Shown one piece after another: positions 1 through 64,000 of a stretch of 64,000 nt of DNA. The stretch is taken from NCBI GenBank assembly GCA_030267565.1, contig BRXU01000072.1, positions 1-64,000 on the forward strand. The letters run 5' to 3'. The notes beneath the pieces are model-generated. The model did no database searches and was not told where the DNA came from. It saw nothing but the letters and a program-made list of their open reading frames with translations. This stretch comes from Pleodorina starrii (lineage: Eukaryota > Chlorophyta > Chlorophyceae > Chlamydomonadales > Volvocaceae). Numbering within the stretch: position 1 is the stretch's first letter; each line of letters opens with the position of its first letter. The translations under genes were made by a program, and so were the position numbers.

Positions 1-529
1 CTCACTTGGAGGGGCCCAAGTCCACTGGACTGGCAGGGCGCACTGGGGCGGTCCGCCGTTGCAATGGCGGCGGCGTGTCGGACACCGGCCACGGCACCCA
101 AGCAAGCGGCAGATGCTGTGCATGCGTTGCACGCTAGGAACTGGGATTCAAGCTGTTGCTGATAGTGAAGCCCTACTCTCAACGCAGCCATTTCGCTCAC
201 AGTGCGCCTCGACGGAGAGCGATCCGGTGTTGCGCCCCACCAGATCTTGCCAGCGCGCGCCGGTGTGAAGTTGCGTTGCAGCAATCTTTAAATCAATAGC
301 TCCCAATCAAACCCGATGCGCCAAAGTCGCGGCTCTGTATTCAGATGCGCATGCATGCCTGGATGCCCAGGGGGCGGGACGCAAGGAATTGCTAGAGACG
401 GACCCACAGAATTCTGCGGATCAGGAGTTTTCGAAGTCCAACAAGCCCGCAATAATCCGCCAGCAGGTCGCAGGGCCGCAGCAGCAGAAGGCCTGCGGCA
501 ATATCTGCTGCAGCGCTCACTTGACATCG

Positions 530-1790
530 TTTCGTTGCTTTTGCTCTATGTATGCACGCAGGAAACGGCCTGAGCCTGTGCAAAGACGAGCAAGTTCGAC
601 CGTTGCTGCCTTTACGGCCACACCTCGGCCTGTATGTAATTGCTGAAATTCTTGAGCACATGCATACAATACTGCCCCAAGGAGTATTTTGCAATTTATG
701 CGGGCAGCGGTTGGTAGTTTATGCGGGCAGCGGTTGGTAGTTGACGATAGTTGTCGCAGGAGTTGAGAGATAGGTAGGTGCCGTAGGCGTCGGCGCGCCG
801 GTTCGGTGCGCGGCGCTGGGCGGCAGGGGCTTTGGCGGATATGGCCCACATCCGGCGGCCCCCTCCCGCCGGCCAGCTGGTGCTTCGGTGGGGAAGGTCA
901 GGGTCGGTGTGCTTGTGGCGGGATAAAAAGAAAATACCGGTACCGCAGTGGAGAAGGAGACGGCGTTAGCGAACGGACGGTGGGATGTTCATCTGCGTGT
1001 GGCTGCGCGCCGGACTCGCTCCGTCGCGCGCTTCCTGCCTGGCGCAGCCCAAGAGAGACGGCGTGTCTTTCCTGTTCTGAGCTGACCGGCGCGTCTTTGC
1101 CTTTGTTTCGTCCTGGCGGCAAAATACGCCTTGTTATGCGGGTGCGTTATTTATGCGGGTGCGTTAGGCGGAATATTGCGGTGGCCAGGCGAGGATAGAT
1201 AGATTCGGCTCGAAAATTCTTTGGGCAGGAACGCCTGCAAACTTGCAAGACACAGCTGGAGGCCACAATACCTGCATGGTTTGACCTATACAAGTTGCTT
1301 AGCTCCGTGCATACAGCAGTAAACGGCCTGGGCCTGCGCAATGGCGATCAGGTTATTAGGCCGCTGGGATCCAGTGGCAGTTGCTGCTCTCACTGCCCAC
1401 ACCAAGGCCAACGAAAGAAGGATGGAATCCTTGCAGACATGAATGAATTACACTGCCCCAGGGATGGAAATGCTGTGTGGTACGTAGGATGAGTGTTCGG
1501 CGGACTGGCGAGGGCCCGGCTCGGACATTGCTGGGCAAAGAACGAAGTCAGGGCCCCAGCTGGAAACGTGCAAGCAACGCCGTGGGTGACGGGCGCAATG
1601 ACTGCAGGGCTCACACTACATAGTCAACCTGTGCCCCTTGCAGACAGAAAACGGCCTTTGCCTGCGCAACGGCAAGCAACGTAGATAGGCCGCAAAGCGC
1701 CACGCAGCGGCAGTTCGTTGCTGCTCTCACGCACTGCCCGCACCTCGGCCACGCACCAAACGCAGGAATTCCTTCCACATGAATGTAACC
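530..1790. repeat. Degenerate ~320-bp tandem repeats, unit 1 copy
   Basis: Landmarks such as 'ttttgctctatgtatgcac...gaaacggcctgagcctg' recur at about 538, 1,300 and 1,632, each followed by a 'tggaatccttgcagacatgaat'-like and a 'ctgccccaagg'-like segment. No continuous coding frame runs through the repeats; the short open frames differ between copies. The array is interrupted by a MITE-like insertion at 684-1,127. Confidence 0.65.
684..1127. mobile_element. Small MITE-like insertion
   Basis: The segment is absent from the homologous position in unit 2 (near 25,920). It opens with GTATTTTGC (684-692) and closes with the exact inverse GCAAAATAC (1,119-1,127). A directly repeated 'tttatgcgggcagcggttggtag' motif lies just inside the left end and a 'ttatgcgggtgcg' repeat just outside the right end. 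There is no transposase-like frame. Target-site duplication was not resolved, so the exact ends may be off by some bases. Confidence 0.45.
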
Positions 1791-1870
1791 CACTTCTTTT
1801 GTCTCTATAGGATGATAGGATTTGCCTCAGGTTTAGACTATCGGCAGCCCGGCTTCCCCTTGGAAGTGCC

Positions 1871-2072
1871 TGCCCTACTTACCTCAGCTGAGGTAGGTAG
1901 GGCACCGACTGAGTTTGTGACCGCAAGATTATCACAGGTTCGATCCCGGCCTTTGCAGAAGGCAGGGTGACCCATGGGGGCCCTGGTGTGGGACGAAGCA
2001 GGTGATCGCATGCATGCATGGCTCATTAGCCATGCGATCACCTGTTCGTCCCACACGCACCAGGACCCCCAT
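1871..2072 (+). mobile_element. tRNA-derived SINE-like element with hairpin tail
   Basis: A pol III B-box sequence GGTTCGATCCC lies at 1,937-1,947. It follows a tRNA D-arm-like stretch (acctcagctgaggtaggtag) and an anticodon-arm-like region, and short cctgcc/ggcagg segments could pair as an acceptor stem. Just downstream is a long hairpin (1,974-2,072) with arms of roughly 40 nt around a 'ctcatta'-type loop. Inside the head is a near-perfect palindrome at 1,871-1,904 that has disturbed the tRNA fold, so this is a tRNA relic and not a functional tRNA. A second copy is at 26,650-26,829. Confidence 0.5.
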
Positions 2073-2129
2073 TTCCACCAGCGCACGCAGCAGGGGCCCT
2101 ATCCCCTGCACTGTTAGAACTCAGCACGG

Positions 2130-2976
2130 TTGAATGTTCAACAATGATGTGTCGTTGTGTCCTGGCATGCCTGGGAAGAATGCGTGCGGGTACCCAGATG
2201 TGGTCCGAGTGAGACGGAGCCCACGCAGGCACGGAGGGGTGGGAAAAGCAACCCATCAAAGTAAAAAATGCGGTCACCGCGGGAGTGGTCTGCGTGTACA
2301 CGCCGAAGAGGCATCAGTCTGTTCCATTGCTTATCACACGCTACGTAGGGCTTACGGTCCAGCGTAAACTATCCTTTTCCTTTATTTTTCGGGGCGTCCC
2401 AGCGGTAGGTGCGCTGGGACAGGCTGGTTGGCAGTGACAACTTAAATGTGTACACGTGCTCTCTATAAATGCGCACTTGAATAGTAAAAGAGCAGACTTA
2501 TCAAACAATACAATGGATTATTTCTGGTAAGATAGGATCCTTATGAACCAAGCATTAATGAACACATCCCCTTTTATTATGCTGCTGGTTGTGGGTTTTA
2601 ACAAACCATTATTGTTGATTATAATCAATTAGTATACGAATGTTACACTCAACACCAGAGGAAAGTGCGTGTACTTCACTAAAGTTCACCTTCTTCGGAG
2701 AATCAGCAGAATAAGAGATCAAGGAAGGTGTCTTTAACTGAAGTAATAAGGAATAAAGTACGGGAAAGTACTTGAATAAAGTACACGCACACCCACTTTA
2801 TTGTTGTGTATGTGTAACCCTACTTGACTGAGATAAGCGTTATAGATATACAGGATTTTGAAAAATATTTTTTTCCAAGACTCGTTGTTTGAAAAGTGCA
2901 AGCTAGTAAAAGTGGAGTCTCTTGCATACTGGTCGTGGGTTTTAACAATGTAACAATGTAAGTAAGACCACAACCA
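2130..2976. other. AT-rich non-coding spacer
   Basis: There is no gene here. The stretch is AT-rich spacer shared with 27,130-27,700 and, more weakly, with 60,020-60,480. Recognisable landmarks are a 'gagcagacttatcaaa' segment, 'ggttgtgggttttaac' at about 2,588 and about 2,932, and 'cactaaagttcacc' at about 2,680. Confidence 0.55.
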
Positions 2977-4363
2977 AAGGTGAGCCGCCACCAGAGTTCA
3001 ACGGATATCCAGCTTCGAAGTGCGTATGCACGGCCTTGTGGGCGCAATGTCCAGGCAATATGGGTTTCCGGGAATCCCCGATACCAGGCCTACCCAACGC
3101 GAAGGTCAGGCTGGCCGGAGAGGTCGTAATCCCGTACTCCCGGGGGTGGGTAATGGTCAGCAATCCATTAATCCTGACCGGTCCTTCGTTGCAGGGTCTT
3201 AATCCTTATCCTGACCTGTTTTGGTGGGGTCCTAATCCTAATCCTGACGGCTACACGGATCCTAATCCTAATCCTCGCCGGTCAAGGGCAAGCCTTCGGC
3301 ATATTGGCTCGTCTTCGGTGTAATAATTTCTCATGGAAAATGTAATATTATCCAATTAACATATGTAAAGCTTTAGGTGAGCGGCTGGCGGTTGGGAACC
3401 GGTGAGCCAGCGGCTCGCCAGGGCTCATCAGGGTCCTAGTTCTAATCCTTAGGTCGTCGGTCCGGGCAGGTCCGGTGTTCTAATCCAATCTTCCTGACTG
3501 GTACCTGACCCTTATTTCATCTTTGCAACCCTCCTGGCCACCAAACCAATTGACCGTCAAGAACCGAAGACTGTGTGCACTGTCCGATCCCCTGAAACGA
3601 CTGGATATAAACACATGTTAACGTATTAAATCATAAAAAATTGTGGTAGATAAAAATCCGATACAGATTTAAATTCCATCTACTGGGAATAGTCGCCGTG
3701 AGTTTGAAGCTGTAAATTCCATCTACTGGGAATAGTCGTCCTGAGTTTGAAGCTGGAAAATATTATATGAAATCAGGATGGAGCATATTAAGCTTCGTAA
3801 TCAACGGAGTTTATTATATTGGAAAGGTTGGAAGAGGTCGTGCAGCGATGGCGTCATGGCATTATGAGCGAGCGCAGCTGTGCCTCAGCGGCAGGTGATA
3901 TTCAGCCCATACTAAGCTAAATATGCATGTGTTCTCGGGTGCAAATGGTCGGCGTTGTCGACCGCGCTTGCGGAAGACCGTACCGTGGAAGTTTGGAAGC
4001 CCTGCCCTCCTCAACCGACACTGGACCCGTCACCTGGCACATGGCTGCGGCGCTGCCGTCAACATCCGGTGGTGCGGGCTCATTTGAGGAATGTCATAAC
4101 CATGGAGCAGTGTCGCATATACATCGCGGGCAGGAGATCCATGCCTGCGGACGCCAAAAACTTGGACGTCCATTATTCCTGAGCCCTGGCCGGCCACGTC
4201 TTTTATCCATCATAGCTATATGCCGCTGTCGTGGTTCTTGGACCACTTGCATTCGCCTCTATTCAGAGGCTCTAAAACCTTCGCCCGCAGCCCTGGCAGA
4301 TTCGGAGCTAATTGAGCTAAATATGACGTCAGACTCTGGTTTTCAGTCAACTTAGGGCGGCTT
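2977..4363. mobile_element. 1,387-bp insertion with 5-bp target duplication
   Basis: Unit 2 has the uninterrupted sequence 'ccacaaccacgtacac' near 27,700. In unit 1 the same site is split, with AACCA at 2,972-2,976 and again at 4,364-4,368, so the duplication is 5 bp. Short inverted ends are present (AGCCGCC at the left, GGCGGCT at the right). Inside are 'cctaatcctaatcc'-like repeats (3,190-3,300) and a ~43-bp direct repeat pair beginning 'aaattccatctactgggaat' (about 3,671-3,756). No transposase is recognised. An open frame at 3,927-4,355 has no recognisable similarity, so it is not called as a gene. It is probably a non-autonomous DNA transposon. Confidence 0.6.
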
Positions 4364-4649
4364 AACCACGTACACAGTATAACAATACTTTGGGGGGCCC
4401 CCGTTCGTTGCACTTAGAATCCCATACCACGTTGTTAATCAAAAGTGTACGTACAGAGCAGTTTCAAGGATTTATCACGCACATGCATAGCTTGCCACTT
4501 CACTAAACGAATATGAATGTATTCACGATGTCAACTGCTTATGGTGCATACCGTTATTAAAACATAGAAGTAAAATTCTTTGGTTTGGTTTGTTTCATTC
4601 TCATGGAAACCATCAGTTCTCTGCTGCAACCAAAACTATCCCAACCCAT

Positions 4650-4687
<38 letters not shown>

Positions 4688-6000
4688 ATAAAACCCTAAA
4701 ACTATATGTAAATATGTTACCATATTAAACCATAAAATAATTTATAAAATAATATATACATATATATTTTGGTATAATAGGGAAACATCGCTGGTTCTAA
4801 AGTTTTAAATTTCTTGAATTTGTCGGCGGTTGGTTACTTCATCCCGCCAGGAATTCGGTTAGCCATTCACCCTTTGACTATCCATACGTATGTATGTTTG
4901 GGAGTTTGTGTGTTTGGCAGCAGCAACAAGCGTGCTTGGCGTGGGAAGGCGGTTGCTGTATAGGGAGGGCGGTGGAGATACCCTTACAAATCCGGTAAGA
5001 TACCGGTAAGTGCAGCAGTAGTGGCGGATTTCTGGGGACGATTGACTGCTTTCGTGGCGCAGGAAAAAACTAGCGTTGTATCCAACGCCAACCGGCCGTC
5101 AGGCTTCATCCGAACACCGGGTCAGACGGACTTCGACTGAACGCAGTCAAGGTTATTACGCACCGTTGCTCCGAACCCAAGGCTCTGAGCTTGCGCGCCA
5201 TCTGTGGACCCTCCCACCAGGGTGGCTATCTTCAGATATGAATATATATTCGGGAAATGTTTTTTGAAATGTGAAGATAATTTTGCCGTCCAAAGGGTTG
5301 AAGGTTTAGATAGTCCGACCTCACAGGTGGGCATGATGTCGCCGGGGGCCGTGTGTAGCCGGAAAAATCCCCTCCTAGACAGGTCCTGACAGATATTCTC
5401 AGCGCTTCTGAGCCAGGAGTATCTCTGGCCGTAGGTACTCAAAATAGCATAGCCACCCTGCCTCCCACCCTCCCAGAAAAGAAGTTGGGTGGTCAATGCA
5501 ACTAGCTCCGGAAAACATTTTGGAGCGAGAACCTTGCCCCTTCATCGAACGAACTGCCAAACAGCGCGCGGCCTCCCTTGTAAGTCATCAAAAAAACCTA
5601 TTGCCTTCTCAGCACCCCAACCTCACCCCTCCAGCAAAACTGTCAATCGGCACGCGCGCACACATTGCACCGCTGTCGTCTCCCCCTAGGTCCACTGAAG
5701 AATGTATCGTCCACATGTCTAAGCGCCACAACCCGATATATACGCACTGACGTGTCGAGTCCTCAGAATCCCTTCTGCAAAGTCTAAGTGGCCCCAACCC
5801 TGTATGGTACGACCTCCCCTGCCGTCGGCCCCTCGTCTAGTGCCAGTCGTCCTTGCTCCAGTCGAACCAAGGAAAGTGCTGCTGCAGCAAGGCATGCACG
5901 GACGCACGCTCGTGGAAAGCTGCGACAGCGGCGGCCCGAACACTGCAGAGCTCAACAGGCTTCGCAGTGTTGGCCTCGCACGGCCGCCGGAGCGAGCCAG
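4364..6000. other. Non-coding spacer after the 1,387-bp insertion
   Basis: AT-rich spacer continues to about 4,900 and matches 27,700-28,020. A (TA)n microsatellite lies at about 4,656-4,683. From about 5,200 to 6,000 the sequence matches 29,260-30,100 ('gggtggctat', 'ctcacaggtgggcatgat', 'aaaatcccctcct'). Short open frames are not conserved between the two copies. No gene is seen. Confidence 0.5.
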
Positions 6001-6272
6001 CTGCTAGTGCAGGAGGCCGGCAAGCGGAGGAGCAGCGCCAGGGTGTAGCACGGCGGCCACGTGCGTGCCGCTGGGGGTGCTGCTGCTGCTGCATATATGT
6101 GCGCCAGCTGCGCCAAGGTCGCGTTGAACACCGCCTGCTGCGCGCGCCTGCTCTGCGTGCACCTGTGCTGCCGCCCTACCGCCACCGGCTGTGCTGGCGG
6201 CGGGGGTGCCGGCTGCACCGCCGCCCGCCTGCCCCTGCTGTGGTGCATGCAGCCACAACTCCGCGTGTTTGG

Positions 6273-7058
6273 TCATCCGCATCTCAGCAATATGCGAGGG
6301 CCCGTCCGGCTGTGCCTGCGTGCCGGTTGAACATCTGGACGTACGGTGGTTATCATTCCAACCTTGCCCATGGTCAGCCGGTCCCGGTGGGTCCGGCGCA
6401 TGGCGCTGAAGCAGCGCTCGACACCATCCAGCAGCGTGCGTAAGGGACTCAGCAGCACCGCCAGGGCCAGATGGCTGAGCTTCCTGAACTCCTCGGGCTG
6501 CGTGTCCCAGAAGTCGCGCACACCCTGCAAGCTGTTCCGCCCCCATCCGCATACTCCACCGACCAGCATCTCCTCAAGAGCGGCCGTCTCCTCCGCCTCT
6601 TTCGTTCGTGGGATCAAACAGCCTACTGCGCTTCTTGAGGATGCGCATGCATGCCCTGAGGGAAGGGGTACGACGGAGAGGAAGAGACGAGGGTGGAGCG
6701 AAACGAAAGGCAAGGTGTGAACCACGATCTAGCAGATAAATGCCCACGAAGCGTAAGGCAACCCAACCAGAAAACACATCCAAGCAAGAAAGTAACCAAT
6801 ACAGTTTGCAACGCGTGAGCCTGTGACGCTGCTACCCGCCTCGCGGAGGTCGGACGCCGCTGCGGCCTCGGCGGGAAACGCCTCGCTCGGCACGCGTTGC
6901 CACATCCGCCGCGCGCGCCTGGATGAAGGCATCCCGGTCGGCCTTGCTGATCCTCTCGCGCCTTGGGTTTGGCCTTTTCGGGCGGGATAATGAACATGCA
7001 GTGCGTGGATGCACTCCTTCGCCATCCGCTTGCTTGTTTCTTTCACGATACTTGCCAT
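6273..7058 (-). pseudogene. hAT-family transposase remnant (C-terminal part), unit 1
   Basis: On the minus strand the frame at about 6,520-6,380 encodes a stretch resembling the hAT C-terminal dimerisation region: 'FWDTQPEEFRKLSHLALA', then 'VERCFSAMRR' followed by 'RLTMGKVGMI'. This fits the hAT signature of an ERxFS motif followed by a basic helix and a leucine/methionine-rich segment. Upstream, at 7,058-6,850, a reading frame starts MASIVKET and contains 'KECIHALHV', which aligns with 'KECIHCMFI' in the unit 2 copy once a 4-nt insertion is allowed for. The central catalytic region present in unit 2 (about 31,240-32,230) is missing here. The element is therefore internally deleted and frameshifted, and can only be a relic. 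Confidence 0.6.
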
Positions 7059-7224
7059 AGCTGTTTAAGTGGCTCCTGCCTGCGCCTGTGCAGCGATATG
7101 CAGCAATGTTGAGCTGGTTTGTACGTATCTCTCGTCAAGGCAACCGCTCCAAGACCGGCTCGTCCGTATTAATACGCCCCTAAAATAAGCCTGGCAGCGT
7201 AATGGGCCTCCGGGAGGCGTAACG

Positions 7225-7285
7225 GGCGTATCAGTATAAAGACGCCAGAGTACGCACGCATTTCGAGGCGTACTCTGGCGCGCGT
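7225..7285. repeat. Imperfect hairpin near the decayed hAT element
   Basis: The segment 'gacgccagagtacgc' at about 7,231 is followed, after a short loop, by 'gcgtactctggcgcgcgtc'. Only the right arm is recognisable in unit 2 (about 32,672-32,690). It may be an end of the hAT element. Confidence 0.4.
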
Positions 7286-7551
7286 CTTAATACTAGTACT
7301 ACTTATTACGGTGCCAACGCTGATGCATGCCAAGTGCGTGATGATTACCAGTACCTACCCGTTACGTTTATTAATTGCAGATCGATTATAGCCAATTTAC
7401 ATGACACGTTACGTTTACTCACGTTTTGATGTAAAGTGACAGGTCAAAACGGAGCCCAGTTTACATGGGCCGCTTTGGGGACGTTATGTCCGTTGGCGCG
7501 AGGTCCGTACAAACAATGTTTTAGGCGGTAAAGTCGAACCTTCTGTGTCAT

Positions 7552-8684
7552 ATGACTCCAACACTATTTCAAAGCTTCAGGGAGAAGCTTGTGAGCGCAA
7601 TTCGCCATCCCATCATGGCATCTGACGCTGTGCGCGCCGTTCTCGCAACCGCGTTGGCAGCGGCGGTTGACGAGTTTTGTGAGCTGGTGCGAGCTGGTGC
7701 CGGCGGAGATAACCATGCCCGCCGGCCAGGCGGAGCTGCAGCAGGTAAAGAGCCCTGCAGTTAGCCGTGTGTGCTGCCTTTGCGTATTCGTCTTCGTCCT
7801 TTGACCTCGCTGTGTCGCTGATTTGACCCACATGCCAGGTGATGGAGGGTTTCGAGCGCATGGCGTTCATGCCCTTCTGCATGGGCGCCATGGACGGGAC
7901 CTTCATGGCAATCAAGAAGCCGTTCGAGTGGGGCGACACGTACGTCAACTACAAGCGCTACCCGTCCATCCTGATACTGGCTGTCGTGGACTCCAACGGC
8001 CGCTTTATGAGCGTCTCCACTGGCCACCCCGGCTCCGTCGGCGATGCCTATGCCTACGGCAACAGTGACCTGCGCAAGCGCATAGAGGAGGACGGGCTGC
8101 ACGACCAGGTCGTGGGTGAGCTGGGCGGCGTCGCCATCAAGCCCTTTCTGGTTGCTGACAGCGCCTTTGGGCTGACACCGCGTGTGATGAAGACCTACGA
8201 CTACGCACGCCTCACTCCGGAGCAGTTTGCCTTCAACTACTCCGTTATCCGCACGCGCCGCATCGTGGAGAATGCCTTCGGGCAGCTGAAGGGCCGCTTT
8301 CCGGTCATCTCGAAGAGCCACCTCCGCGATCCGGTCTTTGCAGGGAAGGTTTCCCTGGTGGCGGCCGCGCTGCACAACTACGCCAAGCGGCTTAACCAGC
8401 CGTACGATGAGGCGTGGGCCAGGAATGCGGGCGACGACGGCGCCCCTCCGGGGGGGGAGCGCCACGCGGCGCGCCGAAACCCGCTTCTGCAAGGCGGAGG
8501 GAGGAGGGGTTTCATTCAAAGAGGGGGGAGGGGTAGCAAGTCGGTGTGCGCCGACAGGAGAGGGTATGCAGCTGTTGGTCAAATAGCCTACAGGACAGCC
8601 CGAGACCAGTTGGGCAGAGACATCCACATCGCCCATACCTACCTTGCGTGCGTTCTCCTGCTCCTCAAGGTCATCGTCGCTTAG
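7552..8684 (+). pseudogene. PIF/Harbinger DDE transposase (HARBI1-like), frameshifted
   Basis: This would encode the DDE endonuclease that cuts and pastes the surrounding element. The main exon (from 7,839) contains the DDE_Tnp_4 signature in order: 'MGAMDGTF' (first Asp), 'LVADSAFG' (second Asp) and 'RRIVENAFGQLKGRF' (catalytic Glu). The expected upstream exon ends at 7,744 with a GTAAAG donor, and the acceptor lies before 7,839. It reads 'MPAGQAELQQ', joining in phase to 'VMEGFERMAF', the usual P-x-E-x-GF block before the first Asp. The ATG at 7,552 opens a frame that reaches 'DEFCELV'. There an exact 10-bp tandem duplication (gagctggtgc, 7,681-7,700) shifts the frame by +1, so the two halves no longer join. 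The C-terminal tail after about 8,440 (G- and R-rich) is probably readthrough into an intron of the opposite gene. Confidence 0.8.
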
Positions 8685-8999
8685 CTCCAGGTCCTCCGAC
8701 GCGCTGAGGTTGGCCTCATCGCGCGCGAGCTCCTCGTCGGAATAGGCGGAGCCCTCTGTCGCTGTCTCCTCGCGCTCGGGGTTTGCATAAGGGTTATTGT
8801 AATATTGTGTGGCGTCTGCGAGCTGCTGCGACCGCGGCCGGCCCTGCGCGGCGTCGCCAATGCTTCCGGTGGCTTGGCCCGACCGACCGCCGGACTGTTT
8901 TCCGGGAGCCTTAAGCCCGGACACATGCCTAGGTTGCATATAATGCATAGGGGCGGTGCCCTGCTGCCGCTGCGCTTGCGCGGAGTTGCTTTTGGTCAT
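8643..8999 (-). CDS. PIF/Harbinger second protein, first exon only
   Basis: On the minus strand an ATG at 8,999 opens 119 codons ending in a good donor (AAG|GTAGGT at 8,643). The product starts MTKSNSAQ, is rich in Gln, Ser and Gly, then has an acidic stretch ('YSDEELARDEANLSASEDLE', continuing with an SDDD run). Harbinger elements usually carry a second gene for a Myb/SANT-like DNA-binding partner of the transposase. The position and opposite orientation fit that role, but the DNA-binding part is not visible. Downstream on this strand lies only about 200 bp before the antisense of the transposase, so later exons were probably lost. The longer antisense open frame reaching 7,761 is a shadow of the transposase. 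Confidence 0.5.
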
Positions 9000-9299
9000 G
9001 TTCTAAATTTGACGAGAAGTTCGCGAAGAGAACTCGGTGCAGGTCAATGAGCGCCTAATATAACAAGTATATGAGTTAAGTGAACGATTGCTTTAAAAAG
9101 ATTTTAAATACATGCAGAAATGAGGTTGTGGTGGCTATAACGGGGCGAGGGGTCAACGTTTGGTCAATTACACCCCCCCCCTGGGGTCACGTTAGACTTT
9201 ATGGCCACGTAAAGTGTAACGTACCCGTTACCCCATGCGAACTGACCACGTTTCCTGTAAAGTGATAACGTAACGTGTCATGTAAATCCACTATTAAGT

Positions 9300-11045
9300 T
9301 CTCGTGCAGCCCGGTATGCATGGCTTATTAGAGATCTGAACGCTTGACAAAAAATCTGATATTGTTAACATGTTCAATGGAGAAATAAAGGAATAACTGA
9401 TACCGCCGAAACTACAATATATTAATGTACTAATTAATATACGTACTAATTAATTATACGTAACGTACGTAACCTGCTGCCTTCGTTGCACCTACCCTAC
9501 CTCACCTATCTACCCATGCATGCCATCCATCCGTGGACGTGCAAGGGGGCAGCCAGAGAAAGGGAGTACACTGGGAAGGGTGCAGCAACGGATAGGCAGG
9601 GAAAAAATATACCGCAGCGAAGGGACGGAGATGGCGTTAGCGAACGGACCCGGAACCCAGCAACAATACGTACCGAGCATACATGCATGTAACCTTACCA
9701 AGACGAGAGGCACAGCGACCCATAGACCAACTAACCCGGACGAACGAGTACGCGCAACAGCGCAAGCACGGCACGAGCGCCCAGACAAAACAACCCGATA
9801 GATTGTAGACTCACCTGCGCTCAATGGAGGAAGTGAATCGGGAAGAAGCGCAAAAAAGGGCGTGAGCAACGGCAATGGGCAACAACAATGGCAACGAAGG
9901 AAGAAGCATGCGGGCAGCAGACGGAGAGTGAGTAAACAGGGTAGGGGGCAGCCAGGGAAAGGGAGAAGATAGGGAACGAAGGGAACAGCCAGGATGGCAG
10001 CCAAGGCCGCGAAAAAGGGGGCGGCCAGTGCAAGGAGGCAGTTAGGTAAACCTGCCGCGCGCCACAACAACCCACGAAAGTATGGTGGAACTAAAGGTCG
10101 GCCAGGATGCAAGGAGGAAACGCACGGAGGGGTCGCCGGCATGATATGAACGGGTAGATTATTGGAGCCCAGATCCTCAAACGGGCCAGCGGGCCCCGCA
10201 CTACGCGGGTACGACCGAAGCATACAGTGTACGGTGCGAGTGGATGGGTGACTGTGCGAGTTGTTGTGTAGAGAGATGTTACAGGAAAATGTATACTGCA
10301 ACGAATGTCGTAATGGTGCCCTTCATAGTGTCCTTGCGGCGTATAAAACTCGCAGCTTAAACAAATAATAATACATAGGCAAGCAAGACGAGAACCAACA
10401 AGCAATAACAAAATACATGCTACTGCACATCATCAAATAATCATTGAAACTCTCGGAACGACTCTCAAACGAGGACTCTTCCTGCCAAATAAAAAACAGT
10501 AGGCATGATAACAGGTGCACGGGGAACCGTATGACGCATACGCAAAAAACAGGGAGAAAACCTGAGGCAAAAATCCAGAGCACAGTTCAGGACCTATCAA
10601 TGGCAATAACACACACAAAAGCAAGGGCCAGAAAGAAAAACGGCGTACGGTGCTGGTACGGCAATGAGCCATGCCCCGCGACCGCTGCCGGCGATGCTTA
10701 ATCGCACAAAACATTCTACATCCACTGGGAGCGCTCAGTACGAGAGAGCAACCAAAACCTGCTACATACCGCTACCGCACCGCTACTACCGAGTACCGCG
10801 CACAATTACAATACAGAGCTAACCTCACACCGAAAAGCCCTGCCACCCTGCGAAACACGTCAGCCAAACAAAAAAATAGAAGGTATGTACCACGATACAT
10901 ACGTGGCATTGTCAGAGAACGTAATTCCACACGGCAGTGTATGTCAAACGCCTGCAGCCGGAGAGGCCTGCAGGGCAGCTAGCAGCCGGGCTAGTAGGCT
11001 CCATCCACATCAATCGGCAGCTCCCGGCTGTCCGTCAGCCCTCGC
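9300..11045. other. Spacer and 3' flank of gene A, with G-rich minisatellite
   Basis: No gene is seen. The part from 9,540 to about 10,060 holds degenerate G-rich minisatellite units of the 'gggggcagccagagaaaggg' type, longer and cleaner at 33,000-33,175. The stretch 10,320-11,000 is colinear with 33,360-34,100 and probably includes the 3' untranslated region of gene A. A TGTAA polyadenylation signal, typical of volvocine algae, occurs on the minus strand at 10,810-10,806, 240 nt after the stop codon. That exact site is not conserved in gene B. Confidence 0.45.
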
Positions 11046-14000
11046 TCAGCCGCGGACGCGATCCGAAGCGGGCTGACGTGGCGGATGCGGGCGCCGCGGC
11101 GGGTGCGGCTGACGTGGCGGATGCGGGCGCCGCGGCGGGTGCGGCTGACGTGGCGGGCGCGGCGGGCTGGGCGGCGTGGTCGGGTTGCGCGGCTGCAGCG
11201 GCGGGTTCGGCTGCCGCGGCGGCTGCGAGGGTGCCGAGGGTGGCAACATGTTGCTGCACTGGCAGCACTCGAGGCTGAAGTCCATGACGTTGCGTGACGG
11301 CTCGGTCCCGGGGCGATTGTACACGTTGTCAGCGTACTGGTATGGAGCGCAGGCCTGAGAGTGCAGGAAGGGGTGTGAAGGTGGGCGGGAAGGCGAGGGT
11401 TGAAAGGTGTTGGTGGGTATGTATTGTGGTGCACGGTGCGTTAACTGTTGGTGGAGTTAAACAGAGCAGCCATGTACGATTGGTTTCATCAAAACGTACC
11501 TCGTCAGCCACGAAGAGCTCGTCCCAGACTCGCACGTACTGACGGAAGCCGTTGTCGTACGGGCACTGCACGATGTCGGGATTGATGACAAACTCGACCG
11601 CGGCAGCGTTGCCACTGACAGCACACTCCTCCTGGGCCTCCTGCACCCACTCGCGCAGTGGTACGGATTGCACCTCGTCCATGTGCTCCAAAACCGAGCG
11701 CTTGTTGGGTAGGCTGTACGGCGTGCCGGAAACCGATGCGCCGCTCATGTCGCGGAAGTAGAATCCTGCCAGAGGGTGGCGGTGGGGACCGGCAGTGGAC
11801 CGTTATGTTACGTTCACCGTTGACGGCGGGGACCATGCAGTTACCAAGTGAGCTCTTATTACAGGACGTCGTCAACAGTCAACAAAATATTCATATGTCA
11901 ACACAACCGGTAAGTAACTCACTAACAACACCCGTGGCGGGGCAGGTGCTTGGAAAGCGTATAGAGGTTGTAATCTTTCTGTACCTGCATCCAGCTTGTT
12001 TGCAATGACAAGACGTGGCGCTGTCTGGCCGGTGACGTCATTGTGGATGTAGACATCGGTCTTGCCAATGACTGTGCCGTTGTGAAGCTTGGTATCGAAT
12101 GACAATTGCACCTGGTTGTGGTTGAGGCACAGGCAGCGGGCTGCGAGGGGCAACAGGCAGGACGAAGAGGGCGGGAGAGTGAGAATTCAGGGGGGTTCAT
12201 ATTGAGGGTCAGAACAAAGGAGCGAGTCATTCACATTGCAACCTACCCGTGCCAGGAGGCGGTGGCGGCGGCGGGGGCGGCGGCGGCGGTGGTGGTGGCG
12301 GGGGCGGCGGCGGGGGCGGCGGGGGCGGGGGGGGCGGCGGGGGCGGCGGCGGCGGCGGTGGTGGTGGCGGGGGAGGCGGCGGGGGCGGCGGCGGCGGGGG
12401 TGGTGGGGGGGGTGGCGGCGGGGGCGGCGGCGGCGGGGGTGGTGGCGGGGGAGGCGGCGGGGGCGGCGGCGGCGGTGGTGGTGGCGGGGGAGGCGGCGGG
12501 GGCGGCGGCGGCGGTGGTGGTGGCGGGGGAGGGTGCGGGGGAGGCGGCGGCTGTGGTGGTGGCGGGGGAGTGGTCGGGGGAGGCGGCGGCGGAGGTGGTG
12601 GCGGGGGCGGCGGGGGGGGCGGCGGGGGGGGCGGGGGCGGTGGGGGAGGCGGGGGCGGCGGGGGCGGCGGCGGGGGCGGCGGCGGCGGCGGCGGCGGGGG
12701 GGGCGGCGGCGGTGGTGGTGGCGGGGGAGGCGGCGGGGGCGGCGGCGGCGGTGGTGGTGGCGGGGGAGGCGGCGGGGGCGGCGGCGGCGGTGGTGGTGGC
12801 GGGGGAGGCGGCGGGGGCGGCGGCGGCGGTGGTGGTGGCGGGGGAGGCGGCGGGGGCGGCGGCGGCGGTGGTGGTGGCGGGGGAGGCGGCGGGGGCGGCG
12901 GCGGCGGTGGTGGTGGCGGGGGAGGCGGCGGGGGCGGCGGCGGCGGTGGTGGTGGCGGGGGAGGCGGCGGGGGCGGCGGCGGCGGTGGTGGTGGCGGGGG
13001 AGGCGGCGGGGGCGGCGGCGGCGGTGGTGGTGGCGGGGGAGGCGGCGGGGGCGGCGGCGGCGGTGGTGGTGGCGGGGGAGGCGGCGGGGGCGGCGGCGGC
13101 GGTGGTGGTGGCGGGGGAGGCGGCGGGGGCGGCGGCGGCGGGGGTGGTGGCGGGGGAGGCGGCGGGGGCGGCGGCGGCGGGGGTGGTGGCGGGGGAGGCG
13201 GCGGGGGCGGCGGCGGCGGGGGAGGAGGCGGGGGAGGCGGCGGGGGCGGCGGCGGCGGGGGTGGTGGCGGGGGAGGCGGCGGGGGCGGCGGCGGCGGGGG
13301 TGGTGGCGGGGGAGGCGGCGGGGGCGGCGGCGGCGGGGGTGGTGGCGGGGGAGGCGGCGGGGGCGGCGGCGGCGGGGGTGGGGGCGGGGGAGGCGGCGGG
13401 GGCGGCGGCGGCGGTGGGGGTGGGGGGGGAGGCGGCGGGGGCGGCGGCGGCGGTGGTGGTGGCGGGGGCGGCGGCGGGGGCGGCGGCGGCGGTGGTGGTG
13501 GCGGGGGAGGCGGCGGGGGCGGCGGCGGCGGTGGTGGTGGCGGGGGAGGCGGCGGGGGCGGCGGCGGCGGGGGCGGTGGCGGGGGAGGCGGCGGGGGCGG
13601 CGGCGGCGGGGGTGGTGGCGGGGGAGGCGGCGGGGGCGGCGGCGGCGGGGGTGGTGGCGGGGGAGGCGGCGGGGGCGGCGGCGGCGGTGGTGGTGGCGGG
13701 GGAGGCGGCGGGGGCGGCGGCGGCGGGGGTGGTGGCGGGGGAGGCGGCGGGGGCGGCGGCGGCGGGGTGGTGGTGGCGGGGGAGGCGGCGGGGGCGGCGG
13801 CGGCGGGGGTGGTGGCGGGGGAGGCGGCGGGGGCGGCGGCGGCGGGGGTGGTGGCGGGGGAGGCGGCGGGGGCGGCGGCGGCGGGGGTGGTGGCGGGGGA
13901 GGCGGCGGGGGCGGCGGCGGCGGGGGGGGTGGCGGGGGAGGCGGCGGGGGCGGCGGCGGCGGGGGTGGTGGCGGGGGAGGCGGCGGGGGCGGCGGCGGCG

Positions 14001-17000
14001 GGGGTGGTGGCGGGGGAGGCGGCGGGGGAGGCGGCGGCGGGGGTGGTGGCGGGGGAGGTGGCGGGGGAGGCGGCGGCGGCGGCGGCGGCGGTGGTGGTGG
14101 CGGGCGAGGCGGCTGGGGCCGCGTCGGCGGTGGCGGTGGCGGGGGAGGCGGCGGGGGCGGCGGCGGCGGTGGTGGTGGCGGGGGAGGCGGCGGGGGCGGC
14201 GGCGGCGGTGGTGGTGGCGGGGGAGGCGGCGGGGGCGGCGGCGGCGGTGGCGGTGGCGGGGGAGGCGGCGGGGGCGGCGGGGGCGGTGGTGGTGGCGGGG
14301 GAGGCGGCGGGGGCGGCGGCGGCGGTGGTGGTGGCGGGGGAGGCGGCGGGGGCGGCGGCGGCGGTGGTGGTGGCGGGGGAGGCGGCGGGGGCGGCGGCGG
14401 CGGTGGTGGTGGCGGGGGAGGCGGCGGGGGCGGCGGCGGCGGTGGTGGTGGCGGGGGAGGCGGCGGGGGCGGCGGCGGCGGTGGTGGTGGCGGGGGAGGC
14501 GGCGGGGGCGGCGGCGGCGGTGGTGGTGGCGGGGGAGGCGGCGGGGGCGGCGGCGGCGGTGGTGGTGGCGGGGGAGGCGGCGGGGGCGGCGGCGGCGGTG
14601 GTGGTGGCGGGGGAGGCGGCGGGGGCGGCGGCGGCGGTGGTGGTGGCGGGGGAGGCGGCGGGGGCGGCGGCGGCGGTGGTGGTGGCGGGGGAGGCGGCGG
14701 GGGCGGCGGCGGCGGTGGTGGTGGCGGGGGAGGCGGCGGGGGCGGCGGCGGCGGGGGTGGTGGCGGGGGAGGCGGCGGGGGCGGCGGCGGCGGGGGTGGT
14801 GGCGGGGGAGGCGGCGGGGGCGGCGGCGGCGGGGGTGGTGGCGGGGGAGGCGGCGGGGGCGGCGGCGGCGGTGGGGGTGGCGGGGGAGGCGGCGGGGGCG
14901 GCGGCGGGGGGGGGGGGGGGGGGGGGGGCGGCGGGGGCGGCGGCGGCGGAGGCGGCGGCGGCGGGGGCGGCTGAGGGGGGGGTGGGGGCGGGGGAGGCGG
15001 CGGGGGCGGCGGCGGCGGGGGTGGTGGCGGGGGAGGCGGCGGGGGCGGCGGCGGCGGTGGTGGTGGCGGGGGAGGCGGCGGGGGCGGCGGCGGCGGTGGT
15101 GGTGGCGGGGGAGGCGGCGGGGGCGGCGGCGGCGGTGGTGGTGGCGGGGGAGGCGGCGGGGGCGGCGGCGGCGGTGGTGGTGGCGGGGGAGGCGGCGGGG
15201 GCGGCGGCGGCGGTGGTGGTGGCGGGGGAGGCGGCGGGGGCGGCGGCGGCGGTGGTGGTGGCGGGGGAGGCGGCGGGGGCGGCGGCGGCGGTGGCGGTGG
15301 CGGGGGAGGCGGCGGGGGCGGCGGCGGCGGTGGTGGTGGCGGGGGAGGCGGCGGGGGCGGCGGCGGCGGTGGTGGTGGCGGGGGAGGCGGCGGGGGCGGC
15401 GGCGGCGGTGGTGGTGGCGGGGGAGGCGGCGGGGGCGGCGGCGGCGGTGGTGGTGGCGGGGGAGGCGGCGGGGGCGGCGGCGGCGGTGGTGGTGGCGGGG
15501 GAGGCGGCGGGGGCGGCGGCGGCGGTGGTGGTGGCGGGGGAGGCGGCGGGGGCGGCGGCGGCGGTGGTGGTGGCGGGGGAGGCGGCGGGGGCGGCGGCGG
15601 CGGTGGTGGTGGCGGGGGAGGCGGCGGGGGCGGCGGCGGCGGTGGTGGTGGCGGGGGAGGCGGCGGGGGCGGCGGCGGCGGTGGTGGTGGCGGGGGAGGC
15701 GGCGGGGGCGGCGGCGGCGGTGGTGGTGGCGGGGGAGGCGGCGGGGGCGGCGGCGGCGGTGGTGGTGGCGGGGGAGGCGGGGGGGGCGGCGGCGGCGGTG
15801 GTGGTGGCGGGGGAGGCGGCGGGGGCGGCGGCGGCGGTGGTGGTGGCGGGGGAGGCGGCGGGGGCGGCGGCGGCGGTGGTGGTGGCGGGGGAGGCGGCGG
15901 GGGCGGCGGCGGCGGTGGGGGTGGCGGGGGAGGCGGCGGGGGCGGCGGCGGCGGTGGTGGTGGCGGGGGAGGCGGCGGGGGCGGCGGCGGCGGTGGTGGT
16001 GGCGGGGGAGGCGGCGGGGGCGGCGGCGGCGGTGGTGGTGGCGGGGGAGGCGGCGGGGGCGGCGGCGGCGGTGGTGGTGGCGGGGGAGGCGGCGGGGGCG
16101 GCGGCGGCGGTGGGGAAGGCGGCCACGGGGGTGGTGGCGGTGGGGGTGGCGGTGGTGGTGGCGGTGGCGGTGGAGGTGGCGGCGGCGGTGGTGGTGGTGG
16201 GGGAGGCGGTGGGGGCATCGGTGGAGTTGGAGTTGGAGGCGGGCTTGGGCAAGGCTCACTATTATAGGGGGGAGGGAGGGGGGATGGGGGATTAATTTGT
16301 GAGGCCGAGTTTATTACTTGTCCACTGATTTAATTCTGGGGGGATTGGATGGAGCAAAAAGATACGTTAGGTTGACCTGCCTGGTAGTGCTTCAGTTATA
16401 TATCCCGCAGCTAGTACTCACCTTGGCGGTGCGGGTGGCGGGGGTGGTGGAGGCGGCGGCGGTGGCGGCGGGGGCGGTGGCGGCGCGCAGGCGCAGCAAA
16501 AGGCGGGAACTGCTGCGAAGCGGGCGGGGCACGCCGGAATGCGCACGTCGCCGGCCCAGCCGGGGATGTGCTGGTTGCTGGGGGCGCGGCTCTGCGGGCA
16601 AGAAGGCAAGAGACGTTTGAGTATTGACAAGGCAATGCATGAGCCCATCCACAAAAGTCAACTAGGCAACAAGACAACAAACCAGCAGAGCCCAATGAAC
16701 AAACCCTCCTTGCCATCCTCTCCCCTTTCCCCCTCACCGTCATGGCCATGCGCACATACGCGTACACCGCCAGCATCCGTGGAGGTGCCCGCTGCTGCAA
16801 CGGGTCGGAGCAGTCGGGCAGCAGGTCGCCCGCTGACACCCACGTCTGCGGATCCAGGCCGATCTTATCACTCTGTGGGTTGAAGTTGACTTGGAAGGTG
16901 TCGCCGGTGGGGCAGGCGCTGGCGTCAGACAGTGGTGCGGGGACAGCGCCGACCCGCAATGTGAAGGTCTCAGGCGAGAGGCCAAAGTAGTAGGGCTTGT

Positions 17001-20000
17001 TCATGACCGTTGCCACCAGCAGCACCCGCTCGCCGTCCTCGTAACCGAGGCTCACGTACAAGGTACCCAGTGCCAGGCTGCCGTTGGTGCTGAGGATGGG
17101 GAAGGACAGGGACGCACCCGGGTCGGCCTGGGCGGGGGGCTGGCCCAGACACTGGCACTCGCCTGCAGGGACGCGGCGGAGAGTTCGGTGTTGCTCAAGT
17201 GGTTAGTAGGAGTGTAAAGATATTATTCAGGAAAGGTGATATATTTCAGGAAAGCCTTGTGACTGATTCAGTCAGGTCAAAGAGTCCGTAGGCGGGAAAG
17301 GGCGAGGGGCTCATACAAAAGATCGCTGGCGGCAGGAAGTCGGCGCCATTCAGGCAGCAGAGGTGAGTCAGTGTCGTACCTCCAGGGTTGTAGACTGGCG
17401 GAGGGGGCGGGGGCGCGGGGGATGGTGGCGGGGGTGAGGGCGGTCGTGGCGAGGGTGGCGATGGCACGCCGGGCGGCTTGGGGCAGCCCAGCGGGCAGGG
17501 GCAGCTGGCGCAGGTGATCCCCAGCTGGAGGGTGCTGATACAGGCGTTGGCGCCGCCGGCGGCGCGATTGCCACCCCAGAGGGTCATCTGGGGACGGGTT
17601 GAAGGGCGGTGGGGCGTATTAGGATGGTGGGGCTTAGCGGCGCCCCAAACATGGAGTTCTTTGATGGTTTCTATGTTGAGCTGTTCACATTATTTATATT
17701 TATATAATTTGGGTTCCTGAGGTTGTACACATTTTAACCCTCTCGTCTGCCCTCTGAAGCTCAACCACCGTGCGACAGCAACCGTATGACGGCCATTGTC
17801 TAACCATGCAACAAACCATAGAATGGAGCCATAAAAGCCAGCCCCGTACCGTATCAGGTATCCCTCCCCCCCATCCCGGAAGGTCCCCTCCCGGCCCCCT
17901 GGTCGCACCCACCATGTTGCCCGCCGAGTCCGTGACGTTGACGGCCATGCGCGAGTAGACAGTTACGGAGTTGGCCCTTCCCCCGTCGCAGCTGGCGGCA
18001 GCTGGCACAGGCCCAACCACCACCTCCACGGTTCCGTTGACACCGCTGGCACTGTTGGGCCAGGTCGACACAGTGCTCCCAGTCGGGCAGGCGCCGGCGA
18101 GCACATTCCCGACGGGCATCGTGACCCGGATGTTGGGCCCGGGTGCCGCGTATCTCATTCCCGGAGGCAGCGTCACAGCCAACTTGAAGTGGGTTGTGTT
18201 CACCATTGACATGGTCACACTGCCTAGGGCGGTGCCGTTGAGGCTGTAGAGGCGCACCGCGGGGTTGGCGGTGGGGTTGGGGCAGCGCAGCGTGGAAGTG
18301 GACTGCAGCAGCTGGCGCCCGGACGAGGGGAGCAGCAGGCCTGCGTGAGGAATGGAGGGGGAAGGCGTGATTGTAGTCCGAATGGAGGGGAGAGGAGGGT
18401 TCGTCAGACGACTCAATGTGCGTGGGGTCGGCATGATCGGCATTGCTCGCTTCGAAGCTTTGCACATGCATGCCCGGCATGACAGGAATGGAACAACAGG
18501 CAACCAACAGCGGATGCAGGAACAGAACAAGCAACCCAGAATCGGGCGCAGTAATCGGAAATGCGAACGGGAACGAGGGCATGCCACACATGACTCACCC
18601 CCGTCCTCGCTACCGCCAGCCAGGTCGCCGTCCCCCACCACATCAAGCGGGTCGCCGTCCTGCGCCGGCCGAGGATGTTAACAGAAATTGTTTTTTCTGG
18701 ACGCGGCGGGCACATTTTGTTTGGAAAGCTGAGCACGGACAGACGAAACAAGGGCACCACGCAGAGCAGGTGCGCTCCAAAGGAGGTCATTGCTTCCATT
18801 GCAATCAATTGCGCAATCATGCATTCACCGCCGGAAGGGGGGTTTCGCAAGTGGCGCAATGGGCTGCAGCAGCTGTGCTGCTGCTGTGCGTGGTGTAATG
18901 CGGCTGTGATACGAGCTGGTGATTGGGAGCGGCTGTGTTGCCCGGCTAACACATGTCCGGCCGGCTAGCGGATGGAGGGCCTGAGCGCGGAGGGCCGCGG
19001 TGATGGGCGGCTCACCTGCTCCTGCACAGCAGACAGCAGCTTGCGGCGATCAGCGGAGAACTTGGACTCCGTCATCTTAGCCGCGTCCTCCAGACCCTTC
19101 CGCGGATCCTGCTCAAGCAAAAGGGAAGGGGCATTCCGGGCGATTGTAAGTGTAATACCCGGAAGTGCCCTGGAATGTGAACTAAAGCCGTTACCATGTT
19201 GACGTGACACGCTGTGACGTGGTATTTCTGCCAATGCTACAGGGCCCGCGGCCCGACAGGTTGGCAAGCATCAAGGCGCCGCCCAAACGCTTCCCCACCT
19301 TCTCTTTCCCCACAGGCGACCGGTACAGGCGACCGGTACCCACACAAGTGCAACACGCAGATGCAGTGTCAAAGTATTCCGTAAAACCTCACACATCATG
19401 CTCGACACTGCTGTTCCAGTCTGCCGCCACATGCCGCCTGGGTAATAAGCCCCTCCGTCCCTTCCGTCCTTACCTTGAGTCGGGCGCCCACAGACACGGT
19501 GTTGACATCGTCTCGTCCCTTGGATGTGACTCTGCAGCTGCTCGCCTTCGTGCGGTGCAGCATGTAGTCACACAGCGGGGTAAGGCGAGTCTGCTCATAC
19601 CAGGCGTCCGCATCCTCCTCAATCTCAAAGAGCATGCTGACGGATATCGAGACAACACCGGTCTTGGTGTTGTTGGAAACAATCTGAAGGCACCAGGAGA
19701 GGCCCGCAGGAAAGATGGTGAAAGAGAAGGAAACAGGACAGAGTACCGAGGCTAAGCAGCGCAAAGAAAACAAAACCGATGATCACATTATTTTCAGAAA
19801 GAGCGAGGGACGGCGGCTTCAGCACGCAGTTGCCACGCACCGCGCTGGAGCTAACCCCTCAACCTCTAGTGCCTCTAGCAGCACTGCCAAAGGTATATAT
19901 ACCGACATGAGAATCAGTAGGCACAACATGGCATGGTACTTACGATACATACATGCAAGAGATTGTAACTGAGCGCTCGCAGAAGGCAAAGGGACAGCAG

Positions 20001-20531
20001 TCGCATTTAACACCAGGGGCCGCAACTGGCCGCAACGATCGAACCCGCCTTTCTCATCGACGCAACCGCGCCAACAGCGAATGCGACAGAACGGAAAATC
20101 CTCACCGAAAAATTTGCCTCGTCAAGAAGCTTTGCGGCCTCCTCGGCGGTCTTCCAGCCCCGGCTTGCCGGCACCGCTGCTGGAGAGTTCGCCTCGACAC
20201 CGCGGCCTGCTCCTGTATGTCAGTGGAAAAAGATGTTTAATTGTTATTAATTATTTTTTGTGCAATAATAGCGTGAGAGTCCGAAAGGAAAGAACCCGAG
20301 CCGCCGGGATGCGAAGGGCGCAGCTTACACATGTCCAGCTGCTGGGTTTCTCGCAACCGAAAGCACGCATACATTAGCCGATGCATGCAACAAGTTATCG
20401 CTGATGATATAATTTGTGTTATTTTTTTAAATAATCGCAAGCTCCTTGTTTGCATGACGGCACGTACCATAAATGCCCGCTATCGCAAGCAGGAGCAGCG
20501 CCCGGAAGAGGGCTAACGGGCCCGCCATCAT
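11046..20531 (-). CDS. Gene A: secreted polyproline-rod glycoprotein, frameshifted as assembled
   Basis: Thirteen exons, read downward: 20531-20468, 20212-20106, 19683-19474, 19108-19016, 18659-18599, 18340-17913, 17587-17380, 17162-16738, 16591-16422, 16258-12247, 12140-11985, 11765-11500, 11354-11046. Every junction is GT-AG and all phases agree except across exon 10. The start MMAGPLALFRALLLLAIAG is a signal peptide; an in-frame upstream ATG (20,684) would bury it. Then come an alpha/beta-looking domain (exons 2-4), an acidic Gly/Asp linker (exon 5), Cys-rich domain 1 (exons 6-7), Cys-rich domain 2 (exons 8-9), the polyproline rod (exon 10), Cys-rich domain 3 (exons 11-13) and a Pro/His/Arg tail. 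Exon 10 is 4,012 nt, where 2 modulo 3 is required. A 2-nt excess in a G-run near 13,764-13,777 switches the rod into an Arg/His/Pro frame and puts domain 3 out of frame. This is either a pseudogenising change or an assembly error. Corrected, the product would be about 2,168 residues. Likely role: extracellular matrix or cell wall. Confidence 0.8.
12250..16225 (-). repeat. Rod array of gene A: 39-bp units coding 13 prolines
   Basis: About 4 kb in which the coding (minus) strand is almost only C and G with scattered A. The predominant 39-bp unit contains CCG, CCC, CCA and one CCT codon, all proline. The CCA triplet block and the single CCT mark each unit. Units are highly uniform apart from single-base variants (a CCA block replaced by CCC or CCG). 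The 5' edge is less regular and includes the only Trp (W-P-P-S) near 16,115. A run of about 23 G occurs near 14,906-14,928. The array ends at the 3' edge with Pro-Pro-Gly-Thr and the donor GTAGGT. Confidence 0.9.
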
Positions 20532-20722
20532 GCCCACGTGAGAGCTGGCGATGGCACTGGGTGCATACGCTGTAAAAGGGCTGAGCGAAGGTTTGAGGGC
20601 GTAAGAGGAGAACGACCTAGCCACAATGAAACAGTGACTAGGTGAAAGTAGCCCCTCCTCAGCACGTGTGGCACAGGTCGCCACACAAGTGAACTGAGTG
20701 TCTTACCATTGCTCCGGCCGCG

Positions 20723-20730
20723 CTTTTATG
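20723..20730 (-). promoter_or_regulatory. Possible TATA-like element of gene A
   Basis: CATAAAAG on the minus strand, about 195 nt upstream of the start codon. The homologous position in gene B reads CATATAAT (55,772-55,765). It is conserved in place and AT-rich inside GC-rich DNA. The transcription start is not identified. Confidence 0.25.
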
Positions 20731-20929
20731 CGGGCGGAGGGGTACGGATTGTGGACGAGCCGATGCAACGTTGCACCCGATGTGCACGGGTTGGAGAACG
20801 GTGAATGGTGTCGTACCACCCATGAGCGCTTGCGGCGGGGCCAGCGTTGGTCCGGCCGTTGAGGAATGACCCGTACGAGTTTGAACAAGAGGTCATCCTG
20901 CGTCTGTACTTTTGGGGCCTAGTGTTGAC

Positions 20930-21100
20930 ACGGTGTTCGGTCTGTTTCAACATGGCCGTGTATTGCAAAAAGATACGGATAGTGTCATACACGGCCGCTT
21001 CAACACGGCCGTGTACAGATGGCCGTGTCCAACACGGCCATGTATATCGCCCCGTATAGACACGGTTGGACATGGTCGTGTAGACACGGCTTGTGTATAG
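20930..21100. repeat. Left subterminal cluster of ACACGGCCGTGT-type palindromes
   Basis: Variants of 'acacggccgtgt' and half-sites ('catggccgtgt', 'acacggttgg', 'acacggcttgtg') recur in both orientations through this stretch. They lie just inside the left end of the 4,280-bp insertion. Repeated motifs near both ends are typical of transposase-binding subterminal regions. Confidence 0.55.
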
Positions 21101-21454
21101 TCTAGCTATAGAGTCGAAGAAGAGGCAAACCGAGGATTGCCCAAATCCAGTATAGTATGGCGGTTAAAACCACCGAATGCCTTTGGCAGATCCTATTCAC
21201 CCGTCGGCTGGGAGAATAAGTTCGCCCGGACTGGATCGTGCCGCCCCTCATCAGGCTGACGGGAGCAGTGCCGCTGTGCACTAGTCCGCTGGCTAGTCCG
21301 TTAGCTTTCGACCCGGCGACCCTTGACTATCCAAACTATTCACACCACTGTAACAGCGGGGCAAAAACACACTGGATACCGAAGATTCTAGCTCCTGTTA
21401 CAAGGGCTTGCTGGCTATCATGTTGCAAACACGACGGACAGGTTAACGTCCCGA

Positions 21455-22560
21455 GAAGCGACAGCCGTACTCACTTAGAAGAGCTATTCGAGCGAGCCGC
21501 TGATACCTGCCAGTCCTCTCCCGCTAGCGCTACGACTTGCCAGCCACAACATACCATGTTCGGGGAATCCACGCCAGGCCGCTAGCTCCGACCTGCTCGC
21601 CACCCAGGCCGCCTGAGTATGTGTCCCAGCCTCAACGCACGTGCACCCTGCGATTAAGGAAGCGACAGCTAGGCGTACTCACTTGCTTGGGAGAGCTATT
21701 CGAGCGAGCCGCTGACACCTGCCCAGTCCTCTCCCGGCCGCTAGCGCTACGACTTGCCAGCCACAACATACCATGTTCGGGGAATCCACGCCAGGCCGCT
21801 AGCTCCGACCTGCTCGCCACCCAGGCCGCCTGAGTATGTGTCCCAGCCTCAACGCACGTGCACCCTGCGATTAAGGAAGCTACAGCTAGGCGTACTCACT
21901 TGCTTGGGAGAGCTATTCGAGCGAGCCGCTGACACCTGCCCAGTCCTCTCCCGGCCGCTAGCGCTACGATTTGCCAGCCACAACATACCATGTTCGGGGA
22001 ATCCACGCCAGGCCGCTAGCTCCGAGCTGATCGCCACCCAGGCCGCCTGAGTGTGTGTCCCAGCCTCAACGCACGTGCACCCTGCGAGTTGCAATCATCA
22101 TCATGATTGGGCTCAGGGGAATGCGGGTGCTGTGGCACATGCAAGGGTGGCCGGAGGGTGATAAAAACGGTACCGCAGCGGAGCAGCGACAGCCGTACCC
22201 ACTTGGGATAGCTATTCGAGCGGGCCGCTGACACCTACTCAGTACCGTACTCTCCCGGCCGCTAGCGCTTTGACGTTCCAGCCACAACACACCATGTTCA
22301 GGGAATCCACGCCAGGCCGCTAGCACCAAGCTGTTCGCCACCCAGGCCGATTGAGTGTGTGTCCCAGCCTCAACGTGCACCCTGCGAGTTGGAATCATCA
22401 TTAGGATAAACGAAGCGACAGCCGTACTCACTTGGGAGAGCTATTCGTTCGAGCTGGCCGCTGACACCTGCCCAGTCCTCTCCCGGCCGCTAGCTCCGAG
22501 CTGCTCGCTGCCCAGGCCGCCTGAGTGTGTGCCCCAGCCCCGATGTGCAGCCTGCGGGTT
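21455..22560. repeat. 217-bp tandem repeats
   Basis: The segments starting at about 21,535, 21,752 and 21,969 ('cgacttgccagccacaacat') are near-identical with a period of 217 bp. More diverged copies follow near 22,270 and 22,490, one carrying an extra 'taccgcagcggag' segment. Open frames of about 98 codons recur in every unit only because the unit is repeated. No recognisable protein is encoded. Confidence 0.75.
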
Positions 22561-22599
22561 GCAATCATCAATAGGATAAGGTTAAGCCATTCTCCACTT

Positions 22600-23535
22600 C
22601 TGGTAAGAACAGACGACCTGGAGTTGAACACAAAACATAACAAAATTTTGGAGCATACGCATTACGTCGTATGCATCACCAATCCTATTAGCGAACTTTT
22701 GTAAGTAGTTCCTCGTTGCGGTCCGCGGGCGTGCTCGTTGGGCAAGCGTCCGCCGGTGCAAAAGCATGCACTCCTCGGCGAGCATTAACCGGGCCCGCCG
22801 ACAAGGCTAACGACTCCTACCTTATCTTCAGCAACATCTTACATCATTGTCGGCGTTGTACCGAACTCGGTGAGGGCGTCTGGGTAGCCAAAGCCGAATG
22901 CTGACCGGTTGTTGGCGCGTGTTGCCGTGGTCAGGACTTCGCACATGCGCATAGTATCTAGAAATGCAGTAGCTATATTATCTATTAAACTATTTATTTA
23001 TACGCTTGAGTAAAGAAAAGAGCATTCATGCAGGCAATAGTCAACGCCATACGACCGGGAATTCCAGCACATATCCTGTTAGTGGCAAGTACAACTATTC
23101 CTTAGACAATAACGACCTTAGCAAATTTAACCGGCAGGTATTACAATTGTAATGAACAATCTCAGTCTCTTAGGAGGGGACCCTGTCGTACTCGTTGTCT
23201 TTTGCAACGAGTACGACATGGTTCCACAGACTGAACATACCGGACACGTAAGGCTAGCTCCATATATTCATTTCTGTTCAATTGTCAATATCCTTACGTT
23301 GTATTTAAACCGTTTTCAATGCTGTAATTAGCTCCTAAAATTTCAGCAACTTTGGGCGTCAAAATGCCTTGTTTCTTAGGGTTCCCTAGCTTCATTCTGC
23401 GAAATAACAACATAATCTCAGCCAACAAGGAAAGCGTTTGAGCACTAGAACAACAGTGAGATTCTGCACCTCCACACGCAGGAGCGCCTGCACGCGAGAC
23501 CCGGAACGCCTACCGTACACAGCCCCCGTTGCTAC
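22600..23535. other. Interior of the 4,280-bp insertion without a gene
   Basis: Mostly AT-rich sequence with no recognisable gene. A short hairpin occurs at about 23,187-23,219 (ctcgttgtc and gcaacgagtac with partner sequences around 'gtcgtactcgtt'). Confidence 0.4.
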
Positions 23536-23539
23536 TCTT

Positions 23540-24080
23540 CCGCACTGCAGCAGCTGTTCGGCCCCCTGTCCGCTGCTCTCCTCTGCTCTCCTGCCCTGCC
23601 GGGGCGGCGCGCCATCCGCAGGAGACATTGCCACTGGGTGGGGCCGGCTCCAGCAGGTGTACTGACACGGCTGGGGCCGGCTCCAGCAGTTACAATTGCA
23701 CTGGCGGGGTCGTCAACGACAGTTGGCAGTTGCACCGGCTGCAGATGTTGCGACAACGGCCACCCTTCAGATGTCACTCCCGGAGAGTCTGTCCTACCCT
23801 CCTAGCTGTTCGGCCCCCTCTCTGCTGCAGCTGCTGTTCTCTTCTGCTCTCCTGCACTGTTGGGGCGGTGCACCGTCCGCAGGAGACGATGCCGCACTGC
23901 AGCAGCGGTTCGGCCCCCTTTCCGCTGCGGCAGCTGCTCTCTTCTGATCTCCTGCCCTGCTGGGGCGGCGCACCGTCCGCAGGAGACGGTGCCGCGCGCC
24001 CTGCAGCAGCTGTTCGGCCCCCTCTCTGCTGCAGCAGCTGCTCTCTTCTGCTCTCCTGAACTGCCGGGGCGGCGTGCTGC
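23540..24080. repeat. Degenerate ~100-115-bp tandem repeats
   Basis: The module 'ctgctctcctgccctgccgg ... ggcggcg-caccgtccgcaggagac' followed by 'ctgcagcagctgttcggccc' recurs about four to five times with small length changes. It contains many CTG/CAG runs. Frames through it encode low-complexity Ser/Leu/Pro or Ala/Gly sequence, and no function is assigned. Confidence 0.65.
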
Positions 24081-24579
24081 TGCTCCTAAGACCCTAAAAC
24101 CCTTCACTGCTGCTCCCGTGCCCGTTTTCCACGAGCCCCCTGTGCCCCGAGCCCCCTGTGCCCCGAAGGCATACGCCTCCGAGGGCATACGCCTCCACAT
24201 CTTCGCCTCGTGTTTGTGTTTTGTAACTTTGACAGCAATGAACGAACTCGAAGTTGTGGTTTGACTGGGTTATAATTTGACCGGGGGTACAAATTCGGCA
24301 AGTCCTTACAATGAAACCCCACAGAACACCAGCAACATCATCTAGGGGATTTATTGGAGTCTCACTTGTAGACAGTACGTGCGCGGGTACGGGTGTGGGC
24401 GGGGTATCCGCCCTTGCCGAAGGGGGGGGGGCGGTGGGTGGGTGTAAACTATCGTACTCGCCGGTTTCACTGCCGGGCGTAACCCGGGCCCGCCAGTAAG
24501 TTCGCCTTGATTCCTTCTTTCTGATCCTATACCCTACCTGTAAGGAAGTTCAGGCTGGTAACAAATATCCTTCCAAAGC

Positions 24580-24735
24580 TGGGCGAGGAACGGTGGACCG
24601 GGGCCTGGCCGGGCCGGGGCTGGGCGGGGCAGAGGGGGACCGGGCCGGGGTTGGGTGAGGCAGGGCAAAGCTGGGTAGGGCATGGCTGGGCGAGGCACAG
24701 CGGGTCGGGGTCGGGCCGGGTGGGGTTCTAGCCGT
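24580..24735. repeat. GGGCCGG-rich degenerate repeats
   Basis: Short G-rich units (gggccgggg, gctgggcgggg, gggtcggggtc) recur irregularly. The stretch is strongly G-rich on the plus strand and has no coding signal. Confidence 0.45.
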
Positions 24736-25009
24736 CCTCTGCAAATGGGGCCGTAGGCGGTAGGTGTACAGCCCTCCTTAGCTCCGCCGGGTAGGGAGTG
24801 TGTGTGTTCTGGTGACCCGGCCGGGTAGGGACCTCTCAGACAACTGTGTTTGTATCGGCTGGCCGGCTTTTCGTTCCAGGCAGCAACGGGCACTTGGGTG
24901 CCGTTTGCTCCCGCTGTTTGGCTGCTGGTTGTGGATAGGGGGGGTGTCCCGGGCTTCTGGGAGATGCGAACTGCACTCGTCTCGTGTGCTTCGGTGAATG
25001 CCTCGTGTA

Positions 25010-25165
25010 TAGTCGAGACCATGTTGAAACAGCCCGTGTCACCCCGTGTCAAACACGAGCCGTGTTGAAACAGCCCGTGTCGCCCCGTGTCAAACACGAG
25101 CCGTGTTGAAACGGTGTCAAATTTTCCCTCATTTATTACACGGGGTTGCCATTTATACACGGCCC
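25010..25165. repeat. Right subterminal 41-bp repeats of the 4,280-bp insertion
   Basis: A 41-bp unit beginning 'gaaacagcccgtgtc' and containing 'gtgtcaaacacgagccgtgt' is present two and a half times, followed by further 'acacgg' half-sites. It mirrors the left subterminal cluster at 20,930-21,100. Confidence 0.6.
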
Positions 25166-25754
25166 TCAAGATTACAGACGTGCGTTCGTGGCGTTGCGGG
25201 GATTGCTCTGGCTCACTTGGAGGGGCTCCAGCCCAATGGACTGGCAGGGCGCACTGGGGCGGTCCGCCGTTGCAATGGCGGCCGGCGTGTCGTACACCGG
25301 CTACGGCACCCAAGCGGCGGACGCTGTGCGTTGCAGGAAAGAAGGCACTCTAGGGGATGGGGTATAGGATGCTGCTGCTAGCGGCGCCCTGCTGTCAACG
25401 CAGCCATTTCGCCTACAATGCGCCTCGATATAGGGAGAGCACTCCGGTGTTGCGGTGCCTCACAAGCAGACCTTTCCAGCGCGCGCCGGTGTGAAGTTGC
25501 GTTGCAGCAATCTTTAAATCAACAGCTCCCAATCAAACCCGTTGCGCCAAACTCGTGGCGCTGCATTCAGATGCGCATGCATGCCTGAATGCCCGGGCAG
25601 GTGGGGGGGCGGGACGCAAGGAATTGCTAGAGACGGACCCACAGAATTCTGCGGATCAGGAGTTTTCGAAGTCCAGCAAGCCCGTGATAATGCACCTGAA
25701 GGTCGCACGGCCGCAGCATCAGAAGGCCGGCGGCAATACCTGCAGCGCTCACTT

Positions 25755-26600
25755 TACATCGTTTGCTTTTGCTCTTTGTATGCAGGAAACGGCCTGAGCC
25801 TGCGCAAAGGCGAGCAAGTTAGACCGCCAGCAGGCACTAGTGGTCGTTGCCGCCTTTACGGCCACACCTCGGCCTGTAAAGGCTGAAATTCTTGAGCACA
25901 TGCATACAACACTGCCCCAAGGAATATGCGGTGCGTTAGTCGGAATATTGCGGTGGCCAGGCGAGGATAGCTTCATTCGGCTCGAAAATTCGTTGGGCAA
26001 ATAAACTTGCAAGACACAGCTGGAGGCCACAATACCTGCATAGTCTGACCCTCACAATGAAGTTGCTTTGCTCCGTGCATACAGTAAACGGTATGGGCCT
26101 GCGCAACGGCGATCTTTGTTATTAGGCCGCTGGGCTCCAGCAGTGGCAGTTGCCGCTCCCACTGCCCACGCACACCTCGGCCAAAGAAGGAAGGATGGAA
26201 TCCTTGCGGACATGAATACAACACACTGCCCTAGGGATATGCCGTGTGTTACGTAGGATGAGTGTTCGGCGGACAGGCGAGGGCCCGGCTCGGAAATCGC
26301 TGGGGCAACGAAGTCGGGGCGCCTGCTGGAAACGTGCAAGCAACACGAACGCCGCGGGCGTGTGACGGGCGCAATGACTGCAGGGCTCACACTACATAGT
26401 TTGCTTGTGCCCCTTGCAGACAGAAAACGGCCTTAGCCTGCGCAACGGCAAGCAACGTAGATACGTAGGCCGCAAAGCGCCACGCAGCGGCAGTTCGTTG
26501 CTGCTCTCACGCACTGTCCACACCTCGGCCACCAAACGCAGGAATTACTTCTGCATGCATGAATGTAACCCACTGTTTTTGTCTCTACGATGATAGGATA
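25755..26600. repeat. Degenerate ~320-bp tandem repeats, unit 2 copy
   Basis: Same repeats as at 530-1,790, with unit starts near 25,762, 26,060 and 26,405. They lack the 684-1,127 insertion. No gene is seen. Confidence 0.65.
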
Positions 26601-26649
26601 TGCATCAGATTTATACTATCGGCAGCCCGGCTTCATTCCCCTTGGAAGT

Positions 26650-26829
26650 GCCTGAGAGTTAGGGCACTGAATTTGTGAACGCAAGATCATTACAGGTACG
26701 ATCCCGGCCTTCGCAGAAGGCAGGGTGACCCATGGGGGCCCTGGTGTGGGACGAAGCAGGTGATCGCATGCATGGCTCTTTAGCCATGCGATCACCTGCT
26801 GTTCGTCCCACACACACCAGAACCCCCAT
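26650..26829 (+). mobile_element. tRNA-derived SINE-like element, unit 2 copy
   Basis: Orthologous to 1,871-2,072. The degenerate B-box GGTACGATCCC is at 26,695-26,705, and the 34-bp palindrome of unit 1 is missing. The downstream hairpin (26,732-26,829) is retained with both arms still complementary. A second, shorter palindrome (ccagtgcaggg / ccctgcactgg) follows at about 26,835-26,867. Confidence 0.5.
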
Positions 26830-27129
26830 TTCTACCAGTGCAGGGGCCCTGTACCCTGCACTGGTACGTAGAACTTAGCATGGTTGAATGTTCAACAATG
26901 ATGTGTCCTGGCATGCATGTCCATCTGGGAAGAATGCGTGCGGCGGCGGGGCGGGTACCCAGATGTGGTCCGAATGAGACGGAGCCCAGACACACGCAGA
27001 GGGGTGGGAAAAGCAACCCATCAAAGTCCATGCAAAAATGCGGTCACCGTGGGAGTGGTCTGCGCGTACCCGCCGAAGAGGCATCAGTCTAGCGATCTGC
27101 TCCCTTGCTGATCACACGCTAGGGCTTAC

Positions 27130-28020
27130 GGTCCAGCGTAAACTATCCTTTTCCTTTTGCGGGGCGTCCCAGCGGTAGCTAGGTGCGCTGGCGATGGGAC
27201 ATGCTGGTTGGCAGTGATAAATGTGTACACGTGCTCTCTATAAATGCGCACTTGAATAGTAAAAGAGCAGACCTATTATTCAATACAATGGATTACTTTT
27301 GGTGAGACGGATCCTTGTGAACGAAGTTTAATACAAATCCCCCTTTATTATGCTGGTTGTGGGTTTTAACACACCATACATTGTTGATTGAGTATAATCG
27401 ATTATTAGTATACTAAGCTTACACTCAACACCAGAGGAAAGTGCGTGTACTTCACTAAAGTTCACCTTTTCCGGAGAATCAGAATAATATAAGAGATTAA
27501 GGAAGGTGTTCTTGACTGAAGGGAACTTGCTTGAATAAAGTACACCTCCACTTTATTGGTGTGTGTAACTCTAATTAACTGAGGTAAGCGTTAAAATTAT
27601 ATAGAATTTCGGAAAATACATATTTTTAACAACTCGTTGCTTGAAAAGTGAAAGGAGTCCTTGCATGCATACTGGTCGTGGGTTTTAATGTAAGTAAGCC
27701 ACAACCACGTACACAGTTTAACAATAATTTTGGGGGACCCCCATTCATTACACTTAATGAAAAATCCCACATCAAGTTGTTATTTTATTCAAAAGTGTAC
27801 AGAGCGGTTTCAAGGATTCATCATGCACATACATAGCTTGCCACTTCACTAAACGAATATGAACGTATTCAAAATGCCAACTAGCTGTTTAGTGTTGCAT
27901 ACCGTTATTAAAAACAAAGAGCGAAAATCCTTCGTTTTCTTTTGTTTCATTCTCATGAAAACCGTCAGTTCTCTGCTATAACCCTATAAAACCCTATAAA
28001 CCCTAAAATCCTATATACAG
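27130..28020. other. AT-rich non-coding spacer, unit 2 copy
   Basis: Matches 2,360-2,976 joined directly to 4,364-4,730 of unit 1, which is what shows that 2,977-4,363 is an insertion. No gene is seen. Two or three CCCTAAAA-like words near 27,990-28,015 are not a telomeric array. Confidence 0.55.
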
Positions 28021-28040
28021 ATTATATTTCTATTCTATAT

Positions 28041-28185
28041 ATTATTATATTATATTATATTATATTATATTATATTATATTATATTATATTATATTATAT
28101 TATATTATATTATATTATATTATATTATATTATATTATATTATATTATATTATATTATATTATATTATATTATATTATATTATAT
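28041..28185. repeat. (TATAT)n microsatellite
   Basis: About 29 uninterrupted copies of the pentanucleotide TATAT. It is absent from the matching place in unit 1, where a (TA)n tract occurs instead. Confidence 0.95.
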
Positions 28186-28496
28186 GTGGGTCCCCACCCC
28201 CTTTTTCCGGGCGCAGTGGGGAGTCCAAATATGAGTGTAATCCGCTCAAGTGGGACGCATATACGCTACCCACTGACAAACATAGAACATAATGTATTGT
28301 AGATCGAAACCCTATGATTTACTTCGTTCCTACGCAGTCCTACGTAAGGCCCATGAGTCTGGGACTGCAGAACGCGCCTCCTCTAACCATTTTCCCACTA
28401 TCTTTATCAGTAATCTCTAGTTTTATCCTGCATACCGGTATTTATTATTGTAACACGGCGCTGAAACGTTCTAAACTCGCAGGTGGCTGAATGAGC

Positions 28497-29190
28497 GAGC
28501 TTCACTGGCAAAGTCAATATCTTTGGCATCAAACGCAGTAAAAACAAAATCAAGGAGGCAGGCGTAAAGCGGAAGGCCACTGACGCTGCTGGAAACCGCG
28601 CCGCCCGTGCGCTGCGCGATGCGCAAAGACAGGAAGAAGATAACACAATTGCTGATGACTACGGAGACAACACCCTGCATAACTCCGAATGGGTTCCTGA
28701 CGAGGTGCCGCCTGCAGGGCATGCCGATGCAGAGGGCGATCCACGGTCTGATGAGGGCAGCGATTACGAAGACGCCGATGAGGATTTCGTTGAGAATGAC
28801 GACGCTGCTGTCACTGGCGCCGATGGCGGCAGCACCCTACATGCTGTCGCATTCGACCCTGAGCTTGCTCGCCTCTACTTCGAACACACGCATGCCCGCC
28901 GCTTGTGTTACCCGTTCGTTGCTATTGGCGGCGTTGCCGTCTGCACTGCAGAGCGCCGTTGACAAGCGGAGCGACGAGGCCCTCTGCCCCGCATGTGGCG
29001 TTTCAGGATGCCAAAGTGGGCTGGCTCCGGTCCCCGTGACAGTCGTTTCGTGGGACCAGCCCATGGCCATCAGCCTCCCGCAGCGTACCTCGCTGTCCCA
29101 GTTGCCGAGTACCTTTCACCATTCGGCCCACTGCTGTCGACTGCCTTCCAGATACCGTGACTTCACTGCACCCCTGGCGGCGGCGTGACG
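28497..29190 (+). pseudogene. Orphan coding fragment, possibly transposon-derived
   Basis: After a stop near 28,496 the plus strand stays open to 28,962 without an early ATG. It encodes a basic start ('IKRSKNKIKEAGVKRKATDA'), a Glu/Asp-rich middle ('EGDPRSDEGSDYEDADEDF') and 'DPELARLYFEHTHARRLCYP'. This biased composition and GC-rich codon use look like real coding sequence. A +1 shift then continues as 'DEALCPACGVSGCQSG', a possible zinc-binding cysteine cluster, and 'VTVVSWDQPMA'. Both ends fade out and the segment is absent from unit 1, so it is probably a fragment of an inserted mobile element. A cysteine-cluster transposase is one guess; the family is not recognised. Confidence 0.3.
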
Positions 29191-29259
29191 GTTCACAACG
29201 TTCTGTGGTGGCGGGCTAGCCTGGTGCAGCAAGTGGACTACCTCAGCTTCTACACTCGG

Positions 29260-30560
29260 CATCAGGGTGGCTATATATTCGGGAGAAAATTTTGGAAATC
29301 TGAAGATATTTTTGCCGTGCAAAAAGCTGAAGGTTTAGGTAATCCGGCCTCACAGGTGGGCATGATATCTCCCGGGGCCGTGTTTAGCCGGGAAAATCCC
29401 CTCCTTGACAGATCCTGACAGATACCGGGGCTTCTGAGCCAGTATCTCTGGCCGTAGATACTCAGCAAAATAAGATAGCCACCCTGCTTGGCATACGAGA
29501 GACTTGACAGGTTCTGTGCGGCGATGCTCGATGCGCTGAGACAGAGGCTTTGAACAGCATGGTTGGCCTTCATGCACCTGCAGGGCTTGGTGACTGACTA
29601 CCCTGAAAGCTTGCCGGGTTGCGCACTGGGCACTGCTCCTTCGTCAAACTGCCAATCAGCGCGCGGCCTCCCTTGTTAGTCCTCAAAAAACCCTATTGTC
29701 TTCTCAGTATTCCCTCCAGCAGTCAAACTGTCAATCGGCACATACACGCGCACACATTCGTTGCACCGCTGTCGTCTCCCTCTAGGTCCACTGAAGGATC
29801 GTCCATATGTCTAAGCGCAACAGCCCGATATGCACTGGCGTGTCGAGTCCCTAGAATCCCCTCTACAGACGTCTCAGTGGCCCCAACCCTGTATGAGTAC
29901 GACCTCCCCTTCGGCCCCTCGTGTAGCGCCATCGGGTCCTTGCTCCAGTCGAACCAAGGAACGAAAGTGCTGCTGCATGCAGCAAGCAAGGCCTGCACCG
30001 ACGCCGGCGGGCTGGCCTGCCCCGCCCTCGGTTGCCAACAGGCCCTGGTTCATGGCCTGCTGGACGACGGGTGCCCGCTCCCCCTATCCTCCTGCTCCGT
30101 CCCCTTCAAGGATCTGCAGTAATGAATCCTCCAGCTCCATATATAGGCTGCCAATCGCTGTCTTCCGCGGTGTCGCTCGTAGCCGCCCCTGCACCCTCAG
30201 GTGGCTTGTAAGGCCCAGCCGCCTCCGTGTTGGCGGCCTCGGCCGCTATATCTGGCCCCCCGTGGAAAGCAGAGCCCCCTCGACAGCGGCGGCCGGAACA
30301 CTGCATAATGGCAACGCACGGTCGCCGGAGCCAGCTGCTGGCGCACGCAGGAGGCTGGCGCAGGAGGCCGGCAGGCGGCGGATGGAGCAGCGCCAGGGTG
30401 TACGTAGCAAGCCGGTCACATGCTGCTGGAGGTGCTGCTGCGTGCTGCTGGGGGTGCTGCTGCTGCTGCTGCTGCTGCATATATATGCGCCAGCTGCACC
30501 AAGATCGCGTTGAACCCCGCCTGCTGCGTGCGCCTGCTCTGCGTGCACCTGTGCGGCCGC
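29260..30560. other. Non-coding spacer, unit 2 copy
   Basis: Colinear with 5,215-6,270 of unit 1. It contains a (CTG) run near 30,450-30,480 that is longer than in unit 1. Open frames differ between copies and no gene is seen. Confidence 0.45.
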
Positions 30561-30561
30561 C

Positions 30562-32447
30562 CTATCGCCACCGGCTGTGCTGGCGGCGGGGGTGCCGGCT
30601 GCACCGCTGCCCGCCTGCCCCTGTGGTGCAGCCACTCCGCGTGCTTGGCCGTCCGCATGTCAGCAATATGCGGGGGCCCGTCCGGCTGTGCCTGCCGATT
30701 GAACATCTGGACGCACGGTGGTTATCATGCCAGCCTTGTCCATGGTCAGCCGGTTCCAGTCGTCCGAGTGGATCCCGTCGGCCCACGGTGCTGAAGCAGC
30801 GCTCGACACCAGCAACGTGCGTAATAATAAGGCCACTCATCAGCACCAGGCAGGGCCAGGTGGCTGATATGAGCTTCCTGAACTCGTCGAGGTGCGTGCC
30901 CCAGAAGTCGCGCACACCCTGCTGCTGGCTCTATGTCTGAGCTGGCCCGCCGGAAGCTGTTCCGCCCAGCCGCATACTCCAACGACCAGCACCTCCGCCT
31001 CTTTCGTTCGATCAAGCAGCCTGCGCTTCTTGAGAATGCGAATGCCCAGAGGGAAGGGGTACGACGGAGAGGAAGAGCCGAGGGAAAGATGGGGTGGAGC
31101 GAAACGAAAGGCAAGGTGTGATGAGCCGCGACCTAGCAGATAAATGCCCACGAATGAAGGCAACCCAACCAGGAAACACATCCAAGCAAGACAGTAACCC
31201 ATACAGACCTATCTGAAAGCGCAGCACAATCCTCACCATGTTCACCAGCTCCTCCAAGACACCCGCCGCGGAGCTGTTGATGAGCCCGCCCATTGTACCG
31301 CGGATCCAAGGAGAGACCGAGCGAGCGAGCCGGCTACTCGAGCTGTTCATCTCCCGTGCGCGTGCGTTGAGTAATGAACCAATCACGTGCACAGCCCGCA
31401 GGACTGCAAGCCAGGCACATGGCATGTACCAGTACACAGCTCAGCGTCGCGTAGGTACAAATAAAGGTGTGGCACGTACTTCTTGAGACACAAAACCTAG
31501 TGGGGATAACAGTCAGTCCCTTACACGCACGAGTGCAGCTGAATCGAGAAGTAGATCCAGTACCGCGTGACGTCGCCCAGACAGGGTGGACTGGTGGCCC
31601 TGGATAGCCCTGATGACCTTCTCGAAGGGCTCCAGCAGCGCACCGACCAGCTGTCACCGGGCGCCAAAGTGCTCCTCGGACATTACAGGATAGCGGTCAC
31701 CTCTCTCCTGCCGACTGGAAGAGGTCGCGCCGCTGCAGCAGGGCGCTCTGGTACGCCACCAGCAGGTCCTTGACGGAGCGAACGCAGCGCGCCGTTGACG
31801 TGAACCTGGTCTTGTCGGCGGGCTGCACCCGAGTACGAAAGTTAACCCACCCTGCTGTACGTCGGGTCCCCTCACCTACCGCATCTATCTCCATGGTGTG
31901 CGTGTAGATAGCCCATTTGCCCCACCAGCAGCTGCCTCGCCCACTTGCACGCGGCCGTGTTGTCCGTAACCAACCAGGCCACCACGCAGGTCCCGGTCGC
32001 TGGCAGACGTCAGAGTATTTTTGAAGCACGTCAGTTGCGGTAATAGGTACATGTATGTGTAGTGAGCCACCCGGCCGTACATACATGCACGAACCGCGCG
32101 CAGCAAAAGATTGCATTCCGGAATGCTCTTACCGACAAGCCGCCGTGTGCGTGGCTGATAGCTGAAATAAAGGTCCACGGTGTGCAGCAGGAACATGCGG
32201 CGATTGCTGCCCAGTGTGACGGTCACGGCGTACACGGACTGGCCGCGGCAGTTGGTACACCTCGCGCGCCTGGATGAAGGTATCCCGGTCGCCCTAACTG
32301 ATCCTCTAGATCCTCTAGATCGTAGGTCACCATGATGACATGCAACACCAGCACCTTGCTTGGGTTTGGCCTTTTCGGGCGAAATGATGAACATGCAGTG
32401 GATGCACTCTTTCGCTGTCCGCTTGTTTTTTTCACAATACATTCCAT
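30562..32447 (-). pseudogene. hAT-family transposase remnant, unit 2 (longer copy)
   Basis: The same decayed element as at 6,273-7,058 but with a central part. From the minus-strand ATG at 32,447 come 'KECIHCMFIISPEKAKP' (in a shifted frame; Cys-x2-Cys, possibly the first half of a BED-type zinc finger), 'VYAVTVTLGSNRRMFLLHTV' near 32,230-32,170, then 'VVAWLVTDNTAACKWARQLL' at about 31,990-31,930. The last has the T-D-N core of the hAT RNase H-like catalytic domain. At about 30,880-30,800 a damaged dimerisation region reads 'DEFRKLI' and 'VERCFST'. These pieces lie in different frames with stops between them, so the gene is dead. It entered the unit before the duplication because both units carry it at the same place. 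Confidence 0.6.
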
Positions 32448-32783
32448 GCGTGGCTGTTTAAATGCGTGGCTGTTGAAATGGCTGTCGAAATGGCCGCCGA
32501 CCACTCCAGGTTTTGCTGGCTCCGTCCTGTGCAGCGATGTGCAGCGATGTGCAGCTGGTTTCTCGCGCCAAGGCAACCGCTCCGCGCGAGACCTGCTCGT
32601 CCGTATCAATACGCACGTAAAACACGCCTGGCTGCGTAATGGGCCTCCGGGAGGCGTAACAAGCGTATTCCTTACGTACGAGGCGTGCTCTGGCGTGTTA
32701 ATGCGGATTACGTACGGTGCCAACGCTGATGCCAAGTGCGTGATTACCGTTACGTTCAATTCTATTGCAGATCGACTATTAAG

Positions 32784-32838
32784 CCCGGCCCGGCCCGGGC
32801 CGGCCCGGCCCAGCCCGGGCCGGCCCGGCCCGGGCTCT
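32784..32838. repeat. GGCCC-rich palindromic insertion next to the Harbinger empty site
   Basis: Repeated 'ccggcccgggccggcccgg' units, self-complementary, lie directly 3' of 'gatcgactatta'. They are absent at the matching place in unit 1 (9,297 onward). Confidence 0.7.
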
Positions 32839-32849
32839 CGCGCAGCCCG

Positions 32850-34142
32850 GTATGCATGGCTTAAAGAAATTTGAACGCTTGAATTAAATTTGATATACAT
32901 TTTATTGAAAACATGTTTAATGGCGAAAGTAATAACTGGTACTAATGATACGTAATATACGTCACCTGCCTTGAACATACCCATGCATCCGTGGACGTTC
33001 AAGGGGGCAGTCAGGGTAAAGGTGTCCACAGGTAAGGGGGCAGCCAGAGAATGGGAGAACACAGGGAAGGGGGCACGCAGCCAGAGAAAGGGAGTACACA
33101 GGGAAGGGGGCAGGCAGGATGGCAGGCAGGGCCGAAAGGGGGCAGGCAGAGCAAGGGGGCAGCCAGTGCAAGGGGCCAATGATATGGTTACGTATAAACT
33201 TAGCCGCTGCCGCCGCCACAACAACAGAAGTACGGTGGAACTTACGGTCGGCCAGGATGCAAGTGCGTGAGAGTGGGCGACTGTCTGTGCGAGTTGAATG
33301 TCGAATATCTACTATGGGTTACAAGGAAAATGTCTATTGCAATGTCGTTAAGGTGCCCTTAAGAGTCCTTGCGGCGTATAAAACACACGGCTCAAAGAAA
33401 TAATACAAAGGCAAGACGATAACCAAGAATAATAACAATCAATGCTACTGCATATCATGAAGTAATCATTAAAACTCTCGGAATGACACTCTCGTGTCTA
33501 GCCAACAGTCTCGCTCTAACGACAACTCATCCTGCCAAAATGAAGACAGTATGACGGAGCACACAGGAGGGACGAACCGTATGACGCATACGCGACAAAC
33601 AGGGAGAAAACCTGAGGCAAAAATTCAGAGCACAGTTCAGGACTTATCAATAGCAAGAATACCACACAGACAGCGAGCGCCAGAAAGAAAAACGGCTACC
33701 GCACCACTACTACTGCCGAGTACGAACCTTTCGGGGTTATGTATCGTGCAAAATTATAATACAGAGCTGAGGCGGTTCATGAGCCTTCGGGTTCGTTTGA
33801 ACCGTACGAGCTCACTGAAGCTTGTAACATCATCATCATCAGAGCTATCATCACCACTGCAAAACAACAAGAGATCCATGCGTGTCGATGGCCGCAATGA
33901 CGACCGCAGCCAAGCAACCGCACCTAACCGACTGTCCTAATCTAATATCCAATATCCAACAACCTGCTATATCCTCCCACCGAAAAGCCCTGCCACCCTG
34001 CAAAACCTACAGAACACAATTCCATACTACTATGTAGTCAGACTGCGCCTGCAGCCGGTGAGGCCTGCAGGGCAGCTAGCTGCCGTGCTAGAAGGCCCCA
34101 TCCACATCAATCGGCAGCTCCCGGCTGTCTGTCAGCCCTCGC
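32850..34142. other. Spacer and 3' flank of gene B, with G-rich minisatellite
   Basis: A minisatellite at about 33,000-33,180 has G-rich units of about 35-40 bp of the type 'agggggcagccagagaaagg'. The rest is colinear with the region downstream of gene A and probably contains the 3' untranslated region. No separate gene is seen. Confidence 0.45.
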
Positions 34143-35387
34143 TCAGCCGCGGACGCGATCCGAAGCGGGCTGACGCGGCGGATGCGGGCGCCGCGGCGGG
34201 TGCGGCTGACGTGGCGGATGCGAGCTCCGCGGCGGGTGCGGCTGACGTGGCGGGCGTGGCGGGCTGGGCGGCGTGGTCGGGTTGCGCGGCTGCAGCGGCG
34301 GGTTCGGCTGCCGCGGCGGCTGCGAGGGTGGCGAGGGCGGCAACATGTTGTCGCACTGGCAGCACTCGAGGCTGAAGTCCATGACGTTCCGTGACGGCTC
34401 GGTCCCGGGGCGGTTGTACACGTTGTCAGCGTACTGGTATGGAGCGCAGGCCTGAGAGTGTGGGAAGGGGTGTGAAGGTGGGCGGGGCGGCGGGGGATGG
34501 GTGTTGGTGGGTGTGTGCACGCATGTGGTTACACGGCGTGGTGTCGGATGGGCAGGGCACGTGCACAATTTACCTAGAGCTCCATTTACGATTAGTTTCA
34601 AGATGACGTACCTCGTCAGCCACGAAGAGCTCGTCCCAAACTCGCACGTACTGACGGAAGCCGTTGTCGTACGGGCACTGCACGATGTCGGGATTGATGA
34701 CAAACTCGACTGCGGCAGCGTTGCCACTGACAGCGCACTCCTCCTGGGCCTCCTGCACCCACTCGCGCAGTGGTACGGATTGCACCTCGTCCATGTGCTC
34801 CAGAACCGAGCGCTTGTTTGGCAGGCTGTACGGCGTGCCGGAAACCGATGCGCCGCTCATGTCCCGGAAGTAGAATCCTGCCAGAGGGTGGCGGTGGGAA
34901 CCGGCAGTTTACCGTTATGTTGACCGTTATGATAAACGAAGTTGAAAACCATGCAGTTACCAAGTGAGCTCCTAAAGGACACCGCCAACAGTCAACTAAA
35001 TTGATATGTCAACGCAACCGGTAAGTAACATTACAGTTCGAGAACCCATAGGGGGGCAGGTGCTTGGCAAGCGTATGGAGGTGGTAATCTTACTGTACCT
35101 GCATCCAGCTTGTTTGCAATGACAAGACGTGGCGCTGTCTGGCCGGTGACGTCATTGTGGATGTAGACATCGGTCTTGCCAACGACTGTGCCGTTGAGAA
35201 GCTTGGTATCGAATGACAGTTGCACCTGGTTGTGGTTGAGGCACAGGCAGCGGGCTGCGAAGGCCAACATGAAGGACGATGGGGGGGAGGCAGAATTCAG
35301 GGGGGGTTCAAAATGAGGGTCCGGACGGACAGAAGAGAGAGCCATGCGCATTGCAACCTACCCGTGCCAGGCGGCGGCGGCGGTGGT

Positions 35388-35432
<45 letters not shown>

Positions 35433-38400
35433 GGCGGCGGGGGCGGCGGCGGCGGTGGTGGTGGGGGCGGCGGCGGGGGCGGCGGCGGCGGTGGTGGTGG
35501 GGGCGGCGGCGGGGGCGGCGGCGGCGGTGGTGGTGGGGGCGGCGGCGGGGGCGGCGGCGGCGGTGGTGGTGGGGGCGGCGGCGGGGGCGGCGGCGGCGGT
35601 GGTGGTGGGGGCGGCGGCGGGGGCGGCGGCGGCGGTGGTGGTGGGGGCGGCGGCGGGGGCGGCGGGGGCGGAGGTGGCGGGGGCGGGGGCGGGGGCGGAG
35701 GGGGCGGCGGCGGGGGGGGGGGGGGCGGTGGGGGGGGCGGGGGCGGGGGCGGTGGTGGCGGCGGCGGCGGCGGGGGCGGAGGTGGTGGCGGCGGCGGCGG
35801 GGGCGGAGGTGGTGGCGGCGGCGGCGGGGGCGGAGGTGGTGGCGGCGGCGGCGGGGGCGGAGGTGGTGGCGGCGGCGGCGGGGGCGGAGGTGGTGGCGGC
35901 GGCGGCGGGGGCGGAGGTGGTGGCGGCGGCGGCGGGGGCGGAGGTGGAGGCGGCGGCGGCGGGGGGGGAGGGGGGGGCGGCGGCGGCGGGGGCGGAGGTG
36001 GTGGGCGGCGGCGGCGGGGGCGGAGGTGGTGGCGGCGGCGGCGGGGGCGGTGGTGGTGGCGGGGGGGGGGGGGGCGGAGGTGGTGGCGGCGGCGGCGGGG
36101 GCGGAGGTGGTGGCGGCGGCGGCGGGGGCGGAGGTGGTGGCGGCGGCGGCGGGGGCGGAGGTGGTGGCGGCGGCGGCGGGGCGAGGCGCGGCGGGGCGGA
36201 GGTGGTGGCGGCGGCGGCGGGGGCGGTGGTGTTGGCGGCGGCGGCGGGGGCGGAGGTGGTGGCGGCGGCGGCGGGGGCGGAGGTGGTGGCGGCGGCGGCG
36301 GGGGCGGAGGTGGTGGCGGCGGCGGCGGGGGCGGAGGTGGTGGCGGCGGCGGCGGGGGCGGAGGTGGTGGCGGCGGCGGCGGGGGCGGAGGGGGTGGCGG
36401 CGGCGGCGGGGGCGGTGGTGGTGGCGGCGGCGGCGGGGGCGGAGGTGGTGGCGGCGGCGGCGGGGGCGGAGGGTGGTGGCGGCGGCGGCGGGGGCGGAGG
36501 TGGTGGCGGCGGCGGCGGGGGCGGAGGTGGTGGCGGCGGCGGCGGGGGTGGTGGCGGCGGCGGCGGGGGCGGAGGTGGTGGCGGCGGCGGCGGGGGCGGA
36601 GGTGGTGGCGGCGGCGGCGGGGGCGGAGGTGGTGGCGGCGGCGGCGGGGGCGGAGGGTGCGGTGGCGGCGGTGGCGCGGGCGGCGGGGGCGGCGGTGGTG
36701 GCGGCGGCGGCGGGGGCGGAGGTGGTGGCGGCGGCGGCGGGGGCGGAGGTGGTGGCGGCGGCGGCGGGGGCGGAGGTGGTGGCGGCGGCGGCGGGGGCGG
36801 AGGTGGTGGCGGCGGCGGCGGGGGCGGAGGTGGTGGCGGCGGCGGCGGGGGCGGAGGTGGGGGCGGCGGCGGCGGGGGCGGAGGTGGTGGCGGCGGCGGC
36901 GGGGGCGGAGGTGGTGGCGGCGGCGGAGGGGGCGGCGTGGGTGGCGGCGGCGGCGGGGGCGGAGGAGGTGGCGGCGGCGGCGGGGGCGGAGGTGGTGCGG
37001 CGGCGGCGGGCGAGGTGGTGGCGGCGCGCGGGGCGGAGGTGGTGGCGGCGGCGGCGGGGGCGGAGGTGGTGGCGGCGGCGGCGGGGGCGGAGGTGGTGGC
37101 GGCGGCGGCGGGGGCGGAGGTGGGGGCGGCGGCGGCGGGGGGGGTGGGGGGGGGGGCGGCGGCGGGGGCGGCGGCGGCGGTGGTGGTGGGGGCGGCGGCG
37201 GGGGCGGCGGCGGCGGTGGTGGTGGGGGCGGCGGCGGGGGCGGCGGCGGTGGTGGTGGTGGGGGCGGCGGCGGGGGCGGCGGCGGGTGGTGGGGGTGGGG
37301 GCGGCGGCGGGGGCGGCGGCCGGCGGTGGTGGTGGGGCGGCGGCGGGGGCGCGGCGGCGGTGGTGGTGGGGCGGCGGCGGGGGCGGCGGCGGCGGTGGTG
37401 GTGGGGGCGGCGGCGGGGGCGGCGGCGGTGGTGGTGGTGGGGGCGGCGGCGGGGGCGGCGGCGGCGGTGGTGGGTGGGGGCGGCGGCGGGGGCGGGCGGC
37501 GGCGGTGGTGGTGGGGCGGCGGCGGGGGCGGCGGGCGGGGGCGGCGGCGGCGGTGGTGGTGGGGGCGGCGGCGGCGGTGGTGGTGGGGGCGGCGGCGGGG
37601 GCGGCGGCGGCGGTGGTGGTGGGGGCGGCGGCGGGGGCGGCGGCGGCGGTGGTGGTGGGGGCGGCGGCGGGGGCGGCGGCGGCGGTGGTGGTGGGGGCGG
37701 CGGCGGGGGCGGCGGCGGCGGTGGTGGTGGGGGCGGCGGCGGGGGCGGCGGCGGTGGTGGTGGTGGGGGCGGCGGCGGCGGCGGCGGCGGCGGTGGTGGT
37801 GGGGGCGGCGGCGGCGGTGGTGGTGGGGGCGGCGGCGGGGGCGGCGGCGGCGGTGGTGGTGGGGGCGGCGGCGGCGGTGGTGGTGGGGGCGGCGGCGGGG
37901 GCGGCGGCGCCGGCGGCGGTGGGGGCGGCGGGGGGGGCGGCGGCGGCGGTGGTGGTGGGGGCGGCGGCGGGGGCGGCGGCGGCGGTGGTGGTGGGGGCGG
38001 CGGCGGGGGCGGCGGCGGCGGTGGTGGTGGGGGCGGCGGCGGGGGCGGCGGCGGCGGTGGTGGTGGGGGCGGCGGCGGGGGCGGCGGCGGCGGTGGTGGT
38101 GGGGGCGGCGGCGGTGGCGGCGGCGGCGGTGGTGGTGGGGGCGGCGGCGGGGGCGGCGGCGGTGGTGGTGGTGGGGGCGGCGGCGGGGGCGGCGGCGGCG
38201 GTGGTGGTGGGGGCGGCGGCGGGGGCGGCGGCGCCGCGGGGGGGGGGGGCGGCGGCGGGGGCGGCGGCGGGGGCGGCGGCGGCGGTGGTGGTGGGGGGCG
38301 GCGGCGGCGGTGGTGGTGGGGGCGGCGGCGGGGGCGGCGGCGGCGGTGGTGGTGGGGGCGGCGGCGGGGGCGGCGGCGGCGGTGGTGGTGGGGGCGGCGG

Positions 38401-41400
38401 CGGGGGAGTCGGCGGCGGTGGTGGTGGGGGCGGCGGCGGGGGCGGCGGCGGCGGAGGTGGTGGGGGCGGCGGAGGGGGCGGCGGCGGCGGTGGTGGGGGC
38501 GGCGGCGGCGGGGGAGGCGGCGGCGGGGGGGGGGGCGGCGGCGGCGGTGGTGGTGGGGGCGGCGGCGGGGGCGGCGGCGGCGGTGGTGGTGGGGCGGCGG
38601 CGGGGGCGGCGGCGGCGGTGGTGGTGGGGGCGGCGGCGGGGGCGGCGGCGGCGGCGGTGGTGGTGGGGGCGGCGGCGGGGGCGGCGGCGGCGGCGGCGGC
38701 GGTGGTGGTGGGGGCGGCGGCGGCGGTGGTGGTGGCGGCGGCGGCGGGGGCGGCGGCGGCGGTGGTGGTGGGGGCGGCGGCGGGGGCGGCGGCGGCGGTG
38801 GTGGTGGGGGCGGCGGCGGGGGCGGCGGCGGCGGTGGTGGTGGGGGCGGCGGCGGGGGCGGCGGCGGCGGTGGTGGTGGGGGCGGCGGCGGGGGCGGCGG
38901 CGGCGGTGGTGGTGGGGGCGGCGGCGGGGGCGGCGGCGGCGGTGGTGGTGGGGGCGGCGGCGGCGGTGGTGGTGGCGGCGGCGGCGGGGGCGGCGGCGGC
39001 GGTGGTGGTGGGGGCGGCGGCGGGGGCGGCGGCGGCGGTGGTGGTGGGGGCGGCGGCGGGGGCGGCGGCGGCGGTGGTGGTGGGGGCGGCGGCGGGGGCG
39101 GCGGCGGCGGTGGTGGTGGGGGCGGCGGCGGGGGCGGCGGCGGGGGCGGCGGCGGCGGTGGTGGTGGGGGCGGCGGCGGGGGCGGCGGCGGCGGTGGTGG
39201 TGGGGCGGCGGCGGCGGTGGTGGTGGGGGCGGCGGCGGGGGCGGCGGCGGCGGTGGTGGTGGGGGCGGCGGCGGGGGCGGCGGCGGCGGTGGTGGTGGGG
39301 GGCGGCGGCGGGGGCGGCGGCGGCGGTGGTGGTGGGGGCGGCGGCGGGGGCGGCGGCGGCGGTGGTGGTGGGGGCGGCGGCGGGGGCGGCGGCGGCGGTG
39401 GTGGTGGGGGCGGCGGCGGGGGCGGCGGCGGCGGTGGTGGTGGGGGGCGGCGGCGGCGTGGTGGTGGGGGCGGCGGCGGGGGCGGCGGGGGCGGCGGCGG
39501 CGGTGGTGGTGGGGGCGGCGGCGGGGGGCGGCGGCGGCGGTGGTGGTGGGGGCGGCGGCGGGGGCGGCGGCGGCGGTGGTGGTGGGGGCGGCGGCGGGGG
39601 CGGCGGCGGCGGTGGTGGTGGGGGCGGCGGCGGGGCGGCGGCGGCGGTGGTGGTGGGGGCGGCGGCGGGGGCGGCGGCACCGGTGGTGGTGGGGGCGGCG
39701 GCGGGGGCGGCGGCGGTGGTGGTGGTGGGGGCGGCGGCGGGGGCGGCGGCGGCGGTGGTGGTGGGGGCGGCGGCGGGGGCGGCGGCGGCGGTGGTGGTGG
39801 GGGCGGCGGCGGGGGCGGCGGCGGCGGTGGTGGTGGGGGCGGCGGCGGGGGCGGCGGCGGCGGTGGTGGTGGGGGCGGCGGCGGGGGCGGCGGCGGCGGT
39901 GGTGGTGGGGGCGGCGGCGGGGGCGGCGGCGGCGGTGGTGGTGGGGGCGGCGGCGGGGCCGGCGGCGGCGGTGGTGGTGGGGGCGGCGGCGGTGGCAGCG
40001 GCGGGGCGGCGTGGGCGGCGGGGGTGGGGGCGGCGGCGGGGGCGGCGGCGGCGGTGGGGGTGGGGGGGGGGGGGGCGGGGGTGGTGGGGCAGGCGGCGGG
40101 GGCGGCGGCGGCGGGGGCGGCGGCGGCGGTGGTGGTGGGGGGCGGCGGCGGGGGCGGCGGCGGCGGTGGTGGTGGGGGCGGCGGCGGGGGCGGCGGCGGC
40201 GGTGGTGGTGGTGGGGGCGGCGGCGGGGGCGGCGGCGGCGGTGGTGGTGGGGGTGGCGGCGGGGGCGGCGGCGGCGGTGGTGGTGGGGGCGGCGGCGGGG
40301 GCGGCGGCGGCGGTGGTGGTGGGGGCGGCGGCGGAGGAGGTGGGGGCGGCGGCGGGGGCGGCGGCGGCGGGGGGGGTGGGGGCGGTGGTGGTGGGGGCGG
40401 CGGCGGGGGCGGCGGCGGCGGTGGTGGTGGGGGCGGCGGCGGGGGCGGCGGCGGCGGTGGTGGTGGGGGCGGCGGCGGGGGCGGCGGCGGCGGTGGTGGT
40501 GGGGGCGGCGGCGGGGGCGGAGGCGGGGGTGGTGGTGGGGGGGGCGGGGGGGGCGGCGGCGGCGGTGGTGGTGGGGGCGGCGGCGGGGGCGGCGGCGGCG
40601 GTGGTGGTGGGGGCGGCGGCGGGGGCGGCGGCGGCGGTGGTAGTGGGGGCGGCGGCGGGGGCGGCGGCGGTGGTGGTGGTGGGGGCGGCGGCGGGGGCGG
40701 CGGCGGTGGTGGTGGTGGGGGCGGCGGCGGGGGCGGCGGCGGCGGTGGTGGTGGGGGCGGCGGCGGGGGCGGCGGCGGCGGTGGTGGTGGGGGCGGCGGC
40801 GGGGGCGGCGGCGGCGGTGGTGGTGGGGGCGGCGGCGGGGGCGGCGGCGGCGGTGGTGGTGGGGGCGGCGGCGGGGGCGGCGGCGGCGGTGGTGGTGGGG
40901 GCGGCGGCGGGGGCGGCGGCGGCGGTGGTGGTGGGGGCGGCGGCGGGGGCGGTGGTGGGGGGGGCGGCGGCGGGGGCGGCGGCGGGGGCGGCGGCGGCGG
41001 GGGTGGTGGGGGCGGCGGCGGGGGCGGCGGCGGCGGGGGCGGTGGGGGCGGGGGCGGCGGTGGTGGTGGGGGCGGCGGGGGGGGCGGCGGCGGCGGGGGC
41101 GGCGGCGGCGGGGGTGGGGGGGGCGGCGGCGGGGGCGGCGGCGGCGGTGGTGGTGGGGGCGGCGGCGGGGGCGGCGGCGGCGGTGGTGGTGGGGGCGGCG
41201 GCGGGGGCGGCGGCGGCGGTGGTGGTGGGGGCGGCGGCGGGGGCGGCGGCGGCGGTGGTGGTGGGGGCGGCGGCGGGGGCGGCGGCGGCGGTGGTGGTGG
41301 GGGCGGCGGCGGGGGCGGCGGCGGCGGTGGTGGTGGGGGCGGCGGCGGGGGCGGCGGCGGCGGTGGTGGTGGGGGCGGCGGCGGGGGCGGCGGCGGCGGT

Positions 41401-44400
41401 GGTGGTGGGGGCGGCGGCGGGGGCGGCGGCGGCGGTGGTGGTGGGGGCGGCGGCGGGGGCGGCGGCGGCGGTGGTGGTGGGGGCGGCGGCGGGGGCGGCG
41501 GCGGCGGTGGTGGTGGGGGCGGCGGCGGGGGCGGCGGCGGCGGTGGTGGTGGGGGGCGGCGGCGGCGGCGGTGGTGGTGGGGGCGGCGGCGGGGGCGGCG
41601 GCGGCGGTGGTGGTGGGGGCGGCGGCGGGGGGGGCGGCGGCGGTGGTGGTGGGGGCGGCGGCGGGGGCGGCGGCGGCGGTGGTGGTGGGGGCGGCGGCGG
41701 GGGCGGCGGCGGCGGTGGTGGTGGGGGCGGCGGCGGGGGCGGCGGCGGCGGTGGTGGTGGGGGCGGCGGCGGGGGCGGCGGCGGCGGTGGTGGTGGGGGC
41801 GGCGGCGGGGGCGGCGGCGGCGGTGGTGGTGGGGGCGGCGGCGGGGGCGGCGGCGGGGGCGGCGGCGGCGGTGGTGGTGGGGGCGGCGGCGGGGGCGGCG
41901 GCGGCGGCGGTGGTGGGGGCGGCGGCGGCGGTGGTGGTGGGGGCGGCGGCGGGGGCGGCGGCGGCGGTGGTGGTGGGGGCGGCGGCGGGGGCGGCGGCGG
42001 CGGTGGTGGTGGGGGCGGCGGCGGGGGCGGCGGCGGCGGTGGTGGTGGGGGCGGCGGCGGGGGCGGCGGCGGCGGTGGTGGTGGGGGCGGCGGCGGGGGC
42101 GGCGGCGGCGGTGGTGGTGGGGGCGGCGGCGGGGGCGGCGGCGGGGGCGGCGGCGGCGGTGGTGGTGGGGGCGGCGGCGGGGGCTGCGGCGGCGGTGGTG
42201 GTGGGGGCGGCGGCGGCGGTGGTGGTGGGGGCGGCGGCGGGGGCGGCGGCGGCGGGGGCGGCGGCGGCGGCGGGGGTGGGGGCGGCGGCGGGGCCGGCGG
42301 CGGCGGAGGTGGGGGGGGCGGCGGGGGGGGCGGCGGCGGCGGTGGTGGTGGGGGCGGCGGCGGGGGCGGCGGCGGCGGTGGTGGTGGGGGTGGCGGCGGC
42401 GGGCGGCGGCGGCGGTGGTGGTGGGGGCGGCGGCGGGGGCGGCGGCGGCGGTGGTGGTGGGGGCGGCGGCGGGTGCGGCGGCGGCGGTGGTGGTGGGGGG
42501 CGGCGGCGGGGGCGGCGGCGGCGGTGGTGGTGGGGGCGGCGGCGGGGGCGGCGGCGGCGGTGGTGGTGGGGGCGGCGGCGGGGGCGGCGGCGGCGGTGGT
42601 GGTGGGGGCGGCGGCGGGGGCGGCGGCGGCGGTGGTGGTGGGGGCGGCGGCGGGGGCGGCGGCGGCGGTGGTGGTGGGGGCGGCGGCGGGGGCGGCGGCG
42701 GCGGTGGTGGTGGGGGCGGCGGCGGGGGCGGCGGCGGCGGTGGTGGTGGGGGCGGCGGCGGGGGCGGCGGCGGCGGGGTGGTGGGGGCGGCGGCGGGTGC
42801 GGCGGCGGCGGTGGTGGTGGGGGCGGCGGCGGGGGCGGCGGCGGCGGTGGTGGTGGGGGCGGCGGCGGGGGCGGCGGCGGCGGTGGTGGTGGGGGCGGCG
42901 GCGGGGGCGGCGGCGGCGGTGGTGGTGGGGGCGGCGGCGGGGGGCGGCGGCGGCGGTGGTGGTGGGGGCGGCGGCGGGGGCGGCGGCGGCGGTGGTAGGT
43001 GGGGGCGGCGGCGGGGGCGGCGGCGGTGGTGGTGGTGGGGGCGGCGGCGGGGGCGGCGGCGGCGGTGGTGGTGGGGGCGGCGGCGGGGCGGCGGCGGCGC
43101 GGCGGCGGTGGTGGTGGGGGCGGCGGCGGGGGCGGCGGCGGCGGTGGTGGTGGGGGCGGCGGGGCGGCGGCGGTGGTGGTGGGGCGGCGGCGGGGGCGGC
43201 GCGCGGGGGCGGCTGGCGGCGGCGGTGGTGGTGGGGGCGGCGGCGGGGGCGGCGGCGGCGGTGGTGGTGGGGGCGGCGGCGGGGGCGGCGGCGGCGGTGG
43301 TGGTGGGGGCGGCGGCGGGGGCGGCGGCGGCGGTGGTGGTGGGGGCGGCGGCGGGGGCGGCGGCGGCGGTGGTGGTGGGGGGCGGCGGCGGGGGGCGGCG
43401 GCGGCGGTGGTGGTGGGGGCGGCGGCGGGGGCGGCGGCGGCGGTGGTGGTGGGGGCGGCGGCGGGGGCGGCGGGCGGCGGTGGTGGTGGGGGGCGGCGGC
43501 GGGGGCGGCGGCGGCGGTGGTGGTGGGGGCGGCGGCGGGGGCGGCGGCGGCGGTGGTGGTGGGGGCGGCGGCGGGGGCGGCGGCGGCGGTGGTGGTGGGG
43601 GCGGCGGCGGGGGCGGCGGCGGCGGTGGTGGTGGTGGGGGCGGCGGCGGGGGCGGCGGCGGCGGTGGTGGTGGGGGCGGCGGCGGGGGCGGCGGCGGCGG
43701 TGGTGGTGGGGGCGGCGGCGGGGGCGGCGGCGGCGGTGGTGGTGGGGGCGGCGGCGGGGGCGGCGGCGGCGGTGGTGGTGGGGGCGGCGGCGGGGGGCGG
43801 CGGCGGCGGTGGTGGTGGGGGCGGCGGCGGGGGCGGCGGCGGCGGTGGTGGTGGGGGCGGCGGCGGGGGCGGCGGCGGCGGTGGTGGTGGGGGCGGCGGC
43901 GGGGGCGGCGGCGGCGGTGGTGGTGGGGGCGGCGGCGGGGGCGGCGGCGGCGGTGGTGGTGGGGGGCGGCGGCGGGGGCGGCGGCGGTGGTGGTGGTGGG
44001 GGCGGCGGCGGGGGCGGCGGCGGCGTGGTGGTGGGGGGCGGCGGCGGGGGGCGGCGGCGGCGGTGGTGGTGGGGGCGGCGGCGGGGGCGGCGGCGGCGGT
44101 GGTGGTGGGGGCGGGGGCGGCGGCGGTGGTGGTGGGGGCGGCGGCGGGGGGCGGCGGCGGCGGTGGTGGTGGGGGCGGCGGCGGGGGCGGCGGCGGCGGT
44201 GGTGGTGGTGGGGGGCGGCGGCGGGGGCGGCGGCGGCGGTGGTGGTGGTGGCGGCGGCGGGGGCGGCGGCGGGGGTGGGGGGGGGGGCGGCGGCGGGGGC
44301 GGCGGCGGCGGTGGTGGTGGGGGGCGGCGGCGGGGGCGGCGGCGGCGGTGGTGGTGGGGGCGGCGGCGGGGGCGGCGGCGGCGGTGGTGGTGGGGGCGGC

Positions 44401-47400
44401 GGCGGGGGCGGCGGCGGCGGTGGTGGTGGGGGCGGCGGCGGGGGCGGCGGCGGCGGTGGTGGTGGGGGCGGCGGCGGGGGCGGCGGCGGCGGTGGTGGTG
44501 GGGGCGGCGGCGGGGGCGGCGGGCGGCGGTGGTGGTGGGGGCGGCGGCGGGGGCGGCGGCGGCGGTGGTGGTGGGGGCGGCGGCGGGGGCGGCGGCGGCT
44601 GGTGGTGGTGGGGGCGGCGGCGGGGGCGGCGGCGGCGGTGGTGGTGGGGGCGGCGGCGGGGGCGGCGGCGGCGGTGGTGGTGGGGGCGGCGGCGGGGGCG
44701 GCGGCGGCGGTGGTGGTGGGGGCGGCGGCGGGGGGGCGGCGGCGGCGGTGGTGGTGGGGGCGGCGGCGGGGGCGGCGGCGGCGGTGGTGGTGGGGGGCGG
44801 CGGCGGGTGGTGGCGGGCGGCGGCGGTGGTGGGCGGCGGCGGCGGGGGCGGCGGCGGCGGTGGTGGTGGGGGCGGCGGCGGGGGCGGCGGCGGCGGTGGT
44901 GGTGGGGGCGGCGGCGGGGGCGGCGGCGGCGGTGGTGGTGGGGGCGGCGGCGGGGGGCGGCGGCGGCGGTGGTGGTGGGGGGCGGCGGCGGGGGCGGCGG
45001 CGGCGGTGGGTGGTGGGGGAGGCGGTGGGGGCGGCGGCGGCGGTGGTGGTGGGGGGGGGGGCGGCGGCGGTGGTGGTGGGGGCGGCGGCGGGGCGGCGCG
45101 GCGTGGGGGGGCGGGGGCGGCGGCGGGGGTGGCGGCGGCGGCGGGGGCGGCGGCGGCGGTGGTGGTGGGGGCGGCGGCGGGGGCGGCGGCGGCGGTGGTG
45201 GTGGGGGCGGCGGCGGGGGCGGCGGCGGCGGTGGTGGTGGGGGCGGCGGCGGGGGCGGCGGCGGCGGTGGTGGTGGGGGCGGCGGCGGGGGCGGCGGCGG
45301 CGGTGGTGGTGGGGGCGGCGGCGGGGGCGGCGGCGGCGGTGGTGGTGGGGGCGGCGGCGGGGGCGGCGGCGGCGGTGGTGGTGGGGGCGGCGGCGGGGGC
45401 GGCGGCGGCGGGTGTGGGGGCGGCGGCGGTGGGCGGCGGCGCGGCGGTCGGTGGTGGGGGGCGGCGGCGGGGGCGGCGGCGGCGGTGGTGGTGGGGGCGG
45501 CGGCGGGGGCGGCGGCGGCGGTGGTGGTGGGGGCGGCGGCGGGGGCGGCGGCGGTGGTGGTGGTGGGGGCGGCGGCGGGGGCGGCGGCGGCGGTGGTGGT
45601 GGGGGCGGCGGCGGGGGCGGCGGCGGCGGTGGTGGTGGGGGCGGCGGCGGGGGCGGCGGCGGCGGTGGTGGTGGGGGCGGCGGCGGGCTTGGTGGCGGGG
45701 GCGGCGGCGGCGGTGGTGGTGGGGGCGGCGGCGGGGGCGGCGGCGGCGGTGGTGGTGGGGCGGCGGCGGCGGTGGTGGTGGGGGCGGCGGCGGGGCGGCG
45801 GCGGCGGGGGCGGCGGCGGCGGTGGTGGTGGGGGCGGCGGCGGGGGCGGCGGCGGCGGGTGGTGGTGGGGGCGGCGGCGGGGGCGGCGGCGGCGGTGGTG
45901 GTGGGGGCGGCGGCGGGGGCGGCGGCGGCGGTGGTGGTGGGGGTGGCGGCGGGGGCGGCGGCGGCGGGGGTGGTGGGGGCGGCGGCGGGGGCGGCGGCGG
46001 CGGGGGTGGTGGGGGCGGCGGCGGGGGTGGTGGGGGCGGCGGCGGGGGCGGCGGCGGCGGCGGGGGCGGGCGGCGGTGGTGGTGGGGGCGGCGGCGGGGG
46101 CGGCGGCGGCGGTGGTGGTGGGGGCGGCGGCGGGGGCGGCGGCGGCGGTGGTGGTGGGGGCGGCGGCGGGGGCGGCGGCGGCGGTGGTGGTGGGGGCGGC
46201 GGCGGGGGCGGCGGCGGCGGTGGTGGTGGGGGCGGCGGCGGGGGCGGCGGCGGCGGTGGTGGTGGGGGCGGCGGCGGGGGCGGCGGCGGCGGTGGTGGTG
46301 GGGGCGGCGGCGGGGGCGGCGGCGGCGGTGGTGGTGGGGGCGGCGGCGGGGGGCGGCGGCGGCGGTGGTGGTGGGGGCGGCGGCGGGGGCGGCGGCGGCG
46401 GTGGTGGTGGGGGCGGCGGCGGGGGCGGCGGCGGCGGTGGTGGTGGGGGCGGCGGCGGGGGCGGCGGCGGCGGTGGTGGTGGGGGCGGCGGCGGGGGCGG
46501 CGGCGGCGGTGGGGGGGGGGGCGGCGGCGGGGGCGGCGGCGGCGGGTGTTGGGGCGGCGGCGGGGGCGGCGGCGGCGGTGGTGGTGGGGGCGGCGGCGGG
46601 GGCGGCGGCGGCGGTGGTGGTGGGGGCGGCGGCGGGGGCGGCGGCGGCGGTGGTGGTGGGGGCGGCGGCGGGGGCGGCGGCGGCGGGGGTGGTGGGGGCG
46701 GCGGAGGGGGCGGCGGCGCGGTGGTGGTGGGGGCGGCGGCGGGGGCGGCGGCGGCGGTGGTGGTGGGGGCGGCGGCGGGGGCGGCGGCGGCGGTGGTGGT
46801 GGGGGCGGCGGCGGGGGCGGCGGCGGCCGGTGGTGGTGGGGGCGGCGGCGGGGGGCGGCGGCGGCGGTGGTGGTGGGGGCGGCGGCGGGGGCGGCGGCGG
46901 CGGTGGTGGTGGGGGCGGCGGCGGGGGCGGCGGAGGCGGTGGAGGTGGCGGCGGCGGCGGGGCCGGCGGCGGCGGTGGTGGTGGGGGCGGCGGCGGTGGG
47001 GCGGCGGCGGCGGTGGTGGTGGGGGCGGCGGCGGGGGCGGCGGCGGCGGTGGTGGTGGGGGCGGCGGCGGGGGCGGCGGCGGCGGTGGTGGTGGGGGCGG
47101 CGGCGGGGGCGGCGGCGGCGGTGGTGGTGGGGGCGGCGGCGGGGGCGGCGGCGGCGGTGGTGGTGGGGGGCGGCGGCGGGGGCGGCGGCGGCGGTGGTGG
47201 TGGGGGCGGCGGCGGGGGCGGCGGCGGCGGTGGTGGTGGGGGCGGCGGCGGGGGCGGCGGCGGCGGTGGTGGTGGGGGCGGCGGCGGGGGCGGCGGCGGC
47301 GGTGGTGGTGGGGGCGGCGGCGGGGGCGGCGGCGGCGGTGGTGGTGGGGGCGGCGGCGGCGGCGGCGGCGGCGGTGGTGGTGGGGGCGGCGGCGGCGGCG

Positions 47401-50400
47401 GCGGCGGCGGTGGTGGTGGGGGCGGCGGCGGGGGCGGCGGCGGCGGTGGTGGTGGGGGCGGCGGCGGGGGCGGCGGCGGCGGTGGTGGTGGGGGCGGCGG
47501 CGGGGGCGGCGGCGGCGGTGGTGGTGGGGGCGGCGGCGGGGGCGGCGGCGGCGGTGGTGGTGGGGGCGGCGGCGGGGGCGGCGGCGGCGGTGGTGGTGGG
47601 GGCGGCGGCGGGGGCGGCGGCGGCGGGTGGTGGTGGGGGCGGCGGCGGGGGGCGGCGGCGGCGGTGGTGGTGGGGGCGGCGGCGGGGGCGGCGGCGGCGG
47701 GGGTGGCGCGGCGGGGGCGGCGGCGGGGGCGGCGGCGGCGGCGGGGGTGGTGGGGGCGGCGGCGGGGGAGGCGGGGGGGGGGGTGGTGGGGGCGGCGGCG
47801 GGGGCGGCGGCGGCGGGTGGTGGTGGGGGCGGCGGCGGGGGCGGCGGCGGCGGGTGGTGGTGGGGGCGGCGGCGGGGGCGGCGGCGGCGGGGTGGTGGTG
47901 GGGGCGGCGGCGGGGGCGGCGGCGGCGGTGGTGGTGGGGGCGGCGGCGGGGGCGGCGGCGGCGGTGGTGGTGGGGGCGGCGGCGGGGGCGGCGGCGGCGG
48001 TGGTGGTGGGGGCGGCGGCGGGGGCGGCGGCGGCGGTGGTGGTGGGGGCGGCGGCGGGGGCGGCGGCGGCGGTGGTGGTGGGGGCGGCGGCGGGGGCGGC
48101 GGCGGCGGTGGTGGTGGGGGCGGCGGCGGGGGCGGCGGCGGCGGGGGTGGGGGGGGCGGCGGCGGCGGCGGCGGCGGCGGGGGTGGTGGGGGCGGCGGCG
48201 GGGGCGGCGGCGGCGGTGGTGGTGGGGGGGCGGCGGCGGGGGCGGCGGCGGCGGTGGTGGTGGGGGCGGCGGCGGGGGCGGCGGCGGCGGTGGTGGTGGG
48301 GGCGGCGGCGGGGGCGGCGGCGGCGGTGGTGGTGGGGGCGGCGGCGGGGGCGGCGGCGGCGGTGGTGGTGGGGGCGGCGGCGGGGGCGGCGACGGCGGTG
48401 GTGGTGGGGGCGGCGGCGGGGGCGGCGGCGGCGGGGGGGGTGGGGGCGGCGGCGGGGGCGGCGGCGGCGGGGGTGGTGGGGGCGGCGGCGGGGGCGGCGG
48501 CGGCGGTGGTGGTGGGGGCGGCGGCGGGGGCGGCGGCGGCGGTGGTGGTGGGGGCGGCGGCGGGGCGGCGGCGGCGGGGGTGGTGGGGGCGGCGGCGGGG
48601 GCGGCGGCGGCGGGGGTGGTGGGGGCGGCGGCGGGGGCGGCGGCGGCGGTGGTGGTGGGGGCGGCGGCGGGGGCGGCGGCGGCGGAGGTGGTGGGGGCGG
48701 CGGCGGGGGCGGCGGCGCCGGGGGTGGTGGGGGCGGCGGCGGGGGCGGCGGCGGGGGTGGTGGTGGGGGCGGCGGCGGGGGGCGGCGGCGGCGGTGGTGG
48801 TGGGGGCGGCGGCGGGGGCGGCGGCGGCGGTGGTGGTGGGGGCGGCGGCGGGGGCGGCGGCGGCGGTGGTGGTGGGGGCGGCGGCGGGGGCGGCGGCGGC
48901 GGTGGTGGTGGGGGCGGCGGCGGGGGCGGCGGCGGCGGGGGTGGTGGGGGGCGGCGGCGGGGGCGGCGGCGGGCGGTGGTGGTGGGGGCGGCGGCGGGGG
49001 CGGCGGCGGCGGTGGTGGTGGGGGCGGCGGCGGGGGCGGCGGCGGCGGTGGTGGTGGGGGCGGCGGCGGGGGCGGCGGCGGCGGTGGTGGTGGTGGGGGC
49101 GGCGGCGGGGGCGGCGGCGGCGGTGGTGGTGGGGGCGGCGGCGGGGGCGGCGGCGGCGGTGGTGGTGGGGGCGGCGGCGGGGGCGGCGGCGGCGGTGGTG
49201 GTGGGGGCGGCGGCGGGGGCGGCGGCGGCGGTGGTGGTGGGGGCGGCGGCGGGGGCGGCGGCGGCGGTGGTGGTGGGGGCGGCGGCGGGGGCGGCGGCGG
49301 CGGTGGTGGTGGGGGCGGCGGCGGGGGCGGCGGCGGCGGTGGTGGTGGGGGCGGCGGCGGGGGCGGCGGCGGCGGTGGTGGTGGGGGCGGCGGCGGGGGC
49401 GGCGGCGGCGGTGGTGGTGGGGGCGGCGGCGGGGGCGGCGGCGGCGGTGGTGGTGGGGGCGGCGGCGGGGGCGGCGGCGGCGGTGGTGGTGGGAGGCGGC
49501 GGCGGGGGCGGCGGCGGCGGTGGTGGTGGGGCGGCGGCGGGGGCGGCGGCGGCGGTGGTGGTGGGGGCGGCGGCGGGGCCGGCGGGCGGCGGTGGTGGTG
49601 GGGGCGGGGCGGCGACGGCGGCGGCGGTGGTGGTGGGGGCGCGGCGGGGCGGCGGCGGCGGGGGTGGTGCGGGGGCGGCGGCGGGGGCGCGGCGGCGGTG
49701 GTGGTGGGGGCGGCGGCGGGGGCGGCGGCGGCGGTGGTGGGGGGCGGCGGCGGCGGCTCGTGGTGGTGGGGGCGGCGGCGGGGGGGCGGCGGCGGGGGCG
49801 GCGCGGCGTGGTGGTGGCGGCGGCGGCGGGGCCGGCGGCGGCGGTGGTGGTGGTGGCGGCGGCGGGGGCGGCGGCGGCGGTGGTGGTGGGGGGCGGCGGC
49901 GGGGGCGGCGGCGGCGGTGGTGGTGGGGGCGGCGGCGGGGCGGCGGCGGCGGCGGTGGTGGTGGGGGCGGCGGCGGGGGCGGCGGCGGCGGTGGTGGTGG
50001 GGGCGGCGGCGGGGGCGGCGGCGGCGGTGGTGGTGGGGGCGGCGGCGGGGGCGGCGGCGGCGGTGGTGGTGGCGGCGGCGGCGGGGCCGGCGGCGGCGGT
50101 GGTGGTGGTGGCGGCGGCGGGGGCGGCGGCGGCGGCGGTGGTGGGTGGGGGCGGCGGCGGGGGCGGCGGCGGCGGCGGTGGTGGTGGGGGCGGCGGCGGG
50201 GGCGGCGGCGGCGGTGGTGGTGGGGGCGGCGGCGGGGGCGGCGGCGGCGGTGGTGGTGGGGGCGGCGGCGGGGGCGGCGGCGGCGGTGGTGGTGGGGGCG
50301 GCGGCGGGGGCGGCGGCGGCGGTGGTGGTGGGGGCGGCGGCGGGGGCGGCGGCGGCGGTGGTGGTGGGGGCGGCGGCGGGGGCGGCGGCGGCGGTGGTGG

Positions 50401-51509
50401 TGGGGGCGGCGGCGGGGGCGGCGGCGGCGGTGGTGGTGGGGGCGGCGGCGGGGGCGGCGGCGGCGGTGGTGGTGGGGGCGGCGGCGGGGGCGGCGGCGGC
50501 GGTGGTGGGGGTGGGCGGCGGGGGCGGCGGCGGCGGCGGTGGTGGGGGAGGGGGCGGCGGCGGGGGCGGCGGCGGCGGTGGTGGTGGGGGCGGCGGCGGG
50601 GGCGGCGGCGGCGGTGGTGGTGGGGGCGGCGGCGGGGGCGGCGGCGGCGGTGGTGGTGGGGGCGGCGGCGGGGGCGGCGGCGGCGGTGGTGGTGGGGGCG
50701 GCGGCGGGGGCGGCGGCGGCGGTGGTGGTGGGGGCGGCGGCGGGGGCGGCGGCGGCGGTGGTGGTGGGGGCGGCGGCGGGGGCGGCGGCGGCGGTGGTGG
50801 TGGGGGCGGCGGCGGGGGCGGCGGCGGCGGTGGTGGTGGGGGCGGCGGCGGGGGCGGCGGCGGCGGTGGTGGTGGGGGCGGCGGCGGGGGCGGCGGCGGC
50901 GGTGGTGGTGGGGGCGGCGGCGGGGGCGGCGGCGGCGGTGGTGGTGGGGGCGGCGGCGGGGGCGGCGGCGGCGGTGGTGGTGGGGGCGGCGGCGGGGGCG
51001 GCGGCGGCGGTGGTGGGGGCGGCGGCGGCGGTGGTGGGGGAGGCGGCGGGGGCGGCGGTGGCGGTGGTGGGGGAGGCGGCGGGGGCGGCGGGGGCGGTGG
51101 GGAAGGCGGCCACGGGGGTGGTGGCGGTGGGGGTGGCGGCGGTGGCGGCGGTGGCGGTGGAGGTGGCGGCGGTGGTGGCGGCGGTGGAGGTGGGGGTGGA
51201 GGCGTCGGTGGGGTCGGGGTTGGAGGCGGGCTTGGGCAAGGCTCACTATTACAGGGGGGGGGGGAGGGGGGGGGGGACCTTATGTTGCGTGGAGTTTCAT
51301 GCAAGGTTAGATCGAGGTTATTATTTGTTCACTGGTATAATTCCGGGGGGGGAGAGGATTGGGGCCAAAAATATTTGGACAGCAAAGGGTTCATGCAAGG
51401 TTAGGTCGACCTGCCTGGTAGTACTTATCCCGGATTTGGTCGCGGCCAATGTTCTATGCAAGGACGAGGGACTCACCTTGGCGGTGCGGGCGGCGGGGGC
51501 GGTGGAGGC

Positions 51510-51540
<31 letters not shown>

Positions 51541-54500
51541 CGCAGGCGCAGCAAAAGGCGGGAACTGCTGCGAAGCGGGCGGGGCACGCCGGAATGCGCA
51601 CGTCGCCGGCCCAGCCGGGGATGTGCTGGTTGCTGGGGGCGCGGCTCTGCGGGCAAGGAAGCAAGGGACGTTTGAGTATTGACAAGGCAATGCATGAACC
51701 CACCACAAAAGTCAACTAGGCAACAAGACAACAAACCAGCAGAGCACAATGAACAAAACCCCCTCTTTCTTCTCCCCACAGTGACTATCGAGTATTGACC
51801 AAGCAGTTGCATGAGCCCATCCACCATATTCCCAACTAAAGGCTCCTCAGGCCCCAGCCACACCGATCCCCACGCACCCTCCTCTCCCCCCCCCCTCACC
51901 GTCATGGCCATGCGCACATACGCGTACACCGCCAGCATCCGTGGAGGTGCCCGCTGCTGCAGCGGGTCGGAGCAGTCGGGCAGCAGGTCGCCCGCTGATA
52001 CCCACGTCTGCGGATCCAGGCCGATCTTATCACTCTGTGGGTTGAAGTTGACTTGGAAGGTGTCGCCGGTGGGGCAGGCGCTGGCGTCAGACAGCGGTGC
52101 GGGGACAGCGCCGACCCGCAATGTGAAGGTCTCAGGCGAGAGGCCAAAGTAGTAGGGCTTGTTCATGACCGTTGCCACCAACAGCACCCGCTCGCCGTCC
52201 TCGTAACCCAGGCTGACGTACATGGTACCCAGTGCCAGGCTGCCGTTGGTGCTGAGGATGGGGAAGGACAGGGACGCTCCCGGGTCGGCCTGAGCGGGGG
52301 GCTGGCCCAGACACTGGCACTCGCCTGCAGGGGCGCGGCGGGGAGTTGGGTGTTCTTAAGTGTTTGATGGATTGTTTTTAGGAAGAGCTGATACAGACGG
52401 GGGGAACGAAGGCGGCGGGAACGAAGGCGGCGGGAAGGCGAGGGGATCAATTACACAGGATCGCTGACAGTGTCGTACCTCCAGGGTTGTAGACTGGCGG
52501 AGGAGGCGGGGGCGCGGGAGATGGTGGCGGGGGTGAGGGCGGTCGGGGCGAGGGTGGCGAGGGCACGCCGGGCGGCTTGGGGCAGCCCAGCGGGCAGGGG
52601 CAGCTGGCGCAGGTGACCCCCAGCTGGAGGGTGCTGATACAGGCGTTGGCGCCGCCGGCGGCGCGGTTGCCACCCCAGAGGGTCATCTGGGGACGGGGTG
52701 AAGGGCGGTGGGGCGTGAAGGATAGTGGGCTAACCGGCGCCCCAAACAAGAGTGAGCACGTTATGCGCATGAGGCAATTTTGGTTCCTGAGGTTGTTCAC
52801 ATACATTTTGACCGTCTGCCCTCCTCAACCACAGTGTGCCACCGTGTGGCCACGACAGTCATTGCCAAACCATGCAACAAACCATAGAAAGAAGGTATCC
52901 CCTCCCCGCTCCACCCCACCCCGTCCCCTCCCGGCGGCCCCCTGGTCGCACCCACCATGTTGCCCGTCGAGTCCGTGACGTTGACGGCCATGCGCGAGTA
53001 GACAGTTACGGAGTTGGCCCTTCCCCCGTCGCAGCTGGCGGCAGCTGGCACAGGCCCAACCACCACCTCCACGGTTCCGTTGACACCGCTGGCACTGTTG
53101 GGCCAGGTCGACACAGTGCTCCCAGTCGGGCAGGCGCCGGCGAGCACATTCCCGACGGGCGTCGTGACCCGGATGTTGGGCCCGGGTGCCGCGTATCTCA
53201 ATCCCGGAGACAGCGTCACAGCCAACTTGAAGTGGGTTGTGTTCACCATTGACATGGTTACACTGCCTAGGGCGGTGCCGTTGAGACTGTAGAGGCGCAC
53301 CGCGGGGTTGGCGGTGGGGTTGGGGCAGCGCAGCGTGGAAGTGGACTGCAGCAGCTGGCGCCCGGACGAGGGGAGCAGCAGGCCTGCGCGAGGTATTGAG
53401 GGGGAAGGCGTGATTGTAGTCCGAATGGAGGGGAGAGGCGGGTTCGTCAGACCCAATGTGCGTGGCTGGGGTCGGCGGCATTGGTCGGCATTGCTCGCTT
53501 CGGACAGCTTTGCACGTGCCGCTATTTGCCATAGGCATGACCGGAATGGACTAACGGAGGCCACAGCGGATGCAAGGACAGAACAATCCAGGATCAGGCG
53601 CAATATTTGGAAACGCGAACGGTAACGAGGAGATGATACACACGCACGACTCACCCTCGTCCTCGCTACCACCACCCAGGTCGCCGTCCCCCACCACATC
53701 AAGGGGGTCCTCGTCCTGCGCCGACCGAGGATGTTACCGGTGATAGGAATTTATTTTTCTAGAAGCGGCCGCTTCTAGAAAAAGCGGCCATGGACAAAAG
53801 GGACAGACGAAACAAGGGCACCAGAGCAGGTGCGCCCTAAGGGAGGTCATTGCTTCCATTGCAATCAATTGCAATCACCGCCGGAAGGGGTATTGCATCG
53901 CAAGTGTAGGCGCAATGGGCTGTAGCAGCTGCTGCTGCTGCTGTGGTGTAACGCGGCTGTGATACAATGCTGGTGGTGGAGGCGGCTGTGTTAGCCGGCT
54001 AGCATAGCCTGCATGTCGAGAGCCCGATGAGCGCAGAGGGCCGCGGTGATGGGCGGCTCACCTGTTCCTGCACAGCAGACAGCAGCTTGCGGCGGTCAGC
54101 GGAGAATTTGGACTCCGTCATCTTAGCCGCGTCCTCCAGACCCTTCCGCGGATCCTGTTCATCAAGGAAAGGGAAGGGGCAGCCCGGGCGGGTTGGAAGT
54201 GTAATACCCGGAAATACCCGAAAATCTCAACAAGTGCCTTTGCCATGTTGATTGACACGCTGTGACGTGGTATTATTGCCGCCAAGGCTACAGGGCCCGC
54301 GGCCCGACAGGTTGGCAAGCAGCAAAGCGCCGCCCAAGGCTTCCCCACCTTCTCTTCCTCCATAGGCGACCGGTAGCTACATACATAAGAGCAACACGCA
54401 GGTGCAGTGTATGTCGAAGTTTTCCGTCAAACCTCACACATCTGCTCGACACAGCTGTTCCAGTCTGCCGCCACATGCCGCCCGGGTTAGCATCTCCGCC

Positions 54501-55570
54501 CCTTCCGTCCGTACCCTGAGTCGGAAGCCCACAGATACGGTGTTGGCCTCGTCTCGTCCCTTGGATGTGACTCTGCAGCTGCTCGCTTTCGTGCGGCGCA
54601 GCATGTAGTCACACAGCGGGGTAAGACGAGTCTGCTCATACCAGGCGTCCGCATCCTCCTCAATCTCAAAGAGCATGCTGACGGATATCGAGACAATGCC
54701 GGTCTTGGTGTTGTTGGAAACAATCTGAAGGCATCAGGAAAGGCCCGCAGGAAAGATGGTGGAAGAGAAGGAAACAGGACAGAGTACCGATGCCAAGCAG
54801 CGCAATGACAACAAACCCGATGGTCACATTGTTCTCAGAAAGAGCGAGGGACAGCAGTTGCCACGCACCGCGCTGGAGCTAACCCCTCAACCTCTAGTGC
54901 CTCTAGCAGCACTGCCTAGGGACATTATTAATACAGACATGAGAATCAGTAGGGACAACATGGCACGGTACATACAATACATACAGGCAGACGGATTCTA
55001 ACTAAGCGCCCGCAGAAGGCAAAGGGACAGCAGTCGCATCGGCAGCGATAGATAGTAAACGGCACCAGGGGACGCATAGGGCCGCAACGAACCCGCCGTT
55101 CGCATCGACGTAACCGCGCCACACAGCGAATGCGACAGAAAAGAATATCTCACCGAAAAGTTTGCCTCGTCAAGAAGCTTTGCAGCCTCCTCGGCGGTCT
55201 TCCAGCCCCGGCTTGCCGTCACCGCTGCTGGAGAGTTCGCCTCGACGCCGCGGCCTGCTCCTGTATGTCAGTAAAAAAATATGTTTGACTCTTATTACTT
55301 GCATTTTTTTGCAATAATAGCGTGAGAGACCAGAAGGAAAGGACCCGAGCTGCCGGGATGCGAAGGGCACAGCTTGCACATGTCCAGCTGGGTTTCTCGC
55401 AATCCAAAGCACGCATTAGCCGATGCATGCAACAAGTTATCGCTGATGATATAATTTGTGTTGATTTTTGAAATAGTCGCAAGCTCCTTGCTTGCATGAC
55501 GGCCCGTACCATTGATGCCCGCTATCGCAAGCAGGAGCAGCGCCCAGAAGAGGGCTAATGGGCCCGCCAT
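34143..55570 (-). CDS. Gene B: giant secreted polyproline-rod glycoprotein (6,125 codons)
   Basis: Thirteen exons: 55570-55510, 55260-55154, 54724-54515, 54154-54062, 53715-53655, 53383-52956, 52686-52479, 52324-51900, 51646-51477, 51245-35362, 35254-35099, 34877-34612, 34451-34143. All junctions are GT-AG and all phases agree, so the CDS is open throughout (18,378 nt with stop). Residues 1-20 are a signal peptide (MAGPLALFWALLLLAIAG). Residues 30-157 form an alpha/beta-looking domain ('TGIVSISVSMLFEIEEDADA', 'DPRKGLEDAAKMTESKF'), and 158-178 an acidic linker. Cys-rich domain 1 is about 190-350, a Ser/Pro linker 351-386, Cys-rich domain 2 390-567, the rod 568-5,881, Cys-rich domain 3 5,883-6,056, and the tail is rich in Pro, His and Arg. 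N-glycosylation sites (NGT, NTT, NVT) cluster in domain 1. The layout resembles volvocine matrix glycoproteins such as pherophorins or sexual agglutinins, but the domains do not show the classical pherophorin signature I know. Confidence 0.85.
35365..51225 (-). repeat. Rod array of gene B: 15.9-kb single-exon polyproline array
   Basis: Exon 10 is 15,884 nt, nearly all repeat. From about 37,140 to 51,000 the predominant unit is 36 bp, coding 12 prolines (seven CCG, two CCC, three CCA). At 35,760-37,130 it is 27 bp (nine codons, with a CCT), and at 35,440-35,700 it is again 36 bp. The repeat has almost no T on the coding strand, so no stop codon arises in any frame. Numerous units deviate by one or two bases in G-runs. 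These move the proline frame into frames reading Ala4-Pro-Ala3-Pro-Thr3 or Arg/His/Pro, and back. The first and last blocks are both in the proline frame, and total length is 2 modulo 3, as the flanking intron phases require. The 5' edge (SEPCPSPPPTPTPP) and 3' edge (PPGT) match gene A. Confidence 0.9.
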
Positions 55571-55936
55571 CACGACAACGTAAGAGCTGGCGATGTCACT
55601 CGGTGCATAACCCGCTGAAGGGCTGAGAGAATAATTGAGGGCGTTAGAGGAGAACAACCTAGTCACAATGGACCAGTGACTAGGTGAACGTGGTCCCTCC
55701 TCAGCACGTGTGGCATAGGTCGCCACACAAGTGAACTGAGTGTCTTACCACTGCTCCGGCCGCGATTATATGCGGGCGGAGGGGTACGGCTTGTGGACGA
55801 GCCGATGCAACGTTGCACCCGACGTGCACGGGTTGGAGAACGGCGAATGGTGTCGTACCGCCCATGAGCGCTTGCGGGGCCAGCGTTGGCCCGGCCGTTG
55901 AGGCATGACCCGTACGAGTTTGAACAAGAGGTCAGC
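55571..55936. promoter_or_regulatory. Upstream region of gene B
   Basis: Colinear with 20,532-20,900 upstream of gene A. It contains a TATA-like CATATAAT on the minus strand at 55,772-55,765, about 195 nt before the ATG. No gene is seen. Being conserved between the duplicates, it is the best candidate for the shared promoter. Confidence 0.35.
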
Positions 55937-57830
55937 CTGCGTTCGTGGCGTTGCGGGGATCGCTCTGACTCACTTGGAGGGGCTCCGGACCACTGGACTG
56001 GCAGGCAGGGCGCACTGGGGCGGTCCGCCGTTGCAATGGCGGCGTGTCGTACACCGGCCACGGCACCCAAGCGGCGGACGCTGTGCGTTGCAGGAAAGAA
56101 GGCACTCTAGGGGATGGGGTACAGGATGCTGCTGCTAGCGGCGCCCTGCTGTCAACGCAGCCAGTTCGCCCACAGTGCACCTTGACGGAGTGAGAGCGCT
56201 CCGGTGTTGCGCCGCCTCACAAGCAGATCTTGCCTGCCGGCGCGCGCCGGTTTGAAGTTGCGTTGCAACAATCTCTCAACCAATAGCTCCCAATCAAACC
56301 TGATGCGCTAAACTCTCAGCGCTGCATTCAGATGCGCATGCACGCCTGGAGGCCCGGACAGCAGGTCGGGGGTCGGGACGCAAGGAAGTGCTAGAGACGG
56401 ACCGACCAAATTCTGCGGGCTTTCCGAACGCTAGCAAGCCCTTCGTTCATCCAACAGCAGCCTTTGATTACGTAGGACAAATGTGCAATTTTGTATCATG
56501 CAAGGACAAAGGCAAAGGCTAGCCAGGCGATCGAGGACTAGGCTTGGATACTGGGCAGGAAGTCGGAGCGCCAGAAAGGTCGCAGCAGGGCCGCACGCAG
56601 CAGAGGCCGGCGGCAATGCCTTCAGCGCTCGCTCTACATCGTTTGATTTTGCTCTGTGCATGCATGAAACGGCCTGAGCCTGCGCATGCAAAGGCAAGCA
56701 AGTTGGGCCGCCAGGCACTGCTGGTAGTAGTTGCCGCCTTTACGGTCACAAATCGGCCAAAGAAGGATGGAATCCTTGCAGGCATGCATGGATACACTAT
56801 CGATACATACTGCCCTGTAAATATGCAATGCGTGAGGTTGAGCATTTCGGCGGCCAGGCGAGGACGGACGACCCGGCTCGGACACTGCCGGCCAGAGAAG
56901 TCGGGGCGCCTATCGCTAGAGACTTGCAACGCCGCGGGCTGAAGGGCGCTAGCTATGCGTGCAGGGCTCGCGCGACATAGTTTACTTTTGCTCTTTGCAT
57001 GCAGAAAACGGCCTGAGCCTGCGCAAAGGCAAGCAAGTTACGTAGGTCTCCAGGCACTAGATAGTGTTCGTTGCCGCCCTTATTACTGCCACATATCGCG
57101 TCGGCCCCATGCAAAAGGCTCGAATTCTTTGGCACATGGATACAATACTGCCCCAAGGAACGAATATGCGGTGCGGTAGGCGGAATATTGCGGCGGCTAG
57201 GCGAAGATTCGGCTCGGAAAGCTCTGGGCAGGAAGTCGGAGCGCCTGCATGCAAACATGCACGGCCACAGCTGGAGGCCGCAATACCTGCAGGGTTCAGC
57301 CTACGCAAGTTGCTTTGCTCTTTGCATACAGAAAACGGTCTTGGACGGCGCAATGGCGATCAGGTGAGGCCGCTGGGCTCCAGTGGCAGTTGCTGCTCTC
57401 ACTGCCCATACCAAGGCCAACGAAGGACGAAATCCTTGCGGACATGGACACAAAACACTGCCCCTGTGAATAGCAGTGCGTAGGTTGAGCATTTGGGGCG
57501 GTGAGGCGAGGAGCGAGCCGGCTCGGACGTTGGGCAACGAAGTCGGGGCTCCTGGAAATAACCATGCAACGCCGCGGCTGGAAGGCGCAATGCCTGTAGG
57601 GCTCGCCTACATAGTTTGCTGTTGCTCCTCGCTTGCAGACAGAAAATGGCCGAGCCTGCGCAACGGCGAGCAACGTAGGCCGCTACGCGCCAGTGGTGAT
57701 TGCTGCTTTTACTGCCCACGCCTCGGTCACCAAATTAAGGCAGGAATCCTGGTCCGCATGGACATAACCCACTGTTCTTGTCTTGAAGATGCGGTGTGTC
57801 AGGTTGAGCATTTCGGCCCGGCCGAATGGC
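55937..57830. repeat. Segmental duplication, unit 3 head
   Basis: Third copy of the unit head, followed by the ~320-bp degenerate tandem repeats, matching 1-1,800 and 25,181-26,600. Homology then stops. A further fragment related to the AT-rich spacer and to 9,300-9,420 reappears at about 60,020-61,300, inside an intron of the neighbouring ATPase gene. Confidence 0.75.
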
Positions 57831-57835
57831 GAGGG
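56630..57835. repeat. Degenerate ~320-bp tandem repeats, unit 3 copy
   Basis: Four recognisable units start near 56,648, 56,987, 57,313 and 57,623, so the spacings are about 339, 326 and 310 bp. Every unit carries the 'gaaaacgg-cctgagcctgcgc', 'gaatccttgc' and 'cggcggccaggcgag'-type landmarks. This is the clearest of the three arrays. No gene is seen. Confidence 0.7.
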
Positions 57836-57839
57836 CTTA

Positions 57840-59244
57840 GGAGAGGCGCCGCTCGCGTCGGCGACGCTTGATGCAATGTATGTGGCAGCTGCGGGGATGG
57901 AGAGATGGGCTTGGAGAGGCGCTAGTCTAGGGTGTTGATGCTGCTGCGGTTCTCGGAGACAATCGGTGGGAGACCGCCCAGTGCAGCCTGGCTGCGCAGC
58001 CCTAAGGCGTGTCTTAGGGTGTGGGGTGTGCGGACTGTAGTTGTTTTAAAGTAAGCCGCCCAGACACATGCACACACAGACACAAACAGCGAGCCGCCAC
58101 GAGCAAGGTGCCGGGAGCCCCGGGACCCACAATGATCAGCCGTTCGTTCCCGTATGGTATTTGTCGGACGATGGGACGGATGGCGTGACCCAACTGTGTC
58201 CCACTCACGGCAGCAACTTCATACGTACAGCTGGCCCCAGAATGGAAATGGAAATCCCCCCCGCCGAATGGCCTGCTACCAATATATTGCCGCGCGCATG
58301 TGACGCCGCCAGGGCACGCAGCCACATCCCAGTGACAGTGCACAGCCAGCAGCCGGACCGCTGGCTCTACCCTTCCCGAGTTCGGAACCCACTGCAACAA
58401 CCACACCCCAAACGCCTTGCGGCATTCGTCCGTTCGGCGGGGCCACCAGCCGCAGGTGCCCCCGAAGTAAGAAAGTGGCCTCCATGCGTGTCAGCAACAC
58501 AGATGAGGCACGCAACAGGTGCGCACAAGATGCATGGCGAATGTCGGCGCCTCAAGCGACATCGTTGCGCGCCCTTACATACCCATAATACGACGCAGCC
58601 CCAACGAAGTAGCGTGTACACACCGATTCAGCGTTGACAGCGACGGACGGAGCCGTGATCCGCGCGACATGCTGTGCGTACGTGTTGTACACACAGTCTG
58701 ACGCCCCATCCAGTAACCAACTTAGGGTTAACCCAATCAACACCCCATCCACCCAACCCCCATACGCACGCACGCAGGTCCTGCAGCACGCACAGAGGGC
58801 AAACCGCCGGTCACTCACCCTGTCACGTGACTGCCGCCTGATGATGACTGGTACGTATCGACAACCATCCAATCAAGCAACCGAGCGACAAACCCATTGA
58901 CCAATTGTCCGCAATGCATGCATGAATCCAGAGTTCCCCGACTGACTGACTGACCGAGTGACCGACCGACCGAACGCAGCCAGCGCATCGCCCTCGCTCC
59001 TGGCCCGGATGAGCATCAACCTGCTGTTTGCACACGGAGTGAGCGAGCGAGCAAGCAAGCAAGCCGGCCAGTGCACGGACGTGCTCTCGCCCGCCCCCAC
59101 CGCCCCCACTAAGACCTTCCGCAGTTTGGGCTAGCTCCGGCTGCAGCAGCGAGTGTCCAGACCTGAACCTCGCCCGGCGAGCATCGCTCGATGCAGCACG
59201 TAGGCAGTCAGTCAGGCAGTCAGGCAGGCGGGGTCGCCCCTTCA
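57840..59244. other. Probable 3' flank of the Obg-like ATPase gene
   Basis: Single-copy sequence within the window, GC-rich, without a convincing gene on either strand. It follows the stop codon of the minus-strand ATPase gene at 59,245. A TGTAA polyadenylation signal lies at 58,579-58,575, about 665 nt after the stop. Tetranucleotide tracts (gactgactgactgacc; gagcgagcgagc) occur near 58,940-59,060. Confidence 0.4.
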
Positions 59245-62200
59245 CTACTTGGCTTTGGCTTGCTGCGGTCCCCCTTGCCAGTGGCTTCTGCGATTTGTCA
59301 TGATCTTTGTCACGCAGCTGCCCCAGTCCAAGACCTCATCTTTCTTAACAACCCGCCAGCTCTGCTGCTGGTGGTGGTGGGGGTGGGGGTGGGAATGGGA
59401 CGCGTGGTGGCCTCCGGCGGCGGGGGCGATGACGGCGCCATCTGTCCCTGTCGCTGTTGCCGCTGCCGCCGCAGCAGCAGCCGCAGCAGCCGCCTCGGCG
59501 CTTGTCAGCGCGCTGCACTCGGCCCTCACGAAATCGCCCTCCAGCAGTTGGTACGGCGGCCGTTTGAGGACCTGTGTGCATACATGCACGGCGTGTACGG
59601 CACGAATGGAAGGACGCGCGGGTCAGCGTTGACGTGTTCGCTGCAGGCGGAAGCCGGTGCTCCCATGCATGGCTGGGTACGGCGAGCACGGCTTCTTGGA
59701 ACGGGGTCACGCGCTGGCATTATTAATCATGCTTTGTAATTAAGTTTGCACATGCAAGCGGCCTTTAATAATAATGCTTGCGCATGCAAGCGGTGAAGGT
59801 TAGGGCCACGCACGACGCCTTGACCGCTTGTCCCTGTGGGCTTATGTCTGGCCTCGGTCGCGGCGTCTGGTAGAAGGACTGTCTTGCGGTCTGGCTTGCC
59901 CTCGGCATTCAAGTTGCCTGGGTAGTCACCCTGCGGGTGGTGCTCGGGCCCCCCTGTTTGTGACGATCATTTTCTTAAAACAATGGCTGCCGAGTTATTC
60001 AGTTGTAATAAGGTGTATTGGTTAGGTGCAGTTAAAACCCCCTATTTTGTTGCGTGTAACTTAAATAAAGGGCAGACTTACCAAACTATGAAATAATTGT
60101 TTTTGGTAAGGTCCTTGATTTTCTGAAGCACTACACATATCACCATTTATTTGTTATGCTGGTTGTGGTTTTAACAAACCATTGCTAAGTATAATTAGTA
60201 GGCTAAGCTTACTCTCAACACCATAAGGAGATGTACTACTAAAGTTCACCCTCTTCAGAGAACGAGTAAAAAATGAGGAAGGTGTTCTTGACTAAATAAA
60301 GTGCGCGTCATTAATAACGTACACCCCCACCGTCATTGGTGTGTGAAAGTCTAGTTAATTGAGGTAAGCGATATAGGTATTCGGTAAAATAAAGATTTGT
60401 CAACAACTTGTCGCTTGATAAGAAAAAGTGGAGTCCCTTGCAAACTGGTCGTAGGTTTTAGTGTAAAACCACAATCAGTATAACAATAAACGATCGTGAT
60501 TATAGTCCACGAGGGAATTTTGAGGGTTCATTACATATATGTAGAATCCTGTAATACCAGGTTGATATTTCGTTCAAAATGGTACAGAGCAGTTTTAAGG
60601 GCTCATGCCCGTAGCTTGCTATTTCACTAAATAATTATGCACGTATTGGAGATGTCAACTATCTAATGGTGCATAGCGGAATTAATAAAAAAATATGAAG
60701 TAACACATTTCCTTGATTTCCTTATTTTTGTAGCATGGTCATGACCATAATTACGTTGCACGCGCTTACTACTGTCAATTAAAAACGAAAACCATCAGTT
60801 CTCTGCTGCAACTAAACCCACCCCAACTTACATACATGTGCTATTTAATTATAATATATACATATTGCATACGTTTGTCAAGCACTTACAGAAGAATAAT
60901 AAGGATATCGCCATTCGTGTATTTATATATCACATGTACCGGTGTGGCCCATATGTAATTGGTCGCTGAATAAGGGGAACATTGCCAGTTCTAGAGTTTT
61001 ATTTTTTGTTTAAATTTGTCGGTATCAACATTTGTCGGTAGGTTACTTCGTCCCGCCAGGAAGGCCTTGGCGTCTAAGAAGTATAGCTATCGAGAAACAT
61101 CATTTTACGGCAACTACTCCATGCCCATGCAAAATATTCCAAGTGATTACGATAACCCGTTAAATCGAGATTAATCTCTCGCGAAGCCAGGTATGGCAAT
61201 TTAGTTATTTTAACGCCGATTTTCTTTATCAATATTGTTTACGTGTTTAATGGAGAAAGTAATTGATACCGCCGCAAAAACAATGTTTACTTTTTGTAGA
61301 TTGCATCAAAGAAAGCTTATCATAACCTTGCGCCCATCTGTGCACGTGCAGGTGTTGGACATGGCTTGTGTAAAAACCAATCAATCCAATGAATGCAACT
61401 AGGGTATCATCTTTGAACCTTTATATGAAATCCGAAAACACGGTCGCCACCGGACTGTCATTCTATTTCTTCCCTCCCACATCTTTATTAAACTTTTAAA
61501 CCCTAATAAAATAACCCCCGCCCCCACGCACCTCGAACAGGTCCACAATGTTGCTGCCCGGTTTTAGCATCACACAGTCCCGCAGCACCCCCGGCTGGGA
61601 GCCCTCAGCCGCGCGAGCCTTGGCATCTAGGCCCGAGCCAAGCAGCCCGCCTGCGTCCGTTCATTTGTGTGTTGGACGGCTGCTTGATTGGTAAGTTAGT
61701 TGGTTAGTGCGTTGGTTGGTTGGTGCGCGAAGGTCAGGGAGCCCGCCCACGCGACGTGCGCACGCATTTTCCGGCACGAGCGCGTGAGCGGGCGTTGCTT
61801 ATGGCAACCTGGTCCTGGGGGTTGACGGCAGAATTCGGTGGGTGCGGCAACGGTACCGGCACCACAGCGCCGGTATGGTAAGGACAACGACTCGCATTCA
61901 CGACTTGAATCCATGTATGACTCGGATAATGGCATACACTACGCATAGTGCGTGGAACCCCTGGTCGGACGCAGCCTGTAAGCACCTACCCCCCTTTCCC
62001 ACACTCCTCCTTAGTGTCGGGGTGGGTGACAGGCACCGACATACATGGAAGTGTCGCAGCGCCTGCGTTCGCCGGCGTCCCCGCCCTCTCAATGCTGTGG
62101 TTTCATCTTTACTTTTATCCCAAACTTGGAAAGGGGGGTAAAAAGTGATACCGCAGAGGAGACGGAGACGGAAAGGGGGGTGGGATAGCTGTCATACTTC

Positions 62201-62494
62201 GCTGCCCCTCCGCCCCATATTTCCCTAGCCAGCCAGCCAGCCGCCGCCCCCACCACCTCTCCCGCCCCTTGGCTTTACCCTTCCTGTGTCTGGAGCCCGC
62301 TCTATTTAACAACCGCAGAAACCTCCACGTCCCCACCCCCTCCCCTGCCCCGCCCCGTCCCACCCGCTCCGCTGGCGATGCCCCGAGCCGCCAGTGCCGT
62401 GAAGCTCTCCAAATCAGTGACGGGGAACACGGGGCGAGGGGGGCGCATGGCGACGGCGCAACTTAGAGCCAGAGCTGCGCCCGTGCTGCCGTAC
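59245..62494 (-). CDS. Obg-like P-loop ATPase/GTPase (Ygr210/YchF-related), C-terminal exons
   Basis: Three exons join in phase: 62494-62364, 61650-61532 and 59571-59245 (stop). The first reads 'YGSTGAALALSCAVAMRPP' and 'VFPVTDLESF'; the second 'GVLRDCVMLKPGSNIVDLFE'; the third 'VLKRPPYQLLEGDFVRAEC', an insert, then 'VVKKDEVLDWGSCVTKIMTN' and a basic end. The GSTG-AL-A-PV block and the LRDC-LKPGS-VDLF TGS-like block match the C-terminal half of the Ygr210 branch of Obg-like ATPases, soluble nucleotide-binding proteins linked to translation. The P-loop part must lie further right, partly outside the window. An unusual insert of about 50 residues, a 12-Ala run followed by a His/Ser/Pro/Gln-rich stretch, interrupts the TGS-like region. 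The 1,960-nt intron between the last two exons holds AT-rich duplicated spacer. Confidence 0.7.
60020..61300. repeat. AT-rich spacer fragment of the duplicated unit inside an intron
   Basis: Weakly but colinearly related to 2,440-4,900 and 27,200-28,020 ('gggcagacttaccaaac', 'ggttgtggttttaacaaacc', 'ccatcagttctctgctgcaa'). The end (61,170-61,300) matches 9,300-9,420 ('aagccaggtatgg', 'gtgtttaatggagaaag'). It lies entirely between two exons of the ATPase gene. No gene is seen in it. Confidence 0.6.
61651..62363 (-). other. Intron of the Obg-like ATPase
   Basis: A 713-nt intron with donor GTGGGA and acceptor ACGCAG in the right phase. It includes 'gataccgcagaggagacgga' near 62,150, related to 'accgcag-gga-acgg-ggcgttagcgaacgg' segments at about 940 and 9,610 and 'ggtaccgcagcggag' at about 22,170. 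That is probably a dispersed short repeat. Confidence 0.5.
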
Positions 62495-64000
62495 CTTCGA
62501 GGTTGGATCCACGGGTAGGCCGGGGCCCGGGGGGGGTGTAAGAAAGAAGATCGATGCCCGGGGTTTGGGGAGAGGGGCCCGGGGGCGGGAGGTAGGAGAG
62601 GCGGAAGGAGCGCGTACACGGGTCGGAGATCCAGGGAGGGAAAGACAGACCGGTGGCAGTGAGGGGCGTAACTGAGATAAGGGGTCGGGGTCGGGCATGA
62701 AGTAGGCACGGGCGAAAGGGGGAAATCGTTGCTATCCACAACGGATTCTCCTTCCCGCGCGGTCCCCAGGGGCGCTGGAGCTGCGCTGCGCTGTCCTGTG
62801 CTGCGCTGTCCTGTGCTACGCTACGCTACGATACGCTACGATACGCTACGACACGTTTTGCTACGCTGTGCTACGCTATGCTGTGCCGTGCTGCGCTGAA
62901 CTGTACTGTGCCACGCTACGCTGCGCAGTGCAGTGTGCTTCGCGCTACACTGCGCCGGGCAGGGCAGAGCTGATTTGCGCCGTGCTGCGCTGCGCTGTGC
63001 TGCGCTGTGCTGGGTTGTGCTTACCTGGCCCGGCCTGGCATACGATACCATGTATGTTCACTTGACCTCACTTGACCTCCAATGGAGCTGAGCAGCAGCA
63101 GCAGCAGCAGCAGCGCCGCCCTTTCGAGCCCTTCCCACCTGTCCGCTCATCGGAAGCCTAGGAGCCATCTCCGCCCTTGCTTCCGGATCTCGCAACTCGT
63201 CTTCGCGTTTTTGCAGCTTTTTTCCTCGTCCCCCGGGAACCCCAGCTTACCACCCACCCACCCAGCCCCCAGCCACCCAGCCACCCACCCAACCATCCAA
63301 CCAGCCACCAACCTGCCGAGCACAGCCGTGCAGACTTTTGAAAGCTGCTGCGCAAGCTCCGGTGAATCTGCGTGTGTGGGTGCAGATGGGGGGTTGACGC
63401 AGGCGTGGGAAGGAGAGGGGAGGAGTAGCTAGGGCGAAGACGCCCAACTGCAGCTAGCAGCATGCATGGTCCTAGCTAGTCACGATGTCCTTCAGCTATG
63501 CTGGCGCCCACGCGCGGCTTGATGTATGGCTGGGCGGTTTGGCGGTTGGGTGCAGAGCGAGACTGGTACACCACGGGGCGCCAGAAGGCACATGCAATTG
63601 ATAGGCCGAATGTCGGTCCGTCGCCCATGCACGCACGCACGTCTGTCGCCCAGACGCGGCGGCCGCGGCACACGAGCGGAAGATAGGCGGGTGAGTGGCT
63701 GAGCGTAGCACCATGTCGTCACCACCAGTAATACGGTACGAGTAGTAACGGTACCCCCAATGGAGCGAAGTGTTTCGGGTTTTTTGGCTGACGGCGGAGG
63801 GCTGACTTCCAAAGCAACGGCCAGCTAGCTAGACAGCTGCCCCCGCCGCCGGTGGAGGCGGTCCCGCTGCCGCTGTCGCGGCGACGGCGGCTTTGGTTGG
63901 CGTGTCGGTCGGCGGCGGCGTCGGCGTCGGCGGCGGCTTTGGTCCCGCTGCCGCTGTCGCGGCGGCGGCGACGGCGGCTTTGCGCAGCCCCAGCGGAAAC
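62495..64000. other. Right edge without an assigned gene
   Basis: More upstream exons of the ATPase are expected here on the minus strand, but none is recognised with confidence. A short open stretch at about 63,225-63,139 (KKLQKREDELRDPEARAEM, then a GT donor) could be an exon of this or another gene. A GC-rich direct repeat pair (ccgctgccgctgtcgcggcg at about 63,866 and 63,947, spaced about 82 bp) lies at the edge; on the minus strand it reads Ala/Pro/Thr-rich. Confidence 0.3.
62775..63025. repeat. Degenerate pentanucleotide repeats (GCTAC / GCTGT type)
   Basis: Runs of 'gctac', 'gatac' and 'gctgt/gctgc' with a 5-bp period, most regular at 62,815-62,850. Confidence 0.7.

Follow-up and report, generated by a model that had tools for sequence, protein, structure and literature searches.

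Giant proteins with poly(hydroxyproline) regions are known from the mastigonemes of Chlamydomonas reinhardtii, in which the axial protein MST3 comprises 8,572 residues. According to the available text of that study (PMC11015965), the repetitive poly(hydroxyproline) region of MST3 is proposed to span ∼0.8 µm and to set filament length, and a 429-residue proline-rich N-terminal stretch measured 146 nm compared to an expected 133 nm. The same text presents the structural view of native long poly(hydroxyproline) helices as recent, and MST3 suggests that such helices can serve as rulers. For the pherophorins, the accessible part of PMC9818292 gives mean rod lengths of 89 aa (Volvox carteri) and 181 aa (C. 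reinhardtii). In the open-licence literature, we found no publication on the Pleodorina starrii genes described below, and the accessible part of PMC4218817 holds nothing about volvocine prolines.

Here, we analyze a window of 64,000 nucleotides of the P. starrii genome (contig BRXU01000072.1). We consider it likely that gene B in this window encodes a real secreted polyproline-rod protein of a multi-locus family, and that its array, as assembled, carries consensus indel errors.

Gene B and its array exon

The gene B model has 13 exons with phases that are all compatible, and the conceptual protein comprises 6,125 or 6,128 aa, depending on which of two exon-1 donors is used.

55501..55570, minus strand: exon 1, ATG at 55570, donor after 61 or 70 nt
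55260-55154, 54724-54515, 54154-54062 and 53715-53655, minus strand: exons 2-5, N-terminal region without Pfam match
53383-52956 and 52686-52479, minus strand: exons 6-7, region X1, then a short Ser-Pro/polyPro linker
52324-51900 and 51646-51477, minus strand: exons 8-9, region X2, then a 17-Pro run
35362..51245, minus strand: exon 10, tandem array with a dominant 36-bp unit
35254-35099, 34877-34612 and 34451-34143, minus strand: exons 11-13 (stop in 13), region X3

Exon 1 encodes an N-terminal hydrophobic stretch that, judged by eye from the sequence alone, is signal-peptide-like. X1, X2 and X3 contain 8 Cys each (in 174, 178 and 177 aa, respectively), and exons 11-13 encode, in addition to X3, a tail rich in Pro/Arg/His. 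Aligning X1, X2 and X3 against each other with hhalign gave probabilities of 0.4-1.3%, leaving homology among them unsupported. In the Pfam scan of gene B, which covered the pieces outside the linker, array and tail, no family exceeded the cut-off, and X3 had a sub-threshold ApeP-like match (E 0.12). PF12499 was not found at E up to 1 in four gene B pieces and the N-terminal 364 aa; in a genome scan for PF12499 (157 matches; 150 of 306 candidates scored), no C72 locus is among the matches listed. X2, the one region compared with PDB sequences, had no match there, and structure prediction for exon 8 from a two-row alignment (99% identity) gave a mean pLDDT of 34. Protein searches were limited to candidates of about 490-1,560 aa. 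Within this range, neither a gene B query containing 17-Pro runs nor residues 25-355 had a match, while a search that scored the 7,983 candidates with the most shared words (largely words of proline) returned eight: one Volvox reticuliferus pherophorin-domain protein, six SecD-type proteins and one other. We take these eight for composition matches.

Exon 10 comprises 15,884 nt (2 mod 3) with the borders CTGTAATAG/TGAGCC and GCACGG/GTAGGT (AG/GT). An earlier sequence-only reading of this DNA had given the same coordinates, GT-AG borders, length and phase fit with the neighboring exons, all of which were reproduced in the 13-exon model. It had also noted the absence of an internal stop. The length does fit 2 mod 3, but this is weak evidence because such a fit is a 1-in-3 event after ∼70 frame steps. 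Likewise, the coding frame does lack a stop, but so do all three coding-strand frames (5,294-5,343 aa each). The 15,884 nt of the coding strand contain 86 T, and 96% of 200 composition-matched random sequences (first-order Markov) are open in all three frames; the openness is, therefore, compositional and worthless as evidence. The lesson is that in C-rich arrays open frames and phase fits carry no evidential weight, and that gene models spanning such arrays in long-read assemblies may have the wrong frame.

Proline coding and frame breaks in the array

Taken locally, proline coding in exon 10 is real. In the local proline frame, 5,111 of 5,233 codons (97.7%) encode Pro, compared to 51-54% in simulated sequences (n = 5). 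The main 36-bp unit consists of 12 Pro codons in this frame, and all 229 exact copies of the unit in the genome lie within exon 10. Among the 122 non-Pro codons, some of which adjoin breaks, six encode Ser, which in essence bears out the previous description of a core without serine. The same reading had the exon as all proline, giving a rod of ∼5,300 residues. The assembled exon is not one proline frame: this frame switches 71-72 times (72-73 runs; the count varies with indexing), and the literal frame of 5,294 codons contains 2,289 Pro, 1,315 Arg, 764 Ala, 558 His and 316 Thr. A rod of the claimed size is plausible, but the exon as assembled does not code for it.

The frame breaks are most likely, for the greater part, consensus indel errors of long-read assembly. 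First, 85 of 91 out-of-frame unit types are seen only once compared to 58 of 80 in-frame types. Second, one added C accounts for 27 of the 54 one-token changes from the main unit. Third, in an all-CCN frame, a C-run with a length other than 2 mod 3 requires an indel or a non-Pro codon; 151 of 4,376 C-runs are of this type, with off-length runs making up 65 of 835 in the five class and 83 of 3,512 in the two class. Slippage in vivo likewise produces indels in C-runs. Fourth, recurrent in-frame variants cluster, with 37 of 97 within 3 units (shuffle mean 12.1, maximum 28), whereas this was the case for 4 of 30 recurrent out-of-frame variants (shuffle mean 2.4, maximum 12), a number of copies that gives little power. 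Fifth, two sister arrays of this assembly resemble the noise of raw reads: in C19, 683 of 1,088 C-runs are off, and C30a has C-runs as long as 211. The genome paper describes merged long-read assemblies, the use of quickmerge, polishing, and gap filling with TGS-GapCloser; its description of the reads as "high-fidelity" counts against the breaks being errors. Moreover, the C13 array (7.9 kb, simple, C-rich) is unbroken in the same assembly; clean output is thus possible, and some of the gene B breaks may be real. Array length depends on a noisy consensus and, because the breaks are probably mostly consensus errors, the assembled 5,294 codons can serve as an estimate of the length but not as a measurement.

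Paralogues, selection on X3 and alternative explanations

Gene B belongs to a group of at least seven related loci in P. starrii, six of them with an adjoining array. Another member is a tandem paralogue in the window.

11046..20528, minus strand: gene A, with counterparts of all 13 gene B exons
12247..16258, minus strand: gene A exon 10, 4,012 nt, 39-bp unit, one proline-frame break near 13765

The dS between genes A and B is ∼0.08. Their main units differ in length (36 bp in gene B, 39 bp in gene A), and both encode Pro in the exon frame beside the splice sites. The splice borders of gene B exon 10 are also present in gene A, C30b and C42. Three of the four measured exons with these borders (gene B, C42 and C30b) are 2 mod 3; gene A exon 10 is 1 mod 3 and misses the phase fit. 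The C42 array exon is 1,424 nt in one frame, with 467 Pro among 482 codons in the scored stretch, and the 3' part of the C30a array encodes 1,676 Pro in 1,692 codons over 5,079 nt, with a proline frame that continues into the donor site. The C30b exon (17,891 nt) has ∼72 frame breaks and yet, like gene B, keeps a length of 2 mod 3, an observation that speaks against error as the source of the breaks. Elsewhere in the genome, Pro codons in the C13 pherophorin gene continue in a single, unbroken frame for 7.9 kb. A 5,421-codon ORF in C3 was rejected as a polyproline array, as it consists of a 20-residue Pro/Ser/Gly/Gln repeat. The single-frame giant pherophorin exons of C13 and C3 make the giant scale of the gene B rod plausible.

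Sequence comparisons indicate purifying selection on X3, which follows the array. For exons 11-13, omega is 0.162 (B-A), 0.126 (B-C30b), 0.046 (A-C30b) and 0.376 (B-C30a), with a binomial P of 1.2e-4 or less in each of the four pairs. Purifying selection after the array leads us to expect translation through it, and omitting exon 10 throws X3 out of frame in gene B and C42. An intact copy could also sustain the conservation of X3 through gene conversion.

There is a substantial chance, if somewhat below even, that the array is true in-frame polyproline with a wrong assembled length due to expansion or collapse during merging or gap filling, in which case the real rod may comprise anything from a few hundred up to 2,000 residues or extend beyond the assembled length. 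Because this possibility is compatible with the explanation that we prefer, the likelihoods of the two overlap. It fits with paralogue arrays that span 1.4 to 17.9 kb, with runs of identical 36-bp units that leave short reads without an anchor, and with the use of quickmerge and TGS-GapCloser; however, the exclusive occurrence of the exact 36-bp unit in exon 10 implies hardly any mixing-in of reads from other loci, and C13 and C3 have single-frame exons of 8-16 kb in the same assembly.

We regard it as unlikely that the breaks are real and that gene B is a failing duplicate with a decayed or slipped array kept similar by its paralogues. The ribosome would then exit the proline frame after ∼240 residues and make a low-complexity chain of Arg/Ala/His/Thr/Pro, in line with a first proline run of 242 codons and a literal frame with only 43% Pro, while the intact shorter copy C42 could provide the function; C13 also shows that this assembly can give a long array unbroken. 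Yet, the breaks do not recur in neighboring units, in contrast to in-frame variants, omega for gene B X3 is 0.13-0.16 versus the closest paralogues, and the local frame has few non-Pro codons. Finally, it is highly improbable that the array is a noncoding, C-rich (e.g., quadruplex-forming) intronic satellite and that the mRNA joins exon 9 to exon 11 since, although low-complexity arrays occur in introns, leaving out the array moves the conserved X3 of gene B and C42 into another frame, four arrays (B, A, the C30a 3' part and C42) have CCN codons in the exon frame, either next to their splice sites or along their whole length, and the entire gene B exon 10 has just 4 GT and 7 AG.

The proposed product and known rod proteins

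If gene B is a rod gene with a consensus-damaged array, as we favor, its family would encode extracellular-matrix-type proteins in which Cys-containing ends are joined by a polyproline rod. Each such rod would come from a single exon that holds a rapidly evolving tandem array of CCN codons. Very probably, the living alga reads through the gene B array in a single proline frame, entering from exon 9 and leaving into exon 11, and in that way makes the conserved C-terminal X3. With the hydrophobic N-terminus as the one pointer in the sequence, we infer that the product would be secreted and its prolines hydroxylated and glycosylated. It would form a stiff polyproline-II rod with a length set by repeat number and would hold two anchoring ends apart as a strut or spacer; its previous interpretation as an adhesion spear is unsupported.

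More tentatively, and with some doubt, the whole array of the living gene may be one frame of ∼5,290 near-pure, serine-free Pro that forms a continuous rod of ∼1.6 µm, and the gene may belong to a set of several of this kind. If so, this would, to our knowledge, be the longest uninterrupted polyproline rod known, and the units and lengths of such rod genes would change faster than their conserved ends. With rod lengths that depend on repeat number and range from 474 codons up to, perhaps, several thousand, such a family would make it possible to test the effect of rod length on a colonial alga's extracellular matrix, as well as ribosome handling of thousands of consecutive prolines.

As far as the available text of PMC11015965 goes, MST3 resembles the proposed gene B product in being a giant algal protein with a poly(hydroxyproline) region. 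By contrast, the 42 repeats of MST3 follow the pattern P13...P11(XXP)3 and contain non-Pro spacers while gene B has 36-bp all-Pro units. To judge from its main units, which in the local frame consist of CCN codons without interruption, gene B lacks the P13-Yn-P11-(XXP)3 pattern. MST3 also has C-type lectin domains and a PKD2-like membrane domain; the latter, like any other Pfam match above its cut-off, is absent from the scanned gene B pieces (those outside linker, array and tail). Pherophorins, as described in the accessible part of PMC9818292, share with gene B Cys-containing regions that flank a proline-rich rod and share with its family a rod length that varies strongly among paralogues. 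The likeness of X1, X2, array and X3 to pherophorins is one of layout and does not imply homology; pherophorins carry PF12499, for which the gene B pieces have no match. The P. starrii pherophorin at C13:1086707-1095244 has, like gene B, a giant polyproline exon in the same genome but differs in having PF12499 and an unbroken frame, with 2,593 Pro in a 2,846-codon ORF. Gene B is of a kind already known, the hydroxyproline-rich rods exemplified by Chlamydomonas MST3, and is an extreme variant of it.

Exon 10 and its reading frames

Exon 10 of gene B is real, and the gene family to which it belongs is remarkable. The features concerned are:

Window 55570 (ATG) to 34143 (stop), minus strand: gene B, 13 exons
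Window 51245-35362, minus strand: exon 10 of gene B, a giant tandem array, 15,884 nt
Window 11046-20528, minus strand: gene A, paralogous to gene B and in tandem with it; its polyproline exon has 4,012 nt and one proline-frame break

A 217-bp tandem repeat of 2.8 copies (window 21480-22087) and an (ATTAT)n tract (window 28021-28185) lie between the two genes. All introns of gene B are GT-AG, phases are consistent in all exons, and the coordinates, borders and length class that a sequence-only reading had assigned to exon 10 are correct. That reading also noted that the exon is stop-free and 2 modulo 3 long, and proposed a polyproline rod of ~5,300 residues if it is all proline. The assembled sequence says otherwise, and the two supporting facts are weak evidence or none.

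The coding frame is indeed open; however, this is no evidence of coding, since all three coding-strand frames are open, with lengths of 5,294 to 5,343 aa when measured from stop to stop. The sole coding-strand stop inside the exon is one TGA, in one frame, made by the exon's first three bases, and the opposite strand has two open frames (5,345 and 5,452 aa). T accounts for 86 of the 15,884 nt of the coding strand, and among 200 first-order Markov sequences matching the make-up of the exon, 96% were stop-free in all three frames. Thus, the stop-free frame of exon 10 proves nothing.

In an all-CCN reading, each C-run is 2 modulo 3 long. In exon 10, 151 of 4,376 C-runs have another length, and a Viterbi reading changes proline frame 71-72 times (breaks). 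In the exon's own frame, Pro accounts for 2,289 of 5,294 codons, with at most 212 in a row; next come Arg (1,315), Ala (764), His (558) and Thr (316). In local frames, i.e., the locally proline-rich reading, Pro accounts for 5,111 of 5,233 codons and Ser for six, and the longest Pro run is 513. Simulated sequences (n=5) gave 51-54% local Pro; therefore, the local proline coding is not a composition artefact. The first and last proline runs are in the exon's frame, the chance expectation being one in three. From 5' to 3', breaks per kb number 1, 7, 4, 7, 6, 5, 9, 7, 8, 1, 0, 5, 3, 4, 2 and 2.

Related arrays and other giant exons

In the 136,057,477 bp (95 contigs) searched, the C-terminal DNA of gene B matches at least seven loci, two each on contigs C72 and C30 and one each on C19, C42 and C32. 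Positions 1-64000 of C72 make up the window. A C-rich array directly precedes the match at six of these; the C32 locus has merely C-rich stretches of 120-170 bp, without an adjacent array. The main unit differs between paralogues (36 bp in gene B, 39 bp in gene A), and the exact 36-bp unit is confined to gene B (229/229 genome copies). Further paralogous arrays and two pherophorin genes are:

C42: array of 1,424 nt, no break, Pro in 467/482 scored codons
C30a (one C30 locus), up to a donor near C30:1458517: readable part of array, about 8.5 kb, two breaks
C30b (the other C30 locus): array of 17.9 kb, exon length 17,891 (2 modulo 3), a single break within the first 5.9 kb, then 71 in the remainder
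C19:2643701-2652691: array of 9 kb with an X3 copy behind it, the end of the contig being about 5 kb away; 683/1,088 C-runs not 2 modulo 3 long
C13:1086707-1095244: pherophorin gene (PF12499), 7.9-kb array in one frame, Pro in 2,557/2,643 codons
C3:2306608-2322870: pherophorin gene, single-frame ORF of 5,421 codons, PF12499 match at its start

The 3' part of the C30a array (5,079 nt) reads in one frame (Pro 1,676/1,692), and its 5' part, about 3.3 kb, is near-pure C with runs of up to 211, where the frame cannot be told; this stretch, next to the clean 5-kb 3' part, has the look of an artefact of sequencing or gap filling. The C19 array is noise-like and nearly C/G-only, and arrays of this kind may produce contig breaks and wrong gene models.

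The C13 ORF has 2,593 Pro among 2,846 codons. In the C3 ORF, a Pro/Ser/Gly/Gln repeat of 20 residues is present about 200 times; an eight-residue motif occurs 201 times from residue 170 to 4,762, with a spacing of 20 residues in 175/200 cases; the other two frames of the same strand have 34 and 234 stops. Because both ORFs are unbroken, giant single-frame exons are real in this genome, and C13 and C3, rather than gene B, are the better evidence of giant rods in it. The C13 array is the cleanest giant polyproline exon seen in this analysis. A second PF12499 ORF, of 1,273 codons and with a different repeat, ends 1.5 kb before the C3 one.

Origin of the breaks and constraint beyond the array

Several observations suggest that most breaks in exon 10 are consensus errors. 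First, singletons are in excess among out-of-frame unit types (85/91 vs 58/80 in-frame). Second, recurrent out-of-frame variants do not cluster, 4/30 having their own copy within three units (2.4 on average and at most 12 in shuffles); for recurrent in-frame variants the count is 37/97 (12.1 on average and at most 28 in shuffles), which fits units spread by unequal exchange. Third, 27 of the 54 one-token variants of the main unit have a C-run lengthened by one C; in 13, a third-position letter differs and the codon is still Pro. One-token variants, as scored, are blind to a change to another letter inside a C-run. Fourth, C-runs not 2 modulo 3 long are commoner in the five class (65/835) than in the two class (83/3,512). 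Fifth, sister arrays are noisy: the texture of C19 and inner C30b looks like that of unpolished long reads. Finally, the published assembly of the colonial green alga Pleodorina starrii (bisexual strain NIES-4479; 95 contigs, 136.1 Mbp) is described as the product of merging two assemblies of long reads, with polishing and with gaps closed by TGS-GapCloser (PMC10256686); the main text of that paper terms the reads high-fidelity and lacks the words HiFi, CCS, CLR and subread. Against the error explanation, C13 shows that a long simple array can assemble break-free.

Beyond the array, omega in exons 11-13 is 0.162 (B-A), 0.126 (B-C30b), 0.046 (A-C30b), 0.376 (B-C30a) and 0.387 (A-C30a), and 0.344 for B-C42 in exons 11-12 only. 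Before the array, in exons 2-9, it is 0.184 (B-A), 0.181 (B-C30b) and 0.293 (A-C30b). Amino-acid changes in exons 11-13 were fewer than the neutral expectation in all four pairs tested (P 1.2e-4, 6.7e-5, 5.7e-7 and 6.4e-5). These exons are conserved as protein and, therefore, translation through the array is needed, at least within the family. Gene conversion could carry conserved exons 11-13 to a dead copy. Skipping of exon 10 would shift exons 11-13 out of frame and, with four GT and seven AG dinucleotides in the exon, internal splicing has little to use. In a living gene B, the array should, judging from the sequence, be in frame.

The predicted protein and its likenesses

The gene B protein would consist of a hydrophobic, by eye signal-like N-terminus, the Cys-containing regions X1 and X2, the polyproline rod, region X3 after the array and a Pro/Arg/His-rich tail. 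Each of these three regions has eight Cys in 174-178 residues; a profile comparison did not show them to be related, though size and Cys number are alike. A Pfam scan of gene B pieces gave no match above a cut-off, and a PDB sequence search with X2 gave no match. A rod of 5,294 residues, each adding 0.31 nm, would span about 1.6 micrometres. The protein would most likely serve the colony matrix as a rigid strut or spacer, with repeat number setting rod length.

Gene B is like the pherophorins in layout; however, membership by domain is not supported. In Volvox carteri, pherophorin rods have a mean length of 89 aa, and in C. reinhardtii one of 181 aa (PMC9818292). On the published description, the closest precedent of the gene B rod is Chlamydomonas MST3, whose 8,572 residues include 42 proline repeats proposed to span about 800 nm (PMC11015965).
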